From the NCBI RefSeq assembly GCF_964275005.1, contig NW_027307651.1, forward strand, positions 806,001-870,000: a stretch of 64,000 nt of DNA. Direction: 5' to 3'. The notes beneath the pieces were generated by a model. The model did no database searches and had not been told where the DNA came from. It saw nothing but the letters and a program-made list of their open reading frames with translations. Source of the stretch: Diadema setosum. Taxonomy: Eukaryota > Echinodermata > Echinoidea > Diadematoida > Diadematidae. Every line of letters starts with the position of its first letter. Positions within the stretch are counted from its first letter, which is position 1. Positions 1 to 64,000 of this stretch are shown in pieces. The position numbers and the translations under genes are program-made.

Positions 1-178
1 TAAGGGCAAAAGCAACTCTTCCCAAGGTTCTTTAAATAGCATGCTTATAGCAATCTCTTAAGCTCATTGCATAGTGTCCTTGATCATTTTTCATATCGTT
101 TGAGTCCTTCGTCGTGACAATTTATGTTGATAACCGCTAATCTATCTTTCTCGATCCCATATCTCTTGCTAATTTCAG
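1..178 (+). other. 3' end of last intron, Ig/Rolling-stone-like gene copy 1
   Basis: This stretch aligns by eye with the end of the last intron in copies 2 (39830-39995) and 3 (59450-59635). Shared features are the motif around AAGGGCAAAAGCAACT, the CGTGACAATTTATGTTGAT block and the final acceptor ending TTTCAG. The rest of copy 1 lies to the left of the window. The acceptor AG itself is intact. Confidence 0.75.
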
Positions 179-704
179 ACAAAGTTCGGTACCAGATTCA
201 GTGTTGTTTCTTTAACATCGCCGCCACTTCCTGCGCCCTCGTAACCGGAGGTGTTTGGATAGACGTATTCTATTTCATTACGGCAAAACTGCCTATTTTT
301 ATCATAGCCTACATCAGCGTGGATAATTTATCCTCCCTCCCATCGTGTGCTTCATGGAAATTTTCTTCACACTGATCGTCGTCCGCTTCGTGCACGCAGT
401 TTACCCAGGATTCTACCTGGTCATCTACTTGCTCTTCACTGTCATCTACTGAGCGGTTGGGGGAACGGATCCTTTTGGAGACCCCTTCATTTCTCCCATT
501 CTTGACTACGAATACTACCCTGGAATCGCGACCGCAAGCGTAATTGGGGCGGCTTTTGCAGTGCTACTGGCTCAGGCCATTTTGAAGGGATTGTACGCCC
601 TCCGTGTCAGATGTATGGATAGGAAAAAAAAAAACAGAAGCCATTCGTCCTACCAAAAAGTCGTCAACTGTCGAACTCGAAGCACTTACAACGTAGTTTT
701 AATG
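179..704 (+). pseudogene. Broken terminal exon of gene copy 1 (last four helices of the Rolling-stone-like module)
   Basis: This exon is homologous to the terminal exons of copies 2 (39996-40510) and 3 (59636-60153). It starts with the same phase-1 acceptor and the same DKVRYQIQ start, and keeps the four membrane segments in pieces. Three kinds of damage are visible. About five extra bases near 324-329 shift the frame after the ISVD motif. A TGG tryptophan codon, conserved as IYW in the other copies, has become TGA at 450-452. A run of A at 617-627 and further small indels disturb the C-terminal tail. In the reading frame that the exon opens with, translation stops at about 373-375, right after the frameshift. 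The nucleotide similarity remains high, so inactivation looks recent. A dead gene, or a copy that makes only a truncated product, is the likely reading. A sequencing error could explain one lesion but not three. Confidence 0.8.
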
Positions 705-781
705 ACAGCAACCTCATTATTGACAAATCGTGATTGTTCACGTAGACGAATGCAAACGTGTTAAATGCGTGCATATAGCTA

Positions 782-1072
782 CAGGGGCGGCGCAGCCGTG
801 GGTGCCACACACTTTTTTTTCAACCCGGAAGTACGTAAGTGGCACTAAAATGGGAGGGGAGAGAATGAGCTGAGGACCTTTTTTTTTTTTTTTTTTTTTT
901 TTTTGTTTTGCTTGTCAGCTAAAGAAACCCGGAAGTGGACGGGGACGGGGAGAGATGAGCTGAGGACCTTTTTTTTTTTTTATATTTTCTTTTTTTTTTT
1001 TTTTTTTTGCTTGTTAGCTCATGAAACCCGGAAGTGAGCCCCCACACTTTTGAAAACAGTGCGCCGGCCCTG
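782..1072. mobile_element. Small hAT-like MITE (291 bp) in the 3' flank of copy 1
   Basis: Near-perfect 12-bp terminal inverted repeats are visible: CAGGGGCGGCGC at 782 and GCGCCGGCCCTG ending at 1072. They are flanked by the direct repeat AGCTA (777-781 and 1073-1077). The interior holds two internal repeats of the type GAAACCCGGAAGTG..GGG followed by T-runs, and no coding potential. Copy 3 has no insertion at the equivalent place after ATATAGCTA. A 5-bp duplication is unusual for hAT, so the superfamily is uncertain. Confidence 0.65.
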
Positions 1073-1077
1073 AGCTA

Positions 1078-1495
1078 TACTCAATCATGATATACTCCCT
1101 GCCACTTATATCAACATTAAGTATGTTTATCACAAAGTCTCTGAAACAATGGCCCAATTGTTCCTTAAACTCTTGAAAATCAAATATTGATGCAGTGTCT
1201 TTCGACATCTCGTTCTTATTCATACATGGATGCATATAGCTTGACACAAGTTACGGCTGATGACTATGTATCTTAAAACATTGTGCAATATCAATTACAA
1301 GGCTGTGTATTTCACTAAAAGTTTTGTATTGGAAAGAATTGTTATGGGTTAAACATTATTATCTACACAATTTAGGGTATATAATTATGCAGATAATGCA
1401 TAACGAAAATATATCATCTTGATCTCGTCAGAAACTTCATTCTATAAGGTGGTATGATACACTTCACATGGGTGTATTTGGGCGTGCAGCAATAC
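1078..1495. other. Duplicated downstream flank of copy 1
   Basis: No gene is seen here. The segment from about 1255 (GATGACTATGTATCTTAAAACATT) to about 1430 matches the regions downstream of copies 2 (about 46990-47180) and 3 (about 60325-60440), including the shared string ACACAATTTAGGGT. This shows that the duplicated unit of the array extends well past the last exon. Confidence 0.6.
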
Positions 1496-3453
1496 TAGTC
1501 CAGTCAAAATATGGACTGACCCAAAACAAATTGCAACAGAAACCATTCCACTTGCATTTAACCTGGAAGAGCTATCAAAACAGCAGATTAAAAGTTCCCT
1601 AAAATTCGAGTGGTGGATCAATGCCTAATTTGCATAAATTCAAAATGGCCGCCATAAAACCTATTTATGCTTATATCTTGGGACACAGAACCCATAGAAA
1701 GTCAGTTTTTGTGTCTAAACCTATGTTTTTTAGGTCAAGGAGTACAATTATGACATCAGTAATAACTTAAAAGTTTTTCTTTGTACATAATTTGCATAAA
1801 TTTGCATATAAATGCATTCAAAATGGCCGCCATAATGGCCTTTTAATATCTCCGTACATAAAACCTGTAGAAAGTAAATTTTGGTGTCTATGTTTATGTT
1901 TTTCATGTCAATAAACACAATCATGATGTCAGTTGTAACTCAAAAAGCATTCCTACATACATAATTTGCATATATATGCATATAATTATATGCAAAATGG
2001 CTGCCAAATGGCTTGCACATGCCCCTATCTCTGATTGTTTCATCTGTAAGTGGTTCCCTTTGTGTCTCTTATCTTCACTGCCAGGAATACTTGCTGGAGT
2101 ACCTACATTCAATAGTATAAAATCAATGAAAATCTGCATAAATATACATATAGATATAATTATTCAAATCACTAATATGAATACATTTCTTCTTTTAGGA
2201 TATACGTATACATGCAGCCAGCACAATGTTGATTGTGATGCCTGTATCTATTAATTCAAGGGCAAAGAGCATTTACATTTCGCAATCTTAATGAACATCC
2301 TTACACCTAGTTGCATGAATTTTCATGAATTTACAAGTAGTTTAAGGCCTACTCTACCACCCATGATTTCCTCAAATAATTAAGCCTCTGGACAATAATC
2401 AATGTAAACAGTATTGAACAGAATCGATTTTCATTTAACTTTAACTTCAATTTAGCTTCCAAGTGTGCCCAATAGGTACAGAAAGATTGAAATCTTTGAA
2501 TTGTTTAATGCATATTTGTAACTACAAAATACTTTCTTTTTTTTTTTGCAAGAAGGAAAGTACATCAATTCATTATGAACATGTTTATCTATGAGTCTAT
2601 ATACAAAAGTTACATGAGTTTGGTATACAATGTAGTAGATATTTTGGTCATATTTTGGTGCCTTGGTCACTCAATGACTTTCTGAACAAGAGACCAGTGG
2701 GTTCAGAGCTCACCTGAGTATATCAAGTTTACCTTCCATGCAGTCTTGCAGACTGTTACCTAGACCGAACACATCAAAGTTGGAAGCCTTTAGAGATCTC
2801 CAGGGCCCAGGGAGACATGACATCCATATGTTTTTATTCCATGACACTGGCAAAAACACCTGCCACGTCTGTAGAAAATGTGATCATGCGTGTTTCCAAA
2901 AAGAAGATCAAAACTTACAACCGGTCCCTAATGAAGTAGGTATGGCAGCGACCAAACCGGGGCACTCCTGGATCTGCCATGACACATTTGAAAGTACCTT
3001 CTACAGTATAGGGTCCCTGTAATCATGGCCTTTATCCTTTTACCCATTTCTGATTCTAGAGGGAAAAAATGCTTTCAAAGATTCCCTAATTTGAAGGATT
3101 TGGGGCATCTTGGAGTCAACATGGGGTTCATGGTACTCCTGTGACTAAATGATATGATATTTCATCACCTGCAAGATTCGGTAGAAAAAAAAAATGACCA
3201 CACTTTTCGTGAAGATGAAAGTGTGAAAATTGGTCCCTAATTTAGTACAGGCCCAAAGGGGATCACCCCTGAATCTGTCATAAACAATCTTACGAGTCCA
3301 TTCACTGATGTATTTACTCAAAGCACTTCTGCTTTTATAGAAGTAGATACTCTAACGCTATTTCTTTCAGTGGTTAATGGGCTGCTTTCAGACTGTTTTT
3401 TTCAAAATTTCCAGATCTCCCTCCAGAGTTTGTAGTTATCCCGCTCTAGATGG

Positions 3454-3494
<41 letters not shown>
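3454..3494. repeat. (CT)n microsatellite
   Basis: A nearly pure run of CT dinucleotides near the centre of the 4.2 kb palindrome. The apparent serine/leucine-repeat reading frame through it is only the microsatellite. Confidence 0.95.
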
Positions 3495-3501
<7 letters not shown>

Positions 3502-3524
3502 TTTTTTGCACATGTCACAATTCA

Positions 3525-3660
3525 ACACCCAAGAGTCATACGGCCCATGAGCTTGACACTAAACAAATAAGGCCATTGAGTCTGACACTAGGCAATAAAA
3601 AAGAGCCCACGAGTCCGACACAATGCAAACAAGGCTCTTAAGTTTGACACAGAATTATTA
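3525..3660. repeat. Degenerate ~37-bp tandem repeat (GGCCCATGAG..TTGACAC type)
   Basis: Repeated blocks read roughly AAGGCCCAYGAGYYYGACAC followed by TA-RGCAAACA. They occur about four times (AAGAGTCATACGG, GGCCCATGAGCTTGACAC, GGCCATTGAGTCTGACAC, GCCCACGAGTCCGACAC, GGCTCTTAAGTTTGACAC). The same repeat class appears in the other orientation at 48050-48290. Confidence 0.6.
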
Positions 3661-5689
3661 AAGCAAAGAAGACCAAATACCATTTTTTTTTCAATGCTGA
3701 CCTCATTGACTTGTGGGAAAACCCCAAATATTTAAAGCAGGAGAACAGATACAGGGATGATCCCCTTCGGATCCGAACCAAATTAGGATCATCTTCACAA
3801 TTTTTTTTTTAGGGGGGGGGGGTCCACACTGCTGAGGGTACTTAGAAGTGTTTCATGGCAGATTCAGGGGTGTCCCCTTTAGGCCACAGCCAGGAATAGT
3901 TTATTGAGGACCAGGTTTAAGTTTTGATCTTCTTTTTGAAAACACGCATGATCACATTTTTATACAACTTTGGCAAGTGTTTTCGCCAGTTTCATAGAAT
4001 AAAAACATATGGATGCCATGTCTCCATGGGCCCTGAAGGTCTCCAAAGGCTTCCAACTTTGGTGTGTTCTCCCTAGGTAACAGTCTGCAAGACTGCATGG
4101 AAGGTAAACCTGAGATACTGGGGAGCTCTGAACCCATGGGTTTCTTGTTCAGAAAGTCATTGAGTGACAAGGCACCAAAATATGACAAAAACAATTTCCA
4201 CACCAAACTCATGTAACTTTTGTTTATCAACTCATAGATAAACATTCTCATAATGAATTATTGATGTACTCTCTCTCCTCAAAAAAAAAAAAAATATTGC
4301 ATGTATGCATTAAACATGAAGGCAAATTCTCACACTGTATGCAAATATGAGATGTTTGGAGTTAAGGTTAAGTGACAATTGGTTCTGTTTGATATTGTTT
4401 ACATTGATTAATGCTCAGAGGCTTTATTTTAGGAAGTTATGGGTGGTACAGTACTTGCAAATTCATGCAACTATATAGGTATATAAGATAATCATTAAGG
4501 TTGTCAAATATAAATGTCCTTTGCCCAACATTGTATGTATATGTATGATAAAGGAAGTGTATTCATATTAGTGATTGAATAATCATATGATCTGATTCTG
4601 ATTTTATTTCTGAATTTCTTTTTCATACATAAATGAAGTACAAAGTGAATTAAATAAACAAATTGAGCACAGTATAAATTGAATCTGACAATTAAAGCAA
4701 ATAAATGATTAATTCAAATATTCAACTTTTTTTCCCTGATACAATTCAAAATGAAAATAAACTATTTTGTGCACACATTTATGCATACATAAGTTACAGT
4801 ATATCTCTAGCTCAAAGACAAATCAGGCAATTCTTGATGTACAGAAATTCAGGAGACAATAGTCATAAGCAAGAGCTTGACGAGGACAATGGCCTCAGAA
4901 ATGATTGTCTAAACAATACAACATTGTAGGAATATAAGTCACTACTCACTGAGTTGCGATAAGGAGAAAGGGAGGGAAGAATGAGGGTAAAATGTGCAGT
5001 AATTATATGTATATTTATGCAGATTTTCATTGACTTACTCCTGAATGTTTAAGGTACTGCAGCAATTACTCCTGGCAGTGAAGATAAGAGACACAAAGAG
5101 ACCCACTTACAGATGAAATAATCGGGCATGTACAAGCCATATGGCAGCCATTTTGCATATAATTATATGCATATATATGCAAATTATGTATGTAGGAATG
5201 CTTTTTGAGTTACAACTGACATCATGATTGTGTTTATTGACGTGAAAAACATAGACATAGATGCCAAAATTTACTTTCTACAGGTTTTATGTACGGAGAT
5301 ATTAAAAGGCCATTATGGCGGCCATTTTGAATGCATCTATATGCAAATTTATGTAAATTATGTACAAAGAAATACTTTTGAGTTATTACTGATGTCATAA
5401 TTGTACTCCTTGACCTAAAAGACATAGGTTTAGACACAAGAATTGACTTTCTATGGGTTCTATGTCCCAAGATATAAGCATAAATAGGTTTTATGGCGGT
5501 CATTTTGAATTTATGCAAATCAGGCATTGATCCACCACTCGAATTTTAGGGAACTTTTAATATGTTGTTTTGATAGCTCTTCCAGGTTAAATGCAAGTTG
5601 AATGGTTTCTGTTGCAATTTGTTTTGGGTTGACCCCCTTTTTTTTCATATTTTGACTGGACTATACATACAGCATCAAAATTTCGTTTC

Positions 5690-7619
5690 TTGCGTGCATC
5701 AGCACCAGATTGCCAGAGGGGAAGGCGCCCCCTTTCGATCAGCGATTGCGTCAACCGCAAATGTCAAAATTGGATTAACCACCAAAGGCTTGCGCAAACC
5801 GCCTCTCCTTTTTTTTTATTCAATTTCTTTTGTTTTAACAAAAATAGAGACGGAGAGGGGGTATACCGCGCCCCCTATCGATCTGCGACTACGTCAACCA
5901 CAAGTTTATGGCGAATCCCATTATTTGTATTACAGGGGGCGGAACCAGGAATTCTGTAAAGGGGAGGCCCCTTTACAAAATTAAAGACTGCCGCACCCCA
6001 TTTCTTTCCTTTTTATTTATTTTTTGTTAAAGAAATAAAAAAAATAATAAGGGCAGGGTGAGTGTGCAAGCCATTAAGTTTGAAAAGACGTCACCCCTTT
6101 GCGCTTTTACGGAATTTCTGGACCCGCCCCAGTAATGGAATGAGTTTTGACATTCGTGGTTGTCGCAATCGGGGATCTAGATGGGGCGCATCCCCCTCTG
6201 GTACCCCATTTCTATTTTTTTTTTCTTTGTTAAAACAACAAATCTGAAATGAAAATAGGGGGTGCGGCATAACGCGTTAAAGGGGCGGATCCAGGAGTTT
6301 CGTAAAGGGGGGGGGGCGCCTTTACAAAACGAACTGCCGCACCCCATCCCCCATTTTTTTTTCATTTTTCCTATTGTTTTAACTAAAGAAGAAAAAAAAA
6401 AAAAGGGGGCACCAGAGGGGGATGTCAAAACTCATTGCTTGCATATGATCATAAGGGCGTATGCAGGAATTCCGTAAAGGGGAGGCGCCTTTACAAAATC
6501 AAAGCTGCCGCAACCCTACCCCATTTGTTTCTTTTTATTTCTGTTATTTAAAAAAAAAAATGATAGGGAGGACTAGAGGGGGGGGGGGGGTGCGCCCCCG
6601 CCTCCCAATCTGAGATTGCGTCAACCACACGTTAATGTCAAAACCCATCGTTTGCATTACAGGGGTGGATCCAGGGGTGTTTTAACACAATTAAAAAAAA
6701 AAAAAAGGGGGGCAACCCTCTCCATCCCTGATTGCGTCAACCACAAATGGCAAAACTCATTCCTTGCATTAAAGGGGCGGGTCCAAATTCCGTAAAGGGA
6801 AGCCGCATTTATAAAATCAAAGGCTTGCGTAAACCGCCTCGCCCTTTTTTCATTTAAGAGGGTACCGCGAGCCCTCTAGATCCGCGACTGCGTTATAGGG
6901 GTGTATACAGGAACTCCGTAAAGGGGAGGCGCCTTTACAAAATCAAAGCTGCCGCACCCCTACCCCATCTTTTTCCTTTTCGTTTTGTTATTTAAAAAAA
7001 AAAATAGATAGGGGGACTAGAGGGGGTGCGCCCCCGCTCCCCAATCTGAGATTGCGTCAACCACAAGTTAATGTCAAAACCAATCGTTTGCATTTATTTG
7101 ATAATTTCTTTTGCGTTAACAAAGATAGAGACGTGGAGGGGGTACCGTGCGCCCTCTAGATCCGCGACTGCGTCAACCACAAGTTTATGGAAAATCCTAT
7201 TGTTCGCATTACAGGGGGCGGAACCAGGAATTCCGTAAAGGGGATAGGCCCCTTGACATAATTAAGGACTGTCACACCCCGATTTTTTCTCTATATTTTA
7301 TTCCCTTTAAACAAAATAAATAAAAAGAAATAAATAAGGGGGAGGGGGATGGCGCCAGCCTTTCATTTTGAAAAGACGTCTCCCCTTTACGCCTTACGGA
7401 ATTCTTGGACCCGCCCCCGTAATGCAAGCAATGAGTTTTGACATTTGTGGTTGACCCAATCGCCAATCGAGAGGGGCGCATCCCCCTGTGGTGCCCCCTT
7501 TCTATTTTTGTTGTTGTTGTTAAAACAACAGAAATGAAAAAAAAAATAGGGGATGGGGCAAGTTTTAATTTTGTAAAGGCGCCTCCTCTTTACGGAATTC
7601 CTTGATTTGCCCCTGTAAT
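5690..7619. repeat. Pile of GGATCC-ended short MITEs (left part)
   Basis: At least six degenerate copies of a 200-300 bp repeat are stacked here in both orientations. Diagnostic pieces are CAGGGGCGGATCCAGG, CCGTAAAGGGGAGGCGCC, CTGCCGCACCCC, GGGGGATGCGCCCC and GATTGCGTCAACCACA, followed by a TGTCAAAACTCATTGCTTGCATTA linker. Examples of the CCGTAAAGGGG block lie near 6475, 6795, 6915 and 7237. There is no gene: the frames that run through these blocks shift from copy to copy. It looks like repeated insertion of one hAT-like MITE family into itself, and it resumes at 15754 after an 8.1 kb insertion. Confidence 0.7.
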
Positions 7620-8852
7620 GGTACGTTCCCACTGCCGATCAGATCAACTCGATCAATCCCGATCAAGCTTTTTTAGCCTGGTCGGGCTCGCTCGGCATTG
7701 GTATTCGGGGTCGATCTACCTTGATCGGCATCGCTCCTGCTTCCTTCACGATAATTTTGGACATGTCCAAAATATTCGAGTAGGAAGCCCGAACACCAAC
7801 AGCTCGGGTAGTGATCGAGAAGAGATCGAGCTGATCGGGAATCGGTCGTGTAGAAATCTAGTGTGGTCGGGACGGATTTTTCCCCGAGCTCAGTTTCCGA
7901 TCATCTCGAGTTATACTCGAATGCTACACGATTGATTTCAGATCATCTCGATCCAGGATTCAGCAGTTTCATGAATAACTCGACCGCTACACGACCGATA
8001 TAGGACTGCTATCGATCGATACTCGACTAAACTCGATCATGCTTCGACCGGCACTCGATCAAATACCGAGCACTTTTTGACAGTGGTTGCAGCAGGTGCA
8101 GACGTACTTTCTTAGCACTCATTTATTGTTCAGGTATTAAGAAAAAATATATGCAGTCCTTGATCACGTTAAAAAGTTAAATGTCGTCAGTATCTTCAGC
8201 CACTCCTGGCCCACTAAAGAAAAGAAAAGGGCCACGAAGAGAGAAAAGACAGCAAACCCTAAACAGCAGACATGGCAGAATTAGACTCTCCAGACAAAAA
8301 TGCCAGAAGAAAGAAAGGAAACACAACTGAAGCTGAGAAAAATTCGGTATTCTGGCAGTATGACTGTAACGCGAAAGGAAATTTTCTAGATTATTTTCTT
8401 TACTTATAAACTGAGAAATGTTTCTTGAATTCTTTTGCTAGCTTGTCTGTTTCAAAGTTGAAGTTGGTTACGTTAATATAAAATCTATTTCTTGCGCTGC
8501 CGTGTGAAAACAGTAGTTGTAACGTAGATTCAATGCTCAGTGATTTACTGTACTTTTATTGACGTAGATGTTACACTTTGGCTTCGCTTAATACGTTTTT
8601 TTTTTTTTTTTTTATTGAGAGTTGTATGTACATTGCTTAAAGTCCATCTTGATATCGACTGGCTGGGATGATTTGACAATAAAAATAAACAAATAAGATT
8701 TTCATGATTTTTTTGCTAGTGTAAAATGTTATATCGTTTTATTTTCATAATAATGTACTCTGTTCCACGTATCAGCACACTTCATGAATTTTGAATTCAA
8801 TGTATTTTCTTTTACACACTCTTGGGCCTATACTTTATCAATGAATAGATAC
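7620..8852. repeat. Outer left arm of the 8.1 kb foldback, with TCGATC-rich subterminal repeats
   Basis: Pairs with the complement of 14222-15453. The first ~450 bp contain dozens of GATCGA/TCGATC/ACTCGA motifs. The inner part is ordinary AT-rich sequence carrying two small overlapping open frames (8181 and 8272) that are also open in the partner arm. Confidence 0.75.
8272..8409 (+). CDS. Small conserved open frame (45 aa) in left arm of foldback; unknown
   Basis: I do not recognise this product. It reads from ATG at 8272 to TAA at 8407-8409 and begins MAELDSPDKNARRKKGNTT, with a basic patch and a NSVFWQYDC block. The partner arm keeps the same frame open on the minus strand (14678-14809) despite several base differences. 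A second frame starting at 8181 (MSSVSSATPGPLKKRK) overlaps it and is also kept in the other arm. A GT lies directly after the QYDC codons, so this could be a first exon left over from a transposon gene. It may equally be chance, because the frames are short. Confidence 0.25.
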   Translation: MAELDSPDKNARRKKGNTTEAEKNSVFWQYDCNAKGNFLDYFLYL

Positions 8853-9457
8853 ATGAGGGAGAAAGATTTGCGGTGACACCATGTGTATGTAGCCCTTAAC
8901 CGGATCGTTGTTTGGCAGAAGAGCCTAGAAAGAGGAGAAATGAAGAGAGATACGAAATATGGGGGTTGTGAGGAGGGCAAAAAGTGAAGAGTGGGGGACA
9001 GTAATGGGCTGGAAGTTGAAGTTGCACTAGTGGAGACGGTAGAGAAAGGAACACAGAGAGTGGCAAAGAAGAATAGTGTGAGAATCAAGTAAGATGTTCG
9101 GACATCGTTAGAAGGGGAAAGATGAAATAGAAGGGAAGAGGAAGAGGAAGGAGTTGAATGTTGGAGAATCGTGGAGATAGGGGAGAGCAGTGAAGATTCA
9201 TGAAACCAAGAGACGAACGAAGTCGGCGAACAGTGTGGCTATGGAAAGCGGAATCAGTGGAGAAAGGACGAATAATCCTTCGAAGGAAGGGTAAGTAGAG
9301 GAGAGATGAGAATATGTCGAGAGAAGGGAGAGAGGGGGGGGGGGGGCAAAATTAAGAAATGAAGAAGAAATAACAAATTGAAATTCAAGACGTTAATTAG
9401 AGGGAGCTACTGTTGATCCTAGAAATAAATGTTGTGGAGGAGAAAAAAAAAAAACTC
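8853..9457. other. Unpaired left spacer between outer and inner palindromes
   Basis: No gene seen. The stretch is purine-rich (GGAGA/GAAGAG runs at about 8930-9380) with a G-run at 9332-9346. It has no inverted partner in the element. Confidence 0.5.
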
Positions 9458-10925
9458 AACTCTTTTTGAGTGGCTCACAAACAGCAGTGATCAGCCTTTT
9501 TCATCGTTTTTTTTTTTTTTTCAGGAAAAATGACTATAGAATCGAAACGCATACACGAGAATTGATGATTGTTGTTTCAAAATAGGGAGTGTTCTTCTAT
9601 CAACTATTGGTTTTCCCGGCCAATTTCGCACTTTTTTCAGTCCAATTCCTAATTGCTGCCTTCAATTTAGCAAAATATGCCTTAGATGACATGTTCGGTA
9701 TTTCAATTTTATGATCTCTTCATTCAAATTCATTTTGGAGAAGTCAAATTACCTTTAGCCTCATTCTAATTAACACTTTTTCAATTGAAATTCGTAAAGC
9801 AAGCACCATTTGGTTATACGTTCGTTCAGTTTAGAATGATATAGTCACGTGATCACGGACATGCTGGTCTCGTTATTCCAATTCATTTTTAGGCAATCAA
9901 TTTAACATCTCCTGCAGTCAATAGCACGAATGTTTATGGTTTGCTTCTTTCTTTATTTTCTTAACATAGTTATTGATTTCCATGCGTCATTACATTACGT
10001 ATTTTCGTACTCATTTCAGAGATTTTGGCATTTTTTTTTTCTTTAATGTGCTTAGTGACTCTTCAAGTCCGAAGATAGTGCAACATGTGAATGGCCACAA
10101 CTTATCTCGCCGTTGAGCGCTTTAGTCCGTGTGTCAGCCAGTTGTAGGAAGTCAAGGTTATGATCATCAAATATTCCTATAATTCTTTTTCTGTCCCCGG
10201 GTCTGTATCTAACTTGTACCGTCATGACTGTAAGAAGATGAATTTAAACTAGAGAATTGGTACATCAGTAGGCCTAAAATGTCATGTATGAAAGAAAAGG
10301 GGCGTTACAGAAGAGCAAACTCGAGTTATATGATATGGTCAAAAATACGATACTTTTACTGCTTAACAGTGCGTGGATGAAACAATAAGTCACATAGAAA
10401 AACGCGTTTAAATGTTATCACATTTTCAAAAAAGAAATAACATGACGTTAATGTCAATGAACATGTTAGGAATTTGAATGCCCATACGCGAAATTGAATG
10501 ACTGAAATACCCCTTTCGCCAATGCTGGCGAATTTGAATGACTGAAGAGCGCGTGCCAATTTGAATGCCCGTTTTACGAATTCGAAAGGCACATGTGCAA
10601 ATGTCATTGATCGGAATGCTAGATTGAACGAACAACTTGCAATTTTAAATGACAGAATGTGCAGTGGTGTGGATTTTCGCTAAATTGAATGAACCCTTTA
10701 TCAAATGCACTGACAAAAGTGCGAAATTGGCCGGTAAAACCTACACTAAAGATAATCATTTCTGTCATTCATTCATGCTTTTGCAATTAATAGTCAGTTT
10801 TATAGCACTATTTTGGGCCACACCGTATTCAAGCATAAATGCTGAGTTGTCTCATATAACAAAACGAATACTGTAACCACTTCTTCTTTCACTCGATCAC
10901 TGTACGAACCTGCCGACCCGTTCGA
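9458..10925. repeat. Inner left arm of the 8.1 kb foldback
   Basis: Pairs with the complement of 11244-12744: GAGTGGCTCACAAACAG at about 9469 against CTGTTTGTGAGCCACTC at about 12714, and GATGCAAGATCTTA at the inner ends. The arm contains a degenerate short repeat built from ATTTGAATG and GAATGACTGAA (about 10470-10690). Confidence 0.75.
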
Positions 10926-10929
10926 TGCA

Positions 10930-11243
10930 AGATCTTATACCCCGTTCCCACTGCCGATCAGATCAACTCGATCAAGCGAGATCAATCCCGATGACCTATT
11001 TTTACCAGAGCAATCCCGACCAAATGCTCGATCGTCCTTCAACACGATCCCTTCCCGACAGCTACTCGATCTTGTACGATCCACACCCGACCATTCTCGA
11101 CATCTCCAGAATCTCTCCTCGACAACCACATAGATCTCTACTCGAACATCCCGATCTACACACAATCAATACACGATCGCTACACGGTCAATACTCGATT
11201 TCTACTAGACTTCTTAGACTAGCTCGACATGACACGATCTGTG
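10930..11243. repeat. TCGATC-type end repeat at the palindrome centre
   Basis: About 300 bp beginning ATACCCCGTTCCCACTGCCG and ending CTCGACATGACACGATC. It is an inverted copy of 15456-15746. The presence of a terminal repeat both at the core and at the right edge suggests nested insertion or an aberrant transposition event. Confidence 0.65.
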
Positions 11244-12744
11244 TAAGATCTTGCATCGAACGGGTCGGCAGGTTCGTACAGTGATCGAGTGAAAGAAGAA
11301 TTGGTCACCGTTATTCGTTTGGTTATATAAGACAATTCAGTATTTATACTTGAATACGGCATGGCCCAAAAGAGTGCTATAAAACTGACTATTAATTGCA
11401 AAAGCATGAATGAACGAAAGAAATGATTATCTTTGGTATAGGTTTTCCCGGCCAATTTCGCACTTTTGTCAGTCCATTTGATAAAAGGTTCATTCAATTT
11501 AGCGAAATCCTCATCACTGCACATTCTGTCATTCAAAATTGCAAGTTGCTCGTTCAATTAGCATTCCGATCCATGAGATTTGCATAGTAATGTGCCTTTC
11601 GAATTCGTAAAACGGGCATTCAAATTGGCACGTGCTCTTCAGTCATTCAAAATCGCCAGCACTGGCGAAAGGGGTACTTCAGTCATTTAATTTCGCGTAT
11701 GGGCAGTCAAATTCCTAACATGTTCATTCAAATTAATGTCATGTTTTTCTCTTTTGAAAAGTTGATGACATTTAAACGCGTATTTGTATGTGACTTATTG
11801 TTTCATCCACGCACTGTTAAGCAGTAAAAGTATCGTATTTTTGACCATTACTCGAGTCTGCTGTTCTGTAACGCCCCTTTTCTTTCATACATGCCATTTT
11901 AGGCCTACATGTACCAACACTATTATATAGTTTAACTTCATCTTCTTCCAGTCATGACGGCACAAGTTAGATACACACGTATTACAATTTTCTCAAGGGG
12001 ACAGAAAAAGAATTATAGGAATATTTGATTATCATAACCTTGACTTCCTAGAACTGGCCGACACACGGAATAAAGCGCTCAACGGCGAGATAAGTAACTG
12101 TTGTGGCCACGCACATGTTGCATTATCTTCGGACTTGAAGAGTCACTAAGCACATTAAAGAAAAAAAATGTTGCCAAAATGTCTAAAATGAGTACGAAAA
12201 TATGAAATGTAATGACGCTTGGAAAACAAAAACTATGTTAAAAAAATAAAGAAAGAACCAAACCATAAACATGCGTGCTATATATTGACTGCAAAAGATG
12301 TTAATTGATTGCCAAAAATGAATTTGAATGAACGAGAGCAGCATGCCCGTGATCACGTGACTATATCATTCTAAACTGAATGAACGAATAACGAAATGGT
12401 GCTTGTTTTACGAATTTCAACTGAAAAAGTGTTAATTAGTATGAGACTAAAGGTAATATGAATGCTCCAAAATGAATTTGAATGAAGAGATCATAGAATT
12501 GAACTACCGAACATGTCATCTATGCTATATTTTGCTAAATTTAATGCAGCAATTAGGAATTGGACTGAAAAAGTGCGAAATTGGCCAGCAAAACCTATAG
12601 TTGATAGAAGAACCCTTCCTATTTTGAAACCACAATCATCAATTCTCGCGCAGGCCTTTCGATTCTATAGTCATTTTTCCTGAAAAAAAAAACGATGATA
12701 AAGACTGATCACTCTGTTTGTGAGCCACTCAAAAAGGTAAAAAA
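11244..12744. repeat. Inner right arm of the 8.1 kb foldback
   Basis: Complement of 9458-10925 with scattered substitutions and small indels, so the arms have diverged. This makes a simple assembly mirror artefact unlikely. No gene. Confidence 0.75.
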
Positions 12745-13973
12745 AAAAATGCATTCACTTGTATTCATTCATTTTATCCGTTTTCAGTAGTTATTTTGGA
12801 CGCATTCGTTATCAGTTTTTACGGCTTCACTATCGCTCAGTAAAGTAGGATATCAGTGCCCAAAGTTACAGATTTTGTAAATCGCAAATTTTCATGGAGA
12901 TCAAAGCGCCTGCACGAACATTGATTATCATTGTGTCAAATAGAATTTGAGGTGTTTTTTTCCTATTGAATAATGTAAGGATTTCATTCAGTCGCTCATA
13001 TCTTTTTAAATAAGAGACAGTTTTGTAGCACTCTGTCTGCCGGGACACCATATTTTAATAGGTTCGTTCATATCATACATTCAATATTTGCATTAGATGT
13101 GAAGAATAGCAAATCAAAGTTTGATGTCTCATAATGTGCCCTGTGTGGCTCAGGTTTTATAGGCATTTGACACAGGACTTGGTATATGTCCAGAATAATA
13201 CATACACAGTATAGGTGTGCAATCATTTTTTCTTCAGTGCCAAAGTAATATATTGTTATAGTAATTATGTTTGGGTTTTTTTTTAATCCAATAGTAAATA
13301 TAGTTAATTGTGTACTAAACACTCCCTCAGTTTACAGTATTTGAGTTTAGGTTTGATTTATTATGTGACTGTTTTCCCTATGACAGTGCAACTTTTGTCA
13401 CATGTCGGTGTTAGACAATGTGTTGCCAAGGCAACCATATTCTTAGGAAAAATACCAGTTTTTCCCTCATTCCATTGGTTGGGTTTCTGCATCTAGAGAT
13501 TTTGGGAGGGTTGTTGAGTTTTAAAATGAGCAGAATATATTTTTGATCATCCTCGGGCAATGTGCTGCCATGTTATCACAATGACACATTTGTTTGTTTG
13601 TTTGTTTTTTTGTTTTTTTTTAAATAATATCAAATCACCAGTTTTGCTGGATGAGCTTACACCATCAGGTCAGGATAGGGCATCGGTTGTATTCAGTTAT
13701 AATTTTAGTCATACTTGTGTTTGAATTCAGAGCATTTTTGTGTAATAATGTATTATTTGATAATGTTTGTATCTGTTTTACATCGATATAGCTGATTCTG
13801 GGTGCATGCACTGGTCGGGGAGGAAGGTCTCGAGCCTCGGTGATTAAGTTTGCCTTTTCCTCCCCTGGCAACCAGCAACATGCACCTGAAACCACCACAA
13901 TTTTCATATCATGTAATACGATTTTCTGTTTGTATTTTATGTCAACTTGTATTGTATATTGAATTGCCGAATA

Positions 13974-14006
<33 letters not shown>

Positions 14007-14221
14007 CCCAAAACAAAAAATGTTACACCGCCACGCTTCGTAAGTGCATTACATATAGGTGGGCTGAAATTAATTTGGTCTAAAATGAAACATAGGCCTA
14101 TATGCCCATAAATGCACCATTTTATAGAGTTTAAAAAATGACTGTTCTACAACCCTATTGAGTCGTGTTATCTTTGTCATTGTTGTTCTCATTATTTAAG
14201 AATGAAAAAGTGAATGAAAAA
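12745..14221. other. Unpaired right spacer with a retroposon 3' tail
   Basis: No gene seen. From about 13640 to 14001 the sequence looks like the 3' untranslated tail of a CR1/L2-type LINE or SINE. It runs through GAATTGCCGAATAAATAAT and ends in an (AAT)n microsatellite (13970-14001). The rest is AT-rich without recognisable features. Confidence 0.45.
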
Positions 14222-15453
14222 TATGTATGTATTCATTGATAAAGTATAAGCCCAAGAGTGTGTAAAAGAAAATGCATGTATCACATTAATTTCTAAATTC
14301 ATGAAGTGTGCTGATGTATATGGAACAGATTACATTATTATGAAAATTAAAACAATATAACATTTTACATTAGCAAAAATGATGAAAATCTTGGTTGTTT
14401 ATTTTTTTGTCAACTCATCCCAGCCAATCGATATCAAGGTGGACTTCAAGCAATGTACATACAACTCTCAATAAAAAAAAATAACATTATTAAGCAAAGC
14501 AAAAGTGTAACATCTACGTAAATAAAAGTAAAGTAAGTCACTGAGCACTGAGCATAAGTTACAACTACTGTTTTAACACGTCAGCGTAAGAAATAGATTA
14601 TATATCAACGTAATCAACTTCAACTTTGAAACAGACAAGCTAGCAAAAGAATTCAAGAAACAGTTCTCAATTTATAACTAAAGTACATAATCTAGAAAAT
14701 TTCTTTTCACGTTACAGTCATATTGCCAGAATACCGAATTTTTCTCAGTTTCAGTCGTGTTTCCTTTCTTTCTTCTGAATTTTTTGTCTGGAAAGTCTAA
14801 TTCTGCCATGTCTGCTGTTTAGGATTTGTTGTCTTTTCTCTCTTCGTGGCCCTTTTCTTTTCTTCAGTGGGCCAGGAGTGGCTGAAGATACTGACGACAT
14901 TTAACTTTTTAATGTGACCACGAACTGCATATATTTTTCATGAACAATAAATGAGTGTTAAGAAAGTACGTCAGCACCTGCTGCAAGCACTGTCAAAAAG
15001 TGCTCGGTATTTGATCGAGTGCCGGTCGAAGCATGATCGAGTTTAGTCGAGTATCAATCGACAGCAGTCCTGTATCGGTCGTGTAGCGGTCGAGTTATTC
15101 ATGAAACTGATGAATCCTGGATCGAGATGATCTGAAATCAATCGTGTAGCATTCGAGTATAACTCGAGATGATCGGGAACTGAGCTCGGGGAAAAATCGG
15201 TCCCGACCACACTAGATTTCTATACGACCGATTCCCGATCAGCTCGATCTCTTCTCGATCACTACCCGAGCTGTTGGTGTTCGGGCTTCTTACTCGAATA
15301 TTTTGGACATGTCCAAAATTATCGTGAAGGAAGCAGGAGCGATGCCGATCAAGGTAGATCGACCCCGAATACCAATGCCGAGCGAGCCCGACCAGGCCAA
15401 AACAGCTTGATCGGGATTGATCGAGTTGATCTGATCGGCAGTGGGAACGTACC
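14222..15453. repeat. Outer right arm of the 8.1 kb foldback
   Basis: Complement of 7620-8852. It includes the TCGATC-rich subterminal zone (15000-15450) and keeps, on the minus strand, the small open frame 14678-14809 that matches 8272-8409. Base differences between the arms are frequent enough to show independent ageing. Confidence 0.75.
14678..14809 (-). CDS. Small conserved open frame (43 aa) in right arm of foldback; unknown
   Basis: Partner of 8272-8409. It starts MAELDFPDKKFRRKKGNTTE and keeps the NSVFWQYDC block. It stops at TAG (14678-14680), slightly earlier than its counterpart. Several substitutions between the two copies change amino acids, but none stops the frame. Function unknown, and it may be a relic exon or chance. 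Confidence 0.22.
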   Translation of the reverse strand: MAELDFPDKKFRRKKGNTTETEKNSVFWQYDCNVKRNFLDYVL

Positions 15454-15753
15454 ATCGAGTCATGTCGAGCTGGTCTATGAAGTCTAGTAGAAATCGAGTA
15501 TTGACCGTGTAGCGATCGTGTATAGATCGGGATATTCGAGTAGAGATCTGTGTGGTTGTCGAGGAGAGATTCTGGAGATGTCGAGAATGGTCGGGTGTGG
15601 ATCGTAAAAGATCGAATAGCGGTCGGGAAGGGATCGTGTTGAAGAACGATGGAGCATTTGGTCGGGATTGCTCTGGTAAAAATCGGTGATCGGGATTGAT
15701 CTCGCTTGATCGAGTTGATCTGATCGGCAGTGGGAACGGGGTATTAGGCAAGC

Positions 15754-17227
15754 AATGAGTTTTGACATTTTGTTGTTGACGCAATCGCGTATAGAGACGG
15801 GCGCATCCAAGTCTGATGCCCCCCCCCCCGTTTTTTTTTTCTTCAAAACAACATAAATAGTAACAAAAAGATGGGGTATGCGCCAGGCTTTAATTATGTG
15901 AAGGTGCCACCCCCCCCCCCCTTTACGGAATTCCTGCATCCGCCCCTGTAATACAAGCAATGAGTTTTCACATTTTGTGGTTGACGCAATCGCGGATCGA
16001 GAAAGGGGCGCATCCCCCTTGGTGCCCCCCCCCCCTCTCTCTCTCTTCAAGTTAAAACAATAAAACTTAAAAGAAAAAAATGTGGGGGCTTTAATTTTGT
16101 AAGGGCGACTTCCCTTTACGGAATTCCTGGATCCGCCACTGTAATGCAAGCAATGAGTTTTGACATTAATTTGTGGTTGAGGCAATCATGGATCGTGAGG
16201 GGGCGCATCCTTTTCCTGTGCCCCCTTTCTTTCTTTCTTTTTTACAAACAACATAAATAAAAAAAAAATGGTGAGGCAGTAGCCTTTAATTTTGTAGAGA
16301 AGTCTCCCCTTTAGGGAATTCCTGACAATTGTGGTTGACGAAATCGCGGATCGAGAAGGAGGCGCATCCATTTATGGTGCTCCCCCTCCCCTTTTATTCT
16401 TTCTTTTTAACAAAAGAAATAAAAAGAAAAATGGGGAAGCGGTGTGGAAGCCTTTGACTTTGTAAAGACGCCTCCCTTTTAGGGAATTCCTGGATCCGCC
16501 TCATGAGTCTGTAATGCAAACAATGGGTTTTGACATTAACCTGTGGTTGACGCAGCGGCGGATCTAGAGGTGGGGAGAGGGCGCGGCGGCCCCTCCCGTC
16601 TCTGTTTTTGTCTAAACAAAAGAAAGACAAAAGAAAAGGAAAGGGGAGGGGTTTCGCGGGCGCATCCCCCTGTGGTGCCCCCTTTCTATTTTTGTTGTTG
16701 TTGTTAAAACAACAGAAATGAAAAAAAAAGGGGATGGGGCAAGTTTCAATTTTGTAAAGGCGCCTCCTCTTTACGGATTTCCTGGATCAGCCCCTGTGAC
16801 GCGTTATGACATTTCTGGTCGACGTCTTATGACATTGTGATAAATCAAATTTTGACATTTGCGGTTGACGGAATCGCGGATGGAGAGGGGAGCATCCCTC
16901 TCTGGCGCCTCCTTTCCGTTTTTCTTTAAACAACAGAAATGAAAAAAATCGGGGGGTGCGGCAGCTCTGATTTTGCAAAGGCGCCTCCCCTTTACGAAAC
17001 TCCTGGATCCGCACCTGTGTTATGACATTTGCATTACGTTTGGAAATTTTGACATTTGCAGTTGACGCAATCGCGGATTGAGAGGGGGCGCATCCCCCTC
17101 TGGTGCCCCCTCTCTATATTTTGTTAACGCAACAGGAATAAGAATAAGAAAATGGGGGGGGGGAGGGTCTCGCCTGCCTTTAATTTTGTACAGGCGAATC
17201 CCCTTTACGGAATTCCTAGATCCGCCC
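15754..17227. repeat. Pile of GGATCC-ended short MITEs (right part)
   Basis: Continuation of the repeat pile at 5690-7619, mostly in the complementary orientation: TTTACGGAATTCCTGGATCC followed by GCCCCTGTAATGCAAGCAATG, then GATTGCGGATCGAGAGGGGG blocks. About seven copies lie at 15905, 16105, 16295, 16465, 16755, 16975 and 17190. No gene is supported. Confidence 0.7.
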
Positions 17228-17512
17228 CTGTGACGCCTTATGACATATGCAGTAAATCTGGAAATTTCGACATTTGTCGTCGACGTGTAATGTCATTAGT
17301 GGTTAATCCGATTTTGACATTGTCGTCGACGTGTTATGACATTTGCAGTAAAAATGAAAATTTTGACGTTTGTCGTCGACGTGTTATGGCATTAGTGGTT
17401 CATGCAATTTTGACATTTGTCGTCGACGTGTTATGACGTTAGTGGTCATTATGGCATTGGTCGTCAACGTGTTATGACATTTGTCGTCGATTTTGACATT
17501 AGTGGGCTCTAC
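17228..17512. repeat. Degenerate ~47-bp tandem satellite (GTCGTCGACGTGTTATGACAT)
   Basis: The motif GTCGTCGACG or a close variant recurs at 17276, 17322, 17372, 17419 and 17460, each followed by TGTTATGACATTTGC or TAATGTCATTAGTGG. Spacing is 40-50 bp. It is non-coding and grows out of the end of the MITE pile, whose linker also contains TGACATTTG. Confidence 0.75.
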
Positions 17513-17884
17513 GTGCCCCTCTTCATTTTTTAATTGATCATACTCACTCAAGTTTCACGATTGTGTAATTGAAGAAATTACGGACATCTATATCTATACC
17601 TAATAATCGATAAAGAATTTTTTACTTTGATGCTAAAATTGACTACTATTGAGATGAAAAATAGGGGAATTAGGTATCAAATTAATGACCATAATCAGCT
17701 CTATATCTTACCCAACCATCCTGGGTCAAACAATGCACTGCAAAAGCTATGAAAGCTGTTGCTACAACCTCTGCAAAAACTCTTGTAAAGTATCGCAAGA
17801 TCTCGTCAGTCTCAAGGGCACCATCTGCTCAAACGTGATTCTGAATAAAATTGTCGTTCGTGCCTCATTATCGCACGCGTTGCG
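17513..17884. other. Unassigned AT-rich sequence
   Basis: No gene, RNA or clear repeat seen between the satellite and the LINE remnant. Confidence 0.4.
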
Positions 17885-18840
17885 GAATGCCTGGTAAGGT
17901 AACTCCTGAACCACTTCAAGGCCTTTCCTCTGATACCATAATGGGATAATTTGTGAAGTAGTATGTTGTGGTCTATGGTATCAAAGGCCTTGGAGAGGTC
18001 GAGGAAGACCCCAATAGTATGATGAAATTTATCTTTAGCTTTTGAAACCCTTTAAATGAAGGTAAGGATTGCAGGAAATAATCATAAATAATTTCACGGG
18101 TGTCTAAGAAGTTCAAAAGCCTGGTGCAAACAACCCTTTCTAACATTTTCGAAACAGAGGTTAGCAAAGATATTGGTCTATAATTGGAGACATCTTCCCT
18201 TTCCCCTTTCTATGGACAGGAATTACATTAGAGACTTTCATAGCCTCAGGGACAAAGCGGTCCATTACTTTATAGACAAATGAAATACATGTACAAATGG
18301 ATCAACAATATAATCTGCAATACTATTTAAAAGTACGTTATCAATGCCGTCATATCCATAGTTTTTTTTTTTTTTAATTCTGAACTATGTATATCTAATA
18401 ATTCATTTATATGCAAAGGCATAAAAAACAATGACCTATGATTGGAGACTTCTAAATAATCTTGAAAATTCAAGTCAGTATGTGGAATATTTTGGGCAAG
18501 ATCACTTCCTATTTGTGAAATATACTGATTAAGGATATCAATTATTGAGGAACCATCATCAACAAATAAATCACCATATTTGATTAAGGTAATTCGGGGT
18601 TTGTCCTTATTTTTGTTGATAGCCATATTGATGACTTTCCAAGTATTTTGAATATCATGTTTAAAAAAACTTACCTGATTAGTAAAATATTTCCGCTTTT
18701 CATCGCCTTTGTGTGACCGACGTTTTTATATGACATGAAGTGTATTTATCATGAGATTCCTGGGTACGTTTGATTTTATCAGCATAATACAAATTATTCT
18801 GTCGATCTTTCTTTCGATTATTCTTTCGATTGATTGACAA
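17885..18840 (-). mobile_element. LINE (non-LTR retrotransposon) ORF2 remnant: linker and start of reverse transcriptase
   Basis: Reading the minus strand from right to left gives a broken LINE ORF2. It contains a basic endonuclease-to-RT linker (NRKKDRQNNLYYADKIKRTQ near 18800), the DILNQYISQIGSDLAQ block, and the conserved FFMPLHINELLDI region (about 18410). RT pieces follow: FVPEAMKVSNVIPVHRKGK (about 18230), SVSKMLERVVCTRLLNFLDT (about 18120), and then [14 protein letters not shown] (about 17960-18000), which carries the first catalytic aspartate region. Last come pieces like [11 protein letters not shown]. Several frameshifts separate these parts, and the remainder of RT is missing. The organisation is that of CR1/Jockey-group LINEs; the clade was not tested. 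It lies about 500 bp upstream of copy 2's first exon. Confidence 0.85.
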
Positions 18841-19196
18841 TAATAATGGATGCTCTCTCATGCACTGTTCCCGGTTGGAACGCATACAAAGCGCATCTAA
18901 AGGCCATCCAAGAAGGACCAGTTTGAAAGAGAGTAGGTTTTCTCCATCTGAGTTTGGACTTTGGCCGTTGAAGTAATCTAAGACATCTTCGGTGTGAAAC
19001 GGAAAATGTGCTGCATGTAAGCCAAATCCGGAATCGTTGTTTAATATGCGCTTGCCACACCCGAACGTACAGGCACGACGTCGTACTGTGCATGTATGAC
19101 TAGATGGACATGAACATGTACGTTTTATGCTACGCAATCCGCGGAATACACACTTCGCCAAGACTAGTGAAAGTACAACAAACAATGCTGTTAGTT
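18841..19196. other. Upstream sequence of copy 2
   Basis: A long minus-strand open frame (about 18700-19284) crosses this segment. It joins LINE sequence to unrelated upstream DNA and is not conserved at copies 3 or 4, so it is not called as a gene. No TATA box was recognised. Confidence 0.35.
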
Positions 19197-19337
19197 CTTT
19201 GCATGAATGTGTGCGACAATCGTAGCGCATTTTTGTGAGAACTGTGGTGGTGATATGGATAGGCTGGTCGAACGTCAGGATCAAAACGTTTATTTACTCT
19301 GTTCCGACTAAATTGTCTCTGTCTATATCTACCTATG
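19197..19337 (+). promoter_or_regulatory. Conserved 5' leader / promoter-proximal block of copy 2
   Basis: This block aligns with 63592-63702 upstream of copy 4. Shared strings include TTGCATGAATGTGTGCGACA against TTGCATGAAGTGTGCTCGACA, a GAGAACTG element, a GGCTGGTCG/GGCTCGTTGG element and AAACGTTTATT. Copy 3 keeps GAGAACTG and a diverged leader before its ATG. Conservation ahead of the start codon suggests a 5' UTR and core promoter. No transcript start can be fixed. Confidence 0.45.
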
Positions 19338-19410
19338 ATGGATGAAATATCCTTCCTTGCTCTGTTGATAACACTGACTGCTTCTTTGCGCTGTGGCCGC
19401 ACTGCCGGAG
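19338..19410 (+). CDS. Copy 2 exon 1: signal peptide
   Basis: Encodes [20 protein letters not shown] followed by RTAG, a short hydrophobic leader with a small-residue cleavage region. The start was chosen as the second of two adjacent ATGs (19335 and 19338) because it aligns with the single ATG of copies 3 and 4. The exon ends in phase 1 at GTAAGT, as in those copies. Confidence 0.75.
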
Positions 19411-21043
19411 GTAAGTGTGACTATTTTTAAGATTTTTAATTCATATCAAGTCAGTGCACTCGGGTCTCAACCAAGTGATTTCACCTGCAGAGCTGCAGAG
19501 GAAAATTATTTATATTGATGCAATTACCATCCTTTGGTAGACGTAGGGCTAAACGCTGCCTGGTCTAATAACATCACCTGGTGCAAATCTGAAATGCTTG
19601 AGATCTAAAAGTCGTATAGCATCCCCCTAAAATGCCTTTTTGCTGCCCATGTTATACTGAAAAAGGACAAGATTATTACTTGCTAAAAGTCTGAAGTATA
19701 TACAGACTGGATGTATGTCGGAGGGAATAGGATTGCGTTGTATTCTCACCATGGAATGATTGATGAAGTAAAAGAACTAATGTTTCAACAACAACAACAA
19801 CAACACACACACAAAACACTTAACATTTAAAATGAAAAATGAGACAGATAACTAGAAACGCAGTTATAGGGAAATTTTTTGATAAAGAGTTAAAGAAGAT
19901 ACACCACAAAAAAAAAAACTACTTCTAATTCGTCTGCTCACTAATTGTACTATTACTTCTGCTACCCACAACTACACCTACTACTCTTGTTTTTACCACT
20001 ACTATTTTGTGTTTTATGAGGAAAACAGTATTGGAATATTTCAGTGCGATTCATCAGATCATTTGGCAAATTTTGTTCGTTTCTTCCCAATTAAGATACA
20101 GTTTAGTATTTGTAAAGTTCAAGTTCAAGTTTATTTCCTTTTTTGACAGTAGAATAACACACATCTCACTTTCTTCACGACAGGACTGATTAGAAATACA
20201 ATGCAGATTGGACAGAAGAATCATTTAGATTAACACTGATAACCTCGCAGTTTGTATGAGAGAATTATTGGTCAAATTTTTAAGTACCGTCAGTATACTT
20301 ATTAGAACCAGATTTATGCTTTTAAGGTGTAATATATTAGATGTCAAAATAAAAAATACCCCCCCCCAAAAAAAAAAAATATATATATATATTGGAAATT
20401 ATATTGACGTTGAAATGGAATATTCATGTAGGGGCATGCCCAAGATAATGTCCCCTGAGATGTTCAAGTCATCTTGATTTGATTAAGAATGAAATAAAAA
20501 TTTGATATCATGTTGTAGCCAAAGAGTTAGATTCTATATTTCCAGCAAAGAAAATATTTAATTATGCACACTTATGCAACAAATACTGCCTTATTTTGCG
20601 TAAATCAAAAACAAACATTACGTACTGGACAAGATTAATGAAAAATATTCATCTACAACCAGTTGAATTAATGTGTTTGACCTAGTTTCTGTATTGACTT
20701 GACCCCTCTATGATCTAGTATAGTTGCCACTTGGTAAGACAAGTTCAGCAGATTGATTATGCAAATTATGCATTTTCCCAGAGCGAAGTTTCCCATACGT
20801 GTTAAGGTCTTGAGTATGTTTTTTTTATTTTATTCATTTTTTTTTTACAGATTTTTAACACTGACCTATCATACTTTAGGAAGTAAGTTCTAATTCATTC
20901 ATTTTAACTCCTGATTAGCAAAACTAGATGTTGAAATTTAATTGGTCCTTCATCTTATGATTAATCAAAGTTTGCTTACGCATGGGACATTACATGCAAA
21001 GTGAATGGGAAAACCTCTTTTTGGCACATATACTTTAGGTACA

Positions 21044-21093
<50 letters not shown>

Positions 21094-24000
21094 GTGCGGT
21101 TAATGGTTATCTTTGCACCTACTCTGAAGGAAAAGTCTGTAAGTCAGGCCATACATTATACTTACATTGTAACCCACATCTACACATCAGCATGCATCAC
21201 AATCTGGAATGTATGATCAGATGAGGTTATTAGAATTTATCAAATGTGTAAGTTTCAGATCAGGGAGTTACTTATCAGTGTACTAATGATTTTCCTGTAT
21301 CAGTGCACAAGCATATAGGGGAATGTCAATGTATAATCAATTGCCCATTGCAATTCGTAGGTCCCCTAATGCATTAACTTAGAGATCTTTTCAAATGTTA
21401 ATATCTGATTATCTAGATAGAGCAGCTGTGTAGCACACACAAAAAAAGACGCAATGAAGTGCTATACACAAACGTTGGTTTTTTTTTTTTGTAGTATTTT
21501 TTGTGGGTTTGGGGGTATATGAGTCATGTTTCTTTTTTTTAGGTTTGTCTCTTTTCTTTTCTTTTCCTCGCTCTGTTTTTTTTTTTGTTTGTTTTTTGGT
21601 TTGCTTTTTTTTTTACATATCTCTGATTATTGTTGACTCTCATGTTATGTTGTGTGTATACAGCGTATTATTCTTGCATTGTAAACTCGGGACCCTGTTG
21701 AATAAGAACAGTCACATTTTGCAGTTATGGCCGAACGGTCAATCCCCCGTTTCTTCATACTATTACGTATATGCAATGTATATGCAACTTGGTCAGGATC
21801 TATTCTATCTATCTGAAGACGGAAATAAAAATAACCAACAACAACAACAAGAAGAATCAGGCCTGTAACTACGGAGGATTCAGGGGGCTCAGCGACCCCC
21901 CCCCCCGTGCTTTTTGATATTGCTCTGTTTCTGTGAAATAAAAGAATTAAACATAAATTTGATCTAATTGTGAACCCCCCCCCCCAATAAACATCCGAAT
22001 TAATCTTTAGAGCCTAAAGAATTACTCACATTTATGTGAAAATAGATGATTTCGCCTTTAAAAGAATGTGTTTCCCAATAAATGTTCAAATTTCTAAAGT
22101 TTACTCTGCATGAGATCTGTGCCACGATCGTCTGTGAACTGGTACATTGAAATGCGGCTCTGGTAAGCGTGTGTTGTATGTGGGAGGTTTGGACATGTTC
22201 TGCATAATGCATACAGAGCTGTGTACGTAACCATGGAGGAAGAAACTGGGTTTTTCTACCTCCATGGTGTAACACATCTTCTATGCCGAAGTACATTATG
22301 AGAGCGTGCGTGAAGATTGGGATTTCCCACCGACCCCGTCACCGACCTCTGTCACCGACCTCTACAGAGGTCGATGGGAATTTTTCAGTAGAGAGCCAAT
22401 CACATCACCAGATTGTCTCACGCCTGCTACGTCATGATAACCATGCATAAGGCCATACATTCTCCACCACACTCTGTGCATGTGAAGGGGAAAGTGGGAC
22501 ATAGCGGACCCTGGGGCATAACAGAACTTTGAAGTTAGCATTATATCAAAAAAGGCCGCCGTCTTTGCAAATTCTTTGAAAAAGGGGAGATGACGAAGTA
22601 ACTTTAGCACTGAATATTCATTCAGCAACATCGAGGTATATCCGAGAAAAGTTTTCACCCCCTTGACCTTAGGTAGGAAGATGTTCATAGCATTAAGTGT
22701 ACCTCCATGTCCATAGGGCTGAAATTTGGTAATTTTTTTGTATCGATTCTAATCAAACATTTTAATCTTAACTATGAAGGTTAAAAGGTTAGACTTGCCT
22801 TTTGCCTGTCTTCTATTCGTAAGGGATTTGATTCCAGGCAAATATTTTATTACAATATATGGCCCTTAACCACTGGACCATTTTGAAAATTATGTATTCG
22901 TGCTTTGTGCATGTTTAGCAGTGTTTTTTTTTTCAATCTAAGAATATTGGTTCATAAAACAAATCGATAGTTTTTGAAGTTTCTAGTTACTTTTTGGATT
23001 TGTAAGGTAGCCGAATTCAAAGTACGCGCCTAGCAGTTAGTTTCCATGTAATAAAAACTTTCATTACGCAACTCAGCCCACAAAATATTATACAATGTAT
23101 CCTAAGGCTTCTATATCATAGAACCCTTAGGATTCTGAAGGGGCAAAATTTTACTCAAAAAGGTTTCGCTTTACCTTAATTTGCCTTACTGTGTTTTTCT
23201 TTGTTTGGAAGTCACACAACTTATCTCGTTATAGCAATTATTTCAGAACAGCCGATCTCGATATAAAAGTGGCGCTTTACATTTGTGTGGGAGGAACGTT
23301 GGGTCAGGGAAATTTTCCTCGTAATAGCCGATATCTTACAGATATAGACATACTTCTAGATTATCCTGTATCGTTATTCACTGTGCGAAAAACGGAGGGA
23401 CTCACTGAAAAGACAATGCTTAGAGAGTGTGGGTCCCTCTTGGTAAAAGATCAATGAAAACTTAGTTGAAACAACAACAGCAACGACAAAACCTTGAAAC
23501 CCACTAGAAGTAGAGACACAAACCCCCACCCCTACACACATTCTTTCATATATTTCAGCCACTTCAAAGCCACTTCACAAATGATAGTGGTTTCCGACTG
23601 TATTATCTGCTTTGTCATTAAAAATAAGAACTGCGAAGCTGCAGACTTTGAAAATATTTTGCGCAGATTAGGAAGATCAGTAATTCTATTTTTTTCCTAA
23701 ATGTTTTGACAATGATGATGATAAAGAAAATAGACGGTAATTAATGACATCCAATTTGCTGAATCTTCTCATAATATTAGAGCTATTAAGCCCATTTCAT
23801 TTCATCTGGAAACACACCTTTGAAATCTTGAAATTGAAAATATGAGCCAGAGGATCTGCAAGTGAAAATATGACATCCTTAAGAATACAATCATCTATGT
23901 CATCATAACCAGAACTTCGTTTTCCATCTAAAGAGAGTACAATATAAACAATAATTTTATGATTATTTGTTGGAGTTAAGAATAGAATGGGGTTTCACTT

Positions 24001-24451
24001 GCCTAAGAATTATGTTAAGTTTTGTTCTGCAGCCGGGATATACCTTGAGCAAGCGTTTTTCCCATTTTTTGAGAAATGATAATTGAAAACAGGCCAACTA
24101 ATTCAATAACAAGAGAATCATTATTTCATCTTCCAGCCTTATTTCTTAATGTTTGTGCGTTTGTTTGTTTGTGTATTTGTTTTTGTTCGGAATATCTATA
24201 GCCTGAAATGACACTTTCAAATTATCCGTAAGATCAAACTTAAATATCAAACTAACAAAATTGGAAAGATTGTAGATGTAGGATAAGAAAGTTTATGTTG
24301 GTTAATCAGTGTGAAATGGTTGCGACTGGCCGGAACGTTTTCCAGGGAGTGGAGAGTGGAGAGTGAGAACTGTTTTTGCTTATCATGCTGGTTAGAAATG
24401 ATATGTCCCGTGACCGAGGTAAGAACAGTCATATATATATATGTGTGTGTG

Positions 24452-24510
<59 letters not shown>

Positions 24511-25454
24511 CCCGCTACAACAAAATCCTAAAGCGGCTGACTGTTGAGCCGAGAAAATCGAGTTTGAAGTCATCACATCATCAATATTGGTCAAAACAAT
24601 TGGACTTCTGTTTCTGGCATAGCTTTGTAACCTAATGTTTTGTCTATTATCTGCCGAAATTTTGAATCTAAATGATCAAAGGAAAAGCAAGAAATCAGCG
24701 TTTTTCTGGGCCATGATTTCCCAACTTTCAACGTAACAGAAACGTGTCCGAAGATTTGGATTTAGCGCCATGCGCTTTTTAATTCCAATTTGATTTGATC
24801 ACATGAATGTGCGGACGCCTTTTTGTATCATGCGTTCAAGTTGTAGATCAGTTTGTTGAGGGAAATGGCATCGAACGTATGGAGGGGCCTGCAAGATCCC
24901 TTGACTCTAATCCAGGAGAGAATCTTTCGGATATCATTAAGCGGAAAGCGAGCAAAAAGATAAAAAATGACACTTCGCGGCAAGAATTTCAGAGCATCTC
25001 GCAGAGAGCATGGGCCAACATAGAGCAGCGCCAAGTACAAACTTTAGTTAACAGTATGAGGAAGAGATAATTGAAGAGGATGGTGAACATGTCTATTATC
25101 AAATATTTCACTGTGTGTCCATGAAAACAAAGAGATAGAGAAATGTGTTATAAACCATACTTCAAAGTTTAGAATCATAAGTGATTATTTCATTATTTGT
25201 TTAAAAGTCGAAGCAAATCACTAAAGTGCCATTTTTATCCATGCGTTTTGACATAAAATGTATTTTTCACACCAATGATGATATTAGGTGGCAATGATAT
25301 GCCATTCATGTTAGGAGTAATAAGATTCCCTATCCATTTCCGCTAAAATTATGAAAATCGGTAAAATACTTTTTGAGATATATCCGAAAAATGCTACTTA
25401 CTTTTTTGTTTGAGTGTATTATTATGATAGATGATGTATATGATATATATATAC

Positions 25455-25498
<44 letters not shown>

Positions 25499-25527
25499 AT
25501 ATATATATATATATACACACACACACA

Positions 25528-25578
<51 letters not shown>

Positions 25579-26914
25579 TGTATACTGTATATATTTGTAT
25601 TTAGTTTTCCACTAAAGGAATATCAGATTTTGACCGCCATAGAGGTCATTTTTAATTTTTCACATTTCTCAAGTATGTGTAAGAGTTGCATCATCCAAAT
25701 TAAGATTTGACACTTTCTAAATAGGGTATAAGGCTATCAAGATTCATTGGATGAACGGGAAAAGAATTGTAGATTAGGCACAAAATCTGGTTTAGGCACC
25801 CAGACTATTAGAATATCGCTTAACCTGTAATTCACCACTTCATTGAATTTGGGGATAGGTTTCACGGTAGAATCTGCGCGACGTCTTTCCAGATTCGTAT
25901 TTTTAATAGTAGCTTCTCTTTTCAGGAAACAATTGAAGTCGCGTGATGAGATCAAGACACTTGCTAATATTCCAATTTTTATCGTTGTATTCTTAGTGGT
26001 AGACACTGTCTCCAGCGTTCAAGGATGGAAAGGGGAAGACATCCGACTGCCATGTCACTTCCAAGGTGAACCTGCAGCTGTGTTCTGGGTCAAGGAGAGC
26101 GTCTTACATCAGCAGGTGCTCATGGCTAAATTTATCGATGGGAACTTTGAGAGCTTGGAGAAAGGGTTCGACATGGACAGGAACTTTAACCTCGTCATCT
26201 CTGACGTGAAGATGGCAGATGAGGGTCTCTACCTTTGTCAAGTGCTTCTGAAGAATTTAGACAATTTCGAGAATTCCGTCCATTTGACGGTTAGCTGTAA
26301 GTTATCTTTTGCTATATCATGACAGGGAGGAGGGGATTTGATCGTAAAAGTCGTCACTAACATATCCAAATATTTACCATTTGTAAGAAACTACTTATAT
26401 TGGAATGTAAATTCTGTAGCCGACATCTCAAGTAATCTCGAATATAAACCATTTTCCCCTCCATGCTGAATTTCTCAAAACTCTCGGAGGCGCAAGAGAT
26501 ACTCACTAAAAATAATCTACACAATCTAGTGAAAATATTACTCTTGAAGGAGTAAATAACAGAAAAGAGTGAGTTAAGAGTGATACTGGCTTGAATATCA
26601 AGTTATTTTGGAGTGACCTCAAGGATCAATCGAACATTTTTGAGTGATCCCTGATGTCACTTCAAAATATTATTCACTCCTTCAAGAGTGAATATTTTCA
26701 CTCAGTTTTTTTTTTTTTCGTTTTTGTTTTTGAAGAGAGTACATCATCCAGATTCGGATTCAGTTCCCATGAATGATGGTGAAACTATCAGCTCTTTCTA
26801 ATCATTCATCATAGAAAATAACATTTTTTTTTTTTTGGTGGCCATCTTGAATATCTTAACGTCCTCGAGTATGCATATGTTTCATAATCCAGAAATCAAA
26901 TTATAAAAAACATC

Positions 26915-26956
<42 letters not shown>

Positions 26957-26987
26957 TATACATATATACACACACAGTACATGTATG

Positions 26988-27048
<61 letters not shown>

Positions 27049-30000
27049 AATATATATTTTGTATTTAGTTTTCTACTAAAGGAACATCAGAATTTGGCCG
27101 CCATATTTGAGGTCATCTTGAATGTCTCACATTCCTCAAGGATGTGTAAGAGTGGCACCATCCAAATTTAGATTTGACATTTTCGAAATAGGGTATAAGG
27201 CTATCAAGATTCATTGGATGAACGGTAAAAGGATTGAAGGTGAGGCCCAAAATCTGGGTTTTGCACCCAAACTATTCGAATATCGCTAAACCTGCATGTA
27301 ACTGACCGTTTCATTGAATTTTGGCAGAATCGGTACAATATCTTTTCAGATTCTTATTTAGGAAGCTTCTCTCTTCAACAAACAATCGAAGTTGCGTGAT
27401 GAAGAGATCAAGACACTTGCTAATATTCCAATTTTCATCGTTGTACTCTTAGTGGTAGACATTGTCCCCAGCGTTCAAGGATGGAAAGGGGAAGACATCC
27501 GACTGCCATGCCACTTCCAAGGGGTACCTGAATCTGTGGTCTGGGTCAAAGAGAGCATCTTGTATCAGCCGGCTCCCAAAGCTAAATTTATCAATGGGAA
27601 CTTTAGGAGCTTGGAGAAAGGGTTCGACATGGGCATGAACTTTAACCTGGTCATCTCTGACGTGAAGATGGCAGATGAGGGTCTCTACCTTTGTCAAGTG
27701 CTTCTGAAGAATTTAGACAATTTCGAGAATTCCGTCCATTTGACGGTTAACTGTAAGTTATCTTTTGCTATATCATGACAGGGAGGAGGGGATTTGATCG
27801 TAAAAGTCGTCACTAACATATCCAAATAGTAATAAATCATAATCATGCTGGAGATGTTGGCATATTATTTGTTTATGCATACATGAGATTGATGGAGACC
27901 ATAAGATCGATATCAAATTAAAAAAAAAAAAAATCGGAGCCATAAAGAGTGTGCAAAAACTTCTTTGACCAGAATTACAAGATACATAAGCCATTATGAC
28001 GTTAAACTTCATAATTATAGCATTTAAAGATAAGATAATAAAATAATAAGATAAAATGATAAAATAAGATGGGAGTGTAGCAAGTATAGAATTTTGCAAA
28101 ATTCCGAAGACACATTGAGTAGCTGTGTCAATCATGACACGAGATATGTGATAAATAACTTGTTATACATTTGCCAGGGCTTTATCTTCTTAGCATTGTC
28201 CGGAAATCAGGAATTATATAACACTCTTCTTTTAACGAGAGAGATGAAATCTATCAAAATTGTCTTAGTTATTTGCTCATATAAACGATAGCAAGAAACT
28301 CATATTGTAATTATCAGATATGTGACATCCTATGAATTTCCTGTTTCCCTAGCGATGGCATCTAAACATACAATTGAGAATTGCGTCACTGAGAGTAAGT
28401 CCCGTCAAAGCAAGTGTACGTACCGACCTCCTAACACTTCTTTCATTACGCTTACGTGTGTCGTGAGTGGATTCATGCCCGACGTTTCTTTGATGTGGAC
28501 CGATGAGTCTGGAAAGAGACTACAATCCATGGCTTCACAAGAGACAACACTATCTGATGACACATACGAGAGGTTCGAGGAAATCGAGGTTTCAGTGAAA
28601 CGTGGAACAGAGCGAACTTTCATGTGCATAGCTACCGGTGACACGGTGAATGGAACGTCGACCAAAAGAATCACTCTTCTGCCTGTATTAGGTATTGTCG
28701 AAATCTTTTAAGTTGGTTTGATGTTGTTGTTTTTGAGGATAATAGGGTGTCTCATTAAAAATTTACCGCCACTTCAACTACAAACAAGAAAAGGATGCCC
28801 GACAAAAATAGAAACAATACTTCAACAAACGTTTTCATTCTGATTTGGCAACTTGAAACTTAATCTGAGCGGGTAGTTTTAGTCACAAATGAATGTGAGT
28901 TTACCCTGCTATCGAAAACACGTTCATTAATATAAAGAGTGCTAATTGATATAACGGCAAGGACCTTTAATAATGTAATTTTGCTTACAGCTGTTGTACT
29001 CGTAAAGTCAACTTTAATACACGTCTGTGGCACTACGGCTACGCCAAATAACATCGACGTAGTGAAAAATTACCGAGGTACTCATGGACATGTTTAATGA
29101 CTTTTACACTAGCATGTAGTGAATAACGTGTTTTTACCTTATCTATATCAAATTTCAGGAGAACGGGATATTGTCGGTCTCATCATCGGACTAGTCATTG
29201 GTATACCATCTGCCGTAACCATCCTGGTTCTCCTTGCTGCAAGATTTTGGCAAAAATGCGATAGGAACTTCATGCCGCAAAGAGGTGTCGTACATGTTTC
29301 TCTTTATTCATTTGTTGAGTGTTTTGTTTGTTTCTTTATTGAACCAGTGAAAAGTTATTATGTCTGTAACATTCTCTGCCTTTCGAATTGCCGCATTCAT
29401 CCGACTAAAGTAGTTTTAATCAACCATTTCTGTCATGCCTGCGTAATAATTTGTGACAAACTCAGCAATAGATAACAAAAAACAACTCGTGCTTTAATTA
29501 GACCTTTTTTATATTTTTTAATCACTGTTCACCTTGTCCAGTTTCGAAGGAATTAATATCGACCGTGCAGACAACCGTGAATAGTGAAGATGAGAGCAGA
29601 AAGTGGTACTCCGTCCAATGGGCGGACTTCAAACTTTGTTGCAGACGACTGAGGGACGTGTCCACTCAACACGTGAGTATGAGGCGGGATGACATGTGTA
29701 ATGTTACCCTACAAGGGGTCAAGAGGTTAATTAGCTAAATTTTACTTCGAGCGGCATCATTTTGCCACAATGAAACTGAAAGCGGTACCTAAAATGTCAT
29801 GCGAACACTGGTGGAATTGCTAGGTGAATCGTACATAATCACTTTATACCTTTCGTTTTTCCTGTTTTGGAACTTGCGTCATTTCAATTCAATTCAATTC
29901 AATTCAATTTTATTTCCATTTCCATTGAATAAATTTATGTCTCATGTCTCAAGGATTTTGTATCTGAATTGCTTTTTTTTTTTTCAATTTCTGAAACTAT

Positions 30001-33000
30001 ACTGGTCGTACACTAGATATGCATTAAACAGTTCCAGCACGTTTATTTTCATACTTCACTTGACGTTTATACATAGACACTCAGAAAAAAAAAATACAAA
30101 CAAACAAGGTATAAGATATGATATAAAGCGGGTCATGACTGTAGAAAGTGTGTCACGATACACATGTACATAGGAGACAATTCTCTATGACATGTGAAAT
30201 ATTAAGGAACTGCAAAAGCAAAGCTTGTAACCACGGGCTTCAGCAACAACAAAATATCAATGTAAATTTGTTTTGCAATGGAGATAAAACACAAAGTACT
30301 ATTTACGAAACTATATGAAAGCTAAAATAGCAAGGTACAGAGGGCGGAAGAAATAAAAGAAAAGAGAAGGGAAAGGGAAAGAGAAAAAAAAAACAAAGAA
30401 AAATGGATAAGAACTGAGTGAAAAAATAGACATATCTATGTAAATAAACAAGTATACGAGCATATATCTAGAGTCAAGATCATGAGGAGTGCCAAGTATG
30501 AGTAAACTAGTTTAGATATTATAATGGATTAAGGCTCTGAAGTACATGGTCTATTCAAGCGCTTAATCTTTACCGAGCTGTGCTAGCTGTGCAATGAAAG
30601 GGACAAAACTCAGGATGTAAATCACCGAAGCAACAACAATAAATGGATTATCGAATTACGCTGAAATTGAGCATGTTCTATTACAACATTCTGTCCATGA
30701 TTACTGCCAACTTTCAATGCAGTAGTTTTATCCTTTCAAAATTTAAAAGATTTTAACGTGAATAGTGTGTAAAGGATTTCAATACATTAAAAAGGAAACT
30801 CTAAGATATACCCTACAATTTTATTCTCTCCCCAAAAATGGTTGTAGAAAAAAGTGCTGAAAACGCACATTTCTATTCATGTTTTGATCCCACCAAACTA
30901 AAGAATAATATAGCAGAAGGATAGCACTTTCAGAAAATAAGAAAACCTCAAAATTGACTCAGTTTGCCCATTTCACCTATTTTGAGTCCTCACGTAAAAT
31001 CAAGGGGTGCAACTTTTTGTTCGTTTTGTGATGCACGGTCACATATAAAACAAAATATCGTGATCGATAGTGTCAAAGGCGTTGGACAGGTCCAGGAATA
31101 TACAAACTGTAGGTAATGAATCGTCGATAGCGTGGGCTATTTGATCGATAACAGCAAGCAGAGCGTAAGTAGTAGAGTGTTTTGTTCTTAAATCCACATT
31201 GAGAATCATAAAAAAGTATTGCATTCATCTTAAACCTTTGATTACACGAGAATATATCAAATGTCCGAAATCTTGGAAATTGTGGTCAAAAGAGAATTTG
31301 GACGACAATTACTTACATCTTATTTATTACGTTTTTAATAAACTGAAACAACTTGGCAATTTGTATATGACTAGGCACTGCGCCAGTAACAAGGAACAAA
31401 TTCAATACATATGTTACAGGAGTCAAAATTGCAGATATATTAACAATTTCGGGCAAGATATTCGTACTGCCATCGTCATGACCGTGTCCAGCATTCTTTT
31501 CTTTTTCTTTACTGTTAACTACGTGATTACTCGAACGTCAGTATGACGTAAGTATCTTTTTTAATCTAATTACTGTCTATATCTCCATTACATACCATTA
31601 TTTTCAGTGAAACTCGTAGATATCCATGTACAGGTGTTTTATGTGAAGATCTGTGTAAAATAAAGAATATTGCCCCGCCACTAGCATGACTAGCATGCCT
31701 GTCAAAATATCACAATGCTCCCGATGATAAATGTCCCGATGATATGGGAATTATTTTGCATATTTCATAAAATTTTGAGCAATTTGAAATCTTGCACCCA
31801 TGTGATCATACGTAAAGGAAGAATGACGTGTTTAACTACTTTTTTTTTTTCATGAGTACAATTTTTTTATCCACTTTCAATGTTATTGTACTTGCCTTAT
31901 TCTATGCGGATTAATTTGAACAGTTTGTTTGAAATTGCTGTTGATATCGTCAAAAACTGTGTCAAACTTTTTGTTTTTCTCTTTCAGGCACGAATACCAT
32001 TCTGGCTGTACGCCTTCTATCGGACCGGACTGGCCGCCTATTTCTTCGTATTTTTCATAGCGTACGTTGTACTCGGAGTGAAGGCAATGGGCGGGAAGTT
32101 CTTCATTTACCTCCCGGTCTGGACGTATACTGCCTCCGTGTGTTATGTGTGCCTTGCCTTCTTTAACGTTGCGATGGACTTCGTGAAGAACAAGGGAAAT
32201 CCAACGATTGAAGGTATTCATATTGTAGGTGTTGAAAGGGAGGACGGAGGAGGCTAACATGAAAGGCAGCGAAAGGTTCTGTTATAAAGCCGAAGTTGTT
32301 TGCAGGGCCCAAAGTTAGAACTAGAACTGATTATTGGCCACCAGATTTCCAAAAAGGTTTTAGTGGTCCAATACGGCAACTAAAGGATTGCATGTCTGCT
32401 TTTATTTCCTTTTTTTGGGGCCACCAACATTTCAGATGTGCAGATGTTAGTGGTTCGAATTAGCCATCAGAGGTAGAAGTTAGTGTCGAGCTTTGCACAG
32501 TGGATGTGAGCCGTATTACAAAACCGACAAAAAGTCACCCTTCAGTTATAGCACATTATAAAGAGCACACTTTGCGCTTTAAAATGATGTGTAACTCTAT
32601 TCTACTGAACTTTCTTAACTTATCTAAATATTGAAAAGACAGCACACACCTTGGAAAGGAGTGTACTGAGAAAAGAGGCTGTGAATCTGTATTGTCATAG
32701 AGTCTATAATTCAATTGCATTGTGTTTAATCTGACCGGGAGCCGTGCTGAGTGAAATAAATGGGAGAAAAAACGGCATGTATAACCTCATATTATCACAG
32801 TAAGCTGGAAAATGATCATGCTCTATCAACACTGGTCGTTCTAACCATGACTAATACCAACTTTCAAAGCAGTAGCATCCTTCTTTCAAAGATTATCAGA
32901 GTTGAAAACGAAGAGTGTGTAAAGGGTTTTTAGGAAATGAAAATGTACTCTAAGCCACACCTAATCATACTACTCTACAAAACTAAAAAAAAAAGTCTTA

Positions 33001-33397
33001 CAGAAAAACAGCTAAAAACGCAATTTCCCATTTTGTTATGATCTCAAACTTTAGCAAAATGTAGAAGAAACTTGCTTTAAAAAAAAACATGCAAAATATC
33101 ACATTTTCAATATCACAGGTTGACCCATTTCACCCATTTTTCAGTCCTAAACAAAAAACAACCAAAAAAAGTGTGTGCGACTTTTTGTGGATTTTGTATT
33201 CCACTGTGACATATTATGCACCCAACTGGTTCTTCACAAAGGTTATTCATGGCAGGCTCGATACTTTTATCTGGTACCCCTTAACAAAGTCTTATGTTAA
33301 ACGCGCCGTTTTGATATTAGTTACTTGATATAACGAATTGCGAAACTCTGCTGAGCAATAGAATGATTTCCAGGGACTTTAAAATACACACACGCAT

Positions 33398-33429
<32 letters not shown>

Positions 33430-36400
33430 AAGAACACCAGTCAACTATACAAGATTGTGAAGTTAATAAACAAATTTAGTTGCGCTTGTAAACCGTTGCT
33501 GTCATGGTCTATTTTCTCGAAATGAGTAGGAAAGATTCAGTTGCTCACATGCCGATTTTCGTTTCCTTGACAATGTTTGAATTATATAGACCGGGGGCCC
33601 AGGAGGTTTATTCAACCGAAAAGCGGACAAGCAACTGACCTCATAGGAAGTTTACATGGACCCTGGACATCACAAAAATGCATTGCTGCCGGGTCTCATC
33701 GTTGGCCTTCCCGCCAAAATCACGCAATGTATGACGTCACTTCCGGTTGGCCCTTTTCTCAAATTTTTGAGACAGTTTGAGTTTAAGGATCATTATTAAG
33801 ATGTCAATTTCGGCATCTAACGGGTATCCTAGATATGTTTTATTTGGTATCCAACTATTTTGGAGTATGTATTTACCATCTGTTTGCCCATTTTGTATGT
33901 GGTGATGCTCCTGAGGGTGAATATAATCTTGGCAATCATTGTCGACGTCGCTGTTTTAGAGAAAATGACACCTAGATTTTGATCACTTTCTAGAAGACAG
34001 TTGTTAATACTCTCTATAAATAGCTCAATCTTGTCTAACGGTTGTAAAAATCTATATCCAGCCCTTCTTGTGATTTGAGATAAGTCTAGTCCGTTCAAAC
34101 ATTAAAAAGTATAACCCTTCCACCATTTAGAGTAGCGCCTTCTGTGGTCCGAACCTCTGCAACACAAAAACTAAACTTTGAAACAAAGCATTATTGGACA
34201 CATGTTGGGTTTGTATATAAATGCGCACAAAAATTGTATATCTCGTCAGAGTATTATAATGTTCTTCACTTAAAGCTTCTAGATAAGTTATGGAAGAGAG
34301 TACAGGAACTAGGCAATATCTAAATCTTGTACATGGGCAAACAGTATTTGCATCATTATGACCAAGAGTCAAACTAAATTCGCAATATTTCGGGACACAG
34401 CCTTTAGAATGTCTTCGTCATCACTGACGCTTCCATCACTCTCATCGCTTTCATCACTCTCATCGCTTTGCTCACTCCATGTCTATTCGGATTCCTCATC
34501 GTCTCGGTTTGCATTATCTGAAGGACTGAACGATGAGCCTTCGAGAGATGCGGGGACTGCACTTCCTTGGTACCAGTCTGGCTCAAAGTGCTTCTGGGTA
34601 GATTTCCACCCATAGTCTACAAGACTGCCGTGCTGTCATGGCTCTCTTCCACATTCTGGAAACAAACTGTGCTCTTGGATGTGATTTTTAAGTGTTGTGG
34701 CACAAAGAGGAAGAGAATTAGTAAATAGCAGATGATTTTATTCAGTCTTGCAAGGGGCAGTACCTTTGTCACCTCCACTGCTCATTCGCTTGAAGACATT
34801 GTATAATATCTGGCATCATTTATGTCCAATGTTGCAAAGCCATACAGTGGGCAGATGAAGAATGTGGCAGCTCGAATATCTACTTCCTCGTTTGAGAAAG
34901 ACTGAAAAGATTTGATATGTGTTGCACTATTTTCCATCTTTTGATAAGGTTTTCCTTTCCCTTTCCTGGAGAAACGTGAAGTGAAATCGCAACCTCTCAG
35001 GGAGACCAATATGTGCATCGCTAATGTCAGGTTGCTTCTCTTTGAGGACTGCTGCAATTTTGAGACATCAACTTACCTTCTGTTATTGCCCGAACCAAAG
35101 TCTATAATTTTTCCTTCGTCCGACCTGGCACAGTACAGCAAGATGATGAAGACGTCTGTGTCACTGGACCCGAACGAAGACAATGCCCTCTTATTTGCCT
35201 ATTAGCTTCTTCATGATGGCCTTGCAAGTGTCTCGGCATATCTGCTTACAGTTTGTTGTTGGCATTCCTCAGTTCTACACAGCTTGTGCCTTGAGAAACA
35301 CACCACATTTTCTATCCAATAACCTGTCCATACTGGGGCTTCCTCCACTCCGATATATCTTGCGAACTGTTCCTTGAATGAAGAACTTTTGAGTAAATCC
35401 TTGCCTCTATGGCGCTGAACCTGATCTGGCCCAGCAATGAAGAACTCATGTGAGGTAGAACATTGCAGGTTTCCATCAGGATCTTTGATGGAGGGGGATT
35501 GGTATATTTTGTCTAGTACCGAGTAAATTTCCTCTCCGCGACATGAGCAAACTCTCTTCAAGAGACCCTTGGCCATATGTTGAATTGCTGTGTTGTAGAA
35601 TTGTCTCATGAATGATGATGCCTCCGTCAATCATTCTTGCTGAGATCACAGGAAAATTTGTTTCTTCGTTTTGCCGTTTAAAGAGACTATACAGTTCTGG
35701 TTGAGGTGAGGATTTAGCTTTTAAAGGGATGGTACAGTATTGTTGGAGCTGAGGATTTGGCTTTTAACTTTTTGCGAGATACCAAGAAATCACTTATGAA
35801 ATAGTACTGGGCATGCCATTCTAAGAGGAATTGAAAGTTTATTTGATGAAAATCGGTTTTAGAATAGCTGAGACATCCAAAAACAAAGTAAAAAAGCAAT
35901 CATAATAATACGTGGGTCCCACAATTTATTAGTATTACTCTGTTTTGGGTATCTCAGTAATTTCATGACCAATTTTCATCAAATAAACGTTGAATTCCTC
36001 TTGGAATTACATGCTCTTTCATATTTCATAAGAGGACTCTCATTATCTCACCCAAGAATGTTAAAAACCTGAAAACTGTATGAGCCCTTTAACATTTTGC
36101 GAGAGATTCAGAAACCACTCTGTGAGATGGCAAAGAGCATGCAATCCAAAGGGGACTCAAAGGTTTACTTAATGGAACTCGGGTTTGAAATGGCTGAGAT
36201 ATCCAAAATCAAGGTGAAACAAAGAGATCCTAATAAAAGTTGTGGCCTGTCGCCTTTTATTATCACTTTTTTGGTATATCTCAGCCATTTGAAAACCAAT
36301 CTTCATCAAATAAACGTTGAATCCTTTTTAGAATTACATGCTCTTTCATTTTTCATAAGAGTTTCCTCATTTTCTCACTTAGGAATGATATAAACCTGAA

Positions 36401-39400
36401 TTATCACCTCAACCAGTACTGTACAGTCCCTTTAAGCAGCTTTGTCAAAGCTGCTTTCTCAGTCTTCAGGGGTGTCCCCATTACTTGATGGGCCAGCGAA
36501 AGGGGTACTTCAATGAGAGGGTAGCTAAGAATGTGCTTAAGATCGAATGTATCTCTTGATTCAGCTGCAACAGCTAGCATACGTCCGAAAAAGTCTCTGG
36601 CTCCCTCAGTTGCGTGTACTCTTTTTTACTGCTGTTTTAGACCTCTTTGCGTTTTCTGAAACAAAGTTTAACATTTTGATTCTGGGAACTGGCTTCAGAA
36701 ACCTGGAACTGGCAGCTGCACATACCTTGAAACTCAGTCCGTCTTTTCTGCCCTCGTTCGAGTGTTGTTAGGAGAAATTGCCTCGTTATCTCACTTGTCT
36801 TTGAAGAAGTTCTCGTATTTCGCACAAAGTTCACCCAGTGCAGCGTCTTCCTCTACGTCTTGAGACCTTTCCCTGCTGTTATTGTTGGCAGATATCACAT
36901 AGTTGCAACATATATAACCGCCTCATCTGATGATTCAAGAATTCTAGAGAGCAATGCCTTTTCAATTGCGGCGAAATTGTATGGTGTGCCGTGTTCATAT
37001 TCACCCTCAATGGCACCGTTACAAATTTAACAGCATGCTGGAAATATGGTCACTTGATCTTGATCAAATCAAATTTGCAACGTAAAAAACACCATGTTCT
37101 TTTTGTGGCATTTGGCCATTTTCTCCAAATTTTGAGACAGATTCCATAGAAGCATCATCAATAACATGTCTGTATGATCATCTTAGAGTGTACTAAATTA
37201 TTAATTTTTGGTATCTCAATAGATAAGAGTATGGACAACCATATAATTATTCTTTTTTTTTTTTTGTAATGGTACCATTGAGGGTGAATATGACCGAACT
37301 TGGCACACCATATGAATGTGGCCGCGATGGAAAAGGCAAAAACACATACAACCCCTTTGTCTATGATGGCCCTTCTGAGCTCATCAATATCTCATCGAGG
37401 AACGTGGCCAGTGAGACAACGAGGCAATTTCTCCTGACAACACTTGAACGAGGGTAGAAAAGACGAACTGAGTTTCAAGATGAATGTGCAGCTGACAGTT
37501 CCAGGTTCCTGAAGTCAGTTCCCAGAATCAAAATGTTAAACTTTGCCTCAGAAAATGCAGAGATCTAAAACAGCAGTACACAGAGTGCACGCAGCCAGAG
37601 ACGTTCCTGATCGAAACCTCCAATGTTCTATTTCACATGAATTCTTCATTACTGGGACAGATCAGGTTCAGCGCTATAGAAGCAAGGATTTACTCCAGAG
37701 TTCTTCAGTCAAGGGACAGTTTGCAAGATATATAATGTAGGAATGGAGGAAGCCCCAGTATGGACAAGTTATTCACCAGAAAATGTTGCATGTTTCCCAC
37801 GGCAGAAGCTTTGTAGAATTGAGGAATGTCAACAACCAACTGTAAGCAGATATGCCGAGACACTTGCAAGGCCATCATGCAGAAGCTAATATGCAAATAA
37901 GAGGGCATTATCTTCGATAGGTCCAGTGACACAGACGTCTTCATCATCTTGCTGTACTGTGCCAGGTCGGATGAAGGAAAAATAATTATAGACTTTGGTT
38001 CGGGTAAAAACAAAAGGTAAGTTGATGTCTCAAAAATTGCAGCAGTTCTCGAAGAGAAGCAACCTGACATTACCGATGCACATATTGGTCTCCCCGACAG
38101 GCTGCGATTTCACTTCACGTTTCTCCAGGAAAGAGAAAGTAAAACCTTATCAAAAGATGGAAAATAGTGCAACATACATCAAATCTTTCCAGTCTCTCTC
38201 AAACGAGGAAGTAGATATTCGAGCTGCCACATTCTTCATCTGCCCACTGTATGGCTTTGCAACATTAGACATAAATGATGCCAGATATTATACAATGTCT
38301 TCAAGCGAATGAGCAGCGGAGGTGACAAAGGTACTGCCCCTTGCAAAACTGAATAAAATAATCTGCTATTTACTAATTCTCTTCCTCTCTGTGCCACAAC
38401 ACTTAAAAATCACATCCAAGAGCACAGTATGTTTCCAGAATGTGGAAGAGAGCCATGACAGCACGGCAGTCTTGTAGACTATGGGTGGAAATCTACCCAG
38501 AAGCACTTTGAGCCAGACTGGTACCAAGGAAGTGCAGTCCCCGCATCTCTCGAAGGCTCATCGTTCAGTCCTTCAGATAATGCAAACCGAGACGATGAGG
38601 AATCCGAATAGACATGGAGTGAGCAAAGCGATGAGAGTGATGAAAGCGATGAGAGTGATGGAAGCGTCAGTGATGACGAAGACATTCTAAAGGCTGTGTC
38701 CCGAAATATTGCGAATTTAGTTTGACTCTTCGCTCTTGGTCATAATGATGCAAATACTGTTTGCCCATGTACAAGATTTAGATATTGCCTAGTTCCTGTA
38801 CTCTCTTCCATAACGTATCTAGAAGCTTTAAGTGAAGAACATTATAATATTCTGACGAGATATACAATTTTTTTTTTGTGCGCATTACGAACATTAATCT
38901 CCAACATGTGTCCAATAATGCTTTGTTTCAAAGTTTAGTTTTTGTGTTGCACAGGTTAGGATCACAGAGGGCACTACCCTAAATGGTGGAAGGGTTATAC
39001 TTTTTTAATGTTTGAACAGACTAGACTTATCTCAAATCACAAGAAGGGCTGGATATAGATTTTTACAACCGTTGGACAAGATTGAGATATTTATAGAGAG
39101 TATTAACAACTATCTTCTAGAAAGTGATCAAAATCTAGGTGTCATTTTCTCTAAAACAGCGACGTCGACAATGATTGCCATGAATATATTCACCCTCAGG
39201 AGTATTACCACATAGAAAATGGGCAAATAGATGGTGAATACATACTCCAAAATAGTTGGATACCAAATAAAATATATCTAGGACCCTCTTAGATGCCGAA
39301 ACTGACATCTTAATAATGATCATTCAACTCAAAATGTCTCAAAAATTTGGGAAAAGGGCCAACCGGTAGTGACGTCATACATTGCGTGATTTTGGCGGGA

Positions 39401-40510
39401 AGGCCAACGATGAGACCCGGCAGCAATGCATTTTTGTGATGTCCAGGGTCCATGTAAACCTCCTATGAGGTCAGTTGCTTGTCCGCTTTTCAGTTGAATA
39501 AACCTCCTGGGCCCCCGGTCTAATACTGCATATCAAACAATAATTTTCAGCCCATGTTTTTTTTTTTCATAGCTTCATTTCACAAAATATCAACGGCACC
39601 TTTAGAAACACGCATCATTAAAAAAGCATTAAGAAAAGCATCCTCCAGCAACGTTGTAACATTTTTTTTAATTTATTTTTTGCTGGTGAGGCCATCGTTT
39701 CGTTTTTCCTTTATATCCTTTGTATGTCTTTACATAACACTCAGTCTTCTATGTTAATTCTTTCTCAATAACATTTCTCTCTCACACAGAATTTTGTTTA
39801 TATGGATCTTACATAACAGATAATAAGGACGAAAGCAACTATATCCGATTCTGTTGCAATGCTTATAGCAAAGTAGTTAGCGCACAGCATAGGATCCTTG
39901 TTTATTGTCATGTCAATTTAGTCCTTCTTCGTGACAATTGATGTTGGTTACCGTTAATCTACCTTTTTCGGTATCCTATCTCTTGATACTTTCAGACAAA
40001 GTTCGGTACCAGATTCAGTGGTGTCTCTTTAACATCGCCGCAGCTTCTTGCCCCCTCGTGACCGGAGGTATTTGGATAGGCGTATACGATTTCATTTCGG
40101 CAAATCAACCTATTTTCATCATAGTCTATATTAGCGTGGATATCCTCCCTACCGTCGTTTGCTTCATGGAAATTTTCCTCACCCTGATCGTCGTCCGCTT
40201 CGTGCACGTAGTTTACCCAGGATTCTACCTGATCATCTACCTGTTCTTCACTGTCATCTACTGGGCTGCTGGGGGAACGGACCAGTTTGGATACCCCGCC
40301 ATATCTCCCAATCTTGATTACGAATACTACCCCGGCATCGCGACCGCAAGCGTGTTTGGCGCAACCTTGGCAGTGCTCTTGGCTCTGGCCGTGTTCAAGG
40401 GATTGTACACCCTACGTGTCAGATGTATGGATAGGTCAAGACCAGGAGCCATTCCTGCTACCGAAGCATGGGCAAAATCGCGGGGGGGTGGGGGTATGAA
40501 TTCCCCCTAA
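19338..40510 (+). CDS. Copy 2: Ig V/C1-like domain plus Rolling-stone-like multipass membrane protein (spliced gene)
   Basis: Exons: 19338-19410, 25997-26296, 27453-27752, 28353-28691, 28991-29077, 29159-29284, 29542-29672, 31988-32213 and 39996-40510. All splice sites are GT-AG and phases match. With one V exon the product is 598 aa; with both it is 698 aa. Order: signal peptide, Ig V domain(s), C1-like Ig domain, stalk, membrane helix, cytoplasmic linker, then six helices with Rolling-stone hallmarks (KFFIYLPVW, a GGTD turn, and a [10 protein letters not shown] motif before the last helix). The Rolling stone family is known from fly myoblast fusion; fusion to Ig domains is not a standard architecture. 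It probably sits in the plasma membrane with the Ig domains outside. Oddities are two V exons, a 5.9 kb palindrome in the last intron, and a last exon cut by a 5.2 kb insertion that replaces the C-terminal tail. A chimera of two adjacent genes is the main alternative, but the uninterrupted splice phases and repetition of the same order in copy 3 argue against it. Confidence 0.8.
19411..24430. other. Copy 2 intron 1, proximal part (about 5 kb)
   Basis: No coding exon is supported. Contents seen are AT-rich DNA, a (TA)n run (21046-21090), poly-T blocks around 21480-21620, two poly-C tracts (21895-21906 and 21977-21985) in a short repeat pair, and a short GACCTCTGTCACCGACCTCT duplication near 22340. 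The second-exon candidate seen in copies 3 and 4 just after exon 1 has no counterpart here. Confidence 0.5.
21046..21090. repeat. (TA)n microsatellite
   Basis: Pure TA dinucleotide run. Confidence 0.95.
24431..24509. repeat. (TA)n/(TG)n microsatellite
   Basis: An ATATAT stretch grades into a long pure TG run. The valine/cysteine and threonine/histidine repeat frames across it are artefacts. Confidence 0.95.
24807..25070 (+). mobile_element. Tc1/mariner transposase C-terminal fragment
   Basis: Translation contains [20 protein letters not shown] and then [29 protein letters not shown] and [10 protein letters not shown]. These match the end of Tc1-like transposases, where the last catalytic acid lies in the NPIENLW motif; here it reads NPGENLS. 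About 85 residues remain before the stop at about 25068, and the N-terminal DNA-binding and first catalytic parts are not visible. It is a dead remnant in intron 1 of copy 2. Confidence 0.85.
25436..25578. repeat. (TA)n microsatellite upstream of V exon a
   Basis: A long alternating AT tract with a short CA island. A sister tract lies at 26918-27056 upstream of V exon b, showing that the duplicated segment includes the microsatellite. Confidence 0.95.
25580..26372. repeat. Segmental duplication containing V exon a
   Basis: Matches 27050-27829 (V exon b) from the GTATTTAGTTTTC(C/T)ACTAAAGGAA block to CATATCCAAATA in the following intron. The first ~600 bp differ by indels and substitutions. 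The last ~190 bp (26182-26372 against 27638-27829) are nearly identical. The duplication is direct and about 1.46 kb apart. Confidence 0.85.
25997..26296 (+). CDS. Copy 2 exon 2a: Ig V-type domain, version a
   Basis: A 300-nt exon with phase 1 at both ends, the usual form for a shuffled Ig domain. Hallmarks are the first cysteine in [10 protein letters not shown], the core tryptophan in VFWVKES, and the DEGLYLCQ motif (D-x-G-x-Y-x-C) with the second cysteine. There is no J-type FGxG strand at the end. The acceptor ATTCTTAG and donor GTAAGT are clear. Open reading continues upstream into the intron, but splice and paralogue evidence fix the start at 25997. The domain faces outside and is the likely ligand-contact part. 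Confidence 0.85.
26528..26702. mobile_element. MITE (175 bp) between the two V exons
   Basis: Inverted ends of about 31 bp: AGTGAAAATATTACTCTTGA at 26528 and its near-complement TCAAGAGTGAATATTTTCACT ending at 26702. No coding. It lies only in the segment after V exon a, so it inserted after the V duplication or was lost elsewhere. Confidence 0.75.
26918..27056. repeat. (TA)n/(CA)n microsatellite upstream of V exon b
   Basis: Alternating TA and CA tracts in the same relative position as 25436-25578. Confidence 0.95.
27453..27752 (+). CDS. Copy 2 exon 2b: Ig V-type domain, version b
   Basis: Same length, phase, splice sites and core residues as version a ([19 protein letters not shown]). It differs at about 17 of 99 residues. 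Fourteen of these fall between the first cysteine and the D-strand: [26 protein letters not shown] and DMGMNF, against [26 protein letters not shown] and DMDRNF. The following ~38 residues are identical. Being phase-symmetric, it can be spliced together with, or instead of, version a without changing frame. Sequence alone does not say which is used. Confidence 0.85.
27753..28352. other. Copy 2 intron between V and C exons
   Basis: No exon seen. The whole intron aligns with copy 3 (52970-53533), including GAGATGTTG, AAAATCGGAGCC and CACATTGAGTAGC strings, so it is part of the ancestral unit. Confidence 0.65.
28353..28691 (+). CDS. Copy 2 exon 3: C1-like Ig domain
   Basis: A 339-nt exon, phase 1 at both ends, acceptor CCCTAG and donor GTATTG. 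The centre reads [16 protein letters not shown], which fits the C1-set pattern of cysteine, GF-x-P and tryptophan known from antibody and MHC constant domains. The second cysteine lies in TFMCIATGD. There are two extra cysteines near the start ([15 protein letters not shown]) and likely N-glycosylation sites PNTSF and NGTS. The assignment to C1 rather than C2 or I is by motif only. Confidence 0.8.
28991..29077 (+). CDS. Copy 2 exon 4: stalk
   Basis: An 87-nt exon (29 codons), phase 1 at both ends, acceptor TTACAG and donor GTACTC. It reads [20 protein letters not shown] and then NIDVVKNYR. There is one cysteine that could form an interchain bond. Copy 3 has the same length at 54162-54248 with few changes, so the exon is real. 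Confidence 0.75.
29159..29284 (+). CDS. Copy 2 exon 5: first transmembrane helix
   Basis: A 126-nt exon. It encodes [20 protein letters not shown] followed by [11 protein letters not shown] and a basic KCDR stretch, a typical stop-transfer helix placing the Ig domains outside and the linker inside. The donor is GTGTCG, weaker than average. If the intron is retained, the frame runs on for about 59 residues to a stop at about 29473. Confidence 0.85.
29542..29672 (+). CDS. Copy 2 exon 6: cytoplasmic linker into the Rolling-stone-like module
   Basis: A 131-nt exon, entered in phase 1 and left in phase 0. It contains [20 protein letters not shown] and [18 protein letters not shown]. The aromatic/tryptophan-rich [14 protein letters not shown] stretch just before the first helix of the module resembles the short pre-helix region of Rolling stone proteins. 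Acceptor TGTCCAG and donor GTGAGT are canonical, unlike the acceptor in copy 3. Confidence 0.8.
29673..31038. other. Copy 2 intron, with (CAATT)n and repeats
   Basis: No exon. A (CAATT)n tract lies at 29881-29908. Much of 29700-30480 aligns with copy 3 (54800-55570). From about 30540 to 31047 it holds a part of the MITE family whose ends read GTGATGCACGGTCAC / GTGACCGTGCATCAC. Confidence 0.55.
31039..31224 (-). mobile_element. LINE reverse transcriptase fragment
   Basis: The minus-strand frame reads [20 protein letters not shown] and then [17 protein letters not shown]. This matches the RT region around the first catalytic aspartate of CR1/Jockey-like LINEs. Only about 60 residues remain. 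Copy 3 lacks this fragment at the equivalent position and carries a different LINE. Confidence 0.85.
31988..32213 (+). CDS. Copy 2 exon 7: helices 1-2 of the Rolling-stone-like module
   Basis: A 226-nt exon, entered in phase 0 and left in phase 1. It reads [19 protein letters not shown] for the first helix, then [20 protein letters not shown] for the second. The YR-x-x-x-A-x-Y start and FIYLxxW motif are the strongest resemblance to Rolling stone proteins, where the equivalent is FIYLTNWG. Acceptor CTTTCAG and donor GTATTC are clear. Confidence 0.85.
32505..33225. mobile_element. MITE shared by copies 2 and 3 (ancestral insertion)
   Basis: The inverted ends are imperfect. ACAAAACCGACAAAAAGTCACCC opens the element, and GTGTGCGACTTTTTGTGGATT with a trailing ATTCCACTG closes it. 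The same element, at the same intron position, is at about 58118-58800 in copy 3, so it was present before the gene duplicated. Related fragments lie at about 30540-31047 and at about 51975. No coding. Confidence 0.6.
33385..33421. repeat. (CA)n microsatellite
   Basis: CA run shared in position with 58976-59005 in copy 3. Confidence 0.9.
34404..36620 (-). pseudogene. Transposon-encoded protein remnant, left arm
   Basis: Read leftwards on the minus strand, pieces are [20 protein letters not shown], then [20 protein letters not shown] (36430-36600), split by a TTAA MITE. Next is a 139-residue open stretch (35211-35630) containing [20 protein letters not shown] and [20 protein letters not shown]. 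Then come [19 protein letters not shown] and [20 protein letters not shown] pieces, and last an acidic serine/aspartate-rich tail. I recall this kind of protein (a YPLG-like motif, an SIK motif, a TDTD-like motif, and TGCDxTSxFxGKGK) as a frequent transposon product in invertebrate genomes, but cannot name the family safely. Several stops and frameshifts make it non-functional. Confidence 0.6.
35682..36431. mobile_element. TTAA-type MITE (750 bp) inside the palindromic transposon
   Basis: Terminal inverted repeats AGAGACTATACAGTTCTGGT (35682) and the complement of AGGGACTGTACAGTACTGGT (ending 36431) sit between TTAA duplications (35678-35681, 36432-36435). This is the pattern of piggyBac or Kolobok non-autonomous elements. 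The interior is itself a loose inverted repeat (GAGATACCAAGAAATCACTT and partners). The right arm of the host transposon lacks it, so it inserted after the palindrome formed. Confidence 0.85.
37269..38700 (+). pseudogene. Transposon-encoded protein remnant, right arm
   Basis: Mirror copy of the left-arm remnant on the plus strand: [20 protein letters not shown] (37400-37455), [20 protein letters not shown] (37640-37700), [20 protein letters not shown] (38090-38150), and an acidic [21 protein letters not shown] tail in a third frame (38630-38690). Frames are broken repeatedly. The two copies differ at many sites but share some stops, so the gene was probably already dead, or the element already palindromic, before they diverged. 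Confidence 0.55.
39526..39995. other. Copy 2, end of last intron
   Basis: Resumes alignment with copy 3 (59190-59635) directly after the palindrome's target duplication, with matching TTTCACAAAAATAT, AACGTTGTAACATTTTTT and TGACAATTGATGTTG blocks, and ends in the acceptor ACTTTCAG. Confidence 0.75.
39996..40510 (+). CDS. Copy 2 exon 8: last four helices, tail altered by insertion
   Basis: Entered in phase 1, stop TAA at 40508-40510. Helices are around [60 protein letters not shown] and [20 protein letters not shown]. The GGTD turn and LDYEYYPG motif between the last two helices are characteristic. After ATE the frame enters a transposon at 40467 and ends in [14 protein letters not shown]. The displaced original tail lies 5.2 kb away at 45634-45724. 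All predicted helices are intact. Confidence 0.85.
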
Positions 40511-42466
40511 AATGGTTGAGGGGAGATGGCCTGTACAATCCCCCCCCCCTCCCCCGAAACTTGAAAAAAAAAATGGAGAACGCAGAAATGTGATTTTATC
40601 AATATTGGCATATTGCATGTACGTCACCTTCAGAGAGGTAGCAGAGCTGAACGGTATTTTATCTCGTAGTATAATGTATATACATAATTTTCTCAAGCGC
40701 TCGCTAGCGAGGAAAATAATATCGACATAAGGTATGGTCCAGGCGTTGAAAACGTCAAATAATAATAGGCTTGCATGTCAACATGCTATGACGTGAGCAA
40801 CTCGGGACCATCTGCAACTTATGCACGAATACAAACAAACACACACACAATAACAAAAAATATATATATATATATACCGCCATAACTGAACCCCCCCTCC
40901 ATGCATTTTCAGAATCATTCCTGAAGCAATGATGACTCTGATGACTCAGTCATGATACATCTATGGGCATACACAGGGATGATCAGGGGAGTCGATTCTA
41001 TCTTCTATCTAAATGTTGGGGGCAGACAAATCTTGTCCCCCAAGGAATATTCCCAGGAAGCGGATAAATCTGGAACTCTCTTTATGGAAAATTGTCTAAA
41101 TAAAGCCAGAACTATGCACCAGATGGTTTTATAGCAATCATAAACAAGAAAAAGCTCCACTACAGGGTCTCTTTCGATATATTTTGTACACTTTTGATAT
41201 TGACGTATTTCCTAATATTTTTATCAAAGAGTGTACACCAAAGCTTTCACTTGCACAAGTTCCCCCATATGCAGAGGCGAGGCGACGAAGGGGGGAGGGG
41301 GGTGGTTCCCCCATAAAAGTATTGGGGACAAAATATAATTTTGCTCCTCCTCCTAACTCCCGAGGTATGGAAATTTTCTTAATCTTTTTACAGAAAACTG
41401 TCCAAATATTTCAACCAAAGATGGCTGAATTTCAATTCTGAAAATAAAAATCTACCTCGAGTGAGAGAAGGATAGGCCTATACCCCTTTTCCATACCCTT
41501 CCCGTTCAGTTCTTTCTACTGAATACAGGAAGGGGCAAACATGTCATTTTGATCCCCAATGATTCCCGAAATGAGGAAAATTTTCTTGCGTTTTTTAACT
41601 AAAAAAACTGTTCAAATATCTTATCCAAAGTGTGCAACAGATTGCAGAAATTCAATTCTGAAAATTAAAAAAAAAAACTCTTCCCTCCCCTTTACGACAT
41701 TTTCCTTTTTTTTTTTCTTTTTAGATTGACAGATTTCCAAATGTTTTATCTTAAGTGTGCACCATGTCCGTCGCTTCAGTTGCGAAACAAAGAACACAAA
41801 AGATCCACCGCGGGTGGGAGGGGATATCTTTTTTCAATCAACCCTTTCCCCACTTGGTTGCCCATTAAAAACTTAAGTATACTTTGGGGATTCACAGGTT
41901 TCCGAATTCCATCATAACTTTTCATTTGTATGTGTATTCTAAGAATGCAAAAACCCACTCGTATGCAGGGACGTTCATCCTGGAGGACAGGGGGGGGGGG
42001 TCAAACATGTCATTTTATTTTGTCCCTCAATAATTCCCGAAATGAGGAAAAATGTTCCTGCGTTTTGTCCAAATATCTTATCCAAAGTGTGCACCAGATT
42101 GCTGAATTTCAATTCTAAAAATGCAAATCTCTCTCGCTTGGGAGGGGAATACCCCCTCTTCCGTTCGGTCCTTTTCCTATGGACTTAGTACAGATTTAGA
42201 TTGATAGATTTTCAAATGTTTCATGAAGTTTGCATCAGATGTACTTGTATTATTTCAATTCTAATAAATTTAAGAATTCCCTCATCCCCTTTTTATTCAC
42301 TTTCCCCTCTCCTCCCACCCTCTGGGTTCCTATCTATTGATTTAGATTCTGCACATTTTGGGGATTGATAATTTTGTGAATATTCCACAAAAGTGCACAT
42401 CAGATCATTACAATATGTCAATCCTAAAAATGCGAAAGCTCCTCCATAACTTTCATGTATAGGCCC

Positions 42467-44098
42467 CATTGGCGTAGGGGGGGGGGGGGGTGATGGGGGC
42501 GGTCGCTCTCCCCCCTCCCCCAAAATTTGGACTGGGGATTTGGAAGGTGTAAAAAGATAATGCGTGCATACTGTATGCATGTATATGAAGCGTATCTCTC
42601 TTTCAACTTTTCCTCAAGCAAGATCATATTTTTTTTTTTCAATATATCACTCAAAGTGTGCACCAGATCGTTGAATGTCAATTAAAAAAAAAGCAAAATC
42701 TCTCGTGCTTGGGAGGGGGATACCCCCTCCCAAACCCTCTTCCTCTGATTAGTGTGCCCTTTCTCTAGCCTTAGTACACTTTCAGGATAAAAAAACAAAA
42801 TCTGAATAATTCTGAGTGCACAAGACTTATGACTTATATACCGAAAACCGGAAAGTTTCTTCATGTACTAGGGGAATATCCCCTTTTAATCAACCCTTTC
42901 CTCACTCAGTTCCCCAAGATCAGTAGTTTTTTTTTTTCTTATAATTTCCCAAATATTCCATCAAATATGCGTATACGAAATGTCTCAATTTCAACTTCAA
43001 AAAAAAAAAAAAAAGGCAAAAGCTCCCTCGTACGGGAAGGGTGGTGATAGCCTTCTCCCTGCTCCCTGCTATGGGAGAGGTATCTTGCCACCCTCTCATT
43101 GTTTGGTCTCCTCTATAGACTTGGGGTTACAGTTCGTTATTCCGAAGTTTCATTATTCCGAAAGTTCTTAAGTCCGAAGGTTCGTTATTCCGAAGGTTCA
43201 TTAATCCGAAAATGAAATAAGGTTCGTTATTCCGAAGGATCGTTACGGACCCTATTTCATGTTCGGATCAACGAACCTTCGGATTAACGAACCCTATTTC
43301 ATTTTCATATCAACGAGCCTTTGGAATAGCGAACCCTATTTCATTTTGGGATTAACGAATCTTCGGAGTATCGCCACGAATAATCGGATTAACGAACCCT
43401 TTATCATTTTTCGGATTAACGAACTTCTAGGATGGGGAATTTGTGTGTTTCGAGGGAACACCCCCTCCAACATCCCCCCCCCCTCCCGCTCGGGTTCTGT
43501 CGCAATCATGATATACAGTGTAAGAATTAATAAAAGAAACTTATTCAAAATGATACCATTTTTAGCCAAATTGTGTAATAACAATCGACATCAAAATATA
43601 TTGCTACCTTATACAAGTGGGACTGCCCTGACTGTTTCAAATCGACAAGACACCCAAAACATGCATCAAATTGCACCATGTGCAACATCAAAATGCAAAA
43701 AGTTCTGACCGTTGGAGTAGGACACAACCCTCCCATCCCCCCCCCCCTTCGTTCGCTCCGCGGACTCGGTCGCGTTCATGATATTCGGTGTAATATAGTA
43801 CAAGAAGTTTATTGAAATGATACTATTTCATAGGCAAAATTGTTCAATAATAATTTACATCAAAATGTACTCCTACCTTGAAATGTGGGACTGTTTCACT
43901 TCGATAAAACACGCACAAAAAAACCCATCAAATTGCACTATTTACAACACCAAAATGTAAAAAGTTCTCACGTGGGAGGGGGAACCCCCCCCCCCCCCCC
44001 GGTCGCTCCGCTTGCTCGGGCTCGGTCGCTTCACTCCCTCGCATCTAACCGCCGCCACCCCCCCCCCCCCCCAAGACCGAATCCTGGCTACGCCGGTG
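42467..44098. mobile_element. hAT-like element nested in the 5.2 kb insertion (1.6 kb)
   Basis: Ends CATTGGCGTAG (42467) and CCTGGCTACGCCGGTG (ending 44098) are inverted copies, flanked by the 8-bp duplication ATAGGCCC (42459-42466, 44099-44106). The element belongs to the same family as 60564-63206, and shares the internal GGGGGAT…CCCCCTCCCAAACCCTC repeats and part of the 275-bp repeat (about 43500-44050). Non-autonomous. Confidence 0.85.
43124..43430. repeat. Foldback satellite of TTCGTTATTCCGAAGG units
   Basis: The first half repeats GTTCGTTATTCCGAAG about five times (43130-43245). The second half repeats the complement, CTTCGGATTAACGAACC, about six times (43260-43430), joined by CCCTATTTCAT linkers. 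Together they form a hairpin-prone tandem array inside the hAT-like element. Confidence 0.8.
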
Positions 44099-44386
44099 AT
44101 AGGCCCCACTATTTATAGTAGGCCTACGCAGTGATGTCGCACAGGCGGAGCATGAGCTCAGATACCGACATTTTATGCATTCAATGAATGTTCCTTTTTC
44201 TTACTTGTTTTTGATAGGAAAAAATCCAAAATTTCACTAAAAATGTGCACCAGATCGCTGAATTTGAGGTCTGAAATGCAGAATCTTCCTCGTGTGGGAA
44301 GGGGAGGGGGATACCCCACCCTCCCCCTTCCCTCGCACAGATATGCCAACTCCCGAACAAGTCCCTCCCCCAACCACCACCATTAA

Positions 44387-45179
44387 CCCTAACTAGGCCG
44401 GGGGGGGGGGGGGGGTTCCGAGGCCCCCCTCGACGTTCCGCGCGATAATCGCTAACGCGAAAAGCTATCGCCGCGACGTTTCATGACTTTTTTTCTTTCG
44501 AGTCTCTCGCATCTTTTGACACCAAAATTGCAATGCCCGGGCGCGCGGTTCCGAAGTTGTACATAAATATGTACGTGCATGTCAGACCAAAAATTGCTCA
44601 AAAACGTGAATTTGTGTACAATTTCAATGCAAACTGTGCTAACAGGCAAATTTCATAAAAGCATGATTATTTTGGGGTTTTATTGATTAAGATCAATTGA
44701 TAACATATTTTCTTGTTCGGAACAATGTCGCGGACAAGTTTCATCGAAAAAAACAATGAAAAACTTAAAGTCGAAAAAACAAAGAAATACATAAGAAATT
44801 CAAAAAACAATAAAATACTTAAGAAATTTTTTTCTGATGGCACAATTTTTTTTGTCCTTGTATTTGCTCAAGACACTAAAAAGAATATTTTCACAAAAAA
44901 TGTGCCCATTTTGAGCTTTATTTAGTGATTTATACGAAATTGTCTGATTTCATACATCATGATGCATAAATTAGCATAATTTAGCATAAATGATAATTTT
45001 TTTGAAAATTTAACTTCGTGGTACTTCAGATTACATCATAGGCAGTGTGTGTACCAATTTTCGTCGCGATCGCCCTGTCGATGGCCGAGATCTGGAGGGG
45101 GGGGGGGGGGGGGGCTGGGAGCCTTCCCCCCCCCCCCCCGGCTCTATGATCTTACCTAAATAGCCCGGCCTAGTTAGGG
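44387..45179. mobile_element. TTAA-type MITE with CCCTAACTAGGCCGGG ends
   Basis: CCCTAACTAGGCCGGGG at 44387 and its complement CCCGGCCTAGTTAGGG ending at 45179 lie between TTAA duplications (44383-44386, 45180-45183). Long G and C homopolymers sit just inside each end. There is no coding. Short open frames inside are AT-rich chance frames. Confidence 0.85.
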
Positions 45180-45633
45180 TTAAAACCGAACGATACCCCT
45201 GGGGATGATTGCTTTATTGACTTAAATCAAAAGAATTGAAAAATACAATAGCTACAGGAAAATATGTACTACTTTATGACATTCAAAGAAATGGAGATCC
45301 ATATTACCATTTTATTGGTTTTATTTGGGCATTATTCAGGGCGACGCTACGTTTTTGAAAGAGGGGGAGGGGGTGTCAAAATCGCCTGTCAGTCGAGAAG
45401 AGAGAAAATCAAAATACAAGAGAAACAGCAACAAAGTCTTAATACTTTTACTGCTTGATTTTTTGCCGAAAGTCGGCCGACAAGCAAAAGAATAAAAATA
45501 AACAAAAACAAGAACAAAAAGTCATCACACCTTTCCTACCATTCCCCTCTCACTTTATATTCCATGCAAAAGGGTGGGGGTGCAAACATTCGATCCCAGC
45601 CCCCACCAAGTCCCCCCCCCCCCCACTACTCAG

Positions 45634-45724
45634 TACCGAAGAGTCTTCAACTGTTGAGCTCGGAGCACTCTTCTTGACTAACAATGAAAACGTGTTAAAT
45701 ACATATGTACGTGTATATAGCTAA
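45634..45724 (+). pseudogene. Displaced C-terminal tail of copy 2
   Basis: Continues the exon 8 frame after the duplicated TACCGAAG, reading EESSTVELGALFLTNNENVL up to a TAA at 45722-45724. It aligns with the last residues and 3' UTR of copy 3 (60102-60230). No longer joined to the gene unless the 5.2 kb insertion is removed from the transcript, for which no splice sites were identified. Confidence 0.75.
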
Positions 45725-46767
45725 TCTTGGCCATGCTATTAATCTTGCAGTGTCTTCCTTCCTACATCTTGTCAAATCTTCATACATGTATGCATATTTA
45801 GCGTCACACAACAATTTTGGTTTGGTTTTATTACTGCCTTTTTCCAAATAAAACAAAAAACAAATAGATACATATATTTAGAAATTAACATTACACAACA
45901 CAAAAGCCAGCTTGATGTCTTTACAATTAAATCACAGTACATATATACACACACTATGAACATGACCGTATTCGATGTATGAGACGTGTAGCATAATATC
46001 ATTCACACAAAAAGAAAATATTCAGAAGCGAACCATTTAATTAACAGTTATGAATTGTGTAAATAATGATTACTTATTCATTCAGAGTATGTCACTTTTG
46101 TTCCAATCAACGAATTAAAAAAAAAACAAAGAATAAAAGAGGGGGATTTGAATTAATTGATTTTGAAATTAAGCATTTCTAGCTATTATAATTACGAAAA
46201 GCGGGAGACCGCGATCATAAGCAGCAGCTTGACATGGATCGAGGCCTCGGGGTAAAATTCGAAACTTAAATTCGATTTACATAACTGTATGACGGACGTG
46301 TCTACAAAATGGAATTAATAATCAAATCCAAAATATCGTAGTAGTTTGTGAGGTCAAAACTAAAGGGAAATTTCAAAATAGTTATCGTCTATTTGTTTTC
46401 AATAGGCATTTTTTTTATTATAATTCTGTACCCTGTGCTGTGCTGTGCTGTGCTTTGCTCTGCTGTGCTGTGCTGTGCTCTGTTGTGTATGCCATAAAAT
46501 ACAATTTTGTTAATTCAACGTTTGGGTATATGATACATGATTGGGTTTGTTTCTAGTGTATTTTTGTGTCGCGTGTCACATGTATGTCTGCTATATACTT
46601 CTGTATACAATAACAACAATTTTGATATGCAGCAAATTACTAAGCTCCTAATACATCGATATAAAGCGTTTATAAGTGAACATAAAAACCCCAAAATTTC
46701 TTATCACTCATACATCATTATAATTCGATAAAAGATATCTTTTCATAAGTACCTCAAAAGAATATAA
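45725..46767. other. Former 3' UTR and downstream flank of copy 2
   Basis: The first ~100 bp (CTTGGCCATGCTATTAATC…) align with copy 3 after its stop. An AATAAA-type hexamer is at about 45846. The remainder has a TGCTG-type pentanucleotide repeat at 46435-46485 and no gene. Confidence 0.55.
46435..46485. repeat. (TGCTG)n-type pentanucleotide repeat
   Basis: About ten degenerate units of CTGTG/CTTTG. Confidence 0.85.
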
Positions 46768-46975
46768 TTAAGTGGTTGCCTTGATTTGCTCAGGGAGATT
46801 ATTCCAAACGTCTGGTCCATGGTGTCTAATTGACGTGTGAGCTATCATTAGCTTGGGATTGTGGAGGTGATAATCTTTGGAATGTCGAGTTGGGTAAGCG
46901 TGGACGCTGGAGTTCACAGTGAATATGTTGTGGAACGAGGACAGGAGGGTGTTGGGTGTGTATTTGTACATGAAT
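46768..46975 (-). mobile_element. LINE ORF2 C-terminal fragment
   Basis: The minus-strand frame reads NIFTVNSSVHAYPTRHSKDY and then TSIRHHGPDVWNNLPEQIK. The YPTR and G-x-x-x-WN-x-LP motifs are the standard end of reverse transcriptase ORFs in CR1/L2/Jockey LINEs. About 65 residues remain. It lies between the 3' flank blocks of copy 2 and is missing in copy 3's flank. Confidence 0.85.
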
Positions 46976-47700
46976 ATTGCGCATTGTAAAGTATACTGAT
47001 GCCTACCGGTGTATATCTTAAAACATTATGCAATACCAATAACTTTTCCAAAGTGTTGCATGACAAAGAGTTGTTATGGGATGAACATTATGACCTACAC
47101 AATTTAGGGTATAATTATCATAGATCACGCGCATAATGCATAACGAAAATATAATCGTCTTGATTTCCTGAAACTATAGAGTCATGGGTACGAAAAATGT
47201 AGTATTGTATGACACTGTAGCTTGAATGGGCAGCAAAGACAGATAGAGCAATTGATTTCTGTGGTCATGGGGTTAGCAAATTGAGGAAATAAACTGAAAT
47301 CATCACTTGTAAAATAAAAATTTTTGATAAATGTATTAACAAGTAATATCGTGTTAGGAGGTAATCTGTGGCAAGCACTCTTTAAGATTCAAGAGCAGCT
47401 ACTGCCGATTAACCATTTTTATGTGTTTCATTGCCTCTCTCACCTGTATTACTGTTCAATTCTATGATTATGATGATTTATATCATTTGTTTATAGCAAT
47501 TTATCACCCAATGTATATCATGCAGAAAGTCATGCACAGGCTCAGAAAGAGTGTTAGATACCTTCTTTTGGCGCTGAAGCGCTAGGTAGAGAGTGTAAAA
47601 TATTTATCCTATAAGTACATAATTTTTGTACACAGAGTATATAAGTTGTATTTTATAGGTGTCATTTACTTTACTTTACATTACTTTAACTGTAACTCGT
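46976..47700. other. Downstream flank of copy 2, duplicated
   Basis: 46990-47180 and 47560-47665 align with 60325-60440 and 60465-60563 downstream of copy 3. The latter part contains GTACACAGAGTATATAAGTTGTATTTTATAG, the empty site for the element at 60564. No gene. Confidence 0.6.
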
Positions 47701-47799
47701 AAAATGAATTTCATGATTTGTTGACGATGTTCTTGGACCGAATCGACGTCATGTGGGGTTGGTTTTCTCCTCAAATTCGACTCATGATTCTGATGTGGA

Positions 47800-48330
47800 A
47801 GCTTAGAAGATCCGGGACATTGTTAAAAGTGGGTGCACTTCACGAGTTCGACAACCACGAGCCATACAGCCCAAGAGTAACGCAGTTAATGAGTAATGGA
47901 GTCATGGAGTCAATGAGTCATACAGCACCACAGCTATTAGACACTATCTAAGGAAGAAAAAGGCCTAGAGCTCGACATCAAGTAGAAATAGGACCACGAG
48001 TTTATATGCGGTCCACCAGTCGTCACAAGGCATATAAGGCCCATTACATCAAGGGGCTTAATTTACGCAGTGTCGGACTCTTGGGCCTTGTTTGCCTAGT
48101 TTCGGACTCGTGGAGCTTTTTTGCCTATGATATCGAGCTCATGGTCCACTTTTGCCTTGCGTCGAGCTGCTGGACCTTTCCTTTCTTTCTTTCTTTTTTG
48201 TGTTTTTGTTTGGCCCAGTGCCGATTTCATGGGCTGATGACTCAAGGACCTTTTTCTTTTAAAATCGAGCTCTTGGGCCGTATAACTTGCGGATCGGGCT
48301 GGTGGAATTACCCAATTTGAAGCAGATGGT
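47800..48330. repeat. Degenerate tandem repeat (TCGGACTCNTGGGCC type)
   Basis: Blocks such as GTGTCGGACTCTTGGGCCTT, TTTCGGACTCGTGGAGC, ATCGAGCTCATGGTCCACTTTTGCCT, GTCGAGCTGCTGGACC and ATCGAGCTCTTGGGCC recur every 38-45 bp (48065-48290). Looser blocks precede them, in which GAGTCATGGAGTCAATGAG appears. The class is the reverse orientation of the one at 3525-3660. Confidence 0.6.
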
Positions 48331-49627
48331 GGTATTGTGATAAAATATCTGACTGAACGTAAAAGAGAGCAAAGTAGACGTCCGGCCAGGAGATTTCCCA
48401 CTACACAAACTGCACAAGAAATGCGATATTCTACACTTTAATCATAAATGTATGTCACGCCAAATCGAAATAAATTCTTTTACGTGTTAGCTTCTGGACA
48501 TAACTTTACCGTGTCATTATTTCACCTTCAAACTTTTCATACAAATTGATTTCGTTTCCATATCAAAATCAAACTTTGCATTAACATAATCATCTTAGCA
48601 CGCCCTTTCCCGCAACTTGGCATCATGTTTAAACGATGTGATTTTTCCAGCACATCATGGTGTGAATTATGTGTATATAAAAACTTATAATGACGTTTTT
48701 GCCCGTCAGGTAATACATACTGTAACACTTATTACAGATGTCGATTGCGGGTATGGTATATTTAAGACTGTTTTTTTTTTTTTTGTTCCGATATTGGCCA
48801 GAAAATTTTCAGCATAAAGGCTGTTAAGAAATTATGATAGTAAAAATGTACATCTATAGGCCCACCATACATACATGTACATTGCATGAAAGAGAACATT
48901 TCTACAGATTAGACGATGGCCACATTCATGATGTAGGATATCTTTATGTAAAGTCAATTCAATATGGGAGATGAAACAGAGATAGAGAGATGAAGTGGAG
49001 ATGGGGAGATTTATGATACCATAAAACAGTCATAGCCTACATTCTTACCTTTTTCAAGGTTGTGTACATCAAGTATGGGTTACAGCGTGTATGTGTGTCT
49101 TTGTGTGTGTCTGTCAGTCTGTCTGTGTATGTGCCCGTGTGATTAGAGAAATCATATTTCAGTCAGAACTTTGGCCACAGTGGAAAGAGTAAACAGCATA
49201 GTCATGATAGTGTCAAAATAAGAAATTGCGGTAAGTGTGCTTATTCGAAATCATTTTCATACACATGTCACATATGCGAATTTTACTAATAGGCACGTTC
49301 ATACTCCCTTTAACCTTGAACCTTGAGCTATGTCTGCTGTAAAACATGTATGTTTTATTTCACGTGATCTACGGGATATGTCACGTGATCTACAAACTAG
49401 CAAACAAGCAGCTGTATTTCCCCCACAATATCATAGTTATTACTACGAAGGGACTGTGTTTGTTTCGAAAGGGCCATAGCAACAAAGTTAGTGCTCTCAA
49501 TCCCCAATTTTTCGAGAACTGTAACGACTGGTGATCATAAGGATAGCACACATGTGATCCTTACGCAGACATAAGATTGAAACATTAATTCGCTTTGTTT
49601 TATATTCTCCGCCAATGTCTACTTACA
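48331..49627. other. Upstream region of copy 3
   Basis: No gene found. The last ~150 bp carry GAGAACTG (about 49510) and a leader that aligns loosely with copies 2 and 4 ahead of the ATG. The duplicated TCACGTGATCTAC element (49360-49392, twice) contains the E-box CACGTG and could bind bHLH factors; this is motif-level only. Confidence 0.4.
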
Positions 49628-49700
49628 ATGGATAAGAGATCCGTCCTCTTTCTTCTGTTAATATTGATTGCTTCTTTGTTCTGTGGCGCCACTGCACAAG
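49628..49700 (+). CDS. Copy 3 exon 1: signal peptide
   Basis: Encodes MDKRSVLFLLLILIASLFCG and then ATAQ: a basic start, a strong hydrophobic core and an ATA-type cleavage site. It has the same length (73 nt) and phase as copy 2. The donor is GTAATT. Confidence 0.85.
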
Positions 49701-52700
49701 GTAATTATGGCTTTGCTTTCATTATACATTCAATTGAGTAATATCACTGAAATGAGTTGTTCAAAAGACAGACCTGCACATAAAATCACGTATGTAATAT
49801 ATTCATTATAATTTGAGGTAGAATGCCTGACAGCGCATTTCTGTAATAATTGTAATTTCATATTTTCACATATTTTGTTCCAGATGCCAGATGTTTGTAT
49901 CTGTAAAATTACGGATGTCTTCTCTCGTTTCAATGCAAAGGTTATCCTGCTACTCACAGTTGGCGGTGGGTGATTTTGTTGTTTATGTTGTTTGTATATG
50001 ATGCATTACATCGGTGCATTAGCAGAGTATTCAGAGTAAACATTTATAAATACTAAGATAGAATTTTCAAATGATTATGAGAGTTATTGTTGAAAGAACG
50101 TCAGGCCAGTAATTTTTGGTCAAGTTTGATAAAGAAATATTAGATCTAAGATCAGCTCTATGCAACTCTGTCCAATTATTGCACGTATGTAAATGCCATA
50201 GAAGAAAATGGACTTACGAAATACTCATGCAAAAACTAATCCATGAATGAAGTAGCGCCTCACCCAAAAATCAATTAAAGCCGCATACCACGTTCTCGCT
50301 CTAATGATATATCAAACATAATTTTTCAAGGCATTAAGCTTTTGGTCTAAATCCTACTCCGAGAATCAGCTGGTGTGGCTGGTTTAAATATGAGATTGAG
50401 TCTCTGTATATCGTACAACAACCCATACCGTGCCTTTCTGCCCATAAATGGGAAAGAAAAAACACACAAACGTGAATTGCTCTGGAAAGGGAAAAGAGTA
50501 AAAATGAATAGAAGTAATAAAAGTTAAGAGTTTTATCGCAAAACGAATTAAATCCATTGTTGTTAAGGTGAGATATTTGTGATTAACCAGTTCCATACTG
50601 AATTCTGAAATCCTCATAGACTTAGTACACAGGTCACCAGGTTTCCGTATGAAATGGGTTAATTCTGCTTAAAAATAGAAAATAGTAAGAACATACAGAA
50701 TATCTTTAATTATAACTTCCAGAACATTTCTTGTTATATTACAAGTGAGATAATATCGGAAAGGTTTAACTTTGCTCTAAATGATTATGGAATGACTTTG
50801 AAAAGTTAAATAAAAGGTACTTATATAATAATGAAAAAAAATATGATAGTGATAAAACACTCACTATGGCGTTTGCCCTGCTTTATAGAAAATCCAATCA
50901 TGGAAAAGTCCACGCCTTGTATTTTGTAATTGAGTATATGAATATAAGAACGACCCAAGTCCATGGAAGACCATTTCGAGTAAACTAAAAAAAAAAAAAA
51001 AAAAAAAAAAACTTCATATCTTTTTTATTTGTCCAATAATATTCTATTTAACTGTGATGGGAAGGCAACATTGTATATACAAATTAGAACATATGTTATA
51101 TTATTATGACAATTAACATTTACATTAATTGTGGAGAGGACATTTTGTGTGGTGGACTTGGGTCGTTCTTTGATTCATGTGGACTTGGGTCGTTCTTTGA
51201 TTCATATACATGATATTCTGCTATAGAGATGAGAGAAGGATGAGAGAGGGCGCTATAATATGAATGTAAGAATGACCCAAGTCCTTCATTCTTACATTAA
51301 TATAAGATTTAACTCATTCATTTCAGGCACTTCCGGGGGTAATTAGGATTTATCATTTGTACACAAGATGAGTCCATGCATAAGGTACAATTTCCCATGT
51401 CAAACTGAATTTGGCCAAAAATTGGACTTGGGTCGTTCTTATATTCAGGTCTTAAATTCCCTTTACTTTGATGAAAATGTAATTGGAGACATGCTAGATT
51501 TACATTCTCTGGACATTTGCCATGTTCAAAATTATAGTATGATCTATGCAGACTCGATGCACGATAGAGGGGTGGACTTGCATTGTTTATTCACCATAAA
51601 ATGAAATATAAAGCAAAGACATGCCTTTAAATCTTAACTTGGTCGGAAATATTACCAGAAAATACAATAGGAAAAAGAGATTCACTTACCGGTGAATTGG
51701 GATAATGTTTTGCGAGAAAGAAATCACCGCCACAACAGGTCATGGGTATTCGAGCTTGGATCTGCCTGAACCGCTATAGCGTCTCCGTGGCCGAGCGGTT
51801 TAAGGCGTTTGTGTTCCAAGACAAAAACCCGGGTTCGAGTCCCGGCGGGGACCAATTTTTCAACTCTTGCACTTTTCCTAAAAAGGAGGGACAGTAAGAG
51901 GTATAATGATGCCAAAGCAACGCACCAATTTCTCCTTTCTTTCTCATATCTCACTATGTATTATGATACATTATGTGACCGTGCATCACAAAACCAACAA
52001 AAAGTCGCACCCCTTGATTTTACGTGAGGATTCAAAAGAAATGAAAAGGGCCAACCAAGTCAATTTTGAATTGTTTTCATATTTTCTGAAAGAGCTATTC
52101 TTCTTCTACATTATACATGCGATGGGGATCATGAATGGAACAGTGTTTTTCAAGAAATTCTTCTGCAACCCGTATTTTGTTTTTGTAGAATTAATAGTGA
52201 GATAAAGTTATGTCTTTGAGGACCCTTTCCATTTCTTTGCACTAAATAAAAGAAATCTTTGCATTGCACTTACTGACCTTGTAAACATAGGTTTCAAAAC
52301 TGTGTTCCAATCTGAAACATTTAACGTGCAAGAACAGTTTGAATAGAAACACTGTATTTCCATCATGGTGACAACTAATTTGCGTATTATACAAATTCAA
52401 CTGTTTTGCCCCATTTGATTTCTTGGGACTCTTAGTATGGTGTTTAGGAAACCATAACGAGTTGCACTGCACTGGAATTCCTACAGTTATGTGTTGTGAT
52501 GGGTCAAATTTTATTTTGACTCGACTAAAATGTAGAATGTAACATAACTGTGCTTAATTCCAAGTTCTTCATTTTGCAGCCTGTCCATGAAACAATGGAA
52601 GATATGTCAGGAGATCGAGGCATTTTGCTAACGATGCAAATACTCGAATTTTCTCCGTTGTAATTTCAGTGATAGACACTGTCTCCAGCGTTCAAGGATG

Positions 52701-55700
52701 GAAAGGGGAAGACATCCTACTGCCATGCCACTTCCAAGGGGAGCCTGCAACTGTGGCCTGGGTCAAGGAGAGCGTATTACATCAGCAGGTGCCCAAGGCT
52801 CAATTTGTCGATGGGAACTTTGAGAGCTTAGAGGAAAGGTTCGATATGGACAGGAATTTTAGCCTCGTCATCTCTGACTTGAAGGTGGCCGATGAGAGTC
52901 TCTACCTTTGTCAATTGGTTTTGAAGAATTTGGACAAATTCGAGAATTCCGTCCATTTGACGGTTAACTGTAAGTTATCCTTTGCTATTTGATCGTAAAA
53001 GTCGTCACTTTACCACATTCAAATAGCAATGCATCATATGTTGGAGATGTTGTCATTATGTGCGTATACACGAGATTGATGTGGACCATAAAGATACAAT
53101 ATCAAATACACAAAAATCGGAGCCGTAAATAGTGTGCAAAACCTTTCTTAAACAGCATCACAAATTACAAAGCCATAAATGAGATTAAACTTCATGGTTA
53201 TGGCCCTTCAAGTAAGATTTGAATGCCAGAAATGGAACTTTGCAAAATTCTGAAGACACATTGAGTAGCAGCTGCTGTGTCAATCATACATGACACGAGA
53301 TATGTAATAAGTATTTTGTTATACATTGGCCAGGGTTTTATCTTCCTGGCATTGTTCGTGTTCAATAGCAAACCATACCAGAAATATATGACACTTCTTT
53401 TTAACGAGAAAGATGAAATCTGTTAAAATTGTCTTAGATATTTTCTGACTTAAAAAAAAAACAAACAACAGCAACAAACTCAAATTGTAACTATCAGATA
53501 TGTGACATCCCATGATTTTCCTGTTTTCCCTAGCGATGGCATCTAAACATACAATCGAAAAATGCGTCAATGAGAGTAAGTCCTGTCAAAGCAGGTGTAC
53601 GTACCGACCTCCCCCTAACGCTCCTTCCATTGCACTTACGTGTGTCGTGAGTGGATTCAAGCCCGACGTTTCTATGATGTGGACCACTGAGTCTGGAAGG
53701 AGACTAAAATCCATGGCTTCTCGACAGACAACACTATCTGACGGCACATATGAGAGGTTCGAGAAAATCGAGGTTTCAGTCAAACATGGGACAGAGAAAA
53801 CCCTCGCGTGCATAGCTACCGGTGACTCGGTGAATGGAACGTCGACCAGGAAAATCACTCTTCTACCTTTATCAGGTTTTTTGGAAATTTTTGAAGTTCC
53901 TTTTTTTTTTCTTAATGATAGCGTGTCTTATTAAAACTTCTACCGCCACTACAACTACGAAAAAAAAGTATGCACGACAAAAATATAAGCAATCAATACT
54001 TCACCGAACGTTTTCATTCTGATTTGTCACAGGGTAGTTCTAAGAAAACGAAACTGATTGACAACACAAACGAATGTGAGTTAACCTTGCTATCAAAAAC
54101 AATTGCATTAAAAAAAAAGGTTTAGCTAATATAACGCCAAAGGCCTTGTGTTTGTGTACAGCTGTTGTAATCGTAAAGTCAACTTTAATACACGTCTGTG
54201 GCGCTACGGCTACACCAAATATCACCGACGTATTGAAAAAATATCGAGGTACTCATAAACATATTTAATGACTTTAGCTCTAGTATTTAGTGAATAACGT
54301 GTTTTTACCGTATCTATATCGAATTTCAGGAGAACGGGATATTGTCGGTCTCATCTTCGGACTAGTCATTGGTATACCAGCTGCCGTAACCATCCTGGTT
54401 CTCCTTGTTGCAAACTTTTGGCACAAATACGATCAGAACTTCGTACCGCAAAGAGGTGTCGTTACATGTTTCTCTTTATTCATTTGTTTGTTTGTTTTCT
54501 TTCTTCATTAAACCAGTGAAAAGGCATGAACGATATGTCGAATTGCAGCATTTATACAATTGAAATTGTTTTAATCAACCATTTCTGCCATGAATGCGTA
54601 ATAATTTTGTGACAAACTCAGCAATAGATTGAAAAAAGAAATCACTGTTCACTTTGTCCTGTTTCGGAGGAATTTACATCGACCGTGCAGACAACCCTGA
54701 ATAGTGAAGATGAGACCAGAAAGTGGTACTCCATTAAATGGGCGGACTTCAAACTTTGTTGTAGACGACTTAGGGACGTGTCCACACAACACGTGAGTAT
54801 GACGTCGGGATGACATGTGTAACATTACTCTACAAGGAGTCAAAAAGTTAATCAGCTAAATCTTACTTCGAGCTTCATTGTCAATTTGCGACAATGAAAC
54901 TGAATACGGTACCAAAAATGCCATGCGAACACTGGTGGAATAGTAAGTTTAATCGTGCATAATCACTTTTTACCTCCTGATTCTATACGATTTTTTTTTC
55001 TTTTTCCCTGTTTTGGAATTTGCGTCACTTTAATGTCTCATGTCTCAAGGATCTTGTATCTGAATTACTTTTTTTTAATTGAATTAAATTGCTGAAACTG
55101 CACTGGTCTTACACTCGAGATGCATTCATCAGTTCCAGCACGTTTATTTCCGTACTTCACTTGACGTCTATACATAAATACTAGGAAAAAATACAAACAA
55201 GCAAGGTATAAAATATGATATAATGCGGATCATGGCTAGAAAGTGTGTCACTATACACGTGTATCTAAAAGACAATTCTCAATGACATGTGAAATATTAA
55301 GGAATTGCAAAAGTAAAGTTTGTAGCCACGGGTTCTAGCAACAACAAAATGTCAATGTTAAATTTGTTTTGCAATGGAGATAGGACACAAAGTACTAATG
55401 ACGAAATTATAAGAAAGCTAAAATAACAAGGTACAGAGGGCGAAAGAAGTAAAAAAAAAAAAAAAGCGAGGAAGAAAAGGGAAAGAGAAAAAACAAACAA
55501 ACAAAGAAAAATGAATAGGAACTGAGTGAAAGAATAACCATATTTATGTTAATACACAAGTATACGAGCATTTATTTCATTTCATTTTCATTTCATTTAT
55601 TTTCCACATCCTGATAAAAAGCATTTACAAAAAATACAGGAACGATACATACACAGTAGGACATTGGAACAATACAAGAAAAATAAGTCCAACTTACAAG

Positions 55701-57505
55701 AATTTTACAACAGACAAACACAACATAAAAGCAGTTATTTCAGATTGTTGGGGGATCAACATAGACCGTTGGTCTTTCTATGGCTGATCCCAATTGTTAC
55801 AGCAAAGGATAGTTACATTGATGCAATACACACAAGAAAAACTATACTACAGAAAGTGCACAATACATATAAGAAGGCAAGAGTAATCAAAGTGTGGTGC
55901 GTGTACACTGCATAAAACTTCAAATTTATAATATATCTTTATGAACAAGGAATGATTTGTATTTTCTTTTAGATATTGAAAGTCTATTAGACAGCTTTAT
56001 CACATTTGGCAAGTCGTTCGATAGAACAGGTCCCGTATATTTGAAAGTGTATCTTGAAATGCAATACTTAAAATTTGGGATATATATAAAAGTATATATC
56101 TAGAGCCAAGCTCATAAGGAGTTAAAAAGTATGAGTATACTATGGTAGAGATTATCATGGATTATATGGGAGCATAAACAGTGGACCCAGAGGTAAAGCA
56201 ACCGTACAGTGCAACTTGATCAGCCATGCATTAGAAGAAGATGATATAAGATAACATGTAAAATGATTTTAAACAGGCAAGTTAATTTCATTAAGTAACA
56301 ATAATTCGAGTGTTTGTTTAAAAAATCAACAGAGAAGAAAATTTTACTACATGTACGGGAAGATCATTCCAGAATTTGGGTCCGGTGAGAGCATTTTTTT
56401 TTTTCGGCAAAGAGTGTGCGAGTACGTGAAGGTAAAATAAATATCTTTGTCTTGTGGGGTAATGAATTGCATGAACTGCACAATTTGTTTTTTTTTTTCC
56501 CTGAATATATGCGTTAATATGTCACACAAGTCGTTGGCTGATAACTGATTCATAAATGTGCCTAAGTTTACAAAAACAGATTAGCAACCTTAAGGACTCT
56601 GTTTTCAAAAGAAGAGATAATTCACGTAACAATGAAAACCAGGTAGGTTGGCTGATCGAATAGCTCGTATTTGGAAATTATTTCTCAATGTGTGATTTTG
56701 CATAATACCCCCAGGCAAGTAAACCATAATTCAGATAAGGTGAAATAAGAGTGGACTATAATTATTTCAAAATATATTTTGGCAAAAAAAAAATGTTTGA
56801 GCTTGTCAAGATTCCAGTATCTCTTTGAAAGCATCTTAGATCAAAAAATCTATGTGATATTTCCATGATAATTTTTGGTCAATTCAAAAACCTAAAAATT
56901 TGAACCGTTCAACTCGACTTAAACAATCATTATTTGAAGAGTTTGTTTGCAAAAACCGATAAGTCCATATTTGTCAAATGGAGATATTTGCGATTAAAGG
57001 TCAAGAAATGTAAAGAGAATAATAAGAAAATGTTTGCTTCTTTTGGCCATAACTTCAAAAATGTACCTTTATATGTAGTGACCAATATATCATTTAAAAG
57101 GTATTATTTTGTACTTTATGACAGAGACCGTACTTCAAAATCTTCAAAAATGGACTTATCGGTTTTTGCAAACAAACTCTTCATTTATTCTTATATCGTG
57201 ACATTGAGAGGCAACTTGTTTGCTTGAATCCACATTTGAACTGACTTTAATTCTCTGTTCACTTCATCTAAACGTGCTGTTGGGTTTCGGTGTGAAAGAA
57301 GATATTAGCATCATCGGTAAAAAGAATTAATGACAAAATAGATAAATATTTGAAATCATTTAAATGACAAAAAAAAAAATAATAAAGTCGGCCAAAGGGA
57401 GATTCTTCAGGAACTTCAAAAGATAGTGTGGGAATTATTTTGCATATGTTTCGTACATTTTAAAATCATGCACTCATATCCACATGCGTAAAGCAACAAT
57501 GACGT

Positions 57506-57543
<38 letters not shown>

Positions 57544-60153
57544 CATGAGTAGAGACTTTTACCAATTTTCAATGATGTCGTCCGGGCCTTATGTATGCGG
57601 ATTCATTTGAACAGCTTGTTTGAAATTGCTGTTGATATCGTCGAAAGCTCTTTCAAAATTTTTGTTTGTTTTTTTGTTTTTTCAGCCACGAATACCATTC
57701 TGGTTTTACGCATTCTATCGGACCGCACTCGCCACCTATTTCTTCGTATTTTTTATAACGTACGTTGTACTCGGAGTGAGGGTACTGGGCGCGAAGTTCT
57801 TCATTTACCTCCCGGTCTGGGCGTATACTGCCTCCGTGTGTTATGTGTGCATTGCCTTCTTTAACGTTGCGATGGACTTCGTGAAGAACAGGGAAAACGC
57901 AGCATTTGAAGGTATTCATATAGCTGGGCTTGAATGGCGGGGGAGGTTGAAGCTAAACATGAAAGGCAACGAGAGGTTCTGTTATAAAGTCTAACTTTAA
58001 TCCACGACCCAAGGTTAGCGGTGACCCGAGACCACAACATTTGATGTTTGGCTACCAGATTTCGAAAAAGGTTTTGTGGCCCGATACTGTCGAGCCTTGT
58101 ACATCATGTATATGGTTTGTGACCCTGCATCACAAAAACAACAGAAAGTCGCCCTACACGGATTTTAAGCTATTAAAAGCAGATTATACAAGAGCACACT
58201 TTAAGCTTTAAAATGATGTATAACTCAATTCTAATGGACTCTTTCAACATATCTGAATATTGGAAAGACAGAACACAGTTTGGAAAGGTGTGTACTGAGG
58301 AAAGAGGCTTTGAGTTATTGTCATAGGGTGGATAATTCAAGAGCTTAATCTGACCGTGAGCCGTGCTGAGTGCAGTAGATGGAACAAAATCAGGATATAA
58401 AAATTCATACTCGCAGTAAGCCGAAAATGATCGTGCTCTATACACACATTCTAATCATGACTAATAATAACTTTCAAAGCAGTAGTATCCTCCTTTAAAA
58501 GATGATTAGAGTTGAAGGTGAAGAGTGTGAAAAGTGTTTTTTAAGAAATGAAAGGGGACTCTAAGACACCTAATCACACTACTCTAAACTACAAAAAGTG
58601 TTCCAGAAAACTGCTGCTAAAAACACAATTTCCAATTTTGTTTATGATCTCAAACTTTAGCAAAATGTAGAAGATTTGCTCTTTTAGAAAACATGATTGA
58701 CTAGGTTGACCAATTTCACCTATTTTCATTCCGAAAAAAAAAACAACAACAACAAAAGTTTGTGCGAATTTTTGTTGATTTTGTATTGCACTATTATGCA
58801 TCCAAATGTTTCTTCGCAAAGGCTGTCTATGCCAGGCTCGATATTTTTATGTGGTTACCCCTTGACAAAGCCTTATGCTAAACACGCCGTTTTGACATTG
58901 TGGTTACGTGCTGTGACGAATTGTGAAACTCTGCTGACTTAGCAATAGAATGATTTTTCAGGTGCTTTAAAATACACATGCACACACACACACACGCACA
59001 CACACGCGAACAACAGCCAATTATAGAAAATTGTGATGATGTCAAACAAAGCAGTTACGCTTCTAAACCGTTTCTTTCATGGTCTATTTTCTTGAAATGA
59101 GTAGGGAAGACTCGTTTGCTCATATATGCCAATTTTCGTTTGGTCATATATGCCAATTTTCGTTTCCTTTTGACAATGTTTGAATTATACTTCATATCAA
59201 ACAATAGTTTTCAATCCATATTTTTTATAGCTTCATTTCACAAAAAATATTAACGGCACTCTTAGAAACACGCGTCATTAAAAACGAAATTAAATGTATT
59301 CTCTAGCAACGTTGTAACATTTTTTGCTGCTCGTTTCTCCATTATATCCTTTACATGTCTTAATATACCACTCAATCGTCTGTGTTAATTATTTCTTAAT
59401 AACCTTTCTCTCACACACACAGTTTTGTTTATATGAATCTTACATAACCGGTAATAAGGGCGAAACCAACTGTACCCGATTCTCTTGTCATGCTTATAAC
59501 AAAGTCGTTAGCGCACAGTATAAACAGGCATAGGCCCTTAATCATTTTCGTTTCTTTTTAGTCCTTTGTCGTGACAGTTTCTGTTGATTACCGTTAATCT
59601 ATCTTTCTTGATCCCATATCTTTTGATACTTTCAGACAAAGTTCGGTACCAGATTCAGTGGTGTCTCTTTAACATCGCCGCAGCTTCCTGCCCACTCGTA
59701 ACCGGAGGTGTTTGGATAGGCGTATACTATGCCGTTTCGGTTGCAAATCTACCTATGTTCATCATAGTCTACATTAGCGTAGATCTCCTCCCTACCGTCG
59801 TCTGCCTCTTCGAAATCTTTCTCACTCAGATCGTCGTCCGCTTCGTGCACGCAATTTACCCAGGCTTCTACCTGATCATCTATTTGCTCTTCACTGTCAT
59901 CTACTGGGCGGTTGGGGGAACGGACCCTGGTGGACGCCCCTACATATCTCCCATTCTCGACTACGAATACTACCCCGGCATCGCGACTGCAAGCGTGATT
60001 GGTGCAACCTTGGCAGTGCTCTTGGCTCTTGCCGTTTCCAAGGGATTGTACACCCTCCGTGTCAGATGTATGGATAGGACAAGGACAGAAGCCATTCCTG
60101 CTACCGAAGAGTCGTCAACTGTTGCGCTCGAATCACTGACAACGTATTTCTGA
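49628..60153 (+). CDS. Copy 3: Ig V/C1-like domain plus Rolling-stone-like multipass membrane protein (spliced gene)
   Basis: Exons: 49628-49700, 52670-52969, 53534-53875, 54162-54248, 54330-54455, 54662-54792, 57686-57911 and 59636-60153. They total 1803 nt, giving 600 aa. Order is signal peptide, one V domain, one C1-like domain, stalk, helix, cytoplasmic linker and six helices. This predicts a seven-pass protein with Ig domains outside and a short cytoplasmic tail. No frameshift or stop is present. The exception is the acceptor before exon 6, which is TG (54660-54661) where copy 2 has AG. If that is real, exon 6 may be skipped or its intron retained. Skipping shifts the frame, and retention ends the protein after the first helix (stop at 54509-54511). 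Only one V exon is present, closest to version a of copy 2. Confidence 0.8.
49701..50938. other. Copy 3 intron 1, proximal part
   Basis: At 49885-49972 there is a possible second exon that aligns with copy 4's exon at 63963 (acceptor TTTGTTCCAG). In the phase set by exon 1 it soon meets a stop, unless a second AG at about 49891 is used. I therefore do not call it. The rest is AT-rich with no features. Confidence 0.4.
50939..51447. mobile_element. Foldback MITE with GACCCAAGTCC motifs (509 bp)
   Basis: Ends TGAATATAAGAACGACCCAA (50939) and its complement (ending 51447). Two further direct copies of GGACTTGGGTCGTTCTTTGA lie near 51130-51200, and an inverted copy near 51270. A poly-A run of 24 is at 50988-51011. 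No coding; no clear target duplication. Confidence 0.65.
51781..51852 (+). tRNA. tRNA-like gene, type uncertain, possibly a pseudogene
   Basis: A cloverleaf can be folded. The acceptor stem GTCTCCG pairs fully with CGGGGAC (one G-U pair). The D-arm TGGCCGAGCGGTTTAAGGC carries the A-box of serine/leucine type. The T-arm is CCGGGTTCGAGTCCCGG (B-box GGTTCGAGTCC). The anticodon stem TTTGT/ACAAA closes an 8-nt loop GTTCCAAG, one base too long, so the anticodon is ambiguous (CCA if the extra base is the first). The long variable arm expected with this D-arm is missing. A TTTTT terminator follows at 51856. It sits in copy 3 intron 1. It could be an odd functional tRNA, a pseudogene, or the head of a SINE. 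Confidence 0.55.
51856..51860 (+). terminator. RNA polymerase III terminator after the tRNA-like gene
   Basis: A run of five T directly downstream of the acceptor stem, as expected for Pol III genes. Confidence 0.5.
51960..52669. other. Copy 3 intron 1, distal part
   Basis: Contains another partial member of the GTGACCGTGCATCACAAAAC MITE family (from about 51978) and otherwise AT-rich DNA. The last ~60 bp give the acceptor TAATTTCAG. No exon. Confidence 0.5.
52670..52969 (+). CDS. Copy 3 exon 2: Ig V-type domain
   Basis: A 300-nt exon, phase 1 at both ends. Core residues are PCHFQG, VAWVKES and DESLYLCQ. Compared with copy 2a it changes mainly in the same central block (VPKAQFVDG, EERFDMD) but also in the G-strand half (LKVADES, CQLVLKNLDK). 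It is thus diverged along its whole length, unlike the a/b pair of copy 2. Confidence 0.87.
53534..53875 (+). CDS. Copy 3 exon 3: C1-like Ig domain
   Basis: A 342-nt exon, one codon longer than in copy 2 (YRPPPNAPS). The core is [16 protein letters not shown] and LACIATGD, with NGTS as a potential glycosylation site. The acceptor is TTCCCTAG and the donor GTTTTT, the latter weaker than in copy 2. Confidence 0.83.
54162..54248 (+). CDS. Copy 3 exon 4: stalk
   Basis: An 87-nt exon reading [20 protein letters not shown] and then ITDVLKKYR, with the single cysteine kept and a new N-glycosylation site (NIT). Phase 1 at both ends. Confidence 0.77.
54330..54455 (+). CDS. Copy 3 exon 5: first transmembrane helix
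   Basis: A 126-nt exon with DIVGLIFGLVIGIPAAVTIL and VLLVANFWHKYDQ. Donor GTGTCG as in copy 2. If the intron stays in the RNA, the frame adds about 18 mostly hydrophobic residues before TAA at 54509-54511. Confidence 0.87.
54662..54792 (+). CDS. Copy 3 exon 6: cytoplasmic linker, with a TG acceptor
   Basis: A 131-nt coding stretch intact in frame ([38 protein letters not shown]), donor GTGAGT. The two bases before it are TG instead of the AG seen in copy 2, through one substitution. Nearby AG dinucleotides within the exon restore neither frame nor length. The coding sequence is still close to copy 2, so either the change is recent, the TG is tolerated (rare GT-TG introns are known), or it is a sequence error. 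Confidence 0.7.
54793..56169. other. Copy 3 intron between exons 6 and 7, proximal part
   Basis: Aligns with copy 2 (29673-30530). Around 55575-56090 an extra segment rich in CATTT pentamers, followed by unique AT-rich DNA, is present here but absent from copy 2. It resembles a retroposon tail. No exon. Confidence 0.5.
56170..57430 (-). mobile_element. LINE ORF2 remnant (RT catalytic region to C-terminus)
   Basis: On the minus strand, from right to left: LFTDDANIFF (about 57315), the catalytic x-DD motif; VNRELKSVQMWIQANKLPLN (about 57230); then FKFLGF and KLSWK-like pieces (about 56900); TLISPYLNYGLLAWGYYAK (about 56735); and GPKFWNDLPVHVV near 56370, the WN-LP motif. Frames are broken. A MITE sits inside. 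Copy 2 lacks this insertion, so it came after the gene duplication. Confidence 0.82.
56935..57183. mobile_element. MITE (249 bp) inside the LINE remnant
   Basis: About 34-bp inverted ends: TGAAGAGTTTGTTTGCAAAA at 56935 and the complement TTTTGCAAACAAACTCTTCA ending at 57183. The apparent 97-residue open frame across it is palindrome-derived and not a gene. Confidence 0.85.
57507..57543. repeat. Poly-T tract
   Basis: A run of about 37 T. Copy 2 has a shorter T-run at the same place (31840-31850). Confidence 0.95.
57686..57911 (+). CDS. Copy 3 exon 7: helices 1-2 of the Rolling-stone-like module
   Basis: A 226-nt exon reading FWFYAFYRTALATYFFVFF and then [20 protein letters not shown]. Phase 0 in, phase 1 out, acceptor TTTTTCAG. 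The FIYLPVW motif and the helix pair are kept as in copy 2. Confidence 0.87.
58118..58800. mobile_element. MITE shared with copy 2 (ancestral insertion)
   Basis: Begins GTGACCCTGCATCACAAAAA and ends with the rough complement GTTGATTTTGTATTGCAC. Collinear with 32505-33225. No coding. Confidence 0.6.
58801..59635. other. Copy 3, last intron (distal part)
   Basis: Contains a CA microsatellite (58976-59005), a short tandem duplication of CATATATGCCAATTTTCGTTT (59118-59165), and the intact empty site for the 5.9 kb palindrome at about 59180. No exon. Confidence 0.6.
59636..60153 (+). CDS. Copy 3 exon 8: last four helices and tail
   Basis: A 518-nt exon ending TGA at 60151-60153. Helices are around [60 protein letters not shown] and [20 protein letters not shown], with [18 protein letters not shown] and [11 protein letters not shown] motifs. 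The YI-x-P-x-LDY element is characteristic of Rolling stone proteins. The tail EAIPATEESSTVALESLTTYF is probably the ancestral C-terminus. Confidence 0.88.
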
Positions 60154-60563
60154 TGGCAGTACCCTCACCACTGACAAACTGTTCTTGACTAACAATGAAA
60201 ACGTATTAAATGCGTGTATAATATAGCTAATCTCGGCCATGCTATGAAATCATGCAGTGTCTTCCTTCCTACACCTTGTCAAATCTTCATACATGTATAC
60301 ATACATAACATCACACAGCAAATGCTGATGACTACCAGTGTATATCTTAAGACATTATTAAATATCGATAACTTTCCCAAAGTTTTGTTTGACAAAGAGT
60401 TATTATGGGATTAACATTACGTTCTACACAATTTAGGGTGTAATTATGATTATGATTATGATGATGCCTTCTTTTGAGGCTGAAGTGCTAGGTACAGAGT
60501 GTAAAAGATTTCTGCTTTAAATATGAAATTTTGTACACAGAGTATATAAGTTGTATTTTATAG
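60154..60563. other. 3' UTR and downstream flank of copy 3
   Basis: Aligns with the flanks of copy 2 (45660-45780, 46990-47180, 47560-47665) and copy 1 (700-781, 1255-1430). No AATAAA was found close to the stop codon. Ends at TTGTATTTTATAG, the insertion point of the following element. Confidence 0.6.
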
Positions 60564-63206
60564 CACTGGCGTAGCCAGGGGGGGGGGGGGGCGATGGGGG
60601 CGGTCGCCCCCCCCCCCCCTAAGATTTGGACCGGGGATTTGGGAGGCGGAAAAAAAAATGCGTGTATACTGTATGTGTGCACATGAAGCGGGTCTCCTTT
60701 GCAACCTTTCATCAAATAAGATATTTTTTTGAATATTTCACTCAAAGTGTGCACCAGATCGTTGAATTTCAATTCAAAATATGCAAAATCTCTCGTGCTT
60801 GGAAGGGGGTATCCCCCTCCCAAACCCTCCCCCTCTGTGCCTCTTTCCCTAGCTTAGTACACTTTTTAGATTTACGCACACACACAAAATATGAATAATT
60901 CTGAGTGCACAAGACTTATCACTTATATTCCGAAAACTCAAGGTTCCCTCATGACTTGTATAAGGGGAATTTCCCCTTTTAATCGACCTTTTCCTCCCTC
61001 AGCCCCCCCCCCCATATTTTCCCAAATGTTGATTCCATCAAATATGCGTATACGAGATATCTCAATTTCAGGCAAAAGCTCCATCGGAAGGGAAGGGTGG
61101 AGATAACACTCGCCCACGCCTTCTCCCTGCTCGCCCGCCCCTCCCCCCCCCCCCCTTCCGCCATGCATAGAAGTAGACTGTGGCTATACCCAGATCGCTT
61201 TATTTCAATTCTAAAAACGCAAAAGCTCCGCGAGCGGGAGGGGGAATCCCCCTTCCCCTAAGCTCTACCTCACTAGACTTTATACATTACACACAGGTGG
61301 TGCACATTCGGAATAAGAGCTAAATTCCGTGATTTTAACACTTCGATGAAAAAGTATTGCACCAAAAATTTGCACCAGATCGCTGAATTTCAGGTCTGAA
61401 AACACAAAATCACCTTCGTGTGGGAGGGGATATGCCCCTATCTATACACCCTCGTGTGCATGCTTTTTCTGTTTGATTGCTGAACTGCAGACAGCGTTCA
61501 TGATATTCAGTGTAAGAATTAATACAAGAATATCATTTAAATGACATACCATTTTATAGGCAAATTGTTCAATAATAATCTACACTAAAATATACTGCAA
61601 CCTTAAACAAGTGGGACTGTTTCAACTCGTTAAAACACGCAAAAACATGCATCAAATTGCACCATTTGCAACATCAAAATGCAAAAAGTTCTCACCGTGG
61701 GAGGGGGGACACCCCCCTCCCACACCCTCCCCTCCCCCTTCGCTCGCTCCGCTCGCTCGGGTTCAGTCGCGTTCATGATATTCAGTGAAAAGAATTAACA
61801 CAAGAAGTGTATTTAAATTGTACCATTTTATAGGCAAATTGTTCAATAATAATCTACATCAAAATATACTGCTACCTTAAACAAGTGGGACTGTTTCTCG
61901 TCGATGAAACGCGCAAAAACATGCATCAAATTGCACCATTTACAACATCAAAAAGCAAAAAGTTCTTACCGTGGGAGGGGGGACACCCCCCTCCCACACC
62001 CTCCCCTCCCCCCTCGCTCGCTCCGCTCCGGCTCGGGTTCAGTCGCGTTCATGATATTCAGTGAAAAGAATTAACACAGGAAGTGTATTTTACTTGTACC
62101 ATTTTATAGGCAAATCGTTCAATAATAATCGACATCAAAATATACTGCTACCTTAAACAAGTGAGACTGTTTCTCGTCGATAAAACGCGCAAAAACATGC
62201 ATCAAATTGCACCATTTACAACATCAAAATGCAAAAAGTTCTTACCGTGGGAGGGGGGACACCCCCCTCCCACACCCTCCCCTCCCCCCTCTCTCGCTCC
62301 GCTCGCTCGGGTTCAGTCGCGTTCATGATTGTTATTCAGTGAAAAGAATTAACACAAGAAGTGTATTTAAATTGTACCATTTGATAGGCAAATTGTTCAA
62401 TAATAATCTACATCAAAATATACTGCTACCTTAAACAAGTGGGACTGTTTCTCGCCGACAAAACGCGCAAAAACATGCATCAAATTGCACCATTTACAAC
62501 ATCAAAATGCAAAAAGTTCTTACCGTGGAAGGGGGGACACCCCCCTCCCACACCCTCCCCTCCCCCCTCGCTCGCTCCGCTCGCTCGGGTTCAGTCGCGT
62601 TCATCATATTCAGTGAAAAGAATTAATACAAGAAGTGTATTTAAAATCATACCATTTTATAGGCAAATTGTTCAATAATAATCTACACTAAAATATACTG
62701 CTACCTTAAACAAGTGGGACTGTTTCACGTCGATAAAACGCGCAAAAACATGCATCAAATTGCACCATTTACAACATCAAAATGCAAAAAGTTCTTACCG
62801 TGGCAGGGGGGACAGCCCCCTCCCACACCCTCCCCTCCCCCCTCGCTCGCTCCGCTCGCTCGGGTTCAGTCGCGTTCATCATATTCAGTGAAAAGAATTA
62901 ATACAAGAAGTGTATTTAAAATCATACCATTTTATAGGCAAATTGTTCAATAATAATCTACACTAAAATATACTGCTACCTTAAACAAGTGGGACTGTTT
63001 CACGTCGATAAAACGCGCAAAAACATGCATCAAATTGCACCATTTACAACATCAAAATGCAAAAAGTTCTTACCGTGGCAGGGGGGACAGCCCCCTCCCA
63101 CACCCTCCCCCCCTCGCTCGCTCCGCTCGCTCGGGCTCGGTCGCTTCGCTCCCTCGCAGACTAACCGCCCCCCCCCCCCTAAGATCAAATCCTGGCTACG
63201 CCGTTG
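60564..63206. mobile_element. Element with GGCGTAGCCAGG ends carrying a 275-bp tandem array
   Basis: Left end CACTGGCGTAGCCAGG (60564) and right end CCTGGCTACGCCGTTG (63206) are inverted copies. It is the same family as 42467-44098, which has an 8-bp duplication, so it is hAT-like. Here the flanks (TTTTATAG and CCTATATC) do not match, and the copy 2 empty site continues differently on the right. A deletion or recombination removed the original right flank. The interior has G/C homopolymers and six tandem repeats. No transposase. Confidence 0.78.
61495..63145. repeat. Tandem repeat, six units of about 275 bp
   Basis: Units start with GTTCATSATATTCAGTG at 61495, 61771, 62047, 62321, 62599 and 62874. 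Each contains AATTGTTCAATAATAATC, TTAAACAAGTGGGACTG, AACATGCATCAAATTGCACC, a GGGGGGACACCCCCC palindrome and a CGCTCGCTCCGCTCGCTCGG block. The last units are almost identical to each other. Repeated small open frames across them (MGLFHVDKTRK…) come from the period and are not genes. Confidence 0.92.
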
Positions 63207-63591
63207 CCTATATCTGAGTAGTTTCGCTTTCCTGTGTGGACGGAGGCGTGGCGACAAGAGAGCTGATTGCCTGGCTGTCTGGCTGGCTGGCTCATCCTGT
63301 CCAGTATCGGGTCCAGACGCTATTTGGGTCGAGAACCGTTTTCGCTTTCCCTTGGACGGGACGTTTCTCGAATTGGATCATGCTCAGAAGCAAATTCTGC
63401 ATACGGCACGCTCAAGTTCTGACCGTGTCGTGCTTGCGAAAGCTCACTAACGTATGTGCCTTGTGAAACGGGCATGCTTTATGCCACATCATCTGCAAGA
63501 ATCGGGGACTTCGACAAACAGCTGCGTATGATATTATTTTCCCCATTCACACTAGCTCTTTTTAGGAATTGCGCTTGTTTTGAAAGGATGC
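63207..63591. other. Region upstream of copy 4
   Basis: Single-copy-looking DNA with a CTGGCTGTCTGGCTGGCTGG repeat at about 63268-63290. A plus-strand open frame runs through it from the tandem array, but it has no paralogue and is not called. Confidence 0.4.
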
Positions 63592-63702
63592 ATTGCATGA
63601 AGTGTGCTCGACAATCATGTCTATTTGAGAACTGCGATGACTGTGACAGGCTCGTTGGACATTGCCATCGAAACGTTTATTCATTTTGCCTTGTGTAATG
63701 TG
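63592..63702 (+). promoter_or_regulatory. Conserved 5' leader / promoter-proximal block of copy 4
   Basis: Aligns with 19197-19337 (copy 2): TTGCATGAAGTGTGCTCGACA, GAGAACTG, GGCTCGTTGGACA and GAAACGTTTATT. Ends at the start codon. Same caveats as for copy 2. Confidence 0.45.
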
Positions 63703-64000
63703 ATGGATAAAAGATGCGTTCTCGTTCTATCAATATTTGCAGCTTCTGTGTTCTGTAGCCCCACTGCAGAAGGTAATTTGGTTTTATTTTCATAAACTTA
63801 CACTCAGTATAACTTCATCAGGTCTCAACAAAGTAATATCACCTAAAAGTTTTTTGTTTGTTTGTTGCCTTTTTTTAAGCGGACGGCGCTGAACCGAACA
63901 ATCATGTAATATAAATGTAATCACCATCTTTTCTCCATCAATTTTCGCTCATTTTGTTTCAGATGTACTCACCTCCTATCCGAAAACAGCTAATTTTTTC
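63703..64000 (+). CDS. Copy 4, start of a further family gene (partial)
   Basis: Exon 1 is 63703-63772 and encodes MDKRCVLVLSIFAASVFCSP and then TAE: a signal peptide one residue shorter than in copy 3, with the same phase-1 end and a GTAATT donor. After a 190-bp intron, an acceptor TTTGTTTCAG at 63962 opens a second exon in phase, reading DVLTSYPKTANFF before the window ends. Copy 2 shows no such exon and copy 3 has only a damaged-looking version. Copy 4 may therefore have another domain between signal and V, or may be a different subfamily. Confidence 0.65.

Follow-up and report, generated by a model that had tools for sequence, protein, structure and literature searches.

The array described here raises two questions: whether a single gene of the long-spined sea urchin Diadema setosum joins an immunoglobulin (Ig) ectodomain to a Rolling stone (Rost) membrane module and, if so, what such a protein would do. 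The window, a 64-kb stretch of the D. setosum genome, holds tandem copies designated A, B, C and D, and the original prediction concerned copy C. The best explanation is that the tandem Ig-Rost genes encode innate immune recognition or phagocytic receptors belonging to a family with swapped modules, a reading to which we assign a probability of about 0.6. In copies B and C the exons for the signal peptide, V-set, C1-set, membrane helix, linker and Rost parts all lie on one strand, and the features of the window are as follows.

Copy A
179..699, + strand, last Rost exon, reading frame broken
Copy B
19338..19410, + strand, signal-peptide exon, phase 0 to 1, donor GTAAGT
25997..26296, + strand, first V-set exon, phase 1-1
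27453..27752, + strand, second V-set exon, phase 1-1
28353..28691, + strand, C1-set exon, phase 1-1
28991..29077, doubtful stalk candidate, open, phase 1-1
29159..29284, + strand, membrane-helix exon, phase 1-1
29542..29672, + strand, linker exon, acceptor tgtccag, phase 1 to 0
31988..32213, + strand, Rost exon 1, phase 0 to 1
39996..40510, + strand, Rost exon 2, stop included, tail unusual
Copy C
49628..49700, + strand, exon 1, signal peptide, phase 0 to 1
52670..52969, + strand, exon 2, V-set Ig, phase 1-1
53534..53875, + strand, exon 3, C1-set Ig, phase 1-1
54162..54248, + strand, proposed stalk exon, doubtful, open frame, phase 1-1
54330..54455, + strand, membrane-helix exon, phase 1-1, donor common to all modules
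54662..54792, + strand, linker exon and start of the Rost module, ends in phase 0, no phase-1 AG acceptor
57686..57911, + strand, Rost exon 1, phase 0 to 1
59636..60153, + strand, Rost exon 2, stop included
Copy D
63703..63772, + strand, signal-peptide exon, phase 0 to 1, remainder beyond the window

The exon order proposed for copy C recurs in copy B, though with two V exons, and the motifs FIYLPVW, GGTD and LDYEYYPG are all found in copy C. The assignment to the Rolling stone, V-set and C1-set families was borne out in both copies by scores above the Pfam cut-offs: 49.8 bits in copy C and 44.0 bits in copy B for Rost (PF21534, cut-off 26.8), 44.3 and 84.9 for V-set (cut-off 26), and 21.9 and 23.6 for C1-set (cut-off 21), with the PF21534 match covering the linker, Rost-1 and Rost-2 exons. 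In the same two copies, the Pfam search returned no NACHT profile match, and there was no PF04750 match at E 0.1.

The proposal of eight exons with matching phases stands for most exons, but it falls short at the exon-6 acceptor of copy C and at the stalk exon. The boundary of exon 6 reads tgtccag followed by TT in copy B and tgtcctg followed by TT in copy C, and among 18 scored loci (from 21 fetched loci with an upstream helix exon) copy C alone has no phase-1 AG acceptor at the linker exon, the other 17 having one; the NCBI model of copy C, P0002, nevertheless connects exon 5 to exon 6 at this point. In both B and C the 87-nt stalk exon has an open, in-phase frame, but it occurs in none of the 13 gene models that hold C1 and helix (13 of the 14 models in alignment A1), and its dN/dS between B and C is 1.02 (28 codons). 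With the stalk left out and the exon 5-6 junction of P0002 used, the predicted product of copy C is 571 aa long. Such a protein would begin with a signal peptide, followed by one or two V-set domains and then a C1-set domain. After the membrane helix would come roughly 60 residues of cytosolic linker and the six-helix Rost module, which ends in a cytosolic tail, for a predicted topology of seven passes overall. Hydropathy of the product agrees with seven passes, six of them in the Rost module, so far as the claim of a seven-pass protein goes; the AlphaFold model of P0001 (14-row alignment) had a pLDDT of 36.6, too low to use, and a search of the Rost part against PDB sequences gave nothing at E 1.

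The arrangement extends well beyond this window. Among the C1 matches listed, at least 27 of the 58 linker exons found genome-wide are preceded by a C1 exon on the same strand, no more than 6 kb away, and none has one downstream; C1 lies on the other strand near two, and 31 have no C1 within 6 kb upstream. This C1-to-linker ordering exceeds chance. The residue after the helix exon is GNN-coded in 51 of 53 proteins, against a background of 0.30. In the Rost class of 28 gene models, not all of which include the Ig part, 20 connect C1-helix to the linker; V, C1, helix and linker stand together in just three (P0001, P0005 and P0013), and many begin within C1. Two D. antillarum models, P0006 and P0022, also connect C1-helix to Rost, which extends the fusion to a second species. 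P0001 terminates in the V exon of copy C and P0014 carries a stray V piece, so that the NCBI annotation of the array is partly chimeric between neighbouring copies; the models are thus no substitute for transcripts spanning exons 1 to 8.

The ectodomain is shared with proteins of quite different make-up. Among 76 Diadema proteins listed for the same ectodomain family, 31 carry NACHT, 28 Rost and 4 a GTPase-like part, and all matches listed in the sequence searches came from Diadema. Rost-bearing ectodomains form one clade, separated by a single branch (SH-aLRT 100), and the ectodomain of copies B and C groups among the Diadema NACHT-type ectodomains in the tree. The GTPase-like part had a single match in PDB sequences (E 0.86), which was taken as chance.

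Two neighbouring genes, an Ig-helix receptor ending past the helix exon and a Rost gene starting at the linker, repeated as a pair along the array, would give a similar arrangement. Rost-only genes with their own start do share clusters with the fused genes, the NCBI models can be chimeric, and reading through past the helix exon of copy C meets a stop within a few residues, which would allow an Ig-helix form that has no Rost part. We nevertheless consider separate genes improbable. In the 40 loci read, an in-frame ATG ahead of the Rost part was present in 1 of the 21 that have an upstream helix exon and in 11 of the 19 that have none (p = 3.5e-4), a difference that persisted when the look-alike C4/C25 pairs were merged (1 of 20 versus 8 of 14, p = 1.2e-3) and that indicates the coexistence of Rost-only and fused genes. 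Moreover, the phase-1 donor of the helix exon fits the phase-1 AG acceptor in all scored loci except copy C, the helix-to-linker gap is merely about 0.2-1.2 kb in 19 of 21 loci, and C1, among the matches listed, is always on the upstream side of the linker. A fusion present in the DNA could also belong to decaying copies, with the Ig-Rost genes largely pseudogenes: copy A is broken, copy C is without the exon-6 acceptor, the tail of copy B is altered, locus L010 has a stop in C1, and several Rost-2 matches contain stops. This too seems a poor explanation of the family, given that C1 has an open frame in 14 of 15 loci, that fused models occur in two species, and that every one of the 21 V pairs and 91 C1 pairs has a dN/dS below 1. 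The Ig exons of the fused loci are under purifying selection, with median dN/dS values in the Ig-Rost loci of 0.43 for V, 0.53 for C1, 0.66 for the helix and 0.35 for the linker; the helix exon reached 3.46 between B and C (41 codons) against that median across 18 loci, and no positive selection on V was seen by dN/dS. The proposed architecture of an Ig ectodomain, one helix and a six-helix Rost module in one gene is supported by the profiles, phases and C1-linker order, and further by start-codon loss, purifying selection on Ig, the single ectodomain clade and the D. antillarum models. Predicted as it is from genome sequence, the Ig-Rost fusion gene is very probably real, and we infer a continuous transcript through it.

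As to function, a role in recognition or cell fusion had been suggested. Rolling stone of Drosophila has been connected with myoblast fusion, and Ig proteins are commonly involved in recognition between cells, so that a receptor for cell-cell recognition or fusion (in gametes, allorecognition or muscle), with Rost giving the fusion role, has some appeal. We consider it rather unlikely, because NACHT and GTPase-like modules on the same ectodomain favour immunity over cell fusion, NACHT being carried by the 31 listed proteins noted above, and because an immune precedent exists in the sea-cucumber receptor AjNLRC4; large tandem families of diverged copies would also suit immunity. Given that AjNLRC4 is a published phagocytosis receptor, we take Ig-Rost, by analogy, to be a receptor of innate immunity in which the membrane module has been swapped, and an immune role is the most likely one on the present analysis. 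The putative ligands would be microbial surfaces, bound by the Ig part as in AjNLRC4, and in signalling the Rost module, mostly non-catalytic, may serve for coupling or clustering within the membrane.

In the proposed Diadema family, a single cassette of Ig and helix exons, all in phase 1-1, is spliced to a NACHT, Rost or GTPase-like P-loop module, the Rost form probably having a single origin. In the proposed order of events, the phase-1 donor of the helix exon would have begun splicing into a Rost gene, at a site through which Rost-only genes of today still code right after their start (..CP-V..), and the fused genes do not have the start codon of the Rost gene. With eight ordinary loci as outgroup, the Rost-2 tree leaves the base of the family without resolution, so that "Rost-only first" is our inference. 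Ectodomain and Rost distances were uncorrelated over 17 models with truncated ones kept (r = -0.003) and gave r = 0.48 over 11 full-length models, a set chosen after the former result (13 of 5000 permutations as high). The whole scheme, in which diadematids possess plug-in immune receptors with an expanding V-C1-helix cassette and interchangeable effectors, the Rost version arising by splicing into the Rost start exon and taking a six-helix protein as its working arm, has in our judgement about an even chance of being correct.

Literature searches combining rolling stone with immunoglobulin or echinoderm found nothing, a broader search had no "rolling stone" among the matches listed, and a search on Diadema and NLR gave nothing relevant among the matches listed (titles and abstract openings). 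If one transcript connects these exons, the combination of an Ig ectodomain with a multi-pass Rolling-stone module would be a receptor layout not found in the literature searched. Since Rost-type and NACHT-type relatives share their ectodomain, our data suggest interchangeable working ends on one immune receptor family; together with the functionally tested AjNLRC4 and the Ig-NACHT proteins found in the genus, Ig-Rost would then form a comparative system in which the recognition part is shared and the working ends differ. This raises the questions of what the Rolling-stone module does once coupled to ligand binding and of how immune receptors gain effectors through exon capture, the latter being open to study because Rost-only and fused genes share clusters.

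Several known systems are close to the proposed receptor. The Rolling stone family includes Drosophila rost, and to our knowledge its ordinary members have no ectodomain; the linker, Rost-1 and Rost-2 of copies B and C match its profile, but in the two copies an Ig ectodomain precedes the module, together with an additional helix. Ordinary Rost paralogues are present in the same D. setosum genome. All seven of those covering one particular site have a His there, as do 3 of 20 family members, but B and C have Asp, which marks the two as derived rather than ordinary Rost proteins. The AIG1/ADTRP membrane hydrolases (PF04750) are likewise six-helix proteins, for which Thr and His are reported as required (PMC8123165). 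One of the ordinary Rost paralogues, L049, attains the PF04750 cut-off; AIG1/ADTRP, however, have no ectodomain, and B and C have lost what is probably the counterpart of the required His. Among echinoderm combinations of Ig, transmembrane and NACHT parts, AjNLR-new of Apostichopus japonicus is reported in the reverse orientation, with NACHT outside and Ig inside (PMC13133943). AjNLRC4 of the same species is described as an Ig-transmembrane-NACHT protein with two helices; its Ig ectodomain binds to bacteria and brings about phagocytosis (PMC8699970). Compared by layout, it agrees with copies B and C in an Ig part outside ahead of a membrane helix; an intracellular module follows in AjNLRC4, and the Diadema V-C1-helix-NACHT proteins have the same kind of layout, whereas B and C carry Rost in place of NACHT.

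Taken together, sequence comparisons argue for a real fused gene that joins an Ig ectodomain and a membrane helix to a Rolling-stone six-helix module (Rost, PF21534), with a probability of about 0.85 to 0.9. The copies concerned all lie on the plus strand.

Window, G000:C25:806001-870000 (contig C25 of the Diadema setosum genome)
Copy A, plus strand, last part of a copy in the first 700 bases of the window, frame broken
Copy B, plus strand, exon order as in copy C but with two V exons, signal-peptide exon 6.6 kb upstream
Copy C, 49628-60153, plus strand, exons and phases read from the DNA
Copy D, plus strand, starting at 63703
Further inverted pairs, 9462-10940/11241-12736; 7618-8854/14223-15455; 1519-2152/5004-5629

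The array continues beyond the window: C1, helix and linker exons (L018) lie immediately upstream, beside copy A, and the next linker exon downstream of copy D belongs to locus L048. The order of signal peptide, V, C1, helix, linker and Rost was originally noted to recur in a second copy, and copy B bears this out; V-set, C1-set and Rost all exceeded the Pfam cut-off in copies B and C. The C1-helix parts are identical to NCBI proteins of D. setosum, P0001 for copy B (154 residues) and P0002 for copy C (109 residues). The last exon of copy B ends (40480-40510) in 14 residues that differ from the tail of its relatives, as if replaced, and P0001 bypasses this tail by a splice into the V exon of copy C.

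The exons of copy C read from the DNA have the matching phases that were claimed (signal peptide 0 to 1; V, C1 and helix 1-1; linker to phase 0; Rost-1 0 to 1; Rost-2 to the stop), with the exception of exon 6, the linker exon, where the junction reads tgtcctg in place of the tgtccag of copy B. A helix exon is present in 21 of the loci fetched, and acceptors were scorable in 18 of these (L034, L036 and L045 were left out); a phase-1 AG stands at the homologous place in 16, L041 has an AG six bases later, and copy C has no phase-1 AG acceptor at this exon. Its NCBI model, P0002, still reads QR|VSEEF at the junction. The proposed 87-nt stalk exon (54162-54248 in copy C, 28991-29077 in copy B) is in phase and open in both copies; its place in the protein is doubtful. 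In a 14-model alignment, 13 models hold both C1 and helix and not one of them includes it, and dN/dS between the copies is 1.02.

Several other features were observed in the window. A tandem array of six 275-base units (94% matches) lies at 61494-63144, immediately upstream of copy D, and related sequence occurs at 43463-44065. A large inverted repeat, 33583-35481/37605-39525, lies in copy B's long final intron; its arms are 93.7% alike over 1.9 kb, and it is probably a mobile element. At 51781-51853, within the first intron of copy C, there is a tRNA-like gene whose anticodon was called oddly (tRNA-???, tcca).

Contig C25 partly repeats contig C4. The loci fetched include six look-alike pairs whose similarity is 96-99.6% across summed alignments of 1.8-6.4 kb. 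C25 looks in part like an alternative haplotype of G000:C4:38.7-40.6 Mb, and copy numbers may be inflated. Copy C is only about 90% alike to its nearest C4 locus (L010).

Whether these exons form one gene or two was judged genome-wide, where at least 58 linker exons and at least 84 Rost-2 matches, distant ordinary Rost included, were found. With 150 of 272 candidate C1 exons scored, a same-strand C1 exon lay within 6 kb upstream of 27 of the 58 linker exons, downstream of none and on the other strand of two; conversely, 27 of the 33 scored C1 exons in these clusters had a linker within 6 kb downstream. Forty regions among the 58 matches were read (L046 contains an additional linker match). A helix exon was located within 5 kb upstream in 21, accompanied by C1 in 16 and V in seven, and the helix-to-linker gap was about 181-1156 bases in 19 of them and 2650 and 3409 in the other two. 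An in-frame ATG ahead of the linker core occurred in one of the 21 loci with a helix exon versus 11 of the 19 without (Fisher p 3.5e-4; 1.2e-3 once the six C4/C25 pairs were merged), in the context M(T/S/A)S(E/K/Q)G in 10 of those 11. Such a Rost-only start is also found in models P0017, P0018, P0019 and P0021, and Rost-only genes code CP-V at the site of the fused genes' acceptor, tgtccag|T. In the fused loci the C1 frame is open in 14 of 15, and median pairwise dN/dS is 0.43 for V (n=7), 0.53 for C1 (n=14), 0.66 for helix (n=18) and 0.35 for linker (n=21). Twenty of the 28 NCBI models in the Rost class join C1-helix to the linker; 18 of them belong to D. setosum and two (P0006, P0022) to D. 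antillarum. Array models can be chimeric, which counts against this model-based support: P0001 runs into another copy's V exon, P0014 and P0035 carry stray V pieces, and only P0001, P0005 and P0013 combine V, C1, helix and linker. P0007 (D. antillarum) counts against it as well, with a V exon joined directly to the linker without C1 and helix. The frame is kept there because each of the exons begins in phase 1; exon skipping could therefore yield further protein forms.

The fused gene belongs to a wider set of proteins. A whole-protein profile search of the best 8000 candidates by word sharing gave at least 69 proteins with E no greater than 1, and all 69 were named Diadema, a scope that makes absence elsewhere weak evidence; Rost-directed searches gave 14 of 14 from Diadema and, in the second, likewise confined to the best 8000 candidates, 23 of 23. 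The 76 distinct proteins comprise 28 with Rost, 31 with NACHT, four GTPase-like, two with only the exon before NACHT and 11 with none of these, in recurring layouts such as V-C1-helix-NACHT, V-C1-V-C1-helix and V-V-C1-helix-GTPase. Among proteins P0027-P0076 (D. setosum, D. antillarum), the V-C1-helix ectodomain of the Rost form leads into the NACHT or the GTPase-like P-loop module, and some ectodomains are V-C1-V-C1 or V-V-C1. Pfam matched NACHT in all three NACHT-class proteins submitted (P0041, P0054, P0035) and MMR_HSR1 in P0073 (24.4 versus a cut-off of 21.9), with P0071 and P0036 below it. A GNN codon specifies the residue that follows the helix exon in 51 of 53 proteins whose alignment reached the exon end (14 others did not reach it) against a background of 0.30, as would be expected if different modules were attached to one phase-1 donor. 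For the Rost fusion, a single origin is the preferred reading: in a 68-row C1-plus-helix tree the 21 Rost-bearing rows fall on one side of a branch (SH-aLRT 100), and the NACHT label requires 12 changes. Ectodomain and Rost distances correlated in 11 full-length models (r 0.48) but not in 17 including truncated ones (r -0.003).

Eight ordinary Rost loci of the genome (L049-L056) fall outside the receptor-family Rost group (support 99/94); all seven sent to Pfam exceeded the PF21534 cut-off, and L049 also reached that of Far-17a_AIG1. A His is conserved in all seven ordinary loci covering the position and kept in three of 20 family members, with Asp in copies B and C. Hydrolysis by AIG1 and ADTRP requires a Thr and a His (PMC8123165). 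If the positions correspond, as we infer, the module would not be an active hydrolase in most of these receptors.

The Ig V-C1-helix proteins of Diadema form a large genus-level receptor family that deserves separate study. In sea cucumber, AjNLRC4 has NACHT inside and Ig domains outside; produced as a recombinant protein, the ectodomain bound each of the five bacteria tested as well as LPS, PGN and mannan, and AjNLRC4 drives phagocytosis via actin (PMC8699970). This analogy makes microbial recognition the most likely role of the Diadema family, and we consider the fused gene and an immune function together somewhat better than an even chance. Ig-transmembrane immune receptors are known in echinoderms; the new element, absent from the literature searched, is the Rost effector, through which these members would constitute a branch of the family whose working end is a membrane module.
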